Below the pieces are notes generated by a model, which made no database searches, was not told the DNA's origin, and saw nothing but the letters and a program-made list of their open reading frames with translations. Made by a program: the position numbers and the translations under genes. Positions 1 to 64,000 of a stretch of 64,000 bases of DNA are shown here, piece after piece; positions within the stretch are counted from its first letter, which is position 1; each line of letters begins with the position of its first letter. Source of the DNA: Ceratodon purpureus (lineage: Eukaryota; Streptophyta; Bryopsida; Pseudoditrichales; Ditrichaceae); NCBI GenBank assembly GCA_014871385.1, contig CM026423.1:22145792-22209791 (forward strand). The letters run 5' to 3'.

Positions 1-3000
1 TAATCCTTTCAATGTGAAATTTGGTCCGCACACATTGCCATTACTATATTTAGTTCAATGAAATTGCCAGTTTTGGCAAAATATAAAGTTTTTTTATGAC
101 TTTCCTGAAGTTCATCTCATGCTTCAAAATTCTTCATACTTTACCCTATATTTTCAATCAAAAATCAAAAACTCTCTATAATCCTTCGACGCCAATAACC
201 TGGAAGCCGGTTGAATTTCAGCAAATGATATCAAAATTACAAAATTGATTTATATCAAGTTCTTGTCTTAGTTCGTAAAAATAGACGTTAAACATGATTA
301 TTTATAATAAGTAAAATCAAACAATGGAAAATATACCATCTTGTTATGCATGGGTGTTAATTTTGGATTTTTTATTGAATTAGTACAAATCCCTTCCAAA
401 ATAACTTTTTAAATTTTATTGATTAATTTGATGAACCTAAGTGTACTGATGTTATCTTCACATTCACATCTACAACTTTGTGTGATTCATCAAATCCATT
501 TTCCATATTCATCAACCATTTTATAACAAATCTTTTCAAACATTGACGAATCAAGACGTTAAAGAGTTAAAGTCTAGTTAATTTTGCTATAATTGCAATG
601 TATGGCCACTTATTCTCAAAACATTCTCAGAACATATAAAAATGTGAGGATTTAAATTATACACCAAAATTTGAGATTTACTTTTTCTAATGTCTTCTTT
701 TTTGTCTAGTTATATAAGGTTTTAGTGCATGACTATTTTTTTATTTTTTTTTCTGAGTCAAATGGTTTTAGTGCATTACTTTAACGCTTGGATTTATAAT
801 CCAAATATTCTTCAAATGTCTTTTATATTGTCAAAGAGTGGGCTAAGTGATTACCGCATACCTTCATGTGAACAATCGAATAGTTCATTAGTTTTTAGAA
901 ATTGTATGCACATTATAATTGTAGAACCATGTTCCTAATTCACCTTCAAAACAAAGAACTTGAAACGCGCCATATCTATTGGTCAACCAAAATTTGTTTT
1001 TTGAACTTCTTAAAAACAATTACACTTATTCAACATTCTAAAAGCATTCTATACGCATCTTTTAATATTATAGTCTCACATCTAGTCTAAGATTTGACTA
1101 ACTTCAACACTTTTAAAAAAATAAACCATTATATTCATATTAAAAAATATGCCAAGAAATTAACAACATGCAACTAACATTTAAAGTTACAGTTGAAGAT
1201 AGTATTCACAGTTATCAATACTGAAAAACTAATAAGAATTACTCTCACATAATTTTGAAATATTTATGATCATACATTTTCAATAATAAAACATATTGTT
1301 CATTGATATATTAGAATGAATCGTTTTAGGATACTTTGTTTCTAATGACAAGTAATTTTTATTAAGAACATATGAAATTCGTATTTAAGTTTATCAATTT
1401 AAATCATGGGGAATAATAACGTATGTATCTAACGAGAATTTTGTAAAGAATCTTATCTTGCTCATTATACTAAATTATAACCATTGTATACGATTAAAAA
1501 CTTATAAATTTTCATTTGATTTAAAGAGACCAATAATTTACTCTGATTAATACTTGAATTCAATTATATTTTAAAAGGAATGTGTTTTGTCTTTATTTTT
1601 AGTTATATTAAACATTTATAACATAATGCATCGCATGTAATTTCAGGCGCTTAGTTGTATGAAGTTAATAGAATAAAACAATAATCAACTCTAAAATAAT
1701 AACATGGAAATGTCGCTGTAAAATGAAAAGAACAAAAAAGACTTGTTTGACATCAATAAAATTGTTAAACAAGATAAAAAATACAGAATGATGCTCAACA
1801 TAAGTATATTATATATAAATAACAGTTATTCAAACTGTTTTCAAATTTAATATCCTCTTTATTTATCCTATTGCGTTTATTTTTATAATAAAACATTTAA
1901 ATCCTCAAAATTTAGTAAGTAAAGTCTTTTATACTTATGTTGTTAATATGTTAATAATTGCGTATTTCTATATTAAGTAAGCAAAGCCATTAATATTTTA
2001 CAATACTTATATAGAGCTTTTTTTCTTTAATGCTAAATAGGTAAAAGTATATTTTTAAAATATTCAATGTTTAATAGTCATAAAGTGTTTTAAAACAATT
2101 AGGTACATTGTAACAAGGCCATCAGCAACATGATATTTTTGCAATAATGACGATCATGAACTATTTTAAGAGCGTTTACAAACATAATACATGGGTTGCA
2201 AGTGCACCTCCTATTACAAATCATACAAGGATTATGAGAAGGACTGTCGCTTCAAGCCAATGGACTACCTAATGCGATATATCAAGCACGTTGAATACAA
2301 TATTCAATTTTTAATGGATCATCTACTGTTTAGTGAGATTCGTTTTACATTGATTATGAAACAACAAAAATCGTTAAATACTAGGCGAAGAACTTAAATA
2401 ATCTTTAAATAGATTTCCTATATTGCAATTAATTAAAGTCATACATTTATACAAATGTAAATTAAATATTAAATACGTGTACAATAAATGACTTGACATT
2501 TTTAATATAATGAACTTTAATAGGATATCTATAATCATTTATGTTAAATGTTATTCGAAAGTTTTTTTTAAATAATAAAAACTTGATCATTCATGTCGAA
2601 AACAATAAAAACATTTAATTTCATGAAGTTTTTAATTTTAAATATGCAAAATAAATTTAAATGTTGTAATTAAAATTTTAAATGAGCGTTAAGGTTATTA
2701 TGTTGTTTCGTATTAAAACTTGATCCACTATAAGTTAGAATCTTATGGTTGCAACGAAAGCAAAAATCAAAATTATTGAAATGTTATAATAAAGCATTTT
2801 TTGGTAAAATGAAAACAGCTATGCTGAAACTTAATATTCTATGTGACAATAGAATCGAGCTTATTTAATTAAATGAAATATATTAAATTAATTAATTAAG
2901 AAGTTAAATGTTATATAGTAAAGTTATTGTATATAGTCTTAACAGATTCCGTATTTAAACGTTCAACAGATTATTTATTATATAATTAACTTTGATAACC

Positions 3001-6000
3001 TTTTTTTAACGTGCGATATGAAATCATTGTTAATAACAAAATCTATGGCTTAAAATTATAATAAACCATTTTTTCGTTTCCAAACAATCTTTGTGTATAT
3101 ATATATGTATATATATATTTGAATTATTTTAGAGATACCATGATTAACGATAACGCAAATATATACACTGTAAATAGCAATTTGTTTCTAAATTTATCAT
3201 ATTTTTGAATGAATGCCGTTGATGATATATAATTGAATATCATATGAATATTCGCACTTTCAATTTATTTTTGTGCTTTTCACGGATTTTACTCTAATGC
3301 CTCTTCAGATTGACGTTCGAAAATGAAAACTCATCGCTTCATTACTAAAACTTTTGAAACGCAATTGATTTATTGACATTTTTGGCAAGACAATGGTGAA
3401 ATACAGCGAAAGAGATAAGCATGGATATTTATGTGATTGTTTTTTATATGTATCTCATCACCTTGAATAAAATTGTGAGAGCAATTCAAGGACTACACGC
3501 GCACATTGGCAATTCACATTAGTGGATAATGTTATTTATTTGCGTGCATTACATGGTATTCGGTCAAGTCATGGTGACAAACAAGGTTGGCCGAACCTTT
3601 TTTGGAAAAATCTAATAAACCATTGTAATAATTAAAATTTTAATAATTACGAATTGATTTGTGTATTGTTATTCTTAAAAGTACTAGTTTTCAATTCATT
3701 TGTTATGAACTTTCGACTCTATAAATTAAATGCATAATTTTTTAAGGTTTTGAGATCATTATCTGTGAAAATAATGTATTTATTTTTGCCGCAACATTAT
3801 ATCTTTTATTTTTTGTTACATATCAATTTGCAAAACTTAAACATTTTCAAAGTTTGTTCACAAAAATAATTGCACTAACTATTAATTATTAACAAAATGA
3901 AATAATTTTACTACATAGCCTTGTCCACTGGCAGATTTAGTATCTGAAATCTTCGAATATGCTTACAAGATTTTTCTTCAAAAAAACTCTTTATACACGT
4001 TGTAATTATGGTTCAAAATGATATATATTTATATAACATTAAATTTCGTTTAAATTAATTAAGTAACAGAAAGTTCTTATAAATAGATTTAATTATTCCA
4101 ACACTTGGAACATATAATTAACAATACGAACATTACCAATAAGTACATTATGTTTCATTCATTTTCATGAAGTGCTTATAGGATTCATTTCTAATAAATG
4201 TATTCCAGAAATGCTATCCAAGAATTTAAATTGCTTTGAAAGATATTCACTCAAAGGCAATCACCATAAAGCCCTTTCTTTCTAAATGTATAAGACAATT
4301 TGTCTTTCAATCCTTATTTATACAAATAAAAATAACATCCCATTTACATTTTTGCGCAAACATGATAAGAATTTCTAAAATGTTTCATTATGAAATTTTA
4401 TCAGTTTCAACTGTTATTAAATTAATTTAATCAAACATTAATATTTATATTTAAACTTTAAACTAATTCTTTGTTATAAATAACATCCATTGTAACAAAT
4501 CATTTATTCATTTATAAATCTTACGACTATTTTATTCAAAAATCTCTGTTTATAAAAATATAATTGTATTAAATATTCGGTTTTTCAATGAAAAACTCGG
4601 TATAATATATAAATGCAAATAATATGTTTAATTATCTAAATATAAAATAAAAATTTAATCATTATATAAATCACAAGACTTAATCTTATCGTATTATAAG
4701 ACTTTATATTCATCTAATTTAGTATTATTTATTACATGATTCGATATTTTATAACAATAATAATAAAAAAATATACAATTTTATAAAATTAAGAATAGAC
4801 CAATTATATAAACTAATATTCTTTGAAATTAAGTAAATTTTAATAAACAAAATGTTATGTGTTACAAAATGAAACTTGTAATACACAACTTTTCATGTGT
4901 ATCAAAATTATTTTAAATATAAACACAACAATATAGCATTAATATTAAACCTGATTTTGAATGCCATTTTTAATTAAAATAATAATTAAAAAACTATAAT
5001 TAACATTTTTATAAAATATTCGATGTTAAAGAATGTCATATCTGTTTTGATTTTATATAACAAAGATACGTAACAATATAAAACTGAATTAGTTTTATAT
5101 AGAATAATTAAAACCCATTATATTTAACCATTATTTGAAAAATCTAAATATACAATACTTTATGTATTCATATTGAAAAATCTTTTATCGTTTTAAATTT
5201 GTGAAATAAATAGATTTATTCATTTTAAAAAAATAATTCTTTCACTACTTATGATAAATATATTTGTTTGATATAATAATAATTTTTTATAGTGGAATGA
5301 TATGTCTATTCAATTAAATAATCAATTGAATTATGCTTTTGTTATGGATTTTTTATTTATACAAAATAGATGATAAAATTATGAGGTTTTGCCAAAAAAT
5401 TATAACGAAAAATGATAAAATTGAACTTGAGAATAAACAATTAAAAGCGAATAATTTTCTGTACTATTATTGAATATCCTTTCCCAAAATCACAAAAACT
5501 GTAATCAATCAAAACATATGAATTTGAAAATGTCAAACATAAGCGACCACATTCTAGGCTTTTTAAGTAAATAGATAATTTACCTAGTTCAAATTTTATT
5601 AGTAGATAAAAAACTAAAAATAATTACGACAAGAAAGTTTACTACCTTCGTTTTGCAGCAGTGTATGTTTTTTTCTATGCAATGGAATTTGACCTTTTTA
5701 CTCACAAAGAAAAAAAAGGATCAACCAATAATGCAATTTTATAAAAAAGGAACAACTCATTTCTACGAGTGGTAAAAATGAATTTTTTTTAAGTAAAAGT
5801 TTTGGAAGAGAATGGTGACTTTTTTGTACTCCAAATAGAAATGCACAAGTTACTCTCACACAACTAGGAAGCAAAAAGGAAGCGGCATGAACCAAACCAT
5901 ACTACACCTAACCAAAACTCGGATATCTTACACACCAAAGATACAAATGCCGGATCTAAATTTGATTTTGAATTATAATGAAGTGTTTTATTTTGAATCA

Positions 6001-6540
6001 ACAAGCCTTTTCTCAATTTGGAACGTTGGCATAGTTCTCCAACGTACAAAATAAGAGCAATATTGGAAACTTGCGTTGAAATGGTGACTTATAACTTACC
6101 CACATTCATTAACATAGACTTCGAGTATCATTGGATCTTCATGCCTCCGCATCATTGGATCTCATGTATACAACAATGGACGAGACTTATGATCTTCATC
6201 ATCTGAATAAAAAAACACCTTTCAGCAATTGGATCTTATCACTAAATGATGTTTTCATAAAACTTTACAAGTGATAATTTGTATATAAACCTGCTCTCAA
6301 ATAAGAAACACCAAAATGATCATAGCACAAAATTGACAGTCATGTAACACATAACTTTTGGAAGACTTCAATTTATTTAATTTAATCAGATCAGGCGCTA
6401 ACAACTTTTACATAACAAGAGGATCAATCCCAAAATAATTAAATAAATCGGACCATGGAAGAGATTCACTTCCAGGTGAAGGGCATACACTATGAGTTTT
6501 TGTATTTTAAGTGTGTTTTCATTGGAATTATAAATAAAAT
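1..6540. other. Very AT-rich block without recognisable genes
   Basis: By eye roughly three quarters or more of the bases are A or T, with frequent homopolymer and TA runs, including a short (TA)n tract near 3,096-3,120. Open frames are short, start at random and have no recognisable domain, splice signals or conserved composition. I see no rRNA or tRNA. A GC-richer patch sits at about 6,541-6,595, where the block ends. This is intergenic or heterochromatin-like DNA, or decayed repeats; I cannot assign it further. Confidence 0.6.
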
Positions 6541-8450
6541 ACATGGAGAGAGACACCGCTGCGGAACCGAAGCAGAGACCTGCTAGGCGAAATATATATA
6601 TGAATTTGTACGTCGTAATTCTATTTTAATTTGTTTAAAGTAGTAATATAATGAATAACTTGACTTTTCAGATTTAAGAGGGTATTTTAAGTTAGGGAAT
6701 GCTAAATCTCCGACTATTATGGGATATAAGTTCGTTCTTAATCTGATTACCATTTTAAGTTGATTTTGTTAATCCGATTTTATTAAATATTTATTTTGTG
6801 GAGAGTAATGGTGAGTTCATCCCATTTGGAAAATATTGTAAACGCTGGCACTCTTTTCGAGTACGAGGGTATTCACTTGTAAGACTTTAATCCAATATGG
6901 GATATAAAATAAGTTTCAAGAATGTTTACATTCTGTTATGTTCATGATGGGTTCAGATATGCAGTACTTGGTTAGAAGAACAAATATATAAAAAATGCGA
7001 TACTTGAATTGATCACCATGATTTCATAGTCGGGATCAGTGATTTGAATTAGCGTTGTCAGAAATACAGAATATCTAAGTGAACGGTCGTAGCTTGTGTA
7101 TATGTCAATCATGTTCATAAATGGTATATCGTTCAAGATGTATTAGGTCATTGAGATCCATCACATATGGGTATGATTCGGACATAAATGGGTCTGAAAT
7201 TAAGCAGTCTGATGAGTATACGAACCAAGGAAAAAAGAACTATCAACTGCAAGAGCCACTTAATCTGCTAGATTCCCCATTTTTATTTATAATTAGTTTA
7301 TGAATGACCTAGCAACATAACTAAGGACCTTCAACACATGTTGTCAAAATTTTTAATTGTAATACAACAATCCATGCATAACTTCTTAAATTATTAATCC
7401 ATTCTGCTTTGTTTGAGATACGAGCCGATAGGAATTCCCACTTGTGAAATGCATGAAGAAGATGAAGCAGAACTTCTATGAAAGCGTTGTCAGAGATCGA
7501 CCATAACAAATGGTTAAGTTCCTCTTAAAATCATGAATCATAGTCTCAACTTGTACAACTGATTGGTATGAAATGGCATATTATATTGAACATTCTTAAT
7601 AGACAATCTCCTGAAGCTTATACTGTGAATTCTGAAACTTATACTGTGCTCCTGAAACTCATATTGTGAATCCGCTTATAAGTCGAGCTAGGTTTAACAT
7701 CCAATCCAAGGATCTATGCAATTATCATACTACTTCTTTAGATTCTCAAAGGGATTTGAACACATTTTTTGTTCCATTCTGAAGCAATCTTTATAAGGTA
7801 GAAACACCTGTAACCGACAACTTAAAGCAGTTTAGCATATCAAAGCTTGGGTTATCGACAAGGAGATATTTTTGGTTCATAGGAAAATAAGGTTCAAGAA
7901 GAATGAGCATATTTTCATGAATTATCTCCCAATTATCTCCCAATATCTCCCAATTATCTCCCAATTTTTCAAAGTGAAAAGTACTTTCGAACCAATAGCC
8001 GATATATACAAATGAGGTACATCTGTTCTTTCTTAATCTAGGAATTAGAAGATATCGGCTATTGGTCATGTGTCGACTGTAGGTGTGTCAACCTTAGGAT
8101 GGATAAAAGAATACTCATCCCCGTCAGACTTCGGCAAGGCCGGAAAACTCATCAAAATATCAAAGGTCTATAATGAGATGGTTTACAGACTTGAAAGAAC
8201 ATTACGGACTGAAGACAATTCCGGCTTTACAAGACAGAGTCATTTCCAAGTAAAATCTGCTGAGCTTTCTCCGGATAGTATGCATGTCAATTTCACCCGA
8301 CCTTAGTCGATCAGTGGGAGTCGAGTATTTAGACATTTCAAAATCTTGTCGACTGACGCAGGCGCCAACCGGACTGCGTAGTGAAATGAAGGACCATATT
8401 CGATCCTAAAATCTGCGACCACTAGGTAGATCTAGCTCATGTGACCATGA
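6541..8450. other. Gene-poor spacer with short tandem and inverted repeats
   Basis: No gene is supported here. About 7,612-7,672 holds three near-copies of a unit like GAAACTTATACTGTG. At 7,667-7,700 and 8,335-8,385 there are diverged pieces of the repeat described at 10,403 and 11,638, including a CGCAGGCGCC core near 8,359. A 78-aa open frame at 8,070-8,306 (+) has no supporting feature. Confidence 0.45.
7921..7965. repeat. Tandem repeat of an AATTATCTCCC-like unit
   Basis: Four consecutive near-identical 9-11 bp units of AATTATCTCCC/CAATATCTCC type are visible. About 30 bp downstream starts a 15-bp perfect inverted repeat (ACCAATAGCCGATAT at 7,991-8,005 and its complement at 8,052-8,066), so this may be the remains of a small element. 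Confidence 0.7.
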
Positions 8451-9104
8451 CTATCCTAGATTTACGAGGGTCAATCCTGAGTATTGCACTAAACTGCCAG
8501 TGATTGAGTCTGTGGATTCCCAAGAGGAGCCTGCTCTAATCCAGTTTGTCACTGTTCTAGTTGAGTTGTTAGGTCCAATGACGGAGTCTACAACTGAAAA
8601 GACCATCAGGTTTGCGTAGTCAACCTCGAGATACTTTTGTTTCCAAAAGTCTGCACGCATAAATGTTGGACCATATGGCATACTCGGCTGCGTAAATCCC
8701 AAGACAATAGTATTTTTGTCGGGGACGGCTCCACCGCGTCCAAGACCGAAAACTTCCGCCGTTCCGGGATCTTCCCTTTCCGGAATAAGTATTCCTCCGG
8801 TCATCGCCTCCTTGAATCCAAGCCCGTATTCCCAAACCATGAGCATCATGCACTTCATGTTCGGAGGAAAATCACTACCTCGATCACTATCTAGAGCATA
8901 TATAACTGACGAGGAGAAGATCTTCAGCAGCCATGTCTTATGATACTGATTCCAATGCTCCGGAGACTTGTATAGATAGTACTGAATGATGGAATCGGCC
9001 TTTAATCTACGTATAACTATATCCCCAACTTGCGGTTCCGTCATCGTCCCAGAGTTGAGGAAGAACTGTGATCCCGAAGGGAGGCTAAACATGAGAGGAG
9101 ACAT
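8451..9104 (-). CDS. Orphan protein of block A, about 217 aa
   Basis: This is an uninterrupted frame on the minus strand. An upstream ATG at 9,251 would give 266 aa, but a good TATA box (CTTATATAAG, about 9,220-9,229) lies inside that N-terminal extension. The ATG at 9,104, about 120 bp downstream of the TATA box, is therefore the more likely start; similar TATA-to-ATG spacing is seen for other genes in the window. The protein mixes hydrophobic strands with several Trp and Tyr residues, a glycine-rich stretch (GLGRGG) in the middle and an Asn/Thr-rich C-terminus. I see no signal peptide, clear membrane segment or catalytic motif, and I do not recognise the family. An exact 16-bp ATGGCGCCGGCGCCAT palindrome lies about 310 bp upstream at 9,417-9,432. 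Length and codon regularity suggest a real gene; function unknown. Confidence 0.5.
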   Translation of the reverse strand: MSPLMFSLPSGSQFFLNSGTMTEPQVGDIVIRRLKADSIIQYYLYKSPEHWNQYHKTWLLKIFSSSVIYALDSDRGSDFPPNMKCMMLMVWEYGLGFKEAMTGGILIPEREDPGTAEVFGLGRGGAVPDKNTIVLGFTQPSMPYGPTFMRADFWKQKYLEVDYANLMVFSVVDSVIGPNNSTRTVTNWIRAGSSWESTDSITGSLVQYSGLTLVNLG

Positions 9105-9216
9105 TGTTTGGAGGCAAAATGTGCTACACGTTCTCTCCGCGAAAACTGATGATCTACTGTCTGTCTCAGAATAAAATGAGCGTTCAGGTCGTCTGCGACT
9201 AGCATGTTGTGGTTGC

Positions 9217-9231
9217 ACCTTATATAAGATG
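9217..9231 (-). promoter_or_regulatory. TATA box for the 8,451-9,104 gene
   Basis: CTTATATAAG reads the same on both strands and lies about 120 bp upstream of the ATG at 9,104. It argues against the longer start at 9,251. Confidence 0.4.
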
Positions 9232-10402
9232 AACTCTACCGTCAATCTCATGTAAAGGCGCCGGCGGCATTTGCTTTTATCTTCAAAATAGTTTGTCCTT
9301 GTTTATGCCCCAAATTCCTTCTTCCTTAATGATACACCGCCAACCAGACTTGTGTCTGTCAGACAGATTGTGTCTGATCCTGTGGATTATGTAACTTATT
9401 GTTGAGAGCACATGATATGGCGCCGGCGCCATCACATCACAATTTACTTCCACACGATAATGTCAGTTAGTGATACCCCAACAGTACAATTGTCAAAGCA
9501 TTTAACAGGTAGAAATCTTGCATATGGATGCGGATCATACAAATGGCTATTCCAGGGACTTTTCAATGGGCTCGAAAAGAGTGTGGGCATTTAGAACCGC
9601 CGTGATGAACAAGGTATGAATAGCGCTGCCGTGTTTATAAATTGACTTGAATATCTTGTGGAGGATAAAACAAAAAATGGAAATTTTCCAATCATTCTCT
9701 TCCTTTTCCCCTTTAAATAAATTGTTAATGATAGGCCCATGTGCTAAAATTGCACATTCTAAGCTCATGCAAGTATATTATGCAGGTATGCTCATACAAT
9801 TTCGTATAAAGTTGCCAGTCATTTGTTCTCAGTTTATCTTCCATTTAAAAATATGTTCTGAAATTCACATTGACAAAATATGTTACGAAATTCGGATTTT
9901 CACATCGGGCAAATTCTGTATTGATGGTCCAACATCAAAATGAAATCATGCTACAATAATTTCGGAATTCCCTTTATGTTTGGGATAGGCTCAGATTTGG
10001 AGTACTTGGTTGGATAACAAAATTAAAGGAAAAATGTTTTATGAACTGCAAGATCTGCCCATTTTTTTGGATAATTCATTTGAATACTCTCTGAATGACG
10101 TAGTAATAAACATACGGGCCAAGAACACATTTCTAACGAAAGTTCAATAGTAATTCATTCTACTATTAATAATATTAAAATTCAGCTTCTGTTCAATTTC
10201 TTCATCGACGACGCGTTACTGTCTAAATGAGCCACAGATAATCCCTCTTACGGATATCCATAAATAAGGCCGAGCAGCATATTTCTAATTAGCCATCTCC
10301 CTAAACGAATGGTTGTGTTCCACTATATTCATGTTGAAAACTCTCATCATTTACAAGTGTTCCTAATGAATCGGTTATAGAAGTTTGTGCATTCCTACTA
10401 GA

Positions 10403-10688
10403 ATAAGTCTATTTTGCTCCAGAGAATTCGGATTATGGATCCGCTTATAAGTCGAGCCTAGTCTTATGCTCAATTAGAGGACATGTGCAACTTGCAGACC
10501 ATTTAGTTCGATCCCAAGTTCTACTCCAGTATTTAATGAATTCAGATTATTGGCGACTGGCGCAGGCGCCAACTGGTCTGCGCACTAATATGTATGAAAC
10601 TGCTACAGAGTCACCCCCAGAGTTGGACAGCACAATGTGGCGAGCTGCACAATTCCATGGATAAATAAGTACATTGGATAACTCATAC
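10403..10688. repeat. Direct repeat copy 1 carrying a GGCGCAGGCGCC site
   Basis: About 285 bp closely match 11,638-11,924 in the same orientation. Shared stretches include GAGGACATGTGCAACTTGCA and GAGTTGGACAGCACAATGTG. A variant palindrome, TGGCGCAGGCGCCA, sits in the middle at 10,558-10,571. Together with copy 2 it brackets about 950 bp of unrelated sequence. Confidence 0.85.
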
Positions 10689-11637
10689 CGGAGACGGAAA
10701 CATTGAATACAGTGCCCACTAGTGACCACCACCAACCTGAATGAGAACCGTGACTCATCTCCCTGGAATATCTTGCATTATTACCCAGGCTGTGGCCGAT
10801 AACCGGGGAGCTTTATCTTTGTACCATGGCTACATGGACAAACCTTCGACTGGGAAAATTCCCTTTAGGTGGATCATATTTCTGTGGGCAGGCTCATAAT
10901 TCTGTTCCAGGCCGTGGAAAATTGATGAGGATCGATTCCTTGTTTGCATGACACACGCATTCGGTAGATGATTGATCGATTTTCAAAAAATTAATCTAGG
11001 ATTTTACTTTCTGGTTTTGATTTTAGTATATGACGTGGAGAAACATTCTATGGGAAGATATCTTGTGGTGAAATTTTCTTTCATGATTTTTTGAGGATTT
11101 TCTCAGATATGTTAAGTATATTAAATTTTTGGATGTATATATAAAATAAAGAAACTTTTGGATGTTTTTACACGTTATGTTAAGTATATTAAATTTTTCA
11201 TTATGACGTGAAATCCTCATTTGAGAGGTCCTTTCCAAACGATATCTGTTTTCTCTTTGGAATACATTGAGATTTATCCGGTTACAGTTTGTTTTTTTCA
11301 AACAATTTGGCACTTAATTTTAAATACGACGAAAACCAACTACAGTAAGAACCAGGGAGACAAGCCTGCCGGCGAAGAGATTTAAATTCTGAAACTAAGA
11401 GAAAGAGGCCTTCCTGACTCGGTTGAGTCTGATTCCACTTCAGCAGTGATTCTCCGATTACGATCAATTTTCAGGATGCAGGAACTCAGGTTCTGCGAGC
11501 TGCATCGATGTTCTCTTCACTCCAGCGCTGAGCAGGATTACTGCATCACAAAGCCGGGTTACTGCATCTGTAAGCAGGATTACAGGTCCAGCAGGAAAGC
11601 AGTACGAACAGGTTTACACATGCACTGACGGACGGAT

Positions 11638-11924
11638 TATAAGTCTATTTAGCTCCAGATAATCTTGATTATGGATTCGCTTATAAATCGAGATTAGTCT
11701 TATGATTATTAGAGGACATGTGCAACTTGCAGACCATTTAGTTCGAGCCGAAGTTCTTCTCCAGTATTTCAAAAATTTCAAATTCTTGGCGACTGGCGCA
11801 GGCGCCAACTGGCCTGCGCATTAATCTGTATGATAGTGCTACAGAGTCACCCCAGAGTTGGACAGCACAATGTGGCGAGCTGCACAATTCCAAGAATAAA
11901 TAAGTACATTGGGTAACTCATACG
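11638..11924. repeat. Direct repeat copy 2 carrying a GGCGCAGGCGCC site
   Basis: This is the second copy of the 10,403-10,688 repeat, differing by scattered substitutions and small indels. The variant palindrome TGGCGCAGGCGCCA is identical in both copies (here 11,794-11,807). A third, broken copy can be traced at 7,667-7,700 plus 8,335-8,385. The family could be terminal repeats of a small element or duplicated regulatory DNA. Confidence 0.85.
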
Positions 11925-13026
11925 TATAATTTATGACAAGTTTCTCTCGTCAACTGAAGACCTTGATGACGTGCCAATGGGGTATGGCGCCGGCGCCATA
12001 ATGCAACTCCACCTCTGTTTTCGATGCCGTCCTCAACTTCGAATGCCAGGAAGAAATGCCAGATTAGAATCTTGTGGTAAGTTTTCAGCTTGAACCACTT
12101 TGAGATTATGGCAGCGACCTCATCATCATGTTGGAAATCATTGTGGATTTACGAGAACAGAGACTCTCGACAAGCAGTTTACTCTTTGATCAGCTTCTGC
12201 AACTCGCGATATTATCGATGAGAAAATAGTTTTGAAGTTCGCTAATGTACGAGGTACTATTTGATTAGTGTTTCAAATTAGTCGTTCTTAATTTGCCAGA
12301 GTATAGAAGTCTAGCAATAACCAACTAACTGGATCAAGGAGATGATAGAAACCGCATATCAAATGTCCAAGTATTGTCTCCCATCCAAGTTCTGATTAAG
12401 ATGTTGCTCCATAACTGCATAACTTCAGAAAATGCAAAGTGTTAAGTCCATAGTGGTAGAATATTGTCACAATGTAGAGCTGCCTGACTATGGCGATGCA
12501 TTATGGCCCTGAAATAATAAATTTATCCATAGGCAGCTCCAGAGCGAATGCTATCGCGAAATTTAGACTTGAAAAGTAGAGATTCCCGAGATAAATGCAG
12601 CAAATTGTCCAGCAAATTTCTCCTGGATCTATGGAATTTTGTATGCAAAACACGCTCCACGAAAAACGATATTGGACCCGATAATCTACTTCAAAATTCG
12701 CCTGATATTGGTGGCGCTTAGGACCCGATAAACTGCGTCAGCAACGTAAGTGGAAATACAAATCGCAAACAAAGACAAATATCCGCTCTAATATACCATA
12801 GTCCAGTCTGCCGACTAGACCGATTCGATGTAGTCCGCAATCTGATGTCTTGGCCGAAGTCATGAAGCTTTAGAATTTGGTCGAAAAAGCCGACTCAGGA
12901 TTTGGTCGCAAAGGCTCTGAATCCAGTCCCTGCAATTGGAAATTCATGAGAATTGTTCTAAAACTGGAATACCAAGGATTACGTAATTTGAAAGGGAGGT
13001 TTAAGAATTACCCATTGATGATCCGT

Positions 13027-14448
13027 TCACGAAATCCGACTGCTTTCTCTGTTCTTCTTGCGGCTTGAAGTCGAGGGCTTCTCCTTCTTTGGGGTGTAGT
13101 TCATTCCACCGATATCAGAGTTTAGATGGCCACGTTTCTTCTCACCTTCTCCAACATCCAAATCGACACTTGGTTTGAACGGACCTACCCGGAATTTCAA
13201 TCGGCCATTAGAATTTACATATTGAATAAGAATTTACTTAATCAGAATAAGCAACAGAGTTGTAAACACTTCCAATTCGATCAGCTCAAAGTATAAAAAC
13301 GTACCTTCTTCCCTATAGAATCCGAAACTCTTCAGCCAGCCTGCCGGTAGTATCACCTTGCATTTTGAATTCGCACAAACAGAATCTATGGCCGTGTGCA
13401 TCGCTGCACACCACGGGTGATAGACACAGAAGCAGGGAGCCAGTATGACGTCAAACAGTGGGAACCCTGATCCGCACAGTGCACAATCCTGTATAGTCTT
13501 CGCCGGTGCAGTGTTTGTACGATAGTCTACGGCTTCTATATATCGGCCTGCAGTGCGAGTTGCGGGGATTGCATACCTGTCTTCGAGCTGCTTCGCCCGT
13601 GCCTTGAGATCCTCTACTCTCGCTAACTTCTGAACCTTTTCCTCGAATAGGCGCTTCTCCTCCTCCTCGGCTGCTGCCAGGTCCTGTGCACTCGGTTTCT
13701 CGTGCTTCTCTTCCATATCAACAATGGTCTTCTCCACTTCTTCGATCTGGATTTTTTTTGCCGCGATCTCATTCTGGTGCCACAAGATGATTGCTGGCAC
13801 ACCACCTTTGTCGATCATATCGCTCAGTGCAACCAGCTTCTCCAGCTCCGCCGACGTATTGGACAGCATCTCCTTCGCCTGTTCCAACAGCACCTGCTCC
13901 CCTCCGGCTTCAGCATCAGCCCACATCGGCAACTGCTTGGGCTTCCTCCTCTGCAGCTGATCAAAAGCGGCTCCATAGAGACAACAAGTAGCAACAAATT
14001 CCTTCTCCGCCACCTCAATTTCTCGGGTCAGTTTGTCCAAGATCTTTGCAGAGTAAGTAATTCGAACATCTTTTGCCATGTACACCACCGGCTCCTCCTC
14101 TGTATCCACCGGTCTACTCTTATTTCGACCCATTGCATATCGGGCCCAGTTCATAGGACAGTGATACAAAACCTCTGAGACCACTGCCCTCGCAAAACTC
14201 TCTGGAATACATAACCCCTCAGGCATCTGCTGGGTTTGGAAGCAAGGTGGATACAATTCGCGCACGCGCTCCACTATTCTCTCGGTCTTAGCAGCCTCAA
14301 AACAGTATCCTTTGTTCTGGACTTTCTCTCCAAATATGAATCGCAACTCCTCATTTCGAACATGGCTGCAATCTTTGGTGGGATCCAAGCCGTAGTTTGG
14401 GAGACCTATCGTACTTGCGAAATATCGCTCACTACGACTATCCTCCAT
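13027..14448 (-). CDS. Coiled-coil protein with C-terminal RING-like zinc finger, 2 exons, 433 aa
   Basis: Exon 1 is 14,448-13,305 and exon 2 is 13,184-13,027; the 120-bp intron has a GTACGT donor and TAG acceptor, and the joined frame is intact. I chose the ATG at 14,448 because the frame upstream has no earlier ATG. Residues 1-115 form a module containing FIFGEK and NWARYAM, matched by HIFGKK and NWAAFAL in the accessory gene at 33,509. Residues about 130-295 are a charged coiled coil rich in Glu, Lys and Ala. A RING-like cluster follows (C322, C325, C339, C341, H344, C347, C358, C363), then WLKSFGF and a basic Lys/Arg/Ser tail that could be nuclear. The RING cluster and WL-K/R-x-F/Y-GF signature recur in the gene at 62,535. 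RING domains are commonly ubiquitin E3 ligases; that activity here is inference. Substitution of Cys for the usual first His of the RING is visible. Confidence 0.75.
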
Positions 14449-17400
14449 CGTAACTAAAAAATCTGTTTCTCGCTCTGCCTTCCTGCTCTCGCTGCCTGCT
14501 GGTCTGACTATGTCTCGCAAGAATAACTTTGTGAGCAACCTCTGTGTGCCTGAGAACTGGTTGCTTGCTTCTTCGTATCCGTTGGGGAGAGCTTGGCGGC
14601 AGGTATTTAGTAGGAACGGCTTGGTATTATGGTAACCTTTAACATTGGTGCATCAAATGTCTCTGATATTATGCATTGTAGTAAGTACGCTGTTACGGAC
14701 ATTAATGACCTTTTTTAAAATTGCACTTCAGACGCAGACAGATTAGTTTGTCAATAATCATATGGTCCACATGTTAAGTTTTCCGCCCTTTTGAAATCGG
14801 ATACAGAGGTTTTAGCCCCTCTGATCATATCAAATACAAGTCCTATACTCAATAAACAGTGCATAATTATTGTGGATTGCTTTTCAATAGGTGCCTCAAA
14901 TCGTCGTCTACTCACCTTACTTGATCAATTAGACTGGTGTCCACAGTTTACCAAAAACACTTTATCTTCCTTCCTTTTAGTTGCTCAATGAGAAGTATCT
15001 CTTGAGATTGCTGTTTATTCATGTCAATGAAATTTATGATTCAGCTGTAACGCATTGATATATTAACTGGGATCACCATGTGTGCTGAAAGGCCTGAATC
15101 CAGGATGAAATTAACAGGGATCACCATGTGTGCTACTCCACTTTTGTGCAACGTTTTTATTTGGCCAATCGGTAAGTTCATCCTGACGTGTCTAATTTAC
15201 TACAAAAGAGTTACTATAACCGGTGGTCTGATTGGAAACTGTTACAATGAATGTTATATGAGGCATTGAGCTTTCTTTGGACTATTTACTTCTGATGGCG
15301 CCGGCGCCACTCTTAGGCCCCTCAGTGATATTCTCACAACACTTTTTTCTAAAAAAATTCTTGTTTTAAATTGAAATTACATACTTGTATTATCGAACTG
15401 AACAAAACAAATTATATTCAACCAAACGCAATATGAATTAACTCTCATGTTGTTTTTCCTATAAACGTTCCTTACTTAGGTTAATGTGTGTAGTGGTGTA
15501 AACGAATATTCTGTTGGATATGCCAAAACTTGTGGAAAAGCACGTAATGGCAAGGGTTTTATATCTTCATCTATTACCAGATATTTATTTTCTCAGGAAA
15601 ATTTGGCCAGATATTTACCAGATATTTACTTAACAGCAAAATCTGGCCAGACGGGCAAGACAGAACGTTTTAGTACGCCGTTGGTCACCTCGGCCACACA
15701 CCAAACTTATCTGAATTTCGGTTGGCGCCTGCGCCACTCGCAAGAACTCCAAGCTTTGTACAAATATGAGCTTATATAAATTGACATGGGTCCTTGCTTA
15801 ATCAATAATAATGATTGTGGATTCCGATTTCCCGGTTCAAGGTGGAAATCAGAACACCAGACCGAAAATATGGTGTTCAATTGGCATTCAAATATATGGT
15901 CTAACATGTGACTTAAAAGGAATAAAAAAATATAATATGGTCTACAATAATTAAGGGTGCTAACCAAAATAGAATTGGATGCTCACTCGGTATCATGTAC
16001 CACGCTAGATTGGCGCCGGCGCCAGTTCGACTTTAGAATATGAACCTTCTGTGTTCCAATACAAGCTTTTATCCTCAAAAAAAATTTTCATTCCCTTATG
16101 CTTTGGTCTTCAGAATAATTATAACGAATTGACGAAGGATTATGATTCGTTAGAGTTGGTAGTTTCGTTGAATTTTTCCCAGGTTCAAGTGGGGTTCTTT
16201 TCTAAGGTTCAGGTTAAGTTTTTACCAGGTACAGAAAATGCAAAAATTTCCCGCCAGTTGGGCTTACCTGACTTGGTTCCGAAACGGTGTAACTTCTTAT
16301 TTTGCAATGGATTTTTCACCATTTGACTCAAAAAAAAAAAAACGAATTCACTATTAAAGAAACTCTCCTCATTCTTCACTGCCATTAGAGGGAAATTTCT
16401 ATAATTATTACAATCAATAATATATTAGAGCCCTGGTATCGCCACGATGTTTAGGTTAAAAACGCAATGAAAGTTTCGGTTTATTTATAAGACAATTAAA
16501 AAAAATATAATTTAAGCGTCAAGAGATGGTAATATGCTCGATTCTAGGTATTACTACCATGTTTAGTCTACGAAAATACTCAATCATACCAGACATCTAC
16601 ATTGGATTCCGATAATTGTGGAACGTACAATTCACTAAGTTTTAGAACAAATGTTATCGAAAATTTTTACATAGACATCAAGACACAACAATGCAAAGTG
16701 TCTTCGAAAATAAATTGTTTCACAAAACAGTGAAAGGTTCCTAAAGCTTCCTAATTAATCTCCTATTCAATATATTCGATAATACAATTAAAATTATATC
16801 GACACGTATTACATTCTTACCATTTAATTCCAGATGTCGATAGCGTTACGAGCTCATTTTGTAAGAATCACCACTGTTTAACTCACTACATTGTTAAAGA
16901 ATCCGCATAATAAACATTCTCACCATAAACCACAATCATTGACTGCTAAAGGAAATTTGATTGTGCTTAATTGTTGTTTATAATTCTCAAATGATTAATT
17001 TGGATGGGAAAATCGAAGTGGCTTTGATGGGATAATGAATTGCACCGGCGCCGTGATAGCGAATTGACTAACAGAATTGTTCATCAAATTACTTTAGTAT
17101 GTACCATACCCTGATGTACCATATTCGAAATGAAGATCTTCCAGCATTGGAAATTCACCTGATTTTGATTTTTCGTTATTCGTAGGTGTGAAATTGAGCA
17201 TTCATGCAATGTGTCCTCTGCACTTGAATTACATAATAAGGCTGGTAACTCTAATTTTGGACAACAATGATGTAGAGTTCTTTCCTTTCAGTCATTAGGT
17301 TGTTATCATTTAATAATTTTGTGCACACTAAAGACTGGGCGTACTAATGATCTTATTTGGTAGTGTTGGAATCCATTCGGTTAGGCTGTTTTGCATTCTA

Positions 17401-20400
17401 AGATCTCATAATTAGTCGTGGGATTATCGAGCATTTTCAGGAGTATTTGAATGTTCTGAATAAATAGGGAGGCTTTTTAAATTGGAGTAGACCATTTGCT
17501 TCAAAATTAATATGAAATAGAAAAAAAAAAACAACTACTGGAATGGCCTATAAAATTTAATGGTACTGCCCATTTCTTCGAGAACCCCGAAAACATTGAA
17601 ATTGGTCTGAAGAAATTGAAATTGGTACACTAACTTCCTTGCTTTGAGTTCAGTAGCTTCAAAAGAAAAACGAACAAAATTTCTCGATTGACAACTTCAC
17701 ATCTGCTGACGTCAATAAGGAGAATGGCGCCGGCGCCATATGACACATCGTTCCATAATCGTTCACCATCCTGTTTCTCGATTCCTAGCATGATGTTCGA
17801 GAGTTTTATCTTCAACAACGGTATCCGTTTATACTGATATGCTGAAGCAGGGATTGTCATGTTTGTCTTGTCCTGGTCGATGGAATGAATAATGCCCTTG
17901 ACATACAGGTGACGATTATACACAGGTAGCATTCACCATAGAACAATCGTTGTGGCAATATACATTCTGGCATGAACCGTGACATTCGGATTATATATTT
18001 GATGATGGTTAAAAAATATATCGTCTTCTATAAATGTGTTCAGAGTGAACGAGGTGGTCGTCTTTGTCTGTGCATGACCTTTGATAGAGTCGGGTTCTGG
18101 AGGAAGATGGTGGCACGTATGGCAGCACTGAATTTATTACTAGGTTTATCGCAGACGTTGCTTGTTGTTCAATATAATTCCGTAGAAGAAATTATGACTT
18201 CTGTCACTATCGTTTTTTCTGAATGTTCACGTTGTAGCTGTCTTATTGCGGAAGATACCACAATAGTTGAATCTCAATTGAATCCCGAATCTTCAGTTCT
18301 TACCTGTTGAAAAGGTGTATGAATTCGCAATGTTAATATACTAATAATGGTCATGGAGAGACTAAATGGTCTGCCATTTCATAAATATCCAACAAGATTG
18401 CAAGTTAATTGTTTGAGAAATTTCGTACGATGCAAGGTCACAGAATCTAGAATTCACATGCAATCCCATGTTCAGAAGTGCAGGTCTCCATTGCTGTATT
18501 GGATTTGCCATGAATTTACAAAGTTTGAAATTACGAGGAAGCAAGCGGCTGCAGTGAATATCCCATAGTAAATGTAAATTCCACCAGGGTTTCAGATATA
18601 AACTACAAGTGGAACAGTGAATTACGTCAATGGGTGCAGGACTCGGGTTCGAGCCTGGTGACGAGCGAAATCAGGTGGATTCGACGTAACTCCTCACCAA
18701 ACTTGGCCGGTATCCTGCCCCACTTGACACAAAGCGAAAATCAAACTGGATACGTTTCCAGTTGGAGGAAGCTTTTTTATGTTCTTGCTTTTATTATTTT
18801 GTTTAAAAATTTCTTAATAAATGAAAGTCTATATGTCTAATTTCGTCATTGTTTGGTTATTGTAGGAAATTATGATAGTTGTCACCGACTTTTTATATGA
18901 AGTAGAGATTAATTGCACCAAAAAAAAGGCATTAATAAAAAAAAAAGAGTATTCGCTTCACAGAATCATATTTACTTTGCAATGAATTTGTCCGTGTGTG
19001 TATAAATCAATCTTATAAGGAATCCAGAATTTTTGATTAAATCATTGCTTGCGGATGACATGAATCTGTAGCTTTGAAAACACCGCATTTGGCCCTTGGC
19101 AGTTGTAATTCTCTTTTGCGGTAATTTAAATCGATTATTGTCTTCAAAAATAATAAAATCTCCGCATTTTCTTCCTTAATGCGTTTTCTTCACATCCGCG
19201 GACATCATCATGCCCTTGAATTATCAGCGCCCCCCTACAGGCATTTTTATTTCTAGGTTCTACTTTTGAGTAGGGTCCATTTGTCGGTTTCAAAAATACA
19301 GGTAGCCAGCTAGTCAGAATAAGCTACGTTTAACTGCGGTGTTCTTTATTTTGTCACTTCTGCTATGTAATAAATTCAGCAATTGCTTTCAAAAATAAAA
19401 AACCAGAATAATCCGCATTTTTTGAATTTGCATTCTTTATTGGTACAAGAAAATAGAGCAGTTAAGAGCAAGCATTTGGGGATCAAATTCTTTCTTTCTA
19501 TGTATTTCATCAATGATGATGTTCATAAATGGCACATTGTCCTTTTCTTATTGAAATAGTAGTCAAGGCAGGTAACTTTAATCTTGCCAAATTTAATATC
19601 CGTCTCCTCTATCTTTTTAATCTTAGCTTTACACCAATTAATATTTTTTGTGCATACTATAGCCTCAGCGATGTAATTCTCTCCACTTGTAGTGTTAGTA
19701 ATCCATTTCACACATTAGATTCCATTCTGAATTATGAAATTTGCAAACATTTTTAGGAATATTCATGAGACTACCGAGCTAATGCTTGTATCACCTATGC
19801 TTACTATGGAATTTATCTCCATGGATTTGACCAAATTAAATACAGCATAACCATGACAAGTTAGTAGCATCGAGATTGTTGCAAGTTAGTTTTTTGATTC
19901 AGATCATTCATCAAATTTTTTTTATATTATAACGTTATAATCTGTATGGTTGACAAATTTGGTGTTTTCGATTCGCATGGTAAAACTTCTGTGAAGCATA
20001 TAATTAATGAATACATGTATCTGTCTTGACCTTTTTTTTTGGGGAAGGATATGGTATCTTTATTCTATGCGTCTCGACCTTTGGAACCCGTCGACCAGCG
20101 TTTAAATTACTGGCGAATTTTCGCCAGAAACTTACCTCAAATTGTGTGTGGCTCCTCATACACTAGGAAAACTGAGGAAAAAAATGGATGAATTCGCCAA
20201 AATGTTATGAAAATTTACCCAAAGTCGCCACTCGTTGGATGCAAGTACCTTAAAATTAAAAAAATTATGGATGAATATGTTCAAATGGATGATTCATCTT
20301 TCTTGGCTTCATTTCAAGGTGGCTGTCGTGATACCTGTGAAAAAACAGGATTAAAACCTAAAACCGTCGACTGACTCTTGCGTTAAATTTAGGGGTCCAT

Positions 20401-20856
20401 TAAGTACAGAGGTGAAAAGACTAGTAAAAATATCAGGACACAATTCTCAAGGCAGCAACAGATCAACATTATAATAGAACACATGAGAATATGTAACTTT
20501 TACCCTGTTTACTACTGCATAAGAAAGGAGACTCACTATTAACTCTTTTCATTAATCTGAGACAGTAAACGAAATTTAGACCATGAAGTTTTCCAAAAGG
20601 TATGGTGCTGTGGTTTGGCGCCGGCGCCAGACGAACTTCACTATATTCTGGTTGGGCTCCATTAGAATGCTTGTTGTTCTTCCACTATTAATTATTGATG
20701 AAAAGGTTATGCTATGTTTACACAATGGGCTTATCCATTAGTGGTTTGGTAAGTATTGCAAGCATTGGAGATTTTTTTTTAATCGTCGATAGAGTGTAGC
20801 TGTTTGACAGTTCTCTGCAATGCAATCTCCGAATATGACTTACATAGCACATTCAT
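14449..20856. other. Long spacer of block A with palindromic sites
   Basis: Exact GGCGCCGGCGCC sites lie at 15,295-15,310, 16,011-16,024, 17,724-17,739 and 20,616-20,629, with variants near 15,724 and 17,044. Short direct repeats include GGGATCACCATGTGTGCT at about 15,069 and 15,117. Open frames of 60-112 aa occur (for example 15,486-15,779, 17,630-17,932 and 17,972-18,310) but show no domain, splice pattern or recognisable relative. I list no gene in this stretch. Confidence 0.45.
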
Positions 20857-21198
20857 TTAGAGCTGTTTGGTGTAACTGGAGGTGTGCGGGTTTATGTAAT
20901 CAGCTTGAAATTCTTTTTGTGCATTATTTACCTTTGGTGTCAAGGCCGTTATTTCGAAACATTCCGTTGCAAGTAGACCTTGACTAATTTCAAATATTGC
21001 ATCAACGATCTGCTCAATTTTGGCGGATCCATCCACGTGGTTCACGATGTGGCTTTCATGATGTGGCGCTAATGATAGTCCGGCTGTGTTTATGCGGCTG
21101 TGTTTATGGCTGCTCCAGTTTGAGATTAGGTTTCTCCTTGCATAAGATGAGGACGATGTAATCGTTTTCCCTGCTCCCGTTTCTTTTCTAGTTCTCAA
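20857..21198 (-). CDS. Possible small protein, 113 aa, divergent from the 21,285 gene
   Basis: An uninterrupted frame begins 86 bp from the start of the oppositely oriented gene at 21,285, so the two could share a promoter. The translation is Ser-, His- and Asn-rich with a short hydrophobic-acidic centre and has no recognised domain. Length alone does not prove coding. It could instead be the untranslated 5' region of its neighbour. Confidence 0.25.
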   Translation of the reverse strand: MRTRKETGAGKTITSSSSYARRNLISNWSSHKHSRINTAGLSLAPHHESHIVNHVDGSAKIEQIVDAIFEISQGLLATECFEITALTPKVNNAQKEFQADYINPHTSSYTKQL

Positions 21199-21284
21199 TT
21201 TTCGTCGTTGTGCAGCATCCTCATTTCAGTTTAGAGTGTTTTTAGCTGTCCTTTGGTGCGAATTTCGTCGCAATTTGTGGAATC

Positions 21285-22214
21285 ATGGCCGAGGATGCGC
21301 TGAAGAGAACGGCGAAGAGAAAGTCCTGCGAGGTTTGTGCTGACAGTGGTTGTGTGAGTCTTATTGACTGGGAGCAGCCTCATTTGCCGATTTGGGATGG
21401 TGCATCTGACCGTCGACTAGGTGAGTTCCAGCATCTTCGTGATGCTCCTAAGTCGTTGCCGGAGTTGATGCAATGGTTGCGTAGCGTGTCTGATTTTGAA
21501 GAAAAGTCGGCTATGGAGTGCCCCAGCATCAAATCAGTTTTCGATCTGGCTGGACCCTCTTGGGATGGTGTGTGGACACTTCAGGCGATGCTATCATTTC
21601 AAGCTGCTGCAAATGCATCCGGCATTATGCATCCGTCGATGGAGGTTCGCAAAGCGCTGCAGAGTGCTGCTCCTTTGAGAAATGTATCACCTGCTCGGAT
21701 TTCCCGTTCAGACTCAAGAGTACGAAGTAATTTGGAGGCTGTCAAGAGAGCACATTTGGTTCCGACCCCATCGTCTGCAATGTTTGTTGTTCCAAATTTG
21801 ATTCCTCTCGTTATTTTATCGGATTCAGATTCAGCTTCCGTCGATGAGGGTCGAGATGATGAGTGTGACAGCCATGCATTGTCTAATCCGGTTATCGACG
21901 ATGCTTCCATCCCCTTTTCAGGAGGTTAGTGACTTCTACAACCTACCAAGCCGTCGTCTCCACTTGTCAAATTTAGATTCCTTTCTTGGATGGTTGACAT
22001 TGATAACTGAGTCAGTTTATTGGGTGAACATAGAAGTCTATGTGCTTTAGATGTTTCGATTCTTTCTTGTATCCTTAGTCATTCAGAATTACTGGTTGAC
22101 CTGTTCTTTCATTTTCTTGCTATGTCAGATTACTGTGCGGACGTTGCTGCTCGCTCTTCAGCCGAACCTCCCGAGCTTTCTCCATACCTTCGTGAAAAGT
22201 ATTTTCCTCAATGA
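21285..22214 (+). CDS. Orphan protein of block A, 2 exons, 241 aa
   Basis: Exon 1 is 21,285-21,924 and exon 2 is 22,129-22,214; the donor is GGAG|GTTAGT and the acceptor TGTCAG, and the phase-1 join restores an open frame ending at TGA. The N-terminus is basic and then has CEVCADSGC, a possible half zinc knuckle. The middle is a helical, Leu- and Trp-containing region. The C-terminal third is acidic and Ser-rich (SDSDSAS, DEGRDDE). No family is recognised. The palindrome at 20,616-20,629 lies about 650 bp upstream and a variant, TGGCGCTGGCGCCA, at 22,334-22,347 just downstream. It is probably an accessory gene of block A; alternative readings include a diverged transcriptional regulator. Confidence 0.5.
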
Positions 22215-23400
22215 TCGCATATATTCTTTTTTATCTAGGATCTCGAGGATGATTTGTATGGAGTGTGATCCTTCTTGGTTTCGTCGTAAGGAATGTTGCA
22301 TAATTTTGTTGGTTTCTTGGCAATTTGCTTGCTTGGCGCTGGCGCCATCGGCAGTACCTTGCTCTAGCGAACTCAGATTGGTTTAATCCTGATGCTTCTT
22401 GTGTTTTGGAAACTATCAACAAGGATATACTCAGGCTTTATGATCTGGTTTGCTGTTTTGATATATTTGTTTCCTCAAACGCAGTCTCAAGTGTACACTC
22501 GACTTCGTTTTTCTATTCTCCTTAAGGATTGACGTTGGATTCGTCGATATGTGGCACTTAGCTTCTTGTTTAGTTTCTGTACGTTGTTAACTGGGATTTG
22601 CTTACGAGCTCAGATGATTTTCTTCTCTGTGTTTACTCCGAGCTGATTCGTGTTTGCATACCATGCTGTGCACGCAGAGGGCCCGTATCAGACGGTACAA
22701 TTGTAGTCACTTGTGTGTCAAAGTTTTCTTCATGTTCATATTCACATTTTCTGGACCTTGAGACCACTGTGCGCATCTTTCCAGTCCGACCGTTGCTCTT
22801 GGACGGTTATCGATCTAAGTTAACATGTCTGTCATTTATATATATTAGATTGCTCGCAACGTTGATCCTCTTGGCAATTTTAATTTTAATGTCGATTTGT
22901 GCTTAGATGTATTGATCCTCTTATGGGATGGCGCCGGCGCCATGTCCCGGTCTGTGGTCCCGTTCTTTCTGCATGTCATTTGAGTTCGAACTGTTTTTAA
23001 TTCAATAGATTGTTGTTTTTCCAGACATTGCGCAATGCATTGTTGCGATTTGGTATTCTCGTTATTTTTGTACGCTCCATTTTTGTTTTGTATAAGACGT
23101 TATACGTATAGTGTATTCTACTTTGGATGAGGTATGTATCATTACATCTTTCGTATTACATCGTATGTATTTTGTGTACAGAGGTACTGAATGCGTTTGG
23201 GTTCCGTCGATTGTCCTTCTGGATGAAATACGCTGGTCAACATCTGCTTTTAGTTTCTGACGACGACTTCGTCCTCTGCACTTTTCTTACACAGTCATAC
23301 AGCCTGGCCTACATTTCTACCGAAACTGCCTATTTTATAACCTGTTAACCCTAAGTGACACACTCCGAAACTACTACCTCATTGGCACTTAACCATTTTC
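22215..23400. other. Spacer with two palindromic sites
   Basis: Contains the variant site at 22,334-22,347 and an exact ATGGCGCCGGCGCCAT at 22,928-22,943, the last one before the 23-46.7 kb interval that lacks them. Short open frames here have no support. Confidence 0.5.
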
Positions 23401-23425
23401 TGATGTTTTCAATAAATGGATCATC

Positions 23426-24485
23426 CTATAATGCCTCTTGAACTTTCTTTAAATATGATGCATCTTTACCAGAAGACATTGCCAAAGCTTTCAACTGAAA
23501 GTTGACTGGTTTCAAAACAATAGACTTTTGTTGGTTCAAAATTGGATCTCCTTCTTTTGGTGCCAAATAAGATCGTCTCGAGAGGGTATTAGGCTTTCCC
23601 TGAAGGTTGCCTGGTCGATAAGTGATCATAAAATCAAACCGAGACAATGACATACTTCACCTTGCTTTTCTTTGATATAAAACTCGTGCGCTCATTAAAT
23701 ATTCAAGATTCTTGTGATTTGTATAAACCATAATTGTATGTTGGGCCCCTTCAAGTAAATGGTGCCATTCTTTAAAAGCATCAATAATGGCCAGTAGCTC
23801 TTTGTCATGAATTTCATAATTAATCTCTGTGGCAAAGAATTTGCAAAAATGATATGCAATAGGATGTAGTCGTCCATCTTCATCATATTGAGAGAGTACT
23901 GAACTCAATGCAAAATCTGATGCATCTACTTCTAAGAGAAATGGTTTTGAAGAGTCTGCATGTACAAAGATCAGGGCTGATATAAATTGCTTTTTTTTAA
24001 TGTTTGAAAAGCTTCTTCAGCCTTCTCATCCCATACAAATTTGTACTTCCTTGTGAGACGATTCAATGGAGCAGCAATTTTAGAATAATCCTTGATGAAG
24101 ATCATATAAAAGTTTGCAAAACTCAAGAAACATTGTACGTCCCGAACTAAAGAGGGTGCAACCCAATCAATTATGGTTTGTATTTTTTTTCCATCCATGA
24201 AAATGTCATTGCCCAAGACAATATAACCCAAAATCTCTACCATCGATTGATGGAAAACGCATTTCTCCTGCTTGGCATAAAGTCCTCATTCTCGTAATTT
24301 TTCAAGAACAAGACGGACATGATACTCGTGTTTTTCTTCATTTTTGGAGTATATGAGAATGTGATCTAAGTAGATGACAACAAAATTATCCAAATACTCC
24401 CGAAAAATATCATTCATCATGTGTTGAAAAAACAGCTGGTACATTAATAAGGCCAACAGGCATGACTAAATATTCAAAGTGACCA
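23426..24485 (-). mobile_element. Ty3/gypsy retrotransposon fragment (RT end and RNase H), decayed
   Basis: Read from high to low coordinates, the minus strand encodes the end of a reverse transcriptase, the connection region with the typical FLSFANFY-like block and TRK...FxWDEKAEEAF, then an RNase H segment containing IHDKELLAI and YTNHKNLEYL, and a short start of the following region (YRPGNLQGKPNTLSRR). The RT catalytic box reads YLDH instead of the usual YxDD. The frame is broken at least three times (near 24,430, 23,970 and 23,655). No long terminal repeats, gag, protease or integrase are visible nearby. It is a dead, truncated copy of a plant retrotransposon. The usual order RT then RNase H is preserved, which makes the assignment secure. 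Confidence 0.85.
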
Positions 24486-24951
24486 TACCTTAGCATCCCG
24501 ATTCTAAAATTGGTACTAAGGTGGGCGACTAAAATTGCATGTTAGGGCTTTTTTTTCGAGGGTTACAACCAATAACTATGTGACATGTGGCAAACCAATA
24601 TTTGTTTTTCCCCTGAAAACTAATTGTTTTCTGGCGAACTTGCTATGATTTAGACTTACAGAGAAGCGTCACAGTGGACTTGATCGGCAAAACTGGACTA
24701 GAGGAGGCACAACATTAGATCGAGACCTTACCTCAAAATTCTTGTTCCTGATCATCCATGGAGCTTGGTTCCTCTGCATTAGCTCCTGGTAACCTGTGCA
24801 GAATGTCGAGACCATCCAACCCAACTCCCTCTGGATCACTTTCATGACGCTCATCCGTGAATGGGGTTAACCAACTGCCACCCTCATGACTTTCAGCACC
24901 GAGTGCAAAACTAGCAATAAAAACAGTGACTAACGTTGCGATTGCCTCGGA
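24486..24951. other. Spacer between the retrotransposon fragment and the 24,952 gene
   Basis: I see no supported gene. A 61-aa minus-strand frame (24,669-24,854) could be an extra 3' exon of the neighbouring gene, but its frame follows a clear stop codon of that gene. Confidence 0.35.
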
Positions 24952-25729
24952 TTAGATGTCATCCATGGGAACGTCAATGGGATTGTCAATGGCATCCAAA
25001 TTCGAGGGGGACTGAGCCGCGAGCTGCTCGTAAAGTCCTCGCACATAAGACTCTCCAGGCTGGTCTGGTAGATCCCTAAATTTTGTTGGAATATACTGCA
25101 AACCATAAAGCTTTGAAGTCAAGAATGATCGGCAAGGTCAGAAATTTCAAGATATGATATGAGCGTGTTCGGCATCATCCTTCACAGCCAATTTAAATCA
25201 AAAAGGTGTGAGAAACTAGACGTGGGATGAACACAAAGGTTTAGTGTCAGCTTACATTTTCCCAATGTCGTTCGTAGGCAGCTTTGTCATCAGCCACCTC
25301 ATCAGGTTTGTGGTTCCTCTTCGCTGTCGACACAGGCCCATCCTCGGTATCAGCTTCCGCCTTGCGTTTGCCTTTGCAGACGGGCGTGCTGGGGCCTGGA
25401 TTTGATAAAGCTGCCAACGCTACTTCAGCAGTACCCTGAGTTGGAGTTGCATCGATGTCATCGCCATCGGTGACTACAGGTCCCTCCCTTTCGGACTCTT
25501 CCAAGGACAACTGTTGCTGGGATATTTTACAGCTGCAGGCCTGCAATGATCTGCGAAATATTGGATTAGTAACCGGATTTACGAATGCAAGGCCAATCAG
25601 TTGCAAACTGATATTAATATCAAGACTTGTTTCCAGTGATTGTAATTGCAAACTGCAATTACAATCACTGGAAACAACTACTTGATAGTGCTTGGCCTTT
25701 CTGAAGTGTGGAGAATTGCATAAACTCAA
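24952..25729 (-). CDS. Two-exon gene of unknown function with acidic C-terminus
   Basis: Exon 2 (25,095-24,952) and exon 1 (ending at 25,256) join in phase through an AAT|GTAAGC donor and a TTTGCAG acceptor. The open frame of exon 1 runs up to 25,729, but its first ~70 codons lie in a hairpin repeat (25,589-25,699), so the true start or a 5' splice site is probably near 25,550-25,560, where a CAG acceptor-like site occurs. The conserved-looking part has GKRKAEAD, a nuclear-signal-like basic patch, then AYERHWEN and, after the intron, a Pro/Asp-rich acidic tail ending MDDI. No domain is recognised. It could be the tail of a decayed transposon gene. Confidence 0.4.
25589..25699. repeat. Perfect long hairpin (fold-back repeat)
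   Basis: Two 23-bp arms at 25,628-25,650 and 25,654-25,676 are perfectly complementary around a 3-nt loop. Outer pairing continues with one asymmetric bulge (AAGGCCAA with TTGGCCTT). The structure resembles a miniature fold-back element, and it overlaps the 5' part of the open frame at 24,952-25,729. Confidence 0.85.
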
Positions 25730-26072
25730 AGGGTTTTCAAAGAGGTGACAAGGCAGTTACATTACATACTAAAGTAACACGTACAGTGTAATTATGATGT
25801 TGATCACATAGTGACAGGCTAAAAGTACACTATACTAATTCTAGCTACTGAGTGAAAGCACACTGTAATGAAGCGTTACCAGGTACATGTCTTACCTGAT
25901 ATGGGTGTGAAATTACGGCTGTAGGCAGGTGAGGTTAGTAAACTAAAGTTGAATCAAGGATTAATTGATGATCAGCACTGAGAATCATGCGGCACATCAT
26001 GATGTGTCAGTATGAGACGGCATGAACATAGGGAAAGCACAAGTCCACTACCATGCACCTATGAGAACACAG

Positions 26073-26290
26073 TTACTAGAAAAGGGTGTGTTTCATGACA
26101 CCAAACGCCATTCTTGTTGTGTTCATTATTTAACGATCCATTTGGTATTATTTCAATCCTACAAACCCTATTACTACAAATCCTATTCTATTGACACCCA
26201 ATAAATCATTAAATAATAAACACAACAAGAATGAAGTTTAGTGTCATTTGATGTATATCATTCTATAGGCCCTTTTCTACTACTAGTAGA
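26073..26290. repeat. Miniature inverted-repeat (MITE-like) element
   Basis: Inner arms at 26,109-26,133 and 26,209-26,233 are 25 bp with one mismatch. Weaker complementarity extends outwards to ACTAGAAAAGGG-type ends at about 26,073 and 26,290. The centre is a short AT-rich loop with repeated AAATCCTA-like words. There is no coding capacity. Confidence 0.75.
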
Positions 26291-27737
26291 ACAACCAACT
26301 ACACATCAAATTTTCAAACCCAAAAGATGACAATTTCAACAATTATTAAATGATGTATTAATTTGGTTTTGGAAGGAGTATTATTTGGAATCTGAAGAAA
26401 TTACTTCACTACAACTACTCTAAGAGCATGAGGAGACATTCTCCTACTTTAAGGGGCTGTAGAAATTGGCTCCAACATAAATGATGGGTCTAGGATTTGA
26501 CTCACCTTCAACCCATGTGTCAAGTAGCACCCTAGCACCCTAGCACCCAACACCTATCAAACCTTCTAAACCATACCATAAACCATACCATAAAGCTTCC
26601 AAATCAAACTAAGTGATGACCAAGTCATGTCCACGGTGCACCTTCAAAGCAACCGCAGAGAGTGGGCCAGGCTGAGACCTTGTTTAAAAGTTTGACTTCA
26701 ATGGATTCACAGCCCAACAAACAGGTGGATGTCCCCTCATGAATTGCACATTCAAACTTTCATATTAACAAAATGATTTAAATCCCCCCTCCCTGGAGTT
26801 TCCTTGCATGTATGATTACCTCCCCAAACCTTCTAAACAACACTAGTACAATGGTGTCCATCACGACCTGAGCCTGGCGACCTTCGCAGGTGTGGGGGTC
26901 ATTTCCGCATCCCTCCATAGCCAATGAAGAAGTCCGGCCAATCAGTGCTCTTGAGCGGTTCTTCCCGGTACTCGCTCCGCTGGGTCGTGGATGAAGTGTT
27001 GGGATGTGGGTTTTGAATCTGTTTGCGCGAGACAGTCGCATCCGTTTTCGCTGACTGGACGCACTGCCCGGGGAATGATATGTACTGAAAGGTCTAAACG
27101 AGATGAAATGGTGATTTCCGTGGACAGAAATGCGCGACATCCATAAGTCTGTTCACAATGACTAGAAATGTTTTTCCTTGCCGCCCACTCATTTACTGTA
27201 CTTCGAGGAAGGGTTATTTTTTTTTCATTACTGCCGACGTGGAGGACCTCTGCGTTGCCACGTGTCGCGGAAGAGTAGTGGACGAGAAACGGGTGTCATC
27301 GACGACTGCAATGGGCAGTTTCCATCACAGACTTTACATATTGCACGTTTGTTGGTCGCGGGTTCGATTCCTTACAAGTCTATTGCGTATACATCCTCAG
27401 AACTCACTTAAAACACTGAAAATTTAGTTTGATAACCTGGTGGACTTCTTACATTAAAGATTGTAATACGAAGTTCCAACAGAACAGTCGTTGACAGATA
27501 ACCCGACGGCTGTAGTTCCTGATCACCTACTTCGCAATATCAAGTTAGATCAAACAGTTTGCATTTGAAGGAAATTCGTACTTCCTGCTAATTCAACGAA
27601 ACTCAAACCAGCCAGATTTTGCTCACTTATCACTCACAATACCACCCCGGAGTGATCTGACCATCCTTGCCAGATTCTCTCACACTGTCCAGGAAGATTA
27701 ATTCAAATTCAAAGTACAATGGTCTACGATTACGGTG
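26291..27737. other. Spacer left of the CACTA transposase
   Basis: A CACTACAACTAC word at about 26,414 is a possible but poor candidate for the left CACTA terminus. It shares only about 8 bases with the right end at 41,401, and the 3-bp flanks differ. A tRNA B-box-like word near 27,360 lacks a foldable tRNA around it. CCCCAAACCTTCTAAACAA at about 26,823 resembles the repeat at 40,650-40,790. No gene is supported. Confidence 0.35.
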
Positions 27738-30700
27738 CTAAGTCGCTCTGATGGCCATGTCCTCCTCGTCTTCGTACTCATTATCGTCGTAGTGTGAGTC
27801 GTCCTCTGGAATGATCAGAGTTGCATCCAACTCCGCGACCCTGCGAATTGGTACTTCCCTTGCAATGTCACCTTCTCCGTCGTAGCGAGCGGAGCCCCGT
27901 ATGTTGGATGCAGGTCTCTCCAACTGGCTTAGAACTTCATTGTTCGAATTGTAATCAAATGCGTCGTCCGAGTTACCGAATACTCTTCTTGACCTCGGTT
28001 CGTGTTTTAGGACAACGCTCCAGCCTGGTGTCACCACGTCCTCCACGAAAAACACTTGTTCAGCGTTGGCCGGTAAGATATACGGGTTAATTCGTCTTCG
28101 GTCGTCCCTGACGTCTAACTTACAAGTCCAGAAGCCCATACCATCCTTGCGCACCACTTCTTGTTTTACCCAGTCTGCTTTCATAATTACAACACCCCAT
28201 CCGGAGAATGATACTCGATATATTTTCTTCAGGATGCCGACCTCGATACTGTTCACGGCTCTCTCGCTCACAGAGGTGCTGAGACCAGCGTCGAATGTTG
28301 AGTAAGCCCTTGAACTCTCGTCGTCGAGGCAGCGGAAAAGTGCGCCATATGCCCACATGTACTCATGAGATTCCGCAGCTGCTAATGGCGCCGTCGACAG
28401 TTGTAGAAGTCTCTCATCCAGAGGGAAGTCTGACGCTCGTAATGTCTGGACATGCCGATGGAGCCACTCTGAAAACGCAGGGAGCATCGCCAAACATTCC
28501 GGATAATTCACTGCCCTTCCCGTTTGCCTTCTGCTCTGCCTCAACCGGAACGCTCGTCTCTGTCTATCCCGTTCTTCTTTTGCTACCGTATATTCCCTGA
28601 GGACACCGACAACAAATTCAGAAGTGGAAAACTTAATAGGATTGACTGGATTCATACGATGATGAATTACAAGAGCATCGACTAAAGACATTGCTTCATA
28701 AGATCTAGCAGGTAAGGATAACTCACCCAAGCAGTTCTGCCGTGAACTCTGAATGTCTAATCACGTACTCGTGGATGTCGTGCACATCCTCGGCGGATAG
28801 AGAAACGTTTCTCACTTTGCCCATTACTAATTCCCCTGCATCACGCAATTCTTCTTCTGAATCCCATACCCTACGTCGAGAGTGTGGGAAATCCTGAAAA
28901 TACTCGGTAGCGAACGCAAGTGCCTCGTCGTCTGTATAGCCAGAGGCCATGCTAGCTTCAGGTCGTGCCATATTACGGACATAGCTTGCAAGAATCCCCA
29001 TATAACGCTCCACGGGATAACACCACCTAGAATGCACCGGGCCACACTGTAGTAATTCTTCAACCAAGTGCACGGTTAAATGAGTCATGATGTCGAAAAA
29101 GCTGGGGGGGAAATGTCGTTCAAAGAGACACAAAGTCTCAGCTGCGTAGTCCATCAGAGCAGGTATTTGGAGAGGATCGATCACCTTTGCGCAGATTCTC
29201 TGGAATAGGATACCCATTCGTATGACTGCAGTGCGAGGACCGACTTGTAAACTGCCACGAATTGCGGCAGGCATGACTTGTTGTAGTAAAACGTGATGGT
29301 CGTGTGACTTTAGGCCAGCCAATCTGTCCTTATCAGCATGTTTCTGTAAAGACGAAGCCAAGCCGGTTGGGGTGCTAGTCGTAGCAATGACTCGCAGAAA
29401 GGACCTACGCTTGGATTCTGAAAAGACATAAGGCGCCCTTGGTTGCAGGTAGTGTCTTGACTCCGGTTGCGGCTGCAACCACAAGTGTGGCATCACACCG
29501 GCCTGCTCCATATCTTTTCGCACGTCCTCTGAGTCGTTGTCGCCAAAGATGTGTTTTAGTATGTTAGCCGAAATATTGCGTTCCGTGTGCATTACATCGA
29601 CAAGATGTCGAATGGGAAGTTCCTGGAGAAAATTGAAACTACGTAGTGATTAGCACCACATCATATAAAAGAGTAAACAAAACAGAACGGCCATCGCAGA
29701 TCACTGCGTCCTGAAAAAATTAAAAACTTCTTTGAAAAAAACGGATAGAGGGTAGGGTCTAGGGTCAGACCTTCCAGTAGGGAAGTTGATAGAGTATTGA
29801 GACACGGTTGACGCCAAATGTTCGAGCAGGGTCCGCGTGCTTTGATGTACCCCCATTATACAAGAATGTCTGCCTTTCTCTGCCATGGCGGATGGTCGTA
29901 GCTCCGGAGGGCCTTGTCGGCGTTGGAGTATTGTCAACAGAGCCTCCGAAATTAACATCATCTTGCCGAAGTGGGTGACCTGTAGATAACCATCTGCGGT
30001 ATTGGTTGCATGAGTATATGTTTTTCCTCAGAGCAGTAGACCGTCGTGAGATTGTGTGCTGACCGCAACAAGGGCAACCAACGTAGCCCTTGGTGACGCA
30101 TCCCGCAACTAGGCCATAGGCCGGAAAATCGTGTAAGGTCCATATAAGGACTGCACGTAAATTGAACGTGGGCTGATTTCTGTAGCGTGAGGCATCAACT
30201 GTCTGGATTCCGTCTGCCTGCCATAGTCGTTGCAGTTCTTCGACCAATGGTTGAAGATACACATCAATGCAAGAACCCGTCACTGACTGTGGACCTGGTA
30301 TAATCATCGACAAAATCAAGAATCCCTTTTTCGTGCTTAGCCAGGGAGGAACGTTGTAATTTATGAGCACAACGGGCCATGTCGACCACGTAGATCTCTT
30401 AACCGAGAAGGGGTTAAGTCCATCCGTTGCCAGTCCAAGTCTGATGTTTCGATGTTCAGAAGTGAAAGAGTCGTCTAACGAATCCACAAACTCCCATTGT
30501 TTGCTGTCAGCAGCATGGCGCATTTTTCCATCTACGCTCCTGTTTGCACTGTGCCAGGTTTGAAGTGCAGCACGCTTCGGGGTGCTGTACAGTCGTTGAA
30601 GATGGGGGACCAACGGGAAATATCTAAGTACCTTCTGCGCCACCCGTCTCGATCCAGAACGCCTGTATCGTGGTGCCCTGCATGTGGGCTTCGTACAGGT

Positions 30701-31912
30701 ATCCTTCTCCGCGTCCTCTCCTCGATACAACATACAATTAATGGGGCACACATCGATGTCGACGTGCTCCAATCCGAGTTTACGTAAAAGCTTAGTTGCT
30801 GCGTACTCACTTGGTGGGATGGTGTTAATTTCCGGGAGAATAGAGTTCTTCAGAATGGTAAAGAGCTCGGTAATGAATGCAGATGTGCATTTGTGCGTTC
30901 GGCATGACTGCAGCAGTATGATTGTTGCACTCAAGCTGCTCAAACGGGAGCTTGCGTACAGTAGAGTATTCGAACTATCCTCTAGTATTCGCTGCGCAGT
31001 CGCCATATGATCCACGTCCTCGTTGGCCACTGCGTCCATGTCGTCTTCGTCGTCCTCTGTGTCAATCAAAGGTGGCTCCTCCCCTGGGGCGTGTGCTGGA
31101 CTTCGTGGTGGCGGAGGATCTGTTGGCACACGAATATGTGCATCTGGTTGGTCCTCAGCGATCCCTACCATCTCTTCGTACTGGTTAAAAGGATTGTGAA
31201 CTAATCCAGACATGTTCAAGTGCGCGTCGGTTTCCGGTGCCCCCTCTCGAAGCAACCGTGCTCTTCCTAAGCGACCATACTCATCTTGAATGTGGCTCTC
31301 CCATTCCTCATCAGAGGAATCCTCTGGAATACCCTACATGGTATACAACAAATTCAACGTCAGATCATCCGAGCGACATTATACAGTCCATCCATATGAA
31401 TACAGCACTACCGTATGATAAGAGCAAGGTCTGCATCAAGCACTGGAACTGAATGTAAAATATACTTAGAGATATGACCGTGAGAGTGCAGGGCTCTCAT
31501 CGTGATATTTGAATACGATTACAGCTTTTATAGTACAGTAGTTTGTTCTCCCGTATGTAGATTTATTATATGTCATCATTTCCATGACTTTTACATTCCA
31601 GTTCGGAAATGCGTACATACAAGCACGTCGGCCATTGGAGAACCGTACCTCAGTGCGACCCCTGTAATAGGGGTGTCTTCCAAAATCCTGAAGATGCTTC
31701 ACGCACATCGAAGGTGAACGCTTTGAAGACGGCGATCCTACGCAGATATTGCAATAACATTTCACAAGGAATAGGTTATTCTCTTCTGCCCAAGCTCTCT
31801 CACGTGTGAGGAGCTTTGCATCCCGCGACGACATCCTCTCCGAACTCGTACATGGCAGTCTCCCTGGGTTATCCATGTCAATACGACCTGTGGACATAAA
31901 CACCTCATACAC
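27738..31912 (-). CDS. CACTA tnp2-type transposase, at least 4 exons
   Basis: Exon a (about 31,912-31,595) carries a Cys-rich N-terminal part with CYCNIC and HLQDFG, like the transposase-associated domain of plant CACTA elements. Exon b (31,333-29,771) has the catalytic Tnp2 region with DGLNPF, NYNVPPW and PGPQS. Exon c (29,622 to about 28,727) begins LPIRHLVDVMHTERN, the family hallmark, and covers a DUF4218-like region (FFDIMTHLTVHLVEEL, WCYPVERYMG). Exon d (ending 27,738) contains a DUF4216-like region (VEDV...PGWSVVLK) and an acidic tail. Joins a-b and b-c keep phase. The c-d join near 28,730-28,795 changes frame and needs either a very short intron or a frameshift, so activity is uncertain. 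The first exon or exons may be missing. The protein would bind subterminal repeats and cut at the CACTA ends. Confidence 0.85.
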
Positions 31913-33508
31913 ATAAGAATACAGAAAAGGTCATGGAATTTTCAACCTAACGTCAGGACGTATAGCTTACACAAAATTGTCATGGACCTTGATACTTCAC
32001 ATAAGTCGTAATACTTTGAATAATAAATTGAATTGAAATGGTAGAACGTACCGGTGCTGACTTGAGCGACCTTCCATGCACGGCTATGGAGTATGGGTAT
32101 TGCTGCCTTTTGCGTGCTCCGCAGCTGTGGGGTCCGTAAGAATTGATGAAATCCGCTCTCCCTTGTGAGTAGGTTTTGCGGAGATACTTTTACTGATTGT
32201 TTTGGAACCTGCAGAGGAGAGGGGTATTAAACCTAATTTCACGAAATTGACGTCTGAAGGCATTCAACGAAATAAGGCAAGGTATTTGAACAAAATGTAG
32301 TAGGGCAGGCAATTAACAATCTGTCCGCCCATTGAAATTCAACATACGTTCCATTCGAGTTCGGAGACTTACGGGTTTTAGCGAGGTGTGTACCACAACT
32401 ACACAGAGTGCATGCTGCTTTGTCTCCCCACACTCACGAACCTACGCGCATTTCGCAGAGTCCTCTGTCATGCAATTGTATGTTGTACGAAGACCCCGTG
32501 TCGTGAATTGAGACAGCTAACAAGGACTGCATAATCCGCATATAAACCACTCATTGCTCCAACCCTAATCCGATGCATAAACTCAAGATTAGGATACAAC
32601 GTCGAGCCTCGACTTAGGATTAGGTTGTGGGCCATGAAGTTCAAATTCCAGATTTAGCGATTGAATAGAATAGTACTATCGGAATAACGACGGAAGCTGT
32701 ATGGCCCGACATCGCGGACGGATCGCCATATTAAAGTATATACTCTTGTCGTGACCGTAAACATTCACGAGGAAACCAAAAGTTCTCCTCAAATTCAAAA
32801 AGTTCGAAGCCGCCGCGCCACATTCTGTCGAGTTATACTAATTTCCCCTAATCGAGGGAGATATTACAGGAAGTATTGGCGCGATGCAGCAATTGTGATT
32901 CTAGAGGACTTCGCTCTTGCTGCAGAAGGATGGCGGCCGGCGTAGCGCATTTCGGTACCCTCGCCGATGATATCACAAACCCACGACAGACGGATCTAAA
33001 AATAGCAAAGAAGTAGGTTTCTGCAACATTCAGGGTAGTCCGTTTGGATTGATAACCCGACGGCCTGTAACCCTGTTTGACGTCCATTTACAGAATATGG
33101 ATCAGGGTATATGCTTTAAAGCCCATATAAGGCGGCGGGTATCGTACGCTCCGGGCGGGTCCTATGACCACGTTCCTTAGGATTAGGAATAGCCGTGGAT
33201 GCAGGGGAGAGCCAGTGGGAACAGAACCAGTTCCGCATTGATGAGCATTCAGTGTTCCCCGTACTACAAATCTTGCATCCGGACCCGATATTTCCCAGCA
33301 CAATGCCTAATAATCAGATCAGCACGTCAACGTCACATCCACAGATTGTACATATCTCAACTAGGTTATGGTCTTTAATTCACCTGTTTCCTGCAAAATG
33401 TAAGCGCTGAATCAGAGAAGGTTTGAGACCTCCGGGACTAACAAGACATTTCTGGGATTTTTCCAAAATACAGGAGAGTACTACTCGCAAGGAAGCTGCT
33501 CATCAAAG
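31913..33508. other. Divergent intergenic region inside the CACTA element
   Basis: It lies between the 5' end of the transposase (-) and the accessory gene at 33,509 (+), so it probably holds both promoters and 5' exons. GATAACCCGACGG at about 33,049 recurs at about 27,499. Words of the TTAGGATTAGG / CCTAATCC type recur (about 32,567, 32,610 and 33,177). A TATAAGG near 33,125 could serve the plus-strand gene. Confidence 0.4.
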
Positions 33509-34899
33509 ATGGGAGAGAGAACTAGAGCTCAATGGGAGTCTTGGTTCCGTGGATGCATGATGCTCAATGGCAGTGGCTTCGTCCCTGGACACCCTGCTAG
33601 TCGCCACATATTTGGAAAGAAGGAAGTGGCTGCGCGATATGGACCGCCGGTGGATATTGAGGGAGGTGGAGCTGCACGTGGTTACGAGTTCCGGGTCCAG
33701 GACGGGGATGAGTACAATCTATACGTAATTGAGCTCTACGAAAGAGTTCACCAACACCATTTGACCCGACCTCTCCTCCCGCTCCATTTCGTCCGTGGCC
33801 TCGCCGTTGAGTGTGCCGGGGAGCCAGTCAATTGGGCGGCCTTTGCTCTAACGCGTTGCTTTCCGGCCTGGAAGAGAACTCCTTTCGTTCCGTTGGAGAA
33901 GTTCGCAGGCATAAACACACCCTACCCTTTCGTCCACACCAAAGTGATGCCTCGTCCCGACTCTATGCGGACGGACTCTGTACCTGTTGCGGATGTTCCC
34001 CCAGTAAGTCCACCCTCACATAGCTACTTCCAGAAACGATACCGTCCGCATGAAGCAGAGGTACAAATCAGATTATACAGTGCCGAAGTATGAGTGCTTA
34101 AACCTTGCGGAAACGTTGACATTCTAGTCCGTCAATTTTTATTTACTGTATGTTGTGTTTGTAATGTGCCACAAATTGATTCCTTCGATTTGTTCACTGA
34201 CCTCGTTGGCAAGAAATAATCCAGGTCATGGCTCCAAAACGAGAGTATCACGACCATGCAGACAATGGTGAAGTAGAAGGGAGGCACCCCGTTTTACGTC
34301 CCCAGGATAGAAGAGCACGGCATGGAATATGCAACTGTGGAGGAAATGAGCAGGTCGTGAGAGGACTTCGTGCGATAGAGAACGATGTTGTCGAAGCAGC
34401 ACGTAGGAACAAACGCAGAATCCATGCCGAGTACCATGCAGGTGTCTCAAACAAAGAGAGCGCAATGAGAGATATTACAATTGCACAAGACAAAGTGGCC
34501 ACCCTGAAGGCGAAACAGGGAGAGCTCTCTCGACACCATCGTCGTGCAGAGAGATATCACTTGAAGGCCGCCGACATGAAGAAAACGTCGTCCATAGAGC
34601 TCGCCTCCGCCATTGCCGCAGGGGCAAATCAGGGGGCAGTGGACATTCTGAAACCTCTCACGGCAGTAGCTGACGCTGTCTTGACATCCACGACTATGGA
34701 GCTGGAGAGGCTGAATGGGAAGGTGAGAATCATTGACCGTCTCCTCGAAAAGAGGCGTTCTGTCGTCCAAGAGAAGGTGAACGATTACGAATCCCTGGCC
34801 CGACGTCAGCACCGTGCCGCGAAGGCCCTGCAAGTGGAGGAAGAGCTCATGGATGCTGTCACTGAATTCATGGCAAATGCGAGACGCAGAGACGAGTGA
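33509..34899 (+). CDS. CACTA accessory protein: N-terminal module plus coiled coil, 2 exons, 389 aa
   Basis: Exon 1 is 33,509-34,003 (donor CCA|GTAAGT) and exon 2 is 34,225-34,899 (acceptor ATCCAG); the join is in phase. The N-terminal ~165 residues contain HIFGKK and PVNWAAFAL, matching FIFGEK and MNWARYAM of the block A RING gene at 13,027 in order and spacing. Residues about 205-385 form a long Lys/Arg/Glu/Ala coiled coil. No RING follows in frame. A GACGA|GTGAGT donor at the very end (34,895) suggests that further 3' exons may exist. It starts divergently from the transposase, as second genes of CACTA elements often do. Function unknown; a structural or DNA-bridging accessory protein is a guess. 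Confidence 0.65.
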
Positions 34900-35374
34900 G
34901 TATGGGATTTTTAGCTGTTTAGGATGAATTTTGGGTCGAACTCCACCTCGTCTCTCCTTCTGAAGTGTGGTACTATCTGTGTCGAACTAAACGGTGAGTT
35001 TCGCAGTGCCAAACTTCAGCATTGAGAAGATTGCAAGGGACTTCTTTGCACTGTTACTTACTGTATGTTGACATTGAGAATCTGTCACAAAACTGTAATT
35101 GCTTTGACAAGTCTTGGCGAGGCCAAATTTGAAGAACAGTGGTGAGTGGCGTATCTAACTAAGTACACATTCGGAATTCATGGCAATTCTGTAGTGGAAA
35201 TACTTGAACCTTTACCGGAACGAAATAAGTATCACATATATCGTGGAAGTGCAGTTTCAAAACATCGTAATCTAAATGGCCCAGCCAGATTTTGCTTTCA
35301 TAAACATGCACCTCGACCCGCTTGCAAACTAGATAATACGATGAGGATCCGCTTCCAGACTACACTTAACAACT
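34900..35374. other. Short spacer between convergent genes
   Basis: It lies between the plus-strand coiled-coil gene and the minus-strand ORF ending at 35,375. It may include the last exon of the coiled-coil gene (acceptor-like CAG near 35,139). Nothing else is recognised. Confidence 0.35.
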
Positions 35375-36145
35375 CTACCGTGGGGACCAGCACTCAAGGT
35401 TGTTCTCTAACTCATCGGTCAGGTTCTCGAACCATTCATTCCAAATGCCGGATGCCTCCTCCCTATCAATTATAGAATGATCTTCGTTCTTGTGCCCATA
35501 GCGATCCATGATCTCCAACGCTACGTCTTCGTCCGATATTTCGGAAGATTGTCCAGGTTCTGCCGCTTCACAGAATAACTTGTCCGTGTCGTTGTGTATT
35601 CTCGAGTGGAGTAAATCCTCGGCCCCTGACGTCCGACTATACCTGGATCTATTCAGAAACCACTGCTGCGCCAAACGAGTGAGCATTATCGTGATTATCG
35701 TGCCAATGCAAAGTACAATGAAACTGACGAGGGGGAAAGGAAGATTCTCTGCCCACACACTGAATGGACTCCCGATCCTTTCGGCATCAACAACCTGCAT
35801 CTTCTGAAGGGAGAGGAGAATCACCATTAGGTTCAATATCTCCTTTCTGAATTCCGGGCTGCATCCATACTTCAGGCATAGCCTGTCTAACATCGCCTTC
35901 TCTGTGTCACCGAGGCAGGGCAAGGGATCCGATGCCAAATGTACGACAGAATGTAGGCCAACATCAGCACTGGGTACCTGTGACTCAGTAGGAAGATTCG
36001 ACAAGCTACTGTGGTCGCTCTCGGTGACGCAGTCCTGTCCCTCCTCTACGACACTCTGAAGAAACCACCAAGGATCCTCTGCGTCCTGTTCCTCTCCGAG
36101 GATCTGCTCGTAACATGGCGGCGATGGCGCAGTATAATGCTCCAT
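35375..36145 (-). CDS. Acidic protein with one predicted membrane segment, 256 aa
   Basis: A single open frame starts at an ATG at 36,145. The N-terminal 100 residues are acidic and Ser-rich. Residues about 101-114 are moderately hydrophobic, and about 137-157 (LVSFIVLCIGTIITIML) form a clear hydrophobic segment followed by basic residues, typical of a single membrane anchor. The C-terminus is again acidic with EISDEDVALEIMDR. There is no signal peptide. It sits inside the CACTA element between two plus-strand genes. I do not recognise the family. A membrane protein is not a standard CACTA product, so this may be a captured gene or an element-specific accessory. Confidence 0.5.
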   Translation of the reverse strand: MEHYTAPSPPCYEQILGEEQDAEDPWWFLQSVVEEGQDCVTESDHSSLSNLPTESQVPSADVGLHSVVHLASDPLPCLGDTEKAMLDRLCLKYGCSPEFRKEILNLMVILLSLQKMQVVDAERIGSPFSVWAENLPFPLVSFIVLCIGTIITIMLTRLAQQWFLNRSRYSRTSGAEDLLHSRIHNDTDKLFCEAAEPGQSSEISDEDVALEIMDRYGHKNEDHSIIDREEASGIWNEWFENLTDELENNLECWSPR

Positions 36146-37410
36146 TTGCGAGGGTTACAAGAATGTAGGAGTGGCATAAACCTCAATCCATATGACGCAT
36201 TCCTTAGCGTAGAGAACATATACTCCGGCAGCACCGCGGCTGGCAGCAGGCATTAATGGATGCAACATAGCGAGTTTGGTGCAGTGATAAATCGAACTCC
36301 GCTTTGCGACAAACCCATGCCGCCGGAGGAAATGAAATTTGTCCTTTTATAGAAGGCCTGTAGGGGTTACCTAGGCTAAGACAGCGGAAAGCGTAGCCCA
36401 TTACAGAGGAGGTGCGCCCAATTCCAGTAGAACTCTATTTGGGGCCACGCAACTTCGTCAGGTATTTTGCGCCGCTACGCATGACGGATTTATCGTGATC
36501 CCTAATCGATTTGTATGACGTCGTTCTCCGAATGTGGGAGCTGCTCCGGTGGCTCCGACGCTGAAGAGTACTTATCTCATCGCACCAGAACTGCAATTTC
36601 TCTTCCGTTTGAGGAGCTGGGACTATGGCCAAACAGAACCCAGCATAGGAGAGGAATGGAGCCTGTTCGACCCAGCCACGATCATGCCCCAGGCCGCGCA
36701 GCACCGACCTCGGTGGTCGAGGTACGCTCTTCTCACATATCGCGTCGTAGATTGTTTATTCCCTGCTTTGTTTACAATCATCCTGAAGAAAACCGTCCGC
36801 CAATGAACTGTAGATGCAATTAGGGTTAGTCAGAAACAGTCTTCCGGATTTTTTGAGGATGAGTCGGATAGGGTATGGGCTTATGTAAATGCCCGCGTTT
36901 ATTACCAGAACCGCGAGATTGTGACCAGGAGGACACAAATGTCGAAAGAAGTAAAATTTTGCTTACATAAAAATCAGTGAATGCGATAGTAGAGGACGGT
37001 ACTGGGTTTCTCACTTCCTAACAACCCACTTTCGGTGCTTGCATCGATGCATGTCTCCCGTACTTGACTTCTCTAAACATGCGGCATATAAGTGTCATAG
37101 TAATGTGACTCCGAACCGGGTCCTTGTTAGAATTAGCCATGATTCGATGCGTTGAACTCTGAAATTTGAAGCAGTACATGTGCATTAGCATGTGGCTATG
37201 GTAATGTGTGATAACATTGATCTTACATGATTTGTTATTCATATTCTTTGAACGCAGATACGGCAGGGGCCTAGCCCAGGGCTGGCATGGGCACACCTTG
37301 GAGGATCCCGGAGAGACCTACCCTCGACATCGTGGGCACCGGAATTAACTCATAGACCTCTGCCTCAACAAGGGGTCCATCCACCAAGTACCGGGGAGTT
37401 CAGGAGCGAA
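36146..37410. other. Spacer and probable promoter region inside the CACTA element
   Basis: It separates the minus-strand membrane ORF from the plus-strand tnpA-like gene. Several 60-100 aa frames overlap in different phases without support. An acceptor-like TTCAG just before 37,405 suggests that the downstream gene has an upstream exon here. Confidence 0.35.
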
Positions 37411-39597
37411 TTGTCACCTTTCAATCGCAGGCTCCCACGCCTTATTCCAAGACCTGCTCACACGGCGCCGCCCACAGTAACGGTTAGTGAGGAGAGGGGT
37501 ACGGCCATTGGAGGTCATGCGCAGAGGAATGGCCGTAGACCGAGGAGTCCAGCGTCCAGGGAACGCGAGGCTATGGCGAAGCGACATGCTCGTAACTTGC
37601 AGAAGGATGCATACGCTATGCAACGCATTGCACATGCCGAGGGTCGTCAAATCAGGTATCCTATACTAACAAATTCAGAAGGTGAGATAATAGGAAACAG
37701 GGGTAAATGGCAGGCTGCAGTGAGATCCATTGTTGAGCTCACCGTCGACCGCTCAATCAGAGAGTATCGCAAGGAACCTACAGAGTGGAAGTGGTTACTG
37801 AAAACAATTCAGAGAGAATTAGACCTCCGCTTCTCCTTTGTTTACCCCGTGAAAACCGAAATTTTATCATCGTACCTGTCATCTATCCTTACCAACGATA
37901 GGTATAAGTGGCATAAACATTATGTTGAAACCCTTGGAGGGCAACACAAAGATTGCCCAGACGATGCATTTGCAAAACTACGGGATTTCTGGGAGAGTCC
38001 AGAAGGGAAAGCCAAGAGTGAAGCCATGAAGGAGATACGATCTAAGGTGGGCAGGGATGTTCCATCCTGCAGTGAACAAGACCTCGAGGTCACACCAACC
38101 CGTCCCAGGCGAACTTCAACAGGCTCAGAAGATTTTCACACTCCAATTTCCGAGAACGTGAGGGTGAGTTCATACCCCAATATGTAAATGTAAGTCTTGT
38201 TATGATTAAACATATGTATGGGCCGTTTAAAGTATGGGCCGTTTCTGATGATCTCAGTATTCTTGACATTCAATTGACGAAGTCCTTTAATTGATGCAGT
38301 ACGCTAATCCATACGATGCACCCATGCTGAGTGATTGGATTATGGACGCACAGACAGAGTACGGTGCAACAAATACATTCGGCTCTCAAGCTCACTCCCC
38401 GGAAGTGGTCAATTCGACTTCCATACGACACGTATGCATAAGCCTTCCCCGTGTCTGCACTCTGTTTTAACACTTTCAATTCCCTGAGAAAGGGATGGCG
38501 ACCCGTTTTTGACATGGCTCATCGTGTTTGGAATTACAGGGCACCCCCAGTTTGCAGCATTCAGCCCAAGGTGACAAGCTCTCGGATTCGTGGAAGGAAG
38601 GTATTGAGTCCCGCATGGACTTCCTGCAGAATAATCTAACAGAGTTACTCCAACTTATAAAGGGAGGGGCGGTACGCAACAGTGAAGTGAATGCCCCCTC
38701 AGCGGAAAAGGCACCCACCGTGACCACGCATGCGCAACCAGTGGAAGGAGATCCAGGTCGATGCAATTCCCCTTCAATCCCCGTGGTTGGTGACATGCCT
38801 CTTCCTCCAACCGGTAAGAAATTCTTTTTAGCGGTGATGGTGATCCTTACTTCTGTGCTTCGATATCGACATTATCTTCAAGCATAAATCCACAGTTTCA
38901 ATGACGCTGGAAATGAACTGCAGATCCCCGGCAGGAGGATGAGCCGATGCTTCTACGTCAAGTGGGTACCTTCTCGCCCCAGAGCGGAGAGACAGTGATC
39001 TTAGCTCCAGAGGGAGATCAGCAAGAGGAGAATAGCAACTCCGAATGTGCCCCGGCTTCAACCTCACCTGACAGTTGCCCAAGTATGCACACAGTGACGA
39101 ATACTCTGTACAACCCTATAGACAAGGTTAATGGCACGGTGAGCGCTCTTGAGGCCATTCCACCCTTTGCCAGTCTGAGTGATGATACGGGAGCTCTTAC
39201 GAGGGGCATTAGGGGTCGGAAGACGAGTGTGTGCTCAAAAATTCCTCCAGAATTTCAACTGCCTCGGGAGATGTCCACTTTGATTCCGGCCAAGAAGGCT
39301 GTATGGATTGTACATCCTGATCATGGAGAGGTGGTAGTTGCAGCTGGTAGAACTGGCCCGGGTCCCAAATCGAAGGCAGTGAAAGATGGACCACAATGCC
39401 CACCCGGGGTCCAGTGGATTCATGTGCTTCGTATATTCAAGCCTTCCATTGGAGTTTTGTATCCGTCCCCATCAGATGACCGACTCCATCTCGAGTGCGC
39501 ACTACCTCCCAAGCGTGGGAAGCATGCGCTGTTGATGTGGAATTCCCGTTATCTTGTTCCCTACAAGGTTAATGAGTCGACATGTACCTCGAGCTGA
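37411..39597 (+). CDS. Transposase_24-like (Ptta/En-Spm, TnpA-type) protein, 4 exons
   Basis: Exons 37,411-38,163, 38,300-38,431, 38,540-38,813 and 38,924-39,597 join in phase with AGG|GTGAGT, CAC|GTATGC and ACCG|GTAAGA donors, giving up to 610 aa. The first in-frame ATG is at 37,573; an upstream exon spliced to about 37,405 is likely. The segment from ILTNSEGEIIG to FWESPEGKAKSEAMKEI resembles the plant Transposase_24 family, the second protein of En/Spm elements, which binds subterminal repeats. The basic N-terminus would suit DNA binding. A Ser/Pro/Glu-rich linker with a short helical stretch in exon 3 leads to a C-terminal domain (VWIVHPDHGEVVVAAG) of unknown type. It lies next to the right CACTA end. 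Confidence 0.7.
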
Positions 39598-41401
39598 ACT
39601 GGTTTGCTATGGTAACCGCAGACGAACTGGAGTGAATCATGTTGATAGTATGGGAGCCCTACCTCTTTTTATTAAAAAGTCACGCAGAGCATGTAATGCT
39701 CAATGCAATTCTGTGTAGGTCGCGTTTCTCACGGATTGTGAGTAATAAAATCTGCACTTCCTGGAACTCTAAAACACGGTAATCCCTTGCATACAGCAAG
39801 TTTTGTATCTATTAATCAGCGGTATTATCCTCGGAATCATGGACCGTGCAGTAGTAGTCAACGGTCTCTGTGATACGTTCTTGTAAATAGTGCGGCCGTT
39901 GTCACTACCCGCAAATACCAGCGAATGCCTGCCCCTGGTGAACGTAATATTCTGAGAATAAAGCTAATCCTATTATCCCCAATATTAGTCCATCATTAGG
40001 ATGGAACCTCAGTTGAACAATCCAATTTAAGCTAAGCTATCCAGTTTGTGCAATATTAGATTATATCGGATCTGACCTCGTGGCACCGGGCCTGTACTCC
40101 AATATCCATGAAATCCGGACCTCAATCGCACATTGCCATGGAACGGGTGTCCCCCGAATATCAATCCGGATAAACAAAACAGCGAATGGACATGTGCAAA
40201 ACAGCGGAAGGTCATCAACCACAAATGCAAAAATAAGCAACACCCAGGTCTCAACGGTTACAGAAAGGGTAACAACAGGCCGGATATCGAAGTATACGTG
40301 GCACTGAACGGATATTAGTAACGGTAAGTCCGTGTTGAAAAGATTTTCACTCCGTAAGCGTCGATCACAACGAAGTACATTCTGAATGGGCTCATCCATG
40401 CGCCTTCTCGGATAAAGGCACGGGCAGCACTTTCCTTTCCTACTCTTGCCCGACTAACGAAGCAGAGGCTGGCCCCACATCGCATCTGAAGAAAGAAAAC
40501 GCCCCTGACAACGCGACCACTTCGACGGAAGCCTCGAGGCGCCTCGAACGACCTGGGCCGAGTCGCTGCCCCCGTCGATTGAAGCCTCGAACCCGCCCCG
40601 CATTCCAGTAGTGCAAGCTGGTGAGGGAAGAACATACTTATACATGCCCCTGTCCAAGTTAGATGGTACAATTTCCTCCCCCAAACCTTCTAAACAAGCT
40701 GGAGAGTAATTGTACAATTTCCTCCCAAAACCTTCAAAGCAAGCTGGGGAGGGGGGAGGGTAATTGAACACGCCCATGTCCAAGTTAGATAGTAGCTGGG
40801 ACCCCTTACTGACTTCCACATTTTGATCAAGTGCAGAGCCCAAATTCTGGAAAATCCTTTTTTACAAAATAAAAAAAAACTAACTCAGGAAGATGTTCCT
40901 CACTTAATCGATTGCAGAGAAGTCTCGGTTAATCGGCAGCAACGTGATGACAGAGGTTTGAAAGAGTGGAGTAGCGGAAACTTACTTGCCCTTGTCTTGG
41001 GCAGATGCTGACGACGATGAGGCGTGCAGCTTGATGTCTACTTCGGCGTCGGCGTCTTTGCCCGCCTGCGTTGGTTCTCAGAGGTTATTGTGAGGACACA
41101 TACAAAATGTATGCCTTAAGGTGTCTCAGCAACCATCTTCCGCTTCATCGAAGAGCCATCACCCTCGGCAGCCCTATGAACCGACTGCGACACCCTCGTC
41201 TCCAGCCTAAAAAATCCACTACCGGCCTGAAAAATCCGCCGCCCTCAGCTCTCGGCTTTTGTCATTAATCGACAGAAGTTTGTCAAAAAAGGGACAAAAT
41301 CTTGTTAACTATCCATCTGAATTAGCCCCTCCGAATTGACAGAGGATTTGACAACCTTTTGTCATCTTTCTGTCATTTCAACCACTAATCTCCTTGTAGT
41401 G
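39598..41401. other. Right subterminal region and end of the CACTA element
   Basis: No gene is supported. A short tandem duplication lies at 40,650-40,790. Direct TTGTC/GACAA words cluster at 41,270-41,375 and the element ends in TTGTAGTG at 41,401. Frames translated across 40,315-40,843 are products of the tandem repeat. Confidence 0.6.
40650..40800. repeat. Tandem duplication with TCCTCCC...CTTCTAAACAAGCTGG
   Basis: Two diverged copies of a unit with TACAATTTCCTCCC, AAACCTTC and AAGCAAGCTGG occur. TGTCCAAGTTAGAT flanks both ends (about 40,653 and 40,779). A related piece occurs at about 26,823, near the other side of the CACTA element. Confidence 0.7.
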
Positions 41402-41419
41402 TTAGCACAATTTTGAGTG

Positions 41420-43015
41420 AGAACAATCAGTCATAGTAGGACTCGATGACTGGCTCTCCATATAGTCATATCGGGCAGTTCTTGTTTCCCATGATGTGTT
41501 CCCAACAGGTTTTGGGACCTCAGTTGGGACCCCCCTTTGGCACTTCAGATTTTATGATTGCGTGAAGTAATACTTGAAGTACTCAAAGTAGTCATATATT
41601 GTCTTTTTGCAATTTAGACCTTAATGACATGTAGCCATACAAGGCCGCTGACAAGAATGGTGTTGCTGATGACTACAAATAGTCACATGCATTTCGAGCA
41701 TGACTGCATTGAGTAGGTATGCTCTACTAAGATGATTTGGTATAGTCATTTCGCATCCAGCAAAATGTTGTGTACTGTTTTTTAGTCCTTGTAGTCATAT
41801 GAATGGTCATTTATTACTGTTATCAGTGTTGTGGTTGCATTGTCTACAGTCATGTGGATGCCCTGTACATGACCAATATTTGACATACATATACATACAT
41901 ACATACATACATACATACATACAAACATACATACAATATCAGCCAATTTGGGACTATGCAAGGTGTAGTCTCTAGATCGGCAGAGCTATGAGTGCCTGCT
42001 TAACCCCTAAAGCTCCTATTTTTTCAAAGGAATAGGGCGGGCATTACAAAAACTTCTTCAAATGTTTTTTTAGAAAATAAATGAATATAATACCATGTTA
42101 GATAGGTCCATACCTATAAGGGAAGCTTTAGTTCATCCCATTCCAATTAGTGAAGTGAAGGATATGAAAACTGATGTTGTACAGGCATTGAAGGCATCTC
42201 TTTCAAAAAAAACTTTGAACCTTGTTTGGAGGTTCAATTGTAATAATTTTTAAGAAATAAAAATTGCATAGACTTTGAAATTCTATCTACAATATTTCCA
42301 TCGAAGTATAAAAATAAAGTTATTTTTTCATTTTTCATTTCCTAATGAATTTTCAACTCATTTCTTTAATATAATATCAAATCTCTTAAAATAAGAAGCA
42401 AACACATTTTTATTGAAAATTCTAACAAGATGAAATTTCAGCTCAAAATAGGATTTGGAAAACCATGTTTTTGAAGTTTGAACATTATGATCTTGCAATT
42501 AGTGAAGGTTCTCCATATGAATTTTGAAACAACATTCTTCAATAAGTTAACTAAAAGATCCTACAATTGAATTCAAGAAAAGAATTCCTAAAAAAAATGA
42601 ATAGCTTGATTTAAGAAGGGATGCTATGAGGCAATTTTGAGCTTAAAATCATCAAAGAACTTTAAGGGATTAAGTCTCCTCAGTTGGAAGGCCAACATTA
42701 TCCTCAAGTTGAAGATATGTCCTTGATGGCTTTAATTTGCCATGAATGTGGTTTTTGAAGACTGAAAATTAATTGCAAGAATTGACCGGATCCAGTCACA
42801 GTATCTAATATGATTGTAGTACCGTGTTCCAAAATGCATGGATCATGTTCCCAATGGTGTTTCCATGGAGGTCCCGTCAAATATGACTGAATTTATGACT
42901 GGAGTATGACTGCAGTCATACTTTTGTCCATATGGAACTATACATGATTAGGTATGACTACTTAGTCATCTCCATACCAACAACTGTAGTCATATTTGCT
43001 TGGTTTTGTTGTAGT
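41420..43015. mobile_element. Probable non-autonomous element with TAGTCAT subterminal arrays
   Basis: The words AGTCAT and ATGACT occur about a dozen times at 41,430-41,870 and again densely at 42,870-43,000, often as inverted pairs (GTATGACTGCAGTCATAC near 42,907). The AT-rich middle lacks them. The right edge, ...TTTTGTTGTAGTA near 43,013, read inward is TACTACAACAAAACC, one base from a CACTACAA terminus. Arrays at both ends around a plain centre are the layout of CACTA-type deletion derivatives. The left end is not identified and no coding region is present. Confidence 0.45.
41883..41937. repeat. (TACA)n microsatellite
   Basis: About a dozen TACA units with one TACAAACA interruption. It sits inside the putative non-autonomous element. 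Confidence 0.9.
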
Positions 43016-43555
43016 ATGTGCCCCTGTAAATATACACTCATCAAGAAGTCAAGTTGGATTGCTAGTAAAGATAATCCAGTTGGCTACACTTGTTGAATAC
43101 TTTCATAAAAGCAAAGAAAATTATGTTACATTTGCATGTAAACTTGGAAATATTGCTCCATCATTTTGTTGGCAAGTGAGAGTGCAAATCGGAATAAGTC
43201 ACTCGTTGATAACCACCAAGATGTCCAAGGCTTTCTGGTGGCTAATTGACAATAATAATAATAAATTATTAGATTCTTATATGTAATTGGGGATAAATTC
43301 TCTCAATCTCCAACAATCTGCAAGTCTCTACAATACAAGCTATGGATAGATTGGAGCTAAATTACACAGTAAATAAATATGAATAAAGTTGCAGTGGTTC
43401 CACAGCTTAATCCAAACTCTAAATCCTTGCAACAAACACACAACAATTTTGTAGGTTGGCATCCAAATCTTCTGCCCAATAGCTTTTTGAACCCTCTCAT
43501 TCAATCTATTGTACAAGCTCTTTTGCTTTAATGCTAGAAACTTAAGAAGGCAAAC
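43016..43555. other. AT-rich spacer downstream of the CLASP fragment
   Basis: The minus-strand frame of the CLASP exon runs into this stretch but loses family similarity after a CAG|GTTTGC donor at 43,556. A 96-aa plus-strand frame at 42,996-43,286 has no support. Confidence 0.4.
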
Positions 43556-46237
43556 CTGATGATAGATATCACGATCATCTGAAGTACAATGAAGAGCTTG
43601 TGAAAATTCATAATTTGGAGATTTGTGCAAATATGCTTCCGTATAAGTCTTGTGGCCTTCTAGAGGTGATTCATCGCTCCTCTTTGAATCCAAATTCGCT
43701 ATTAGACTAGTTTGTAGTCCTTTAAGATTGAAAGCGTTAGATGCTTTATTGTTAAAATTACCATTAGAAATATGGTAATCTCTGAATTGAGCTTGAAACA
43801 ATTGAATGGTAGAGCTATCATGACTTGCGTAAACTCCATTGCATAGCTCCTTTGTCCTATTACATTCTAAAGTCATTCTAGCATCTTTTGCAACTATTGA
43901 ATCTTGAAGCAGAGTGGGGTGCTTCAGATCATTCAAAGATGGAACTTGATTTCCTAAGCAATGCATGAGCATTCTATTTGTCTTGTTAGAAGTCCGTTTG
44001 CAACCCCCTTCATGAACTGATAAAGCCGTATAGCCACCAATCTCACGGTTGTCACTTGATAATGTTGTCAAAGCCCTACTTGTAATATCCTCAGATCGAC
44101 CTAAAGAAGAATCTATCTGATCAGGTACAAACTTTATCCGTAGGTACTGAATCTTATTTTGGAGATATACCATCAGATCCAAATCAATACGAGGAGTGAA
44201 TTGCTTCAATGCTCTACGAAGCATACTTTGATCTTCAATCGGCAAGCCTAGGATGAAATTCAATACTATAGTTGGATCAAATTGGGAGTAGACATATATA
44301 ATACCCGCAATAGCTGCCTCCCTAAGTTTTGTGTTCTTATCATTAGCTAATGGGGCAAGTTTGCCAAGCCAAAGCCTTAGAAGGCCAGTAGAACTTGTTC
44401 CAGAACCATCTATAGCCAGCTTTGCAAATGCAGATATTGCAAATTCAATAACTGCCATTCTAGCTTTTGGAATGCGTTGCTCGTCCAATGAACGCAGTAG
44501 GGGCAGCAACAAAGTATTAATACAATAAGTATTACCAATGGTCTCCAAGGCCAATAAGCCAAGTTGGCGGATAGTGTCTTTACTATCCACTAGCCTTGCA
44601 AATACTAATGGTAAAGTTCTCTCTAAATATGATTCAAACATTCTTCGACATGTTGGCACAAGCTCAATTAAGGTAGAGAGGGCTGCTTGTGTTACTTTCC
44701 AATGTGGATCGTCTAAGTGTCCTAAAAAAAGCTTCATTATCCACTCAAAATTTTGCGTCACTTCATGTAGTCCTTTAGAACCTTGTTGCAAAAGACTTTG
44801 AATGTATGTAAATGCAGCGATCCTAGCAGACCAATCTCCATGAGTTCCCAAGCCTTCACTCAAAACGTCATTCAAAGACATCAACCCATCCATATAATTT
44901 GATATTTTTCCATGTGGGTTTATTCTTCCTTGTTGGTGATTTTCCTCCAAATTACTACTTTCTGATAACCTTCTTAAACTTGTGTGTTTTTTATTCGTCC
45001 TTTGAGAAAGTGTTCCGGTATTAGAAGATGAATCTGGAATTCTTAGCTCTTCTATGTGATTGTCAGCTATTGAAGTTTGCTTGGTTTCTTTGTTTTGAAT
45101 AATTTCCCTTGAAAGATTGTTCTCGCAAAATATATCCAGACAAGAAAGGACTTGCTTGGCATCTTGGGATCCAAGTGCAATTCCCTCATTTGATGTGTTC
45201 AAAGAAATATAATTGGTTTCTGAATTATTGCCCTCCTCAATCTTCTCTTCTTTGTTAGTCTCTATGCTGGAGTAAGCTTGCATAATAGCAGAAGGGTCAG
45301 CAATATTGTTGTGCTCATATTGTTGCACATTAGATTGTTGCAAATTATGATGACAAATGGCTGGAACAGATGTTTGGTGAGGTGGATCTCGAGTAGATGG
45401 CAAATCAACTATTCCAAGCATTGTACATGGAGATGAAGGTGCATGAATTTCCCGATAGCTACCACCTACTGCAAAATTGATACACACTTGGAGATCAAAA
45501 TTTGAAGGCTGGAATTTTATCAATATTTTTGTGTAGCCTATTTTCTTCAGCATAATACAACAAAGTACTCATGCTTATAATCTATTTCAAACTATATCAG
45601 CCCAAGCAAACATGAGTGATCGTATATACCTAAACAGTCTGGTGCATAAACAACACTCTTAGAGTTATCAACACCTTTGAGCATTATTTCCTTAGCTTTC
45701 AAATGACTAGCTTGAAGCATCTTCTGTAGTTTATTCTTAGGAGGCATGTCAAAAGATTTTCTTTGTAATGGAATTGAAGGATTTGCAGACTCAACAGTAA
45801 GTGCCATACTATTACTCCGTTTGCATGAAATTTCTCCTCCCAAAGCTTGTCCTAAATGAACAAGCATTCCAGAAGATTGCCGCAATTGATGGTTCTGATA
45901 GTCTCCCTCGTCTCGCACAGGCGAAGACATATATCGTGTGTGTACAACTTCTTCATCATGTAAGACCTACAACTTGTAAAATAAAAAGCCATGATTCAAA
46001 AAGTTGCTATGCACTTCACTGGACAATTAAGATTGGTATTCCAATAGATGTAAGAATGTTCATGAATCTAGTAACAAGAATGTCCACCTTTTGAATGGCA
46101 GGGTCAAGTAAAGAATAAACTCGAAGTGCTTGATCTGGGGGAGAGAGTTTCGGAGTGTGCCACTCGGAGTGCGTGTAGACCTGGAAACTGCCAGGTTGTG
46201 TGTCAGAACCGACACGATGATGAAAAAGTGAAAGCAA
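43556..46237 (-). pseudogene. CLASP-family microtubule-associated protein, internal fragment (3 exons)
   Basis: Exon 1 ends at 46,088, exon 2 is 45,966-45,630 and exon 3 is 45,468-43,556; all joins keep phase with GT-AG signals. Landmarks in plant-CLASP order are LLDPAIQK followed by an acidic stretch, SPVRDEGDY, KAKEIMLKGVD and VDLPSTRDPP, then a ~250-residue TOG/HEAT domain in exon 3 (for example GLGTHGDWSARIAAF and NDKNTKLREAAIAGI). CLASP stabilises microtubules at the cell cortex. Only the middle is present: the first TOG domain would lie above 46.2 kb, where block B begins, and the C-terminal domain below 43.5 kb, where repeats begin. It is either a captured fragment or a host gene split by insertions. 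No stop codons interrupt it, so the event may be fairly recent or the piece may be kept. Confidence 0.75.
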
Positions 46238-47173
46238 ACGAAATCACATATTCGTCCAGGACTGAATGAGCTATACCAGTGCTAATCGTGTACATGTACA
46301 GCCGCATACAACGATGATGAAAACCTAATGTATAAATATTTATCATCCAGTACATAATACGTATGTACATACAGAAATACAAACATACGATCCACTACGG
46401 CACAGAATAGACCCATATAATGGATGAACAAATGGATAGAATACAACCCAAACGTGACATAAATAAAGCAGCGATATTCAAAATATCTAGCTAACAATTG
46501 GATAGAGTTTCGTGTGATGTCAATTAGATTCAAAAGAGCATAAATAAAGAGATGTAGGACAGATCCCAAGTGCGCAACCGTCGTAGTTTAATAACCAACA
46601 ATTAATTGATAACATATCCAACACACATACAAGCAAATTGCACCGAAACCTGTACAATATTGAGTTCGCACGATACCAGATCGGATAAAATCACCTCCTA
46701 AAGTGCTTAATCTAGAAAAACTCAACTTAAATCTTCATCTGGCGCCGGCGCCAAATGCAAATGCTAGAAAATATGGCAGCTTCAGGGATGAAGAGCAAAC
46801 ACGAACGCAATCCCACCAAACATATTTGGGAATCAAATCACCAAAGATTCCATCGGATTAATCCAGCGAGGGATACCATACGAATCACGAGATAAAACTC
46901 TGAGTGTGGGAATCAATCAGCCTTATTGGCGCCAGCGCCAGTCGACAATATAGTGAGAAAAGACAAATAATACTGTATCGAACAACAAGAAGAACGTACG
47001 AAGCGACTGAAATTTAAATTTTATAGAACAGGAGGCGTTGGATATTGACAATCAAACATCAATAGTGTTACAACATATCCTGACCTAAACAATACTAACC
47101 GATATAGGGAAGAGTAACTAGGCATCGAAGGAACATTTCCAATGGAGGTACTTCTAGTCGATCAGTCGTCCCT
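46238..47173. other. Left part of block B, two palindromic sites
   Basis: An exact TGGCGCCGGCGCCA at 46,740-46,753 and the variant TGGCGCCAGCGCCA at 46,927-46,940 mark the return of the motif. No gene is seen. The boundary of block B should fall between about 46,240 and 46,740. Confidence 0.45.
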
Positions 47174-47812
47174 TTAAATGTGAGTGAGCTGGAGCTCAAG
47201 TTCCTCCCAGCGGTTGTTGCCAGTTACCAAATATCTTCCAGAACCACGGTGGATCCAACGTTTCGTCTTCTGATCAAGCTGCCAGAAATCGAGAACTTGC
47301 ATACAAAGTAATCCTTTGACCCGCCTCGAAAGAAGTACATGCATTGCGGGCAGAGATTCCCAATTACGATCCAAGTAAAGCGATACCTGGTCGGAAACTG
47401 GCCCAAAACTCCCTCCGCGAATCAAAATTAAGTGAGGGTGATAAGGAAAGTCATCGGCGCTCACTCCATCGCAGATCGATTTCCAGGGGAACGACTCAGC
47501 TGGGCAAGGATCTAACAGCGGTAAAATATCAAATAGAAGCTTCATTAATCTACTTCCGGATAGTGATCGAAACCATCGACAACTCAAGGAGGTATTCGGC
47601 ACAATGGAATCGTGGTTTGGTTCAAAATCAGAGTCGCTACTATCACCTCCCCCTTCATCGGAGACAATCTGCGCGCCAGGGATATAATCAACCCAACGTG
47701 TTGCCATACCAGCCAACAATGCGTCAAATATTGGACCTTTCGTTGGAGGAACCCCAAAGGCTGAGTTCACTAGCAAGGCTGATGGACCATACGTTGATCG
47801 CTTTTCCGCCAT
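47174..47812 (-). CDS. Orphan protein of block B, 212 aa
   Basis: An uninterrupted frame starts at an ATG at 47,812. The N-terminal 50 residues are mixed. An acidic Asp/Ser/Gly linker follows (SDEGGGDSSDSDFE). The rest is a compact, Leu- and Trp-rich domain with DLDRNWESLPAMHVLL-like alternation (here YLDRNWES) and a C-terminus with WIHRGSGRYLV and RWEELELQL. I do not recognise it. It faces the 126-aa gene on the opposite strand; their 5' ends are about 560 bp apart, so they may share a promoter region. It has a size and acidic linker similar to the block A orphan at 8,451-9,104, but I could not align the two convincingly. Confidence 0.5.
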   Translation of the reverse strand: MAEKRSTYGPSALLVNSAFGVPPTKGPIFDALLAGMATRWVDYIPGAQIVSDEGGGDSSDSDFEPNHDSIVPNTSLSCRWFRSLSGSRLMKLLFDILPLLDPCPAESFPWKSICDGVSADDFPYHPHLILIRGGSFGPVSDQVSLYLDRNWESLPAMHVLLSRRVKGLLCMQVLDFWQLDQKTKRWIHRGSGRYLVTGNNRWEELELQLTHI

Positions 47813-48314
47813 CGAACTCACAACTATCCCAAATCAGAATTGCACGAGGTACTGACTGAACAGAGGGCGCTGGTGCAATATGGCCAGACACTTAAAAATC
47901 TCTCACCAAGGTTCAAGATATTAATACTGGCCGAAATAGACAACGTCATAAAGATGACATGCCATGTCATCAAGTCGATCGATAACAATGCATCAAAAGG
48001 TGGTAATGCCCTGATTTTTATTACCAATATATTTGCAAATTCAAACAAGCAAGTATTACAGGTACGTGAGTATGCAGGTTATAAAATTCCATATAAATAT
48101 GCCTAACCTCATTAAGTTCCTCGAAGAAAACATCAAAGATCCAAGCAATATCAACATGTACAGACGAGAAGTGAAAGTGGCGCATCCTCCATTATGGGTA
48201 TTGTTTCCTTGGAAACCGTGCAGTACATACTTTCGGCGCATCCTGGCCACGATCAGTCGCACTTACTGCATAAAAACTAAACCCAACGCAGTGTATACAC
48301 TAGGGCCTAACTGC

Positions 48315-48326
48315 TGGATATAAACT
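48315..48326 (+). promoter_or_regulatory. TATA-like box for the 48,373 gene
   Basis: GATATAAAC about 50 bp upstream of the ATG at 48,373. Confidence 0.3.
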
Positions 48327-48372
48327 CTGGAGTGAAAGCTTAGTCTCCAGAGCTTATATTTCGTCTTTTCAG

Positions 48373-48871
48373 ATGGCAACTCCCAGGAGAAGGTTCCGCA
48401 GGGCTCGGAAGCGGAGGGGTCGCCATGGATTGCACTGGGAAGCGAGACAGAGGGCGAGGAGCAGTGGGACAACTGAAATCGGCTGTTCAGGTACCTTACT
48501 TCCTCTCTTCATATGAGTGTCTCTTCCTGATTTCGAAACCATACTTAGATATCGCTTTGAGTAGCTTGTGCAGATGTCGTGTAAATGAATGTCATGGTGT
48601 TTCTGCAGAATGCACCTGTCTGTGGCATTCGGAATTCCATCGAACCATACCGTGTGCGCCGTGGATACAAAGCATGGAGCGTGCAGAACTAATGAGCCGG
48701 CCCTTGTCTGCCACCGACCTGGCTGTGGAGCAGACGAACTACATTTCAAACCTAGCAACGACGGAGCAAGGCAGCGAAGCAGATACAGAAACAGGTGATC
48801 CAGAAAAGAACTTTGACATGATTTCTAAGTTCTGGGTTGATATAGTGAGTGACACAGACTGTGAGGAGTAG
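48373..48871 (+). CDS. Small two-exon protein, basic N-terminus and acidic C-terminus, 126 aa
   Basis: Exon 1 is 48,373-48,490 (donor TCAG|GTACCT) and exon 2 is 48,609-48,871 (acceptor TTTCTGCAG); the phase-1 join gives one open frame. The first 30 residues are very Arg-rich (RRRFRRARKRRGRHG), a likely nuclear or nucleic-acid-binding segment. Next comes CTCLWHSEFHRTIPC, a Cys/His cluster that could bind zinc. The last 40 residues are acidic (EADTETGDPEKNFD ... DTDCEE). No family is recognised. It lies about 230 bp from the end of the convergent ParB-methyltransferase gene. Confidence 0.45.
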
Positions 48872-49096
48872 TAAGCATTGCACGCGAGACGCAGTGAGTC
48901 GTATATGAATGGGAAAATCATACATTGAGACCCCGAACAGCTCGACTTTCAATCTGACTGAATGTTTGTGTTATTTCTTAAGGCTTAGGGTAACAAATAC
49001 AGTGCACTAAATCTTCTTCAGAAATGTCAATAGAGCAAGTAGGTTTGATAAACAACGTCTTCTACAAACTACAGAGTCATATTCGAAATACCGCCT

Positions 49097-52000
49097 CTAA
49101 TTTGCCATTCCTTGCGAACTACCGCTGAGGGCAGGTTGTACAGTAGGTTGGGAAAATTGACCGTCCAGCTCGGCAAAGTGCTGATGCAAGGATTGCAATC
49201 GATTATCATCGATACCCTTCTCCACGACGCGAGTCACTGGGAATTCATTCAGACACATGTTGTATGCACCGTCGTCATCCTCTAGGGCGAGTATATGTCT
49301 CCCGCTTAGCTCGCAAGCCCGGACAGAGGAACCTGTCAACAACAACAACGTCATTACAAACTGCTCATACTCATTATTTTACAATGTCTTATAATCAATC
49401 AGCAGGGTAACAATTCATAGTTTCTTGACTGAGTCATCTAAGATTACATACCGATACCACCCGTTAGGTCAAGAACAGCGCTCCCTTTCCCAGTGCAGAT
49501 TTCTATCATAGTTTCCATGAATGCCGGGGACTTTTGTTTTGAGCCACGATATGACACTGTCTCTTCGCATCGCAGTAAATTTTCATCCGTCACGACATTC
49601 TCCAGTACATCAGATGATTCAGGATTCCAATCCATCACTTTGCTTGCGATTTCGTTAAATCGGAATTTCATGTGGCTCATGGATTTTCGTCTTAGCACTT
49701 TAGCTTTGAAAAGACGCTTCTGAAGTCAGCACAAACAACACACTTAGGTTAACACCAATGTTATGAAAAAAGAACACTTGCAAAAATGCATGGCAATTTG
49801 ATTAAGTAGGCGACAGGGATAGAGAAGTTTTACCCAGAAGGGGAAAAAAGGCCTGTGGTTGATGACATAGAAGGTCCTCATACATTCCCAGTCGCTAGCC
49901 CACAGCGGAGACATGAGAGTGGGTTGCTCCTCCGCAGGAACAAAAAGCAGAATAAAACCCGTATCGGCTAGAACCGATTCCGCAACATGAAATATGGCTG
50001 GAAATGTGGTCCGCTTAACCATGTTCCACGGTGGCGTCTCAAAATTGCCCATGACTGTGACGTCAGGGACTTCGCTATTATCCGGGGTGTCACAGACAAT
50101 TAGATCGACACAATGCGGGCTCCAAACTCTATTATGCTGCCGAAGCCTTCCACCGTTAATCTACATGAATAAAGGGATTAAGTATTGTTAGAAGTTGAAG
50201 AGAACTTGTCAGACGGCGCTGGCGCCAACTATGAATATTCCGAACTCCACGGTCCATTCGCCTTGACTTATTAGGTTGAATACATAAAAAGTAAACTCGA
50301 TGTTATTTGGCGCCGGCGCCAAGCACGCAATATATGAAGTCGACATACTACCAAATTGTCAATGTCCACCACAAAACTCTAGACTTAGTGCAAAATCTAG
50401 ACAAAGTACTCTGTACACGAAATTGCATATTCCAACATACAAGTCTACACTACCTTCGAGAATGAAAGTTCATTGTGCTCACGATACTGAGTAGGCTCTA
50501 CAAGAGATAAGTCATCCTAGGGCTGGAGAGATCCAAGCTACGAACGGCGCCGGCGCCAGCATAAAGAAAATGATGACACCATCCTCCATTCGAAGAATGA
50601 TTCTTAAACAGCAACCCTAAAGTCCATCGACATCCGAGTCTATGCGAAAAGAAACTAAATATGACGGGTAAAATAACAAGCGTATAAGAGGCTGTTGGCG
50701 CCAGCGCCTTCAACTGCAACATTCTCCGACCATACCATGCGACCTGAGTTATGATACTCCAATATAAAAGGGGATCCAAATGTTATGTTACAGTTACATG
50801 AAGGACCTAACTAACTAAGTCTTAGAGAGTTTACTGATCATGAATAAGCCAAAGATTGAGACCGATTGTAGGATTTGAGCCTCATGCTTAAAAAGTCGTG
50901 AGTCTTAAAATACTGACCAACCGGACAGAACCAAATTATTGTGCGAAGTACCTGCTTGATCGCGCCCAAGAATGTAAAAAAATCCGACGGCTTCATCCCT
51001 TCGACAAATTTCTCGAAGGCAAACTTCATGGATAGTTTTACAGTCGGCGCAACGCCCTCAATCTTCAGTGCTTCGTATTTTCCAGGCAACGATCGAGCAG
51101 GATCTGATTTCTGGATCTTCTTCCCAGATTTTGAGGATTGCTTACGGTGAGACGTGCCGGTCTCCGAGGTATTCGGGTGAGGCTCAACATTAACCGGGAC
51201 CTCTTGCACGATTTTCTTTGGCCTGAGATTATGAAGGTGACCACCACTGCGACCCTCCCGATCAATGCTGCCGCTTTCTTTATCGTGTTCCTTGTAAACT
51301 GGTGCGCTACCATTCATACCCTCAACTTCCGCAATAACACCTGAAACGATACCACTAGCATCCTGAACCTGCGATAGAGACCCCTGGACCTCCTTCCCGG
51401 TTTTGTGGGCAATCATTTCCTGCAGCTCATGAAACATTACGGGAACGTAATGAGCGACGGAAGTCCAAGAGTTAGATATAGGAACGTACACTTTGTTTTG
51501 CCTACCCGACAACGCAGAAAGCAGTGTAGAGGATGGAACTACCGTGTCGCTATCTCCTGATTCCTCGTCGCTCTTTGACTTCACGAGTTCTTTAATCTCT
51601 TCAAGTGTCGCGTCGAGAGCCTCTGCCTTTTCCAAGAATGATGCCTTATCTAGAGCTTCAATCTCCTTGAGCACGCAGCTATGAACGGCCTCATCATTCA
51701 CATCTATGAACCCCTGTACATCCAGAACGTTTTCAATGTACCATCCGAATCCTTTAAGATGCGGTGGATCGAGTTTTAATATCTGCTCCTCCGTGTAAGC
51801 CCCATCTTCGGAGATCCGGAGCCAGTCAGCAAATACGGGAAACTTAGTAATATCCCCGGTCTCCCTGGGAAGCAATCTAGTTGTCTCGCATATCCAGCGA
51901 ACAAACCTCATTAGAAACCGCCGGACAGCCTTCTCTCCTAAGTTGTAGTTTGTCTGATCCTTCCAGCACCTATGCCGAACAGGGCCCCCCTCAGAAGTAA

Positions 52001-55000
52001 AGATCTCTGGAAAAAAATTCTGAAATCCGAAAACCATAACCTTGTCAAAGTACTCGTCAAAGTGAGGACGAAGATCAGTGGCATTAATAATTCCAATTCC
52101 CTTCTCTGGTTTGGATTTAGTGATCAAATCCGCAAGTAATTCGAATGCCCTGGTGGCCATCTGCGTCAAAACGGGTACAAATCCAACATCTCATCAAATC
52201 ACAAAACATATATTTAGCATAGCAATAATTCTTAGAAAACTCTCTTCGCTTACCATACAACATAAATGCGATATGAACGACCTTTATGTTACGATGACCA
52301 AACATTTGCATATTAACATAAATTAACTATAAGGCAACTACTTACAAGACTAAGAGCCGTAAATTAAACCAGAGGTACATCATCTTTCCTAAGTGAGCTA
52401 CCTGAGGCCTACCTGCTCCCACCAAGCCCTGCGATTCAACCACTTCTGAAATGCTGCCCTCGTAAAATCCAAGTCTGGAAAGTGATACCGCTCTTTATCA
52501 GCAGATGACCCATTCCAGAGCTTCAAGACTGTATGAATGTCCACCCCTTGTGCCCCTACAAGAATGTTGAGGTTGTCGATAGTCATCGCACCTGACTTCC
52601 TATATGGTGCCCGTGTGTGAGCATCGAGTTCATCAGCAAGATGGGGGTGGTATTTAGGATTGCAAAGCCTGAAGATCTTCTTCATGTAGTCTAATTTTTC
52701 TTTTCTTATATTTTGTGCGCCTTCAAACTTTGCTTTTTCAATCTGCTGAGGCGATGGATATTTTACTTCTTCCTTCAAGGCCTTCACTCCTTCTCGCTCT
52801 GCCAATGTTATCTCACGCTGCGTTGACAGACACAGAAGAGTCAGAACCTTCGAATACATCACAAGCCTAGCAAACATACGAAACAAATGAATGAACAATC
52901 GCCATTATAGGATACTAGCCATTTATTTATACAAATAGTCATGTAGAACCAGAGTTAGTCCATCAGCATAGCGAATGCTCAGTATTCGATATTCAGGAAG
53001 TTGAAATATAGACGCCACGCCTTGACATTGTCTGATCAAGAACTTTCTGAAACTAAACAACTGTAGACGCAGCAAAACTACGAAACGATCTGTGGACGCG
53101 CAAGCACTGGCTAATGGATAAAGGCTAAAAGATCAATGAACCAAAGTAACTGGGCTAGGTAAAGTTTCAGATATCCAGAATGAGCATTATTCAGATAGTG
53201 ATACTAGACAGAGTAATTCAGCATTAAATTCAACAATATTCCTCCAACTGAATAAGCTTATGGCGCTGGCACCATTTGCCCCTCGGGTGGGGATATCGAG
53301 CACTGACTTATAAGCAGATCATAGTGATTCAGAAAACCAGCATTTCTACTGGAACACATAAGCATGAGCACTAGGCATTAGGACAAAATTCTAATTAGCA
53401 GCATGACAAGTCCGATTGGTAGATTAAACAAGAAAACCGATCGATGTCTAAATGAGCTGTATATTCAGATAATGAACAGAAATTATAGTTCGAGATGTTT
53501 GAAATGCACTTGTTGTATTTCTAAATAACATGCTATATACAAAATAATTCATGGGCATCGGCAAACTAGAAGTAAGGCAATCTTAAGACTCACCTTAAAA
53601 TAAACCTCGGTTACGGCGTCGCAGGTCATCTTGTACCACCGCCCTTTGCAGACATCGTTGATTCTTGTCATCTCCTCATCAGTAAAATAGTGGCTATATT
53701 CCTTAGGATCTCTCTTCGCGATTTGCATAACCTCATACAGTACATGGGCGAGCTGCTTCTTAACGGTTGTGTTCGAGGTCCCACTGTTGCAATCAAGTCT
53801 AACTAAGGTCAGATACAGCTCCCAATGAAGCGAAAAAAATAAACTATTACTGCCTACTCATGTACGAGGTCACATCGTGATCCCAGAAACGCTGCATCTA
53901 ACCACCATATATGCAGCTTGTAATTAAAGAATATGCACTTACTCATTTATGTCGCGCATAAAATTTGATATCCAACCACGATCTGCTTCAGTGTCGTTTA
54001 AGACGAAGCAGCTTACTTTTATAGGGTCTCCGTTGTTCTCGCTAATGTGCCTCATCCATGCTAGAGCACGATGGTTGCCATCCCAGACATGCACGTACTG
54101 ACCAATAATTCTCTCGTACGTAGCTTTGTGCTCGGGATCGCTAGCGCATAGCTCCACCAAATCAGCATCGAATTCATCAGATATAGATTGCCACCTCTCC
54201 AAGTCTTCGAAACCTTCCTCTGGAAATTTTCCTGGGCTGCCGCAACAAGTGACCCAGAAATTAGTACCCCAGTTCCCGATATGGAAACCATCATAAACTG
54301 TCTGCACATCAGCCGGTAGAGCTTGTCGAACCCATGTGGTGGGTTTAAGCCGACACAGCGGAATCTCTAGGCGCAGAGGTATAATCTTCTGTATCTCCAA
54401 GTGCTTGCGGATATTAACTTGACTAAACAAAGTCTCCTGAAAGCTCTCGAAGGATGTCACAGTTGGATTGGGATTTTCGCTCCGTTCGATGGTCATCTCA
54501 AACCCTTCCTCGTTCGGAGGCTCCTTCTCGCCAAAGTCACGTTCAGCAGCACTGAGAGGCTTGTCAGCATTCTGTTTAAGCATAAATAGAGAACAGATTA
54601 GCTAGGAATATCAAAACGATAATAATCTTGCCACGACATGAGGTTTAAGAATATGGTACCATAAGAACTTAAGCATGCAAGTATTTGCATGAACGATTTA
54701 TACCATGAGAATTACAAGAAGTAACAAGCACATGCGAAGTAAGCATAGAATGGAATAGGCAGCAAAAGAGGCGAACACGGAAAGTATGAACAAGACCGCC
54801 AAAAGGATCTCCGGGAGAAAAACCATTTACATAAACTAGACTGAAAAGATGAAACCAAACGGCGCCGGCTCCCTTTGCCTGAATTCGTAAGGCATTCAGT
54901 TGATTTCATATATGTCTAAGAAAGAGTGAAGTAGAGTCGGGGATTCAGAACATAATATTAAACGCACATTCAGGGATCCTACTGGCGCCGGCGTCTGATG

Positions 55001-56489
55001 AATATCAGACATTGCAGCAATTAAACCGAGTGAAGCTGCTGGAGTCCTCAATGCACGATAGGTCAAAAACCATGTCTGCCCACTCAAGTCCTCTTAAGTA
55101 ATCGTGTTAAATTTACAATATCAAAACATGGGCAACTGCAACAGGGTTAGGAAGCAATGAGCGCCGGCACCATCTGACTCCAAAATCCAAGAATCTTTTC
55201 TATACTAATAGAGGCGAATCCAACAGAACATCACAATATCAAATGCGAGATATACTTGGAAATCCTTAACGAGACCATGGCAAAAAAACCCCTTAGAACC
55301 TTACTGAGGAAAGATAATCCATTAGAAGCTGTGTCGTCCTGTAACTGGATCTAACTACTAGGACCCACAAGCCAAGATCACTGGAGTCGACGAGTTCCAA
55401 GCCATGTCTGCCCTCGCAAGTCCATTCCATTCAACAAGATAATCCAAATAAATCATAACAAGTTCTCGAGCAGGTTGATGAGAAGCCATTCCGCGCCGGC
55501 ACCATCTGACACCCGTGGTATGTGCAACCATGCGACTTCAACCAAGTGTCCAATACTGAATTTTCTATACTAATGGAGGCTAATCCAACAGATCACTATT
55601 AAATCAAGTGCGAGATATTAAACGGGTTCTAGGCAAAATACAAGTTACAGCACATTGTTTGAGAGAGAGAGTAATCCCACCGGGTGTGTCGTCCTATAAG
55701 TTCAATAGCTCTACACGATTCTCAAGCCTCATGAAGGCTGGACCCTAAACGCAAAATCGAGATGGTGCGGACTGCAAAATACGAAAAGTTCCATGCGGAC
55801 TGCAAAACACCATGTCTGCCATCCCAACATGTCTTGAGACAACCAGATAGAATAAAATCGACGGCTAACAAAATATATACGAGGGCTCCTGCTCCTTTTC
55901 GACGTTTCCGAGCCGGCACCATGTGACTCAAACAATGTCGTGCCTAAGCTCTGTGCAGGTATGGGACTATCCTCGACGGAAAGAATTGAAGAAAAATCCA
56001 TGGAGCACGCAAAACGGGATCTTGGCGAAAAAAGACTTTCTACCTGAGCTGTGTTGCATACAAATTGTAAATAACTACAGGAATCACAAGCCTATTACAC
56101 CGCATATTAAGATCTGAAATAGCACCAACATAGACTTGCAGAAATTTGACCCAACGATGCATTTGAATAAATTCCTCTACATACGTGCGAGTTCTCACTT
56201 TAATCCTTCGAAAACATACCCTAATCAAAGAGCTGTCGCCAGCGCCATGTACCAAACGAAAACCCAGAAAGCCGAAAAGGCTCGAAATAATCCAAGAATC
56301 GCATACCTCATCTCCGACCCAAAGCGAAAACGACCCCGCCTTCTTCTTCTTCTTGAGCACGCCGCCCTCGGAGTCCGAACCGCGCTTAGACTTGCCCATG
56401 CTTGCGTACGATCCACTGCCCGAACCCCTAGCAGCGGCGGATCCAGAAAGAACTGCGTCGAGGAGCGATGGCGCAGACAACATGTTCAC
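49097..56489 (-). CDS. ParB-like domain fused to beta-class DNA methyltransferase, 8 exons, 1,148 aa
   Basis: Exons (minus strand) are 56,489-56,307, 54,571-53,943, 53,783-53,594, 52,817-52,413, 52,160-50,952, 50,160-49,834, 49,719-49,452 and 49,332-49,097. Every donor is GT, every acceptor AG, all phases agree and no stop occurs. Residues 1-61 are Ser/Gly/Lys-rich with a KKKKK nuclear-type signal. Residues about 110-260 resemble the ParB/sulfiredoxin fold, with VWDGNHRALAW (D225-R229). The central ~400 residues are charged and of low complexity. The C-terminus has the order motif IV then motif I expected of beta-class N4-cytosine/N6-adenine methyltransferases: VDLIVCDTPDN (D896-N900) and VLDLTGGIGSSV (from 1063) followed by GRHILALEDD. 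Motif IV is normally (D/N/S)PP(Y/F/W); here it is DTPD, with TPPW 18 residues on, so catalysis is uncertain. ParB-methyltransferase fusions are typical of bacteria and phages. It is divergent from the transposase at 57,064. Confidence 0.75.
54960..56000. repeat. Diverged repeat array inside intron 1 of the ParB-methyltransferase gene
   Basis: At least three units, beginning near 54,984, 55,161 and 55,494 with a partial one at 55,908, share in order a GCGCCGGC(A/G) word with CATCTGA, TTTTCTATACTAAT, GAGGC.AATCCAACAG, GTGCGAGATAT, GTGTCGTCCT and CCATGTCTGCC. Each unit starts with a decayed form of the palindrome. The array accounts for much of the 1.7-kb intron. Confidence 0.65.
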
Positions 56490-57063
56490 CTCTTATCTAA
56501 AAAAGACCCGACTAATGAAGAAAACCAAGAGGTATAGTTACACCAATAAGAATAGTCCACGATCATGACACGAGTAAGAGGGCACGAGAGAGAGGTAATG
56601 GTGACTGTGAGGATTGGGTCAACTGAGGTGCTTCTATTTATACTTGACCGGGAATTATCCACGCGTCTTATCGAGGTCACAGAGTTCCGTTGAAACAAGT
56701 TTCTCATCCGTTGAAGATTTAGATCGGCAGGTGGAGGACGTTAAAGATTTCGGCTAAATGTTACTGTTATAGACTTCGTTGCGATACTTAAATTTTCCTA
56801 ATCACATTTTGACGGCTACGGATTAATAAGTTTGAATCCGACCGTTTACATGAGCACTTTTGTGATTACACGCCATATCTAATGGATAATCCCGTTGTAA
56901 TCTGTTGAACAAACTCCATTTAGAATTTGTATAGAACATTGACCATTCCCAGTCGATCGACGTCACTTACACCTGAGGATTTAGTTCTCGAAGCCATCAC
57001 CTCCAGGTCTGCCCGAAATATTAGTTACAACTCCCGTGGTTATTGTATGTCTAAAGTTGAGAA
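56490..57063. promoter_or_regulatory. Bidirectional promoter region between methyltransferase and transposase genes
   Basis: Only 574 bp separate the two divergent start codons. On the minus strand, TATAAATA (56,633-56,640) lies about 145 bp upstream of the ATG at 56,489, a plausible TATA box. I see no equally good TATA box for the plus-strand gene. No palindrome copy lies in this interval; the nearest is the variant at 56,235. Confidence 0.5.
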
Positions 57064-60000
57064 ATGGCGCATACCAGTAAGATGATTTTACGCTTAGCAG
57101 GGGAGCTTTCACATTTGAAGTATTCGTCAACCGAAGCAGATATAGAAATTCCAGAGCTAGAACTCGTCTTGGCCTTCGGTTTGCAAGAGAGCACCATCCA
57201 CGTTAAGCAAATAGATATGCAGGGTGCGTTCAGGGGGGATTATTGGCCCAATGAGAAAGATGGTCAGTCTAGATTTAGTTTGCCAGTTCTTGATGGTGCC
57301 TCGTTCATTGTATTTGGTGAGAAAAATCTCGATCCCTCACGGGTTAAGACTGCAGCTGGTATTGTTGCAAGAACACCCATACCACTAATTGAGCTAGACG
57401 ATTCATCTGACGACACAAATAGCACGAGTAGCCAGATGTCATTTCACAGCAACGAGTTACAAGGTACAACTTTAACATCGCATGTTCCCGATCGGCTGGA
57501 AGATTATCCAATTGAGCGAATTGACGACACGCCAATTCATGGTGGCCAGTCTCCTAGACTAACATCAAGACCACAAGCTGGAGATGGATTCGCCCCATCG
57601 ACAGGACTTAGAATCGAATCCCCAGAGGCTCATATGGAGGGCCCGTCATTGCTCGACACTGCATGCGCATCAACACCCAGTCTTGACAACAATGAAGGCC
57701 ACGAGATAGAGGATATATCGTACCCGAGTATCCATGGAGCGAAGGTTGTCACCGCAGCGGAGGAAGACTCCACTTTACCAGGTAGTCGGTCCATACTACC
57801 CCTTTTAATGGGCTTGGCACTCCGGGGATGTACAGGGGAGTTAGCATTCTTGCCATTCGCTGATTATGAAAAGACCAAATGCAATTATCTTCCGATGGCC
57901 TATGATGGTAACATTATTTTTGAACTCCCACCGTTGATAGACGATGATACAATCTCAACAGACATTTCTTTTGATGGTCATCCCTGGGTGAAGTCGAATA
58001 GTTATAAGTCAAACCTCATCGAGGATGCAGGCCTCCGTGTCCGGAAATCGTTCTGTGGTGGTTCCTTCATTTGCAGAAGTCCAGAATGCGGCCACCTCAC
58101 CCTGCATGGGACACCGAACACGCTTTTTTGGGATGGCCGATGCCAGGCCAAGCCGAAAGCAGGAATAGTCCCAATTGATGGTGATTGGAGGTGCTCGTTT
58201 TGCCGGTGGACTCCTACTTGTGTGTCGCAGTGCTCCTGCATACTATGGGTCATTCACCACGAGTCTGACCTCTACACTCGAGCAGTTGTTCATACTGGCA
58301 GACATTCCCATCCATCACCTCCCGGGAGAAGTCGGGAAGCATACGCCAACATGACAGTCACCATCCAGAAATACCTTGACAAAAACCCCTGGCTCATGGA
58401 TGCGCCAGGTTGGGTTGGGTTTCGTTGTGCTCATAGGAATTTCCTTGATTTGATAATGCACACAACCACTGTTGAGGAGCAAGAATTTTTGACAGAATCG
58501 CAGCTCAATGAGATTCTTGAAACTGCTCCACCATACCACGACAAAGGACGGGTTAAATATGTTGTGACGAAATTCAGATCTGACCAAGAGCGCTGTATTT
58601 TTGCTCTGAAGAAATACTCACGATACAGCTATATCCAAGACAGCCACTTTCCAGGTCAGTCCCACAATGGAATTAAGTTTGTGTTCAAAATGTCAACTGT
58701 GGGCGTAGGAAGCGGTGTTGCCATTGTGCAAAGGATGACATCTGGGGATCTCAAAGATTCATTTATTATGTTTGATCATATCAAACGTGTTAATTTGTGG
58801 ACAACAATGGCCGCGCACGTATATGACCACAACATTGGTAGGCTGCTTACCATAGCAGTTTGTGAGATGAAACTAGAGAACACGGAAAACCAAGTGAAGT
58901 TTTGGGAGCTACTGATAGAGACTGTAGTTCATAGTGGTCATCCTCGTCCAAAGTTCAAAGGATTTATGGCCGATGCAGCTCCAGCAAATTATAACGCAGT
59001 CAAAAAGGTCTTCGGCCATTCAGAGGGATTGGATGGCATCGTGGGGGACGAGGAACCAGTTCTTAACCCGAATGATCCAATCCTTCAAACATGCTACTTT
59101 CATTTTGTTCAAAGTATTCGCGATCATACGAACAAGTGGGTACATGAGAAGTACCGCACTCACCACGTAGAACTGTGTAAGCGATGGGCAGCTGCACCTA
59201 CCAATGAGGAATTTCGGGAAATTGCGTTTGAACTTGAAGAGTTCTGGACTAACTCAGGAGCTGTGCATAAGGACAATCTTCGAAATATGATGGCATGGAT
59301 GACATGGTGGATGGCAAGGCGCACTCTCTTTGCATATCATCATCTCAATGAACTTGAGCTCGACCTCGAGAGAGAAGCACTGGTGCCTAATACAAATCTC
59401 TGTGAAGCAGTCCATAGTTCGATGTGGGCAACTTCGGCAAGCGGATTCAAAGTGAAAATGGATTTGTATACCGTATGTGCGGAAGACATGACTAGATCGT
59501 TACTCCAACAACAATTCTGTTTGGCTGCTTCTAAGGGACTGTTGCGAGGCACCGGTCCATCGAAGGCCGAGTTGATGTGGCGGAACGCAGCCAGGTCTCA
59601 TAAACCTGAGCGGGTTGCCCTGGCAGTGAAGGCAGCTGTTGAGGGTACGCCGTTTCATTCTCGTGGTATGGGGTTAGAAGGGGATTTGGACCGCACTCAG
59701 AGTGTGAGATGTCAGTCTCGACCAGGAAAGCGAAGAATGGCACGATCTCATAGACCAGATAAGGATAGCCGAAGCATAAGACCTCCTCTCAGACATCAAC
59801 CACCAAGATATAAGAACTCGCACGACCAAGATATACCGCAAGCTGGTTTCGAGGGGTTTGAGTCGAATCCAACACCTAATCCGGTGACCCAGGCAGAATT
59901 CTCATTCGCTACTCCATCACCACCTCAAACATTTCAAAGGAATCTGTTTGACTCTTCTCCAGTGTCCAGGTCGCATTTGCGGCAGGATTCAATACAGGAT

Positions 60001-61575
60001 CGACGAAGCAACGATCCTATTTCTGCAATGGCGCCAGCGCCAACCAACCAGCCAAGTACCTATCGGCCTTCTCCAGCTTTTGAACCATTTCAAGAGAACG
60101 TCATGGCGCCGGCGCCAAGACAGGTCCCAATGAACTCAAGCCCGTCACAGTTGTACCAATCGCAATTTCAAACTTCACCAACACACTATTTTTCTGCCGA
60201 CATTGATCGCGCACATGGAGAGACCTCTCGTACCCCATTCAAGGATAACTTTTCACAATCAGAGACATTCCAGTATCAAGAATCAATTCCATGTGTGGGC
60301 ACAGCGGCGTATCCAGCCTTCGCCAGTGAGTACTCTTTTCATGATCCTGGTACAGGTTTTAACAGTCCATCCACTCCTTACCAGAGCCAAGTTCAAATGA
60401 GTTCATCACGAATAGGTCTGAGAAGCCCTACCACGCCTTACCAGAGCCAACCACTTATGCATACTTCAAGTACAGGATTTGTTACTCCATCCACTCCGTA
60501 CCAGAGCCATCTCCGAATGCAACCATCTGGTTACGAGGTCAATCGCGATGTCCACAACGGAATTCAGAGCGTCCTTTCTCCCCCGATGCAACGGAGTGAC
60601 GGAACCAGGGTTCCGCGACAGCCACAATATCAACCTGCAGTACCAGATCCAACTCATGGCAGGCAACTATCACAAGCTTTCCAGTTTGGTCTGCCTATAG
60701 TCGAGAAAGAGACCGATCACAAGAACTGGGCTATCCGGAGATGTCTTCCAAATGAAAATCCGAGATGTGCAGCAGTTATACGTCGCAATGGTCAGTGGGA
60801 GATGTGTGGGCGGAATATCAAAGCGCTGCCTGATGCGAGCAATGCAGCCCCAAGTTTTTACGGCACTATGGAGCAGGGTTACAAAAAAAGTTTTCAAATC
60901 TATTGGTTTTGCGGAGCTTCTGTGCGAGGATGTGTATCGACCGACCATGTCCAAATGCTTCGGGGAGGAAAGCCCCCACCTTTACCAAGGGTTTGGCCAG
61001 TTGAGACGGGTACGAAGTTGTCGGCGGAAGAGGCGAATTCGCTAGGAAGAGGAGGATTTGCCCTTGTAGAGAAATACGGGGACCCATTGGTCGGCCAGGG
61101 TGATAGGTCCCAGAGATATCATACGGACGTCAGTACTCCAGCTAAATCATCGCCTCAGGACCCTCTAAAGAGACCATCACGGCGTTGTGGGAAAAAAGTG
61201 AATCGAAGGTCCTTGACTGTGGCAGGGGAGACTCGAAGGAAGGAGGGCTTAATGATGACTGCCCAGGTGCAGCTGTTGAGTGAGGATCAAGCAACAGGAA
61301 CATACCGATTCGGTCTGAATACCATATCTCGAACATTCAACAAACCGGTATGCTATATCGTCACCATCAGTGACACACCTGCCTGTAACTGTCCATTCTT
61401 TGTAAGTAGTGTGGCTGATAGCAAAAATGGTTACTATTTTATGACGTGTAAGCACATGTATCATGTTTACAACGTAGTCCTGGGATTGCCATTGGAGGAC
61501 GAGAGGCCTCATCAAGCAACATTGAGTCGAGAGGAGGTAGACGAGATAATGAGAAGGTGGAACAGCATGCGCTAG
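57064..61575 (+). CDS. Mutator-like (MULE) transposase with extra zinc clusters, 1,503 aa, intronless
   Basis: A single 4.5-kb frame. Residues 1-320 are a folded start followed by a Ser/Thr/Asp-rich linker. Residues 331-415 are a Cys/His cluster (CGG, C..C, W.GRC, WRCSFC, CSC, HTGRHSH) like the WRKY-GCM1-type DNA-binding fingers found in MULEs. The MULE catalytic core has D571 (FDHIK), D637 (MADAAP), a CYFH box at 677-680 and E781 in NLCEAVHSSMW, all present. Residues about 880-1200 are Pro/Gln/Ser-rich with three TPYQS repeats. A four-Cys cluster is at C1235, C1248, C1283 and C1290. A SWIM finger (CNC at 1441, CKH at 1462) ends the protein. Most plant MULE transposases are about half to two thirds this length. 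Two palindromes (60,028 and 60,103) lie in frame and encode MAPAP. All catalytic residues are intact, so it may be active or domesticated. Confidence 0.85.
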   Translation: MAHTSKMILRLAGELSHLKYSSTEADIEIPELELVLAFGLQESTIHVKQIDMQGAFRGDYWPNEKDGQSRFSLPVLDGASFIVFGEKNLDPSRVKTAAGIVARTPIPLIELDDSSDDTNSTSSQMSFHSNELQGTTLTSHVPDRLEDYPIERIDDTPIHGGQSPRLTSRPQAGDGFAPSTGLRIESPEAHMEGPSLLDTACASTPSLDNNEGHEIEDISYPSIHGAKVVTAAEEDSTLPGSRSILPLLMGLALRGCTGELAFLPFADYEKTKCNYLPMAYDGNIIFELPPLIDDDTISTDISFDGHPWVKSNSYKSNLIEDAGLRVRKSFCGGSFICRSPECGHLTLHGTPNTLFWDGRCQAKPKAGIVPIDGDWRCSFCRWTPTCVSQCSCILWVIHHESDLYTRAVVHTGRHSHPSPPGRSREAYANMTVTIQKYLDKNPWLMDAPGWVGFRCAHRNFLDLIMHTTTVEEQEFLTESQLNEILETAPPYHDKGRVKYVVTKFRSDQERCIFALKKYSRYSYIQDSHFPGQSHNGIKFVFKMSTVGVGSGVAIVQRMTSGDLKDSFIMFDHIKRVNLWTTMAAHVYDHNIGRLLTIAVCEMKLENTENQVKFWELLIETVVHSGHPRPKFKGFMADAAPANYNAVKKVFGHSEGLDGIVGDEEPVLNPNDPILQTCYFHFVQSIRDHTNKWVHEKYRTHHVELCKRWAAAPTNEEFREIAFELEEFWTNSGAVHKDNLRNMMAWMTWWMARRTLFAYHHLNELELDLEREALVPNTNLCEAVHSSMWATSASGFKVKMDLYTVCAEDMTRSLLQQQFCLAASKGLLRGTGPSKAELMWRNAARSHKPERVALAVKAAVEGTPFHSRGMGLEGDLDRTQSVRCQSRPGKRRMARSHRPDKDSRSIRPPLRHQPPRYKNSHDQDIPQAGFEGFESNPTPNPVTQAEFSFATPSPPQTFQRNLFDSSPVSRSHLRQDSIQDRRSNDPISAMAPAPTNQPSTYRPSPAFEPFQENVMAPAPRQVPMNSSPSQLYQSQFQTSPTHYFSADIDRAHGETSRTPFKDNFSQSETFQYQESIPCVGTAAYPAFASEYSFHDPGTGFNSPSTPYQSQVQMSSSRIGLRSPTTPYQSQPLMHTSSTGFVTPSTPYQSHLRMQPSGYEVNRDVHNGIQSVLSPPMQRSDGTRVPRQPQYQPAVPDPTHGRQLSQAFQFGLPIVEKETDHKNWAIRRCLPNENPRCAAVIRRNGQWEMCGRNIKALPDASNAAPSFYGTMEQGYKKSFQIYWFCGASVRGCVSTDHVQMLRGGKPPPLPRVWPVETGTKLSAEEANSLGRGGFALVEKYGDPLVGQGDRSQRYHTDVSTPAKSSPQDPLKRPSRRCGKKVNRRSLTVAGETRRKEGLMMTAQVQLLSEDQATGTYRFGLNTISRTFNKPVCYIVTISDTPACNCPFFVSSVADSKNGYYFMTCKHMYHVYNVVLGLPLEDERPHQATLSREEVDEIMRRWNSMR
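60028..60117. repeat. Two palindromic sites inside the transposase coding region
   Basis: ATGGCGCCAGCGCCA at 60,028-60,042 and ATGGCGCCGGCGCCA at 60,103-60,117 are both read in frame as Met-Ala-Pro-Ala-Pro in the Pro-rich linker. The first differs from the consensus by one synonymous base. Confidence 0.95.
60355..60540 (+). repeat. Three-copy protein repeat (SPSTPYQSQ type) in the transposase
   Basis: Three ~60-bp units encode SPSTPYQSQ, SPTTPYQSQ and TPSTPYQSH, spaced about 20 residues apart in the low-complexity linker. Confidence 0.9.
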
Positions 61576-62534
61576 TGTAAGAATTTCATTATATTCTTCG
61601 ACGACATAGATATGGCGCGGGCGCCAAGTGTGCACCTATTCTAATGAATGTCAAGTACTTGATCATTCTTAATGTAAATCGTCGAAGTTACATATAAACT
61701 ATCTATTTGAATCAACCATGGCTGTGGTTGCAGCAGTTCACTTACGTTTCAGGACATCTCAAGGTTGATTAAATACGTTTCCTCTCGTTGATGCACAATT
61801 ATATCCCGCTTTATACAGTGCAACGTAAGAGTGCTATTGGTAATATTTTGGAATTTCTATAATACTTGCATTACTTGAAAGTTCTACTATATCCTAGGAG
61901 TTGATCATAAGAATGTAAAGTCGAAAGCCAGCATGCAATCATAGTGCAATTGTGGGTTATTATATTATTGACAAAATTCCATATAGTGTATAATTCATGA
62001 ATTTTCAAAATGGGAAATACACTCCTTCTCAGTGGCCCGAACTGAATCTACAAAACTACCACTTGCTTATCTCGATTCAAGCGAGGAATGGCGCCGGCGC
62101 CATTATGCATCCACTCGGTGTAAACGGCATTCTCGTTGAACTCTCCCTCAATTGAACCGTCGCAGCCTCTTCGTAAATACCTCGGGATTTTCGGCATTTC
62201 TTTTAGATTCGCTTTCATGAAGAGAGAAATTTATATTGGAGGTTATCTGACAAGGTTACGATCTGCAATAAAGAAGTTTATGATACAGCTCTTACACTTG
62301 GCGCCGGCGCCGCAACACCATTCTGCGAGGAGTAATGCATGATAATTTTGAAATCTTACCCTGCATTAAACGAAGCGCCTCTCCTACTCTGCAATGTATA
62401 TAACCATCGGCCTGGTTATCATGAAATCACAACTCTCTATTTAGCGTGCAATCGTATAGCGGAGCTATTTGCCTGTGTCCTCTCTTTTTGATTAGAAACT
62501 ACAGTGTTAGCTTGAAGGTTCAGTTTCCTTAGGG
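61576..62534. other. Intergenic region with three palindromic sites
   Basis: Variant ATGGCGCGGGCGCCAA starts at 61,612, exact ATGGCGCCGGCGCCAT is at 62,088-62,103 and TGGCGCCGGCGCCG at 62,299-62,312. TGTATATAACC at about 62,395-62,405 is a good TATA box, 132 bp upstream of the ATG at 62,535. Confidence 0.6.
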
Positions 62535-63629
62535 ATGTCGGGTGGGGCTCAACTGAACGTTAGTCCGCGGGTGCGCCCGTCTAGAGTTTCAGCAATTCTG
62601 GCTCACAAATGCCGCCTTGCGAACGAAGCTAGCAGGAGTCTTAGTCTCGGCGAAGTGCGCGAACGCATGTTGAGGGACGAGTTGGTTTTAGAGACTCCTT
62701 CACTTCCTGCGGAAGGTGAAGGCTGTAGTGAGTTGGCAGAGCTTGAGGAAGTTCTCCGTGATGTTCACCATCGGTATGAGCTTTGTGCCCACTCTGTGAA
62801 GGACGCAATTTCGCAAGCAAAGAATATCGATGCGACCACCGTAGACCTCGAGGTTCGGAGCGAGACTAGAGCAAATCTCATTGACCTTCGCGAGAAGATG
62901 TTTGAGCTCAGACAGGAGCGCTCCCGTGCTGAAACCAACCTACGCAACCATGCTGGCTTCAATGAATTTAATTCGCTGCTAGCTCTCCTGCTAGAGGCTG
63001 AGCGTGAGTCATCATTTCTTCGTGAGGTCCTAGAGGAGCTCCAGGCAGAAAACGATATGGTCCTGGAGACTCTCAATAGCTACGCAGAGCACACTCAGCT
63101 GAAAGTGTCCGGCGGATACACAATCCGAGAGTGCCTGTGCCGGATGATGGTCGGAGATGCGAAATGTGCGACCAACGGTTTTCTCCCGCCAATGAAGTGC
63201 AGATCTCACCTTGTGGCCACTTCTATCACTTATTCTGTCTTGCCATTCGAGTTGCAATTTATCCAGATTGTTCTCGGCAATCCTGCAGAGAACCATTTCC
63301 ACCTTGCTGGCTGCGAAACTACGGATTTCCGTCTATGGTTGAGTCGGATTCTAGCACGGATGGCTCAAGTGACACTTCCTCATCAGGTGGCTGCAGCAAA
63401 CGTGCGATTCGATGCTTGTTTAAAACATTCACATAATTATCGTAGTATATTTCTTATGTGTCACTTCACTTCGTGATTAAACTTTCCTGTTGTATTAACA
63501 GACGATGACAGTCCAAGCAGCGACTTCAATCCCACTGCGACTCAAGAAGGAGATCCAGATAAGATTGCCATGGACAATGGAGATTCTCCTCCAACAAATT
63601 TGACAAAGCGCCGGAGAGTTCAACGCTAA
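62535..63629 (+). CDS. Coiled-coil protein with RING-H2-like finger, 2 exons, apparent frameshift
   Basis: The first frame (62,535 to about 63,100) gives a basic start and a Glu/Leu/Arg-rich coiled coil. The second frame (open from 63,080; splice donor after 63,386) gives CEMC...SPCGHFYHLFC...CSRQSC, a RING-H2-like pattern, then CWLRNYGF and a Ser/Asp stretch. A donor TCATCAG|GTGGCT and acceptor TATTAACAG lead to exon 2 (63,502-63,629) in phase, ending KRRRVQR, a likely nuclear signal. The two frames overlap at 63,080-63,130 and need a one-base shift or an atypical intron (a GTGAGT donor at 63,004 with an AG at 63,131 would fit but would remove coiled-coil codons). The RING and WL-x-x-F/Y-GF tail match the block A gene at 13,027; the N-terminal module of that gene is absent. 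Possible ubiquitin-ligase role is inference. Confidence 0.65.
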
Positions 63630-64000
63630 TGTTTCGACCAGTAGCACACTATGCTTGGATTGTCACTCATTGCAGTGCGGTGTAACTCAATGGCTCTTGA
63701 AGATTTTCGAATTGTAGAATTATCGGAACAGTTTTAGTCGGTATACGACAAATGGCAGTAGCGTCTTATTGATATGCGTATATTCTCAAAGTTTTAAAGA
63801 TTTACGGTCTAGAATGCAAGTAGCGGAACAGATTTAGTCAGATTACCACCTTTGACAGGAGCATGTTCTACACATGCGTAGAGCATGTATGCATTTTGGG
63901 CAACATTTATATTTGAATTACCAAAGTTTTTTGACCATATGGGCGAGTTGGACGAAAAAAACGTTGTGGGCGAGTGAATTAAATACCCTGGACTTCCAAA
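63630..64000. other. Right edge of window with a diverged tandem duplication
   Basis: AT-rich 3' flank. Two related copies with CGGAACAG(A/T)TTTAGTC followed by TTTGACAGGAGC or AATGGCAGTAGC begin near 63,722 and 63,825. No gene or palindrome is seen. Confidence 0.45.

Follow-up and report, generated by a model that had tools for sequence, protein, structure and literature searches.

The moss Ceratodon purpureus carries many copies of giant DNA transposons of Mutator type, 47-63 kb long, that form one family. The whole 64,000-nucleotide stretch of DNA analysed, hereafter the window, holds parts of two copies, and the second carries a gene for a ParB-like/methyltransferase-fold protein that is under purifying selection and kept together with a head-to-head transposase gene. 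It is an accessory gene of the element. Our tentative reading, held with slightly less than even confidence, is that its product is a self-recognition factor binding a dispersed palindrome, the ordinary catalysis of its methyltransferase fold having probably been lost or changed. The features concerned are listed in Table 1.

Table 1. Features of the element copies in the window (positions are those of the window unless marked C3).
Feature	Position	Strand	Remarks
Right part of upstream element copy	1..23380		full copy C3:22121544-22169171, 47.6 kb; right terminus and target duplication
Palindrome copies, right part of upstream copy	8354..22942		15 copies with at most 3 mismatches, 7 exact
Coiled-coil protein gene with RING-like cysteine cluster (by eye)	13237..14652	-	further element gene
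Right terminus of upstream copy	23354..23380	-	inverted repeat GAGGTAGTAGTTTCGGAGTGTGTCACT on minus strand
Target-site duplication of upstream copy, 9 bp	23381..23389		ATTGGCACT; partner at left end, outside window
Left part of second element copy	46138..64000		from C3:22191929; right end motif C3:22241681-22241699, outside window
Left terminus (inverted repeat) of second copy	46138..46172	+	GGGGAGAGAGTTTCGGAGTGTG...; core recurs as paired element ends
Palindrome copies, second copy	46740..62312		17 copies with at most 3 mismatches, 4 exact
Further element ORF, 219 aa	47174..47833	-	
ParB-like/methyltransferase-fold gene	49097..56483	-	8 exons, 1,146 aa; frame open across exons, 84% identity to P0001
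Exons 1-4 of this gene	56483-56307, 54571-53943, 53783-53594, 52817-52413	-	
Exons 5-8 of this gene	52160-50952, 50160-49834, 49719-49452, 49332-49097	-	
ParB-like motif DGNHR, exon 2	54068..54082	-	sequence read; invariant in 4/4 aligned copies
Beta-class N6_N4_Mtase-type domain	49097..50160	-	exons 6-8; Pfam PF01555 and Flavobacterium phage match
Motif-IV position DTPDN (canonical DPPYN)	50077..50091	-	aligned with DPPYN of DpnA and RsrI
Single-exon transposase gene	57064..61575	+	head-to-head with ParB-like/methyltransferase gene
Element gene region with coiled-coil ORF	62511..63473	+	overlapping frame 63080-63433

The eight exons proposed by the initial annotation are all present on the minus strand and splice in phase, with GT-AG borders in 7/7 introns and a reading frame that stays open throughout. 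The start at 56489 and the length of 1,148 aa did not hold: that position is an upstream GTG, and since the first in-frame ATG lies at 56483 the product has 1,146 aa. Protein database searches returned only the Ceratodon protein P0001, which is 84% identical to the window protein over 94% coverage, and five short ENA fragments; structure prediction of P0001 without an alignment gave a pLDDT of 34. Exon boundaries were seen again in diverged copies (exons 2/3 and 5-8), and together with P0001 this comparative evidence supports exons 2-8 of the predicted gene. Neither source supports exon 1, because P0001 begins adjacent to exon 2, and the putative nuclear signal claimed for exon 1 is equally without comparative support.

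The surrounding transposon-like block proved to belong to a mobile element of much greater length, whose left part it forms. Identity between the second and upstream copies starts exactly at 46138. The terminal inverted repeats are imperfect, but both ends of the upstream copy share a perfect 14-bp core, AGTTTCGGAGTGTG, which has at most one mismatch in the other six end pairs. The target-duplication match of the upstream copy extends to 11 bp. Across the genome, end motifs with at most one mismatch number 17 forward and 15 reverse, compared with 0 for the reversed control; 16 of these 32 make up eight end pairs spanning 47-63 kb and 16 are unpaired. A perfect 9-bp target duplication, a trait of Mutator-type (MULE) elements, was found in 7/7 copies with both flanks read, the upstream copy among them. 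The two copies on C3 show 99.9% identity over 2,457 bp, 100% over 4,215 bp and 94% over an overlap of 108 bp that has small gaps, and because they are nearly identical the transposition is recent. The idea that window positions 1-23380 form a second, different element was rejected once they proved to be the upstream copy's right-hand part; a viral origin was set aside on the weak evidence of two pattern scans of viral contigs that gave no confirmed relative. Among the other element genes, frame 63080-63433 matches the C-terminal part of the product of 13237-14652 (35% identity over 57 aa, E=9e-9), and a Pfam search with the latter product gave no match. A CACTA element neighbours the giant element, and the CpG ratio is identical in both. 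The CpG ratio was weighed as a sign of escape from methylation or silencing and rejected; since the CACTA neighbour shares it, CpG retention is no evidence of such escape.

By eye, the transposase is MULE-like with a C-terminal SWIM-type zinc motif. Profile searches with it gave nothing in Pfam at E<=1 and IS256 in NCBIfam at E=0.18, and a protein database search gave nothing. Genome-wide, 31 transposase loci were scored, 24 of them with a main match free of internal stops. The methyltransferase domain lies head-to-head within 16 kb in 30 of the 31; in the remaining locus it is on the opposite strand, not head-to-head. With the inverted repeats and 9-bp duplications, this linkage bears out the earlier claim that a prokaryote-type methyltransferase fold resides, intact and with introns, in a plant mobile element. 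P0001 is annotated merely as a hypothetical protein gene on a Ceratodon chromosome, which would suit a domesticated host gene standing beside transposons by chance. However, the domain occurs at at least 81 genomic loci (150 of 195 matches listed), element ends and target duplications surround the gene, and two nearly identical copies sit on one chromosome; copy number and target duplications already contradict this explanation, which we regard as scarcely credible.

Selection on the gene is purifying. In pairs that share lineages and are not independent, the ParB exon (exon 2) has a dN/dS of 0.09-0.12 in five pairs (dS 0.8-1.5) and is the most constrained segment measured, exon 5 gives 0.17-0.33 in nine pairs with dS >0.15 (a further pair, with internal stops in the partner copy, gives 0.38), and the transposase gives 0.18-0.24 in four diverged pairs. 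Among close pairs (dS <0.06), exon 5 ranged over 0.11-0.40 and the transposase over 0.26-0.38, with a single exon-2 pair at 0.15; one near-identical pair has a dN of 0. The exon-2 comparison of L024 (wrong strand) and two identical-copy comparisons, which give no ratio, were left out. The internal stops in some copies (L016, L019, L026) would point to a passenger or to decaying cargo of no use to the element. This is very improbable, given that every valid diverged comparison yields a ratio clearly below 1, that the ratio is lower in the ParB exon than in the transposase, and that linkage of the two genes is nearly complete.

The element family is further marked by a 14-bp palindrome, TGGCGCCGGCGCCA, with 793 exact sites in the genome and 0 for the reversed control. 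The window contains 33 matches (0.64 expected; maximum of 5 in 100 shuffles), and locus L034 holds five more copies, two of them exact; window positions 23381-46137 contain one non-exact match. Sites are scattered along the full 47 kb of the element, occupying introns and intergenic DNA; in the window they stand hundreds to thousands of bases apart and form no tandem repeats. All ten palindromes within the ParB-like/methyltransferase gene are intronic (chance 0.002), and two of the 17 in the second copy fall in coding sequence, that of the transposase ORF. Among 50 sites listed of the 793, all on C1, 47 have a methyltransferase locus no more than 50 kb away (sequence this close to such loci makes up 1.7% of C1); the other three lie far from any listed locus. 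A diverged locus, its exon 5 sharing only 42% identity with P0001, also has palindromes next to it. Decay of the palindrome mainly through CpG deamination was considered and rejected, as CpG transitions account for only 11 of the 37 mismatches (overlapping match 22340 omitted). Neither the palindrome nor the 47-kb size nor the recent duplicate had figured in the initial annotation.

The GNHR motif of ParB type, also noted earlier, is present as DGNHR in exon 2. A DGxHR-type motif is the nucleotide-binding motif of the ParB/sulfiredoxin fold. Searches of Pfam ParBc and the PDB with the ParB-like domain gave no match, and a PHROG ParB-like partition family was matched weakly by three of four members (best E=0.074), so that the ParB assignment is at motif level only, with weak matches beside it.

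The C-terminal domain is, by profile and alignment, a genuine relative of the beta-class N6/N4 methyltransferases. The motif-IV position precedes motif I (exon 7/8 junction, 49452/49332), which is the beta-class order, as had been claimed. Against the Pfam N6_N4_Mtase (PF01555) cut-off of 26.7 bits, the whole window protein (22.0 bits) and whole P0001 (24.1 bits) stay below, whereas C-terminal pieces alone pass with 27.0 (P0001) and 27.7 bits; each of the nine C-termini that were aligned reaches E<=0.01, the best 3.8e-8. A Flavobacterium phage methyltransferase matches across 99% of a 212-aa query (24.6% identity, E=7e-6).

The motif IV noted earlier is not the canonical one. Instead of DPPYN or [DNS]PP[YFW], CDTPDN stands in 25 of the 27 loci examined (18/20 plus all seven further diverged loci), and the two exceptions both carry internal stops; L009, without exon 6, was left out of this count, and L022 lacks exon 8. 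TPPW, suggested as an alternative motif IV by a DpnA alignment, was rejected since diverged copies retain only P-x-W-N there. Because DTPD replaces DPPY in all examined copies that lack internal stops, ordinary N6A or N4C catalysis has probably been lost or changed, and it is doubtful that the protein methylates DNA, its own or the host's, as had been proposed. We consider it unlikely that the protein is a working N6A or N4C enzyme whose marks on element DNA, possibly set at the palindromes, serve to evade silencing or to steer the transposase. This explanation draws on the real N6_N4_Mtase-related fold, an invariant motif X (RGSKQK), a motif I that is largely retained and a domain that is comparatively well conserved within the protein, and the idea is already in print for brown algae, from the Ectocarpus authors (available text of PMC12477816). 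Besides the altered motif, it has to contend with the retention of DLPY at motif IV in phage and bacterial relatives and with the replacement of motif I glycines by alanine in several subfamilies. Given the conservation of the domain outside motif IV, catalysis could equally be altered rather than lost.

According to the reading we favour, the ParB-like N-terminal part and the methyltransferase-fold C-terminus would bind the dispersed palindromes of their own element, and palindrome occupancy would keep the element's chromatin open or mark the element for its own transposase, in a role resembling that of the Arabidopsis VANC anti-silencing proteins. The transposase, or some other protein of the element, could instead occupy the palindromes. 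In one such case the transposase or the coiled-coil/RING-like gene product would use them for binding or synapsis, and the ParB-like/methyltransferase protein would act elsewhere, for example on host chromatin factors. Since the two genes travel together, the transposase co-occurs with the palindrome as well as the ParB gene does. Subterminal transposase repeats, however, usually cluster near element ends, and the dispersal of the moss sites over the whole element, like the constraint on the ParB exon, the strongest measured, argues against this possibility, to which we give rather little credence. Returning to self-recognition by the ParB-like/methyltransferase protein, a parS-like form, in which a ParB-fold protein would load at the palindromes, spread clamp-like along the 47-kb element that encodes it, shield that element from host silencing and tell self from host, the methyltransferase fold having been turned to reading DNA or SAM, is conceivable but on balance improbable.

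An abundant, element-associated candidate target that is absent from the control, together with a protein under selection, means that the idea of transposon self-recognition can be put to a direct test using a single protein and a single oligonucleotide. The changed catalytic motif means that methylation by ParB-methyltransferase transposon proteins is not to be assumed. DNA transposons of 47-63 kb that move as single units are documented here in a land plant. Fungal Starships are larger. The moss elements exceed the sizes given in the available text of two reports for Pack-MULEs (up to 7 kb), enlarged EnSpm elements (16-20 kb) and KDZ elements (about 31 kb) (PMC6431247, PMC12477816).

With phage and bacterial beta-class N6/N4 methyltransferases the moss protein shares fold and motif order, aligned across the whole domain; those enzymes have DLPY or DPPY, whereas the moss protein has DTPD, introns and a long middle region. 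In a Wolbachia phage WO record, no feature annotated as ParB or methyltransferase appeared in the two stretches listed. Fusions of the ParB fold to N6_N4 domains are described as more frequent in phages (available text of PMC12704722). Retrotransposon-borne methyltransferases, Dam-like in DIRS elements and cytosine enzymes in dinoflagellate and charophyte elements, likewise place a DNA methyltransferase-type gene in a eukaryotic transposable element, but they belong to another transposon class and enzyme family, and the available text mentions no ParB-like part (PMC5890265).

VANDAL elements are Mutator-like. The moss palindrome resembles the VANC/VANDAL system in being short, element-associated and largely noncoding, apart from its two sites in the transposase ORF. 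The likeness to VANC is one of description, with no Pfam match suggesting kinship; the targets of VANC are tandemly repeated and quick to diverge, whereas the moss palindromes are single, dispersed and the same beside a diverged locus. VANC itself is a transposon accessory protein associated with short motifs in the noncoding DNA of its own element (available text of PMC10398659).

Iyer (2011) and Petroll (2025) are cited in PMC12477816, which deals with algal ParB-methyltransferase transposon proteins. Such ParB-like/N4-N6 methyltransferase proteins have already been reported in transposons of brown, green and red algae, so that the "new kind of transposon strategy" of the initial annotation is too strong; self-binding and self-modification were proposed there, with no target site named in the available text (PMC12477816). 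One counterpart in that text is Sola1-1_Ec32 of Ectocarpus, whose ParB-like plus N6/N4 methyltransferase protein resembles the moss protein in size (1,104 vs 1,146 aa), domain pair, orientation opposite the transposase and residence in a giant DNA transposon (PMC12477816). Compared by description, the moss element differs from the algal ones in being Mutator-type, 47-63 kb long and present in many copies in a land plant, with an altered motif IV and a palindrome dispersed genome-wide. The kind of protein is thus already known from algae, while the giant moss element, its palindrome and the altered motif appear new.

The ParB/methyltransferase gene is carried by a giant transposon. Its block recurs 70 kb upstream of the window copy, and identity between the two copies starts exactly at window position 46138, reaching 99.9% over 2,457 bp from there and 100% over 4,215 bp within the gene; a 108-bp overlap at the window end, containing small gaps, is 94% identical. 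The terminal repeat at 46138 has an inverted counterpart at 23354-23380, followed at 23381 by nine bases, ATTGGCACT, identical to those just before the upstream copy's left end. These terminal repeats and shared bases indicate that the window consists of parts of two element copies and the stretch between them. In the Ceratodon purpureus assembly (362 Mb, 151 contigs; every whole-genome count given here is a minimum), the end motif gave 17 forward and 15 reverse matches with at most one mismatch, and its reversed control gave 0. Sixteen of the 32 motifs make up eight pairs, delimiting elements of 47.1-62.7 kb. Perfect 9-bp target duplications flanked all six further pairs whose flanks were fetched and, with the upstream copy, seven of seven elements; these do not include the window copy, whose right terminus is known as a coordinate only. 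A nine-base target duplication and terminal repeats are features of Mutator elements. Positions 1-6000, inside the giant element, are very AT-rich (21-25% GC), and five other copies are of similar length (47.1-47.6 kb), which suggests that this region is an integral part of the element.

Features of the two element copies and the stretch between them (window positions)
Feature	Position	Strand	Remarks
Right part of upstream element (47.6 kb)	1-23380		Basis: terminal repeat and target duplication
ORF in giant element	13237-14652	-	
Stretch between copies			22.8 kb, with CACTA element and TOG/HEAT-repeat ORF
CACTA/EnSpm element	27741-31333	-	Transposase_21 (E=2.3e-67), DUF4218, DUF4216
ORF by CACTA transposase	33404-34896	+	
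TOG/HEAT-repeat protein ORF	43343-45568	-	
Left part of second element copy	46138-64000		Basis: identity to upstream copy
Transposase ORF	57064-61575		31 scored loci in the assembly

The TOG/HEAT-repeat ORF probably belongs to the host. At 42000-46000 the CpG ratio is 0.34, versus about 0.87 in the transposons around it. By eye, the ORF beside the CACTA transposase and the tabulated ORF of the giant element share an arrangement in which a coiled coil comes after a short stretch of similarity; this may be an accessory gene shared by unrelated moss transposons.

The eight-exon gene proposed in the initial annotation proved real, lying on the minus strand with seven GT-AG introns and a frame open throughout, and its product has 1,146 aa with the start at 56483. 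Its sole relative in the protein search (8,000 candidates scored) was P0001, a C. purpureus protein (M758_11G066700, 1,084 aa) with 84% identity over 94% to the window protein; exon 5 of P0001 matched four loci of the assembly at 97-98%. The start of P0001 adjoins exon 2 and lends no support to the proposed exon 1 with its lysine-rich stretch.

The transposase was not recognised by Pfam and matched IS256 weakly in NCBIfam (E=0.18); its main match was free of internal stops at 24 of the 31 loci. The methyltransferase domain gave 195 matches, 150 of which, those listed, form at least 81 loci, with at least 38 on C6, a 110-Mb contig that is probably a sex chromosome. This domain and the transposase lie head-to-head within 16 kb at 30 of the 31 transposase loci; at the lone exception the domain sits on the opposite flank of the transposase, some 13-14 kb away from its match. 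A whole-protein query gave linkage at 22/31 only, because it missed diverged copies. The ParB/methyltransferase gene belongs to the element. In the upstream copy (C3:22132467), the transposase match ends at residue 1,131 in an open frame of 1,179 aa, not 1,504, so this transposase appears truncated, though elsewhere the compared parts of this copy are nearly identical to the window copy. Seven loci (C10:12824258, C4:10528970, C6:40236973, C8:11125054, C33:30000, C6:103717067 and C8:12965063) have near-equal methyltransferase scores and, in exon 6, share 67% identity with the query, apparently another subfamily of recent expansion.

By the Nei-Gojobori method, with pairs that share lineages and are not independent, dN/dS was 0.09-0.12 for the ParB exon (five diverged pairs), 0.17-0.33 for exon 5 (nine pairs with dS >0.15; a further pair, in which the partner carries internal stops, gave 0.38) and 0.18-0.24 for the transposase (four diverged pairs). 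Close pairs gave 0.11-0.40 for exon 5 and 0.26-0.38 for the transposase. From these ranges, the ParB exon is more tightly constrained than the transposase, and exon 5 about equally or less so.

Assignment of the C-terminal part to Pfam N6_N4_Mtase (cut-off 26.7 bits) held for C-terminal pieces but not for whole proteins. The window protein and P0001 scored 22.0 and 24.1 bits, whereas P0001 trimmed to its C-terminal 328 aa reached 27.0 bits, and exons 6-8 spliced from diverged copies matched in 9/9 members (best E=3.8e-8). A Flavobacterium phage methyltransferase aligned with 99% of the 212-aa domain used as query, at 24.6% identity (E=7e-6). The beta-class permutation is present, with motif IV preceding motif I. 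The motif-IV position reads CDTPDN in the window protein, versus DPPYN at the aligned position in DpnA and RsrI and DLPY in phage and planctomycete relatives. CDTPDN was found at 18 of 20 loci showing this stretch and at 7/7 further diverged loci, giving 25 of the 27 loci examined out of a minimum of 81. The two copies that depart from it (CDTLDN, CNTLNN) both have internal stops. Motif X shows no variation, and motif I is retained with glycine-to-alanine changes. The motif-IV aromatic residue stacks on the flipped base, and the residue at this position here is aspartate. Judged from the motif, either ordinary N6A/N4C transfer would have been lost or the chemistry or substrate changed. TPPW was ruled out as an alternative catalytic motif, its conservation being limited to P-x-W-N. 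Also matching the domain are five short proteins encoded on small ENA contigs (P0002-P0006); P0006 carries CDTPDN, P0002 is near-identical by eye to the copy at locus L062, and some read into introns, so they are likely moss DNA within environmental data.

For the N-terminal domain, DGNHR and its surroundings look ParB-like, as initially claimed, but Pfam and PDB sequence searches found no match. Three of four members matched the PHROG ParB-like partition family weakly and at the expected residues (best E=0.074), and an uncharacterised PHROG family scored better (E=0.003). We regard the domain as ParB-like with moderate confidence.

A perfect 14-bp palindrome, TGGCGCCGGCGCCA, absent from the initial annotation, has 33 window matches with at most three mismatches, versus a mean of 0.64 and a maximum of 5 in the shuffled window. 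The stretch between the copies holds no exact palindrome and one with at most three mismatches; for the CACTA/EnSpm element the counts are 0 exact and 1 with two mismatches. The assembly has 793 exact palindromes, versus 0 for a reversed control of equal composition. The 50 listed are all on C1: 47 of them are found no more than 50 kb away from one of five methyltransferase loci, within a zone amounting to 1.7% of that contig, and three are far from any such locus. The upstream element has 13 exact palindromes, four of these counted on the near-identical left part of the window copy. All ten palindromes inside the ParB/methyltransferase gene are intronic (chance 0.002), and two fall within the transposase ORF. 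The palindrome also adjoins a locus at C1:27.65 Mb where identity to P0001 in exon 5 is as low as 42%.

The analysis shows that the unit is mobile, that its two genes are linked and under selection, that palindromes cluster at element loci and that the catalytic motif is altered. The accessory protein may recognise the palindromes and thereby protect or mark the element, and its putative ParB fold could spread clamp-like from them, by analogy with parS. The new transposon strategy proposed initially is of a kind already known, as ParB-like/methyltransferase accessory proteins have been reported in algal transposons (PMC12477816), a class likeness by description, not by sequence comparison. No report of a land-plant, Mutator-type-element, candidate-site or altered-motif case was found in the open-licence literature, outside which most subscription journals lie. 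The nearest functional model is VANC of Arabidopsis VANDAL elements, which binds short motifs in the noncoding DNA of the element encoding it and clears silencing marks (PMC10398659). Unlike the VANC motifs, the palindromes here are dispersed, not tandem, and the palindrome persists beside a diverged locus.
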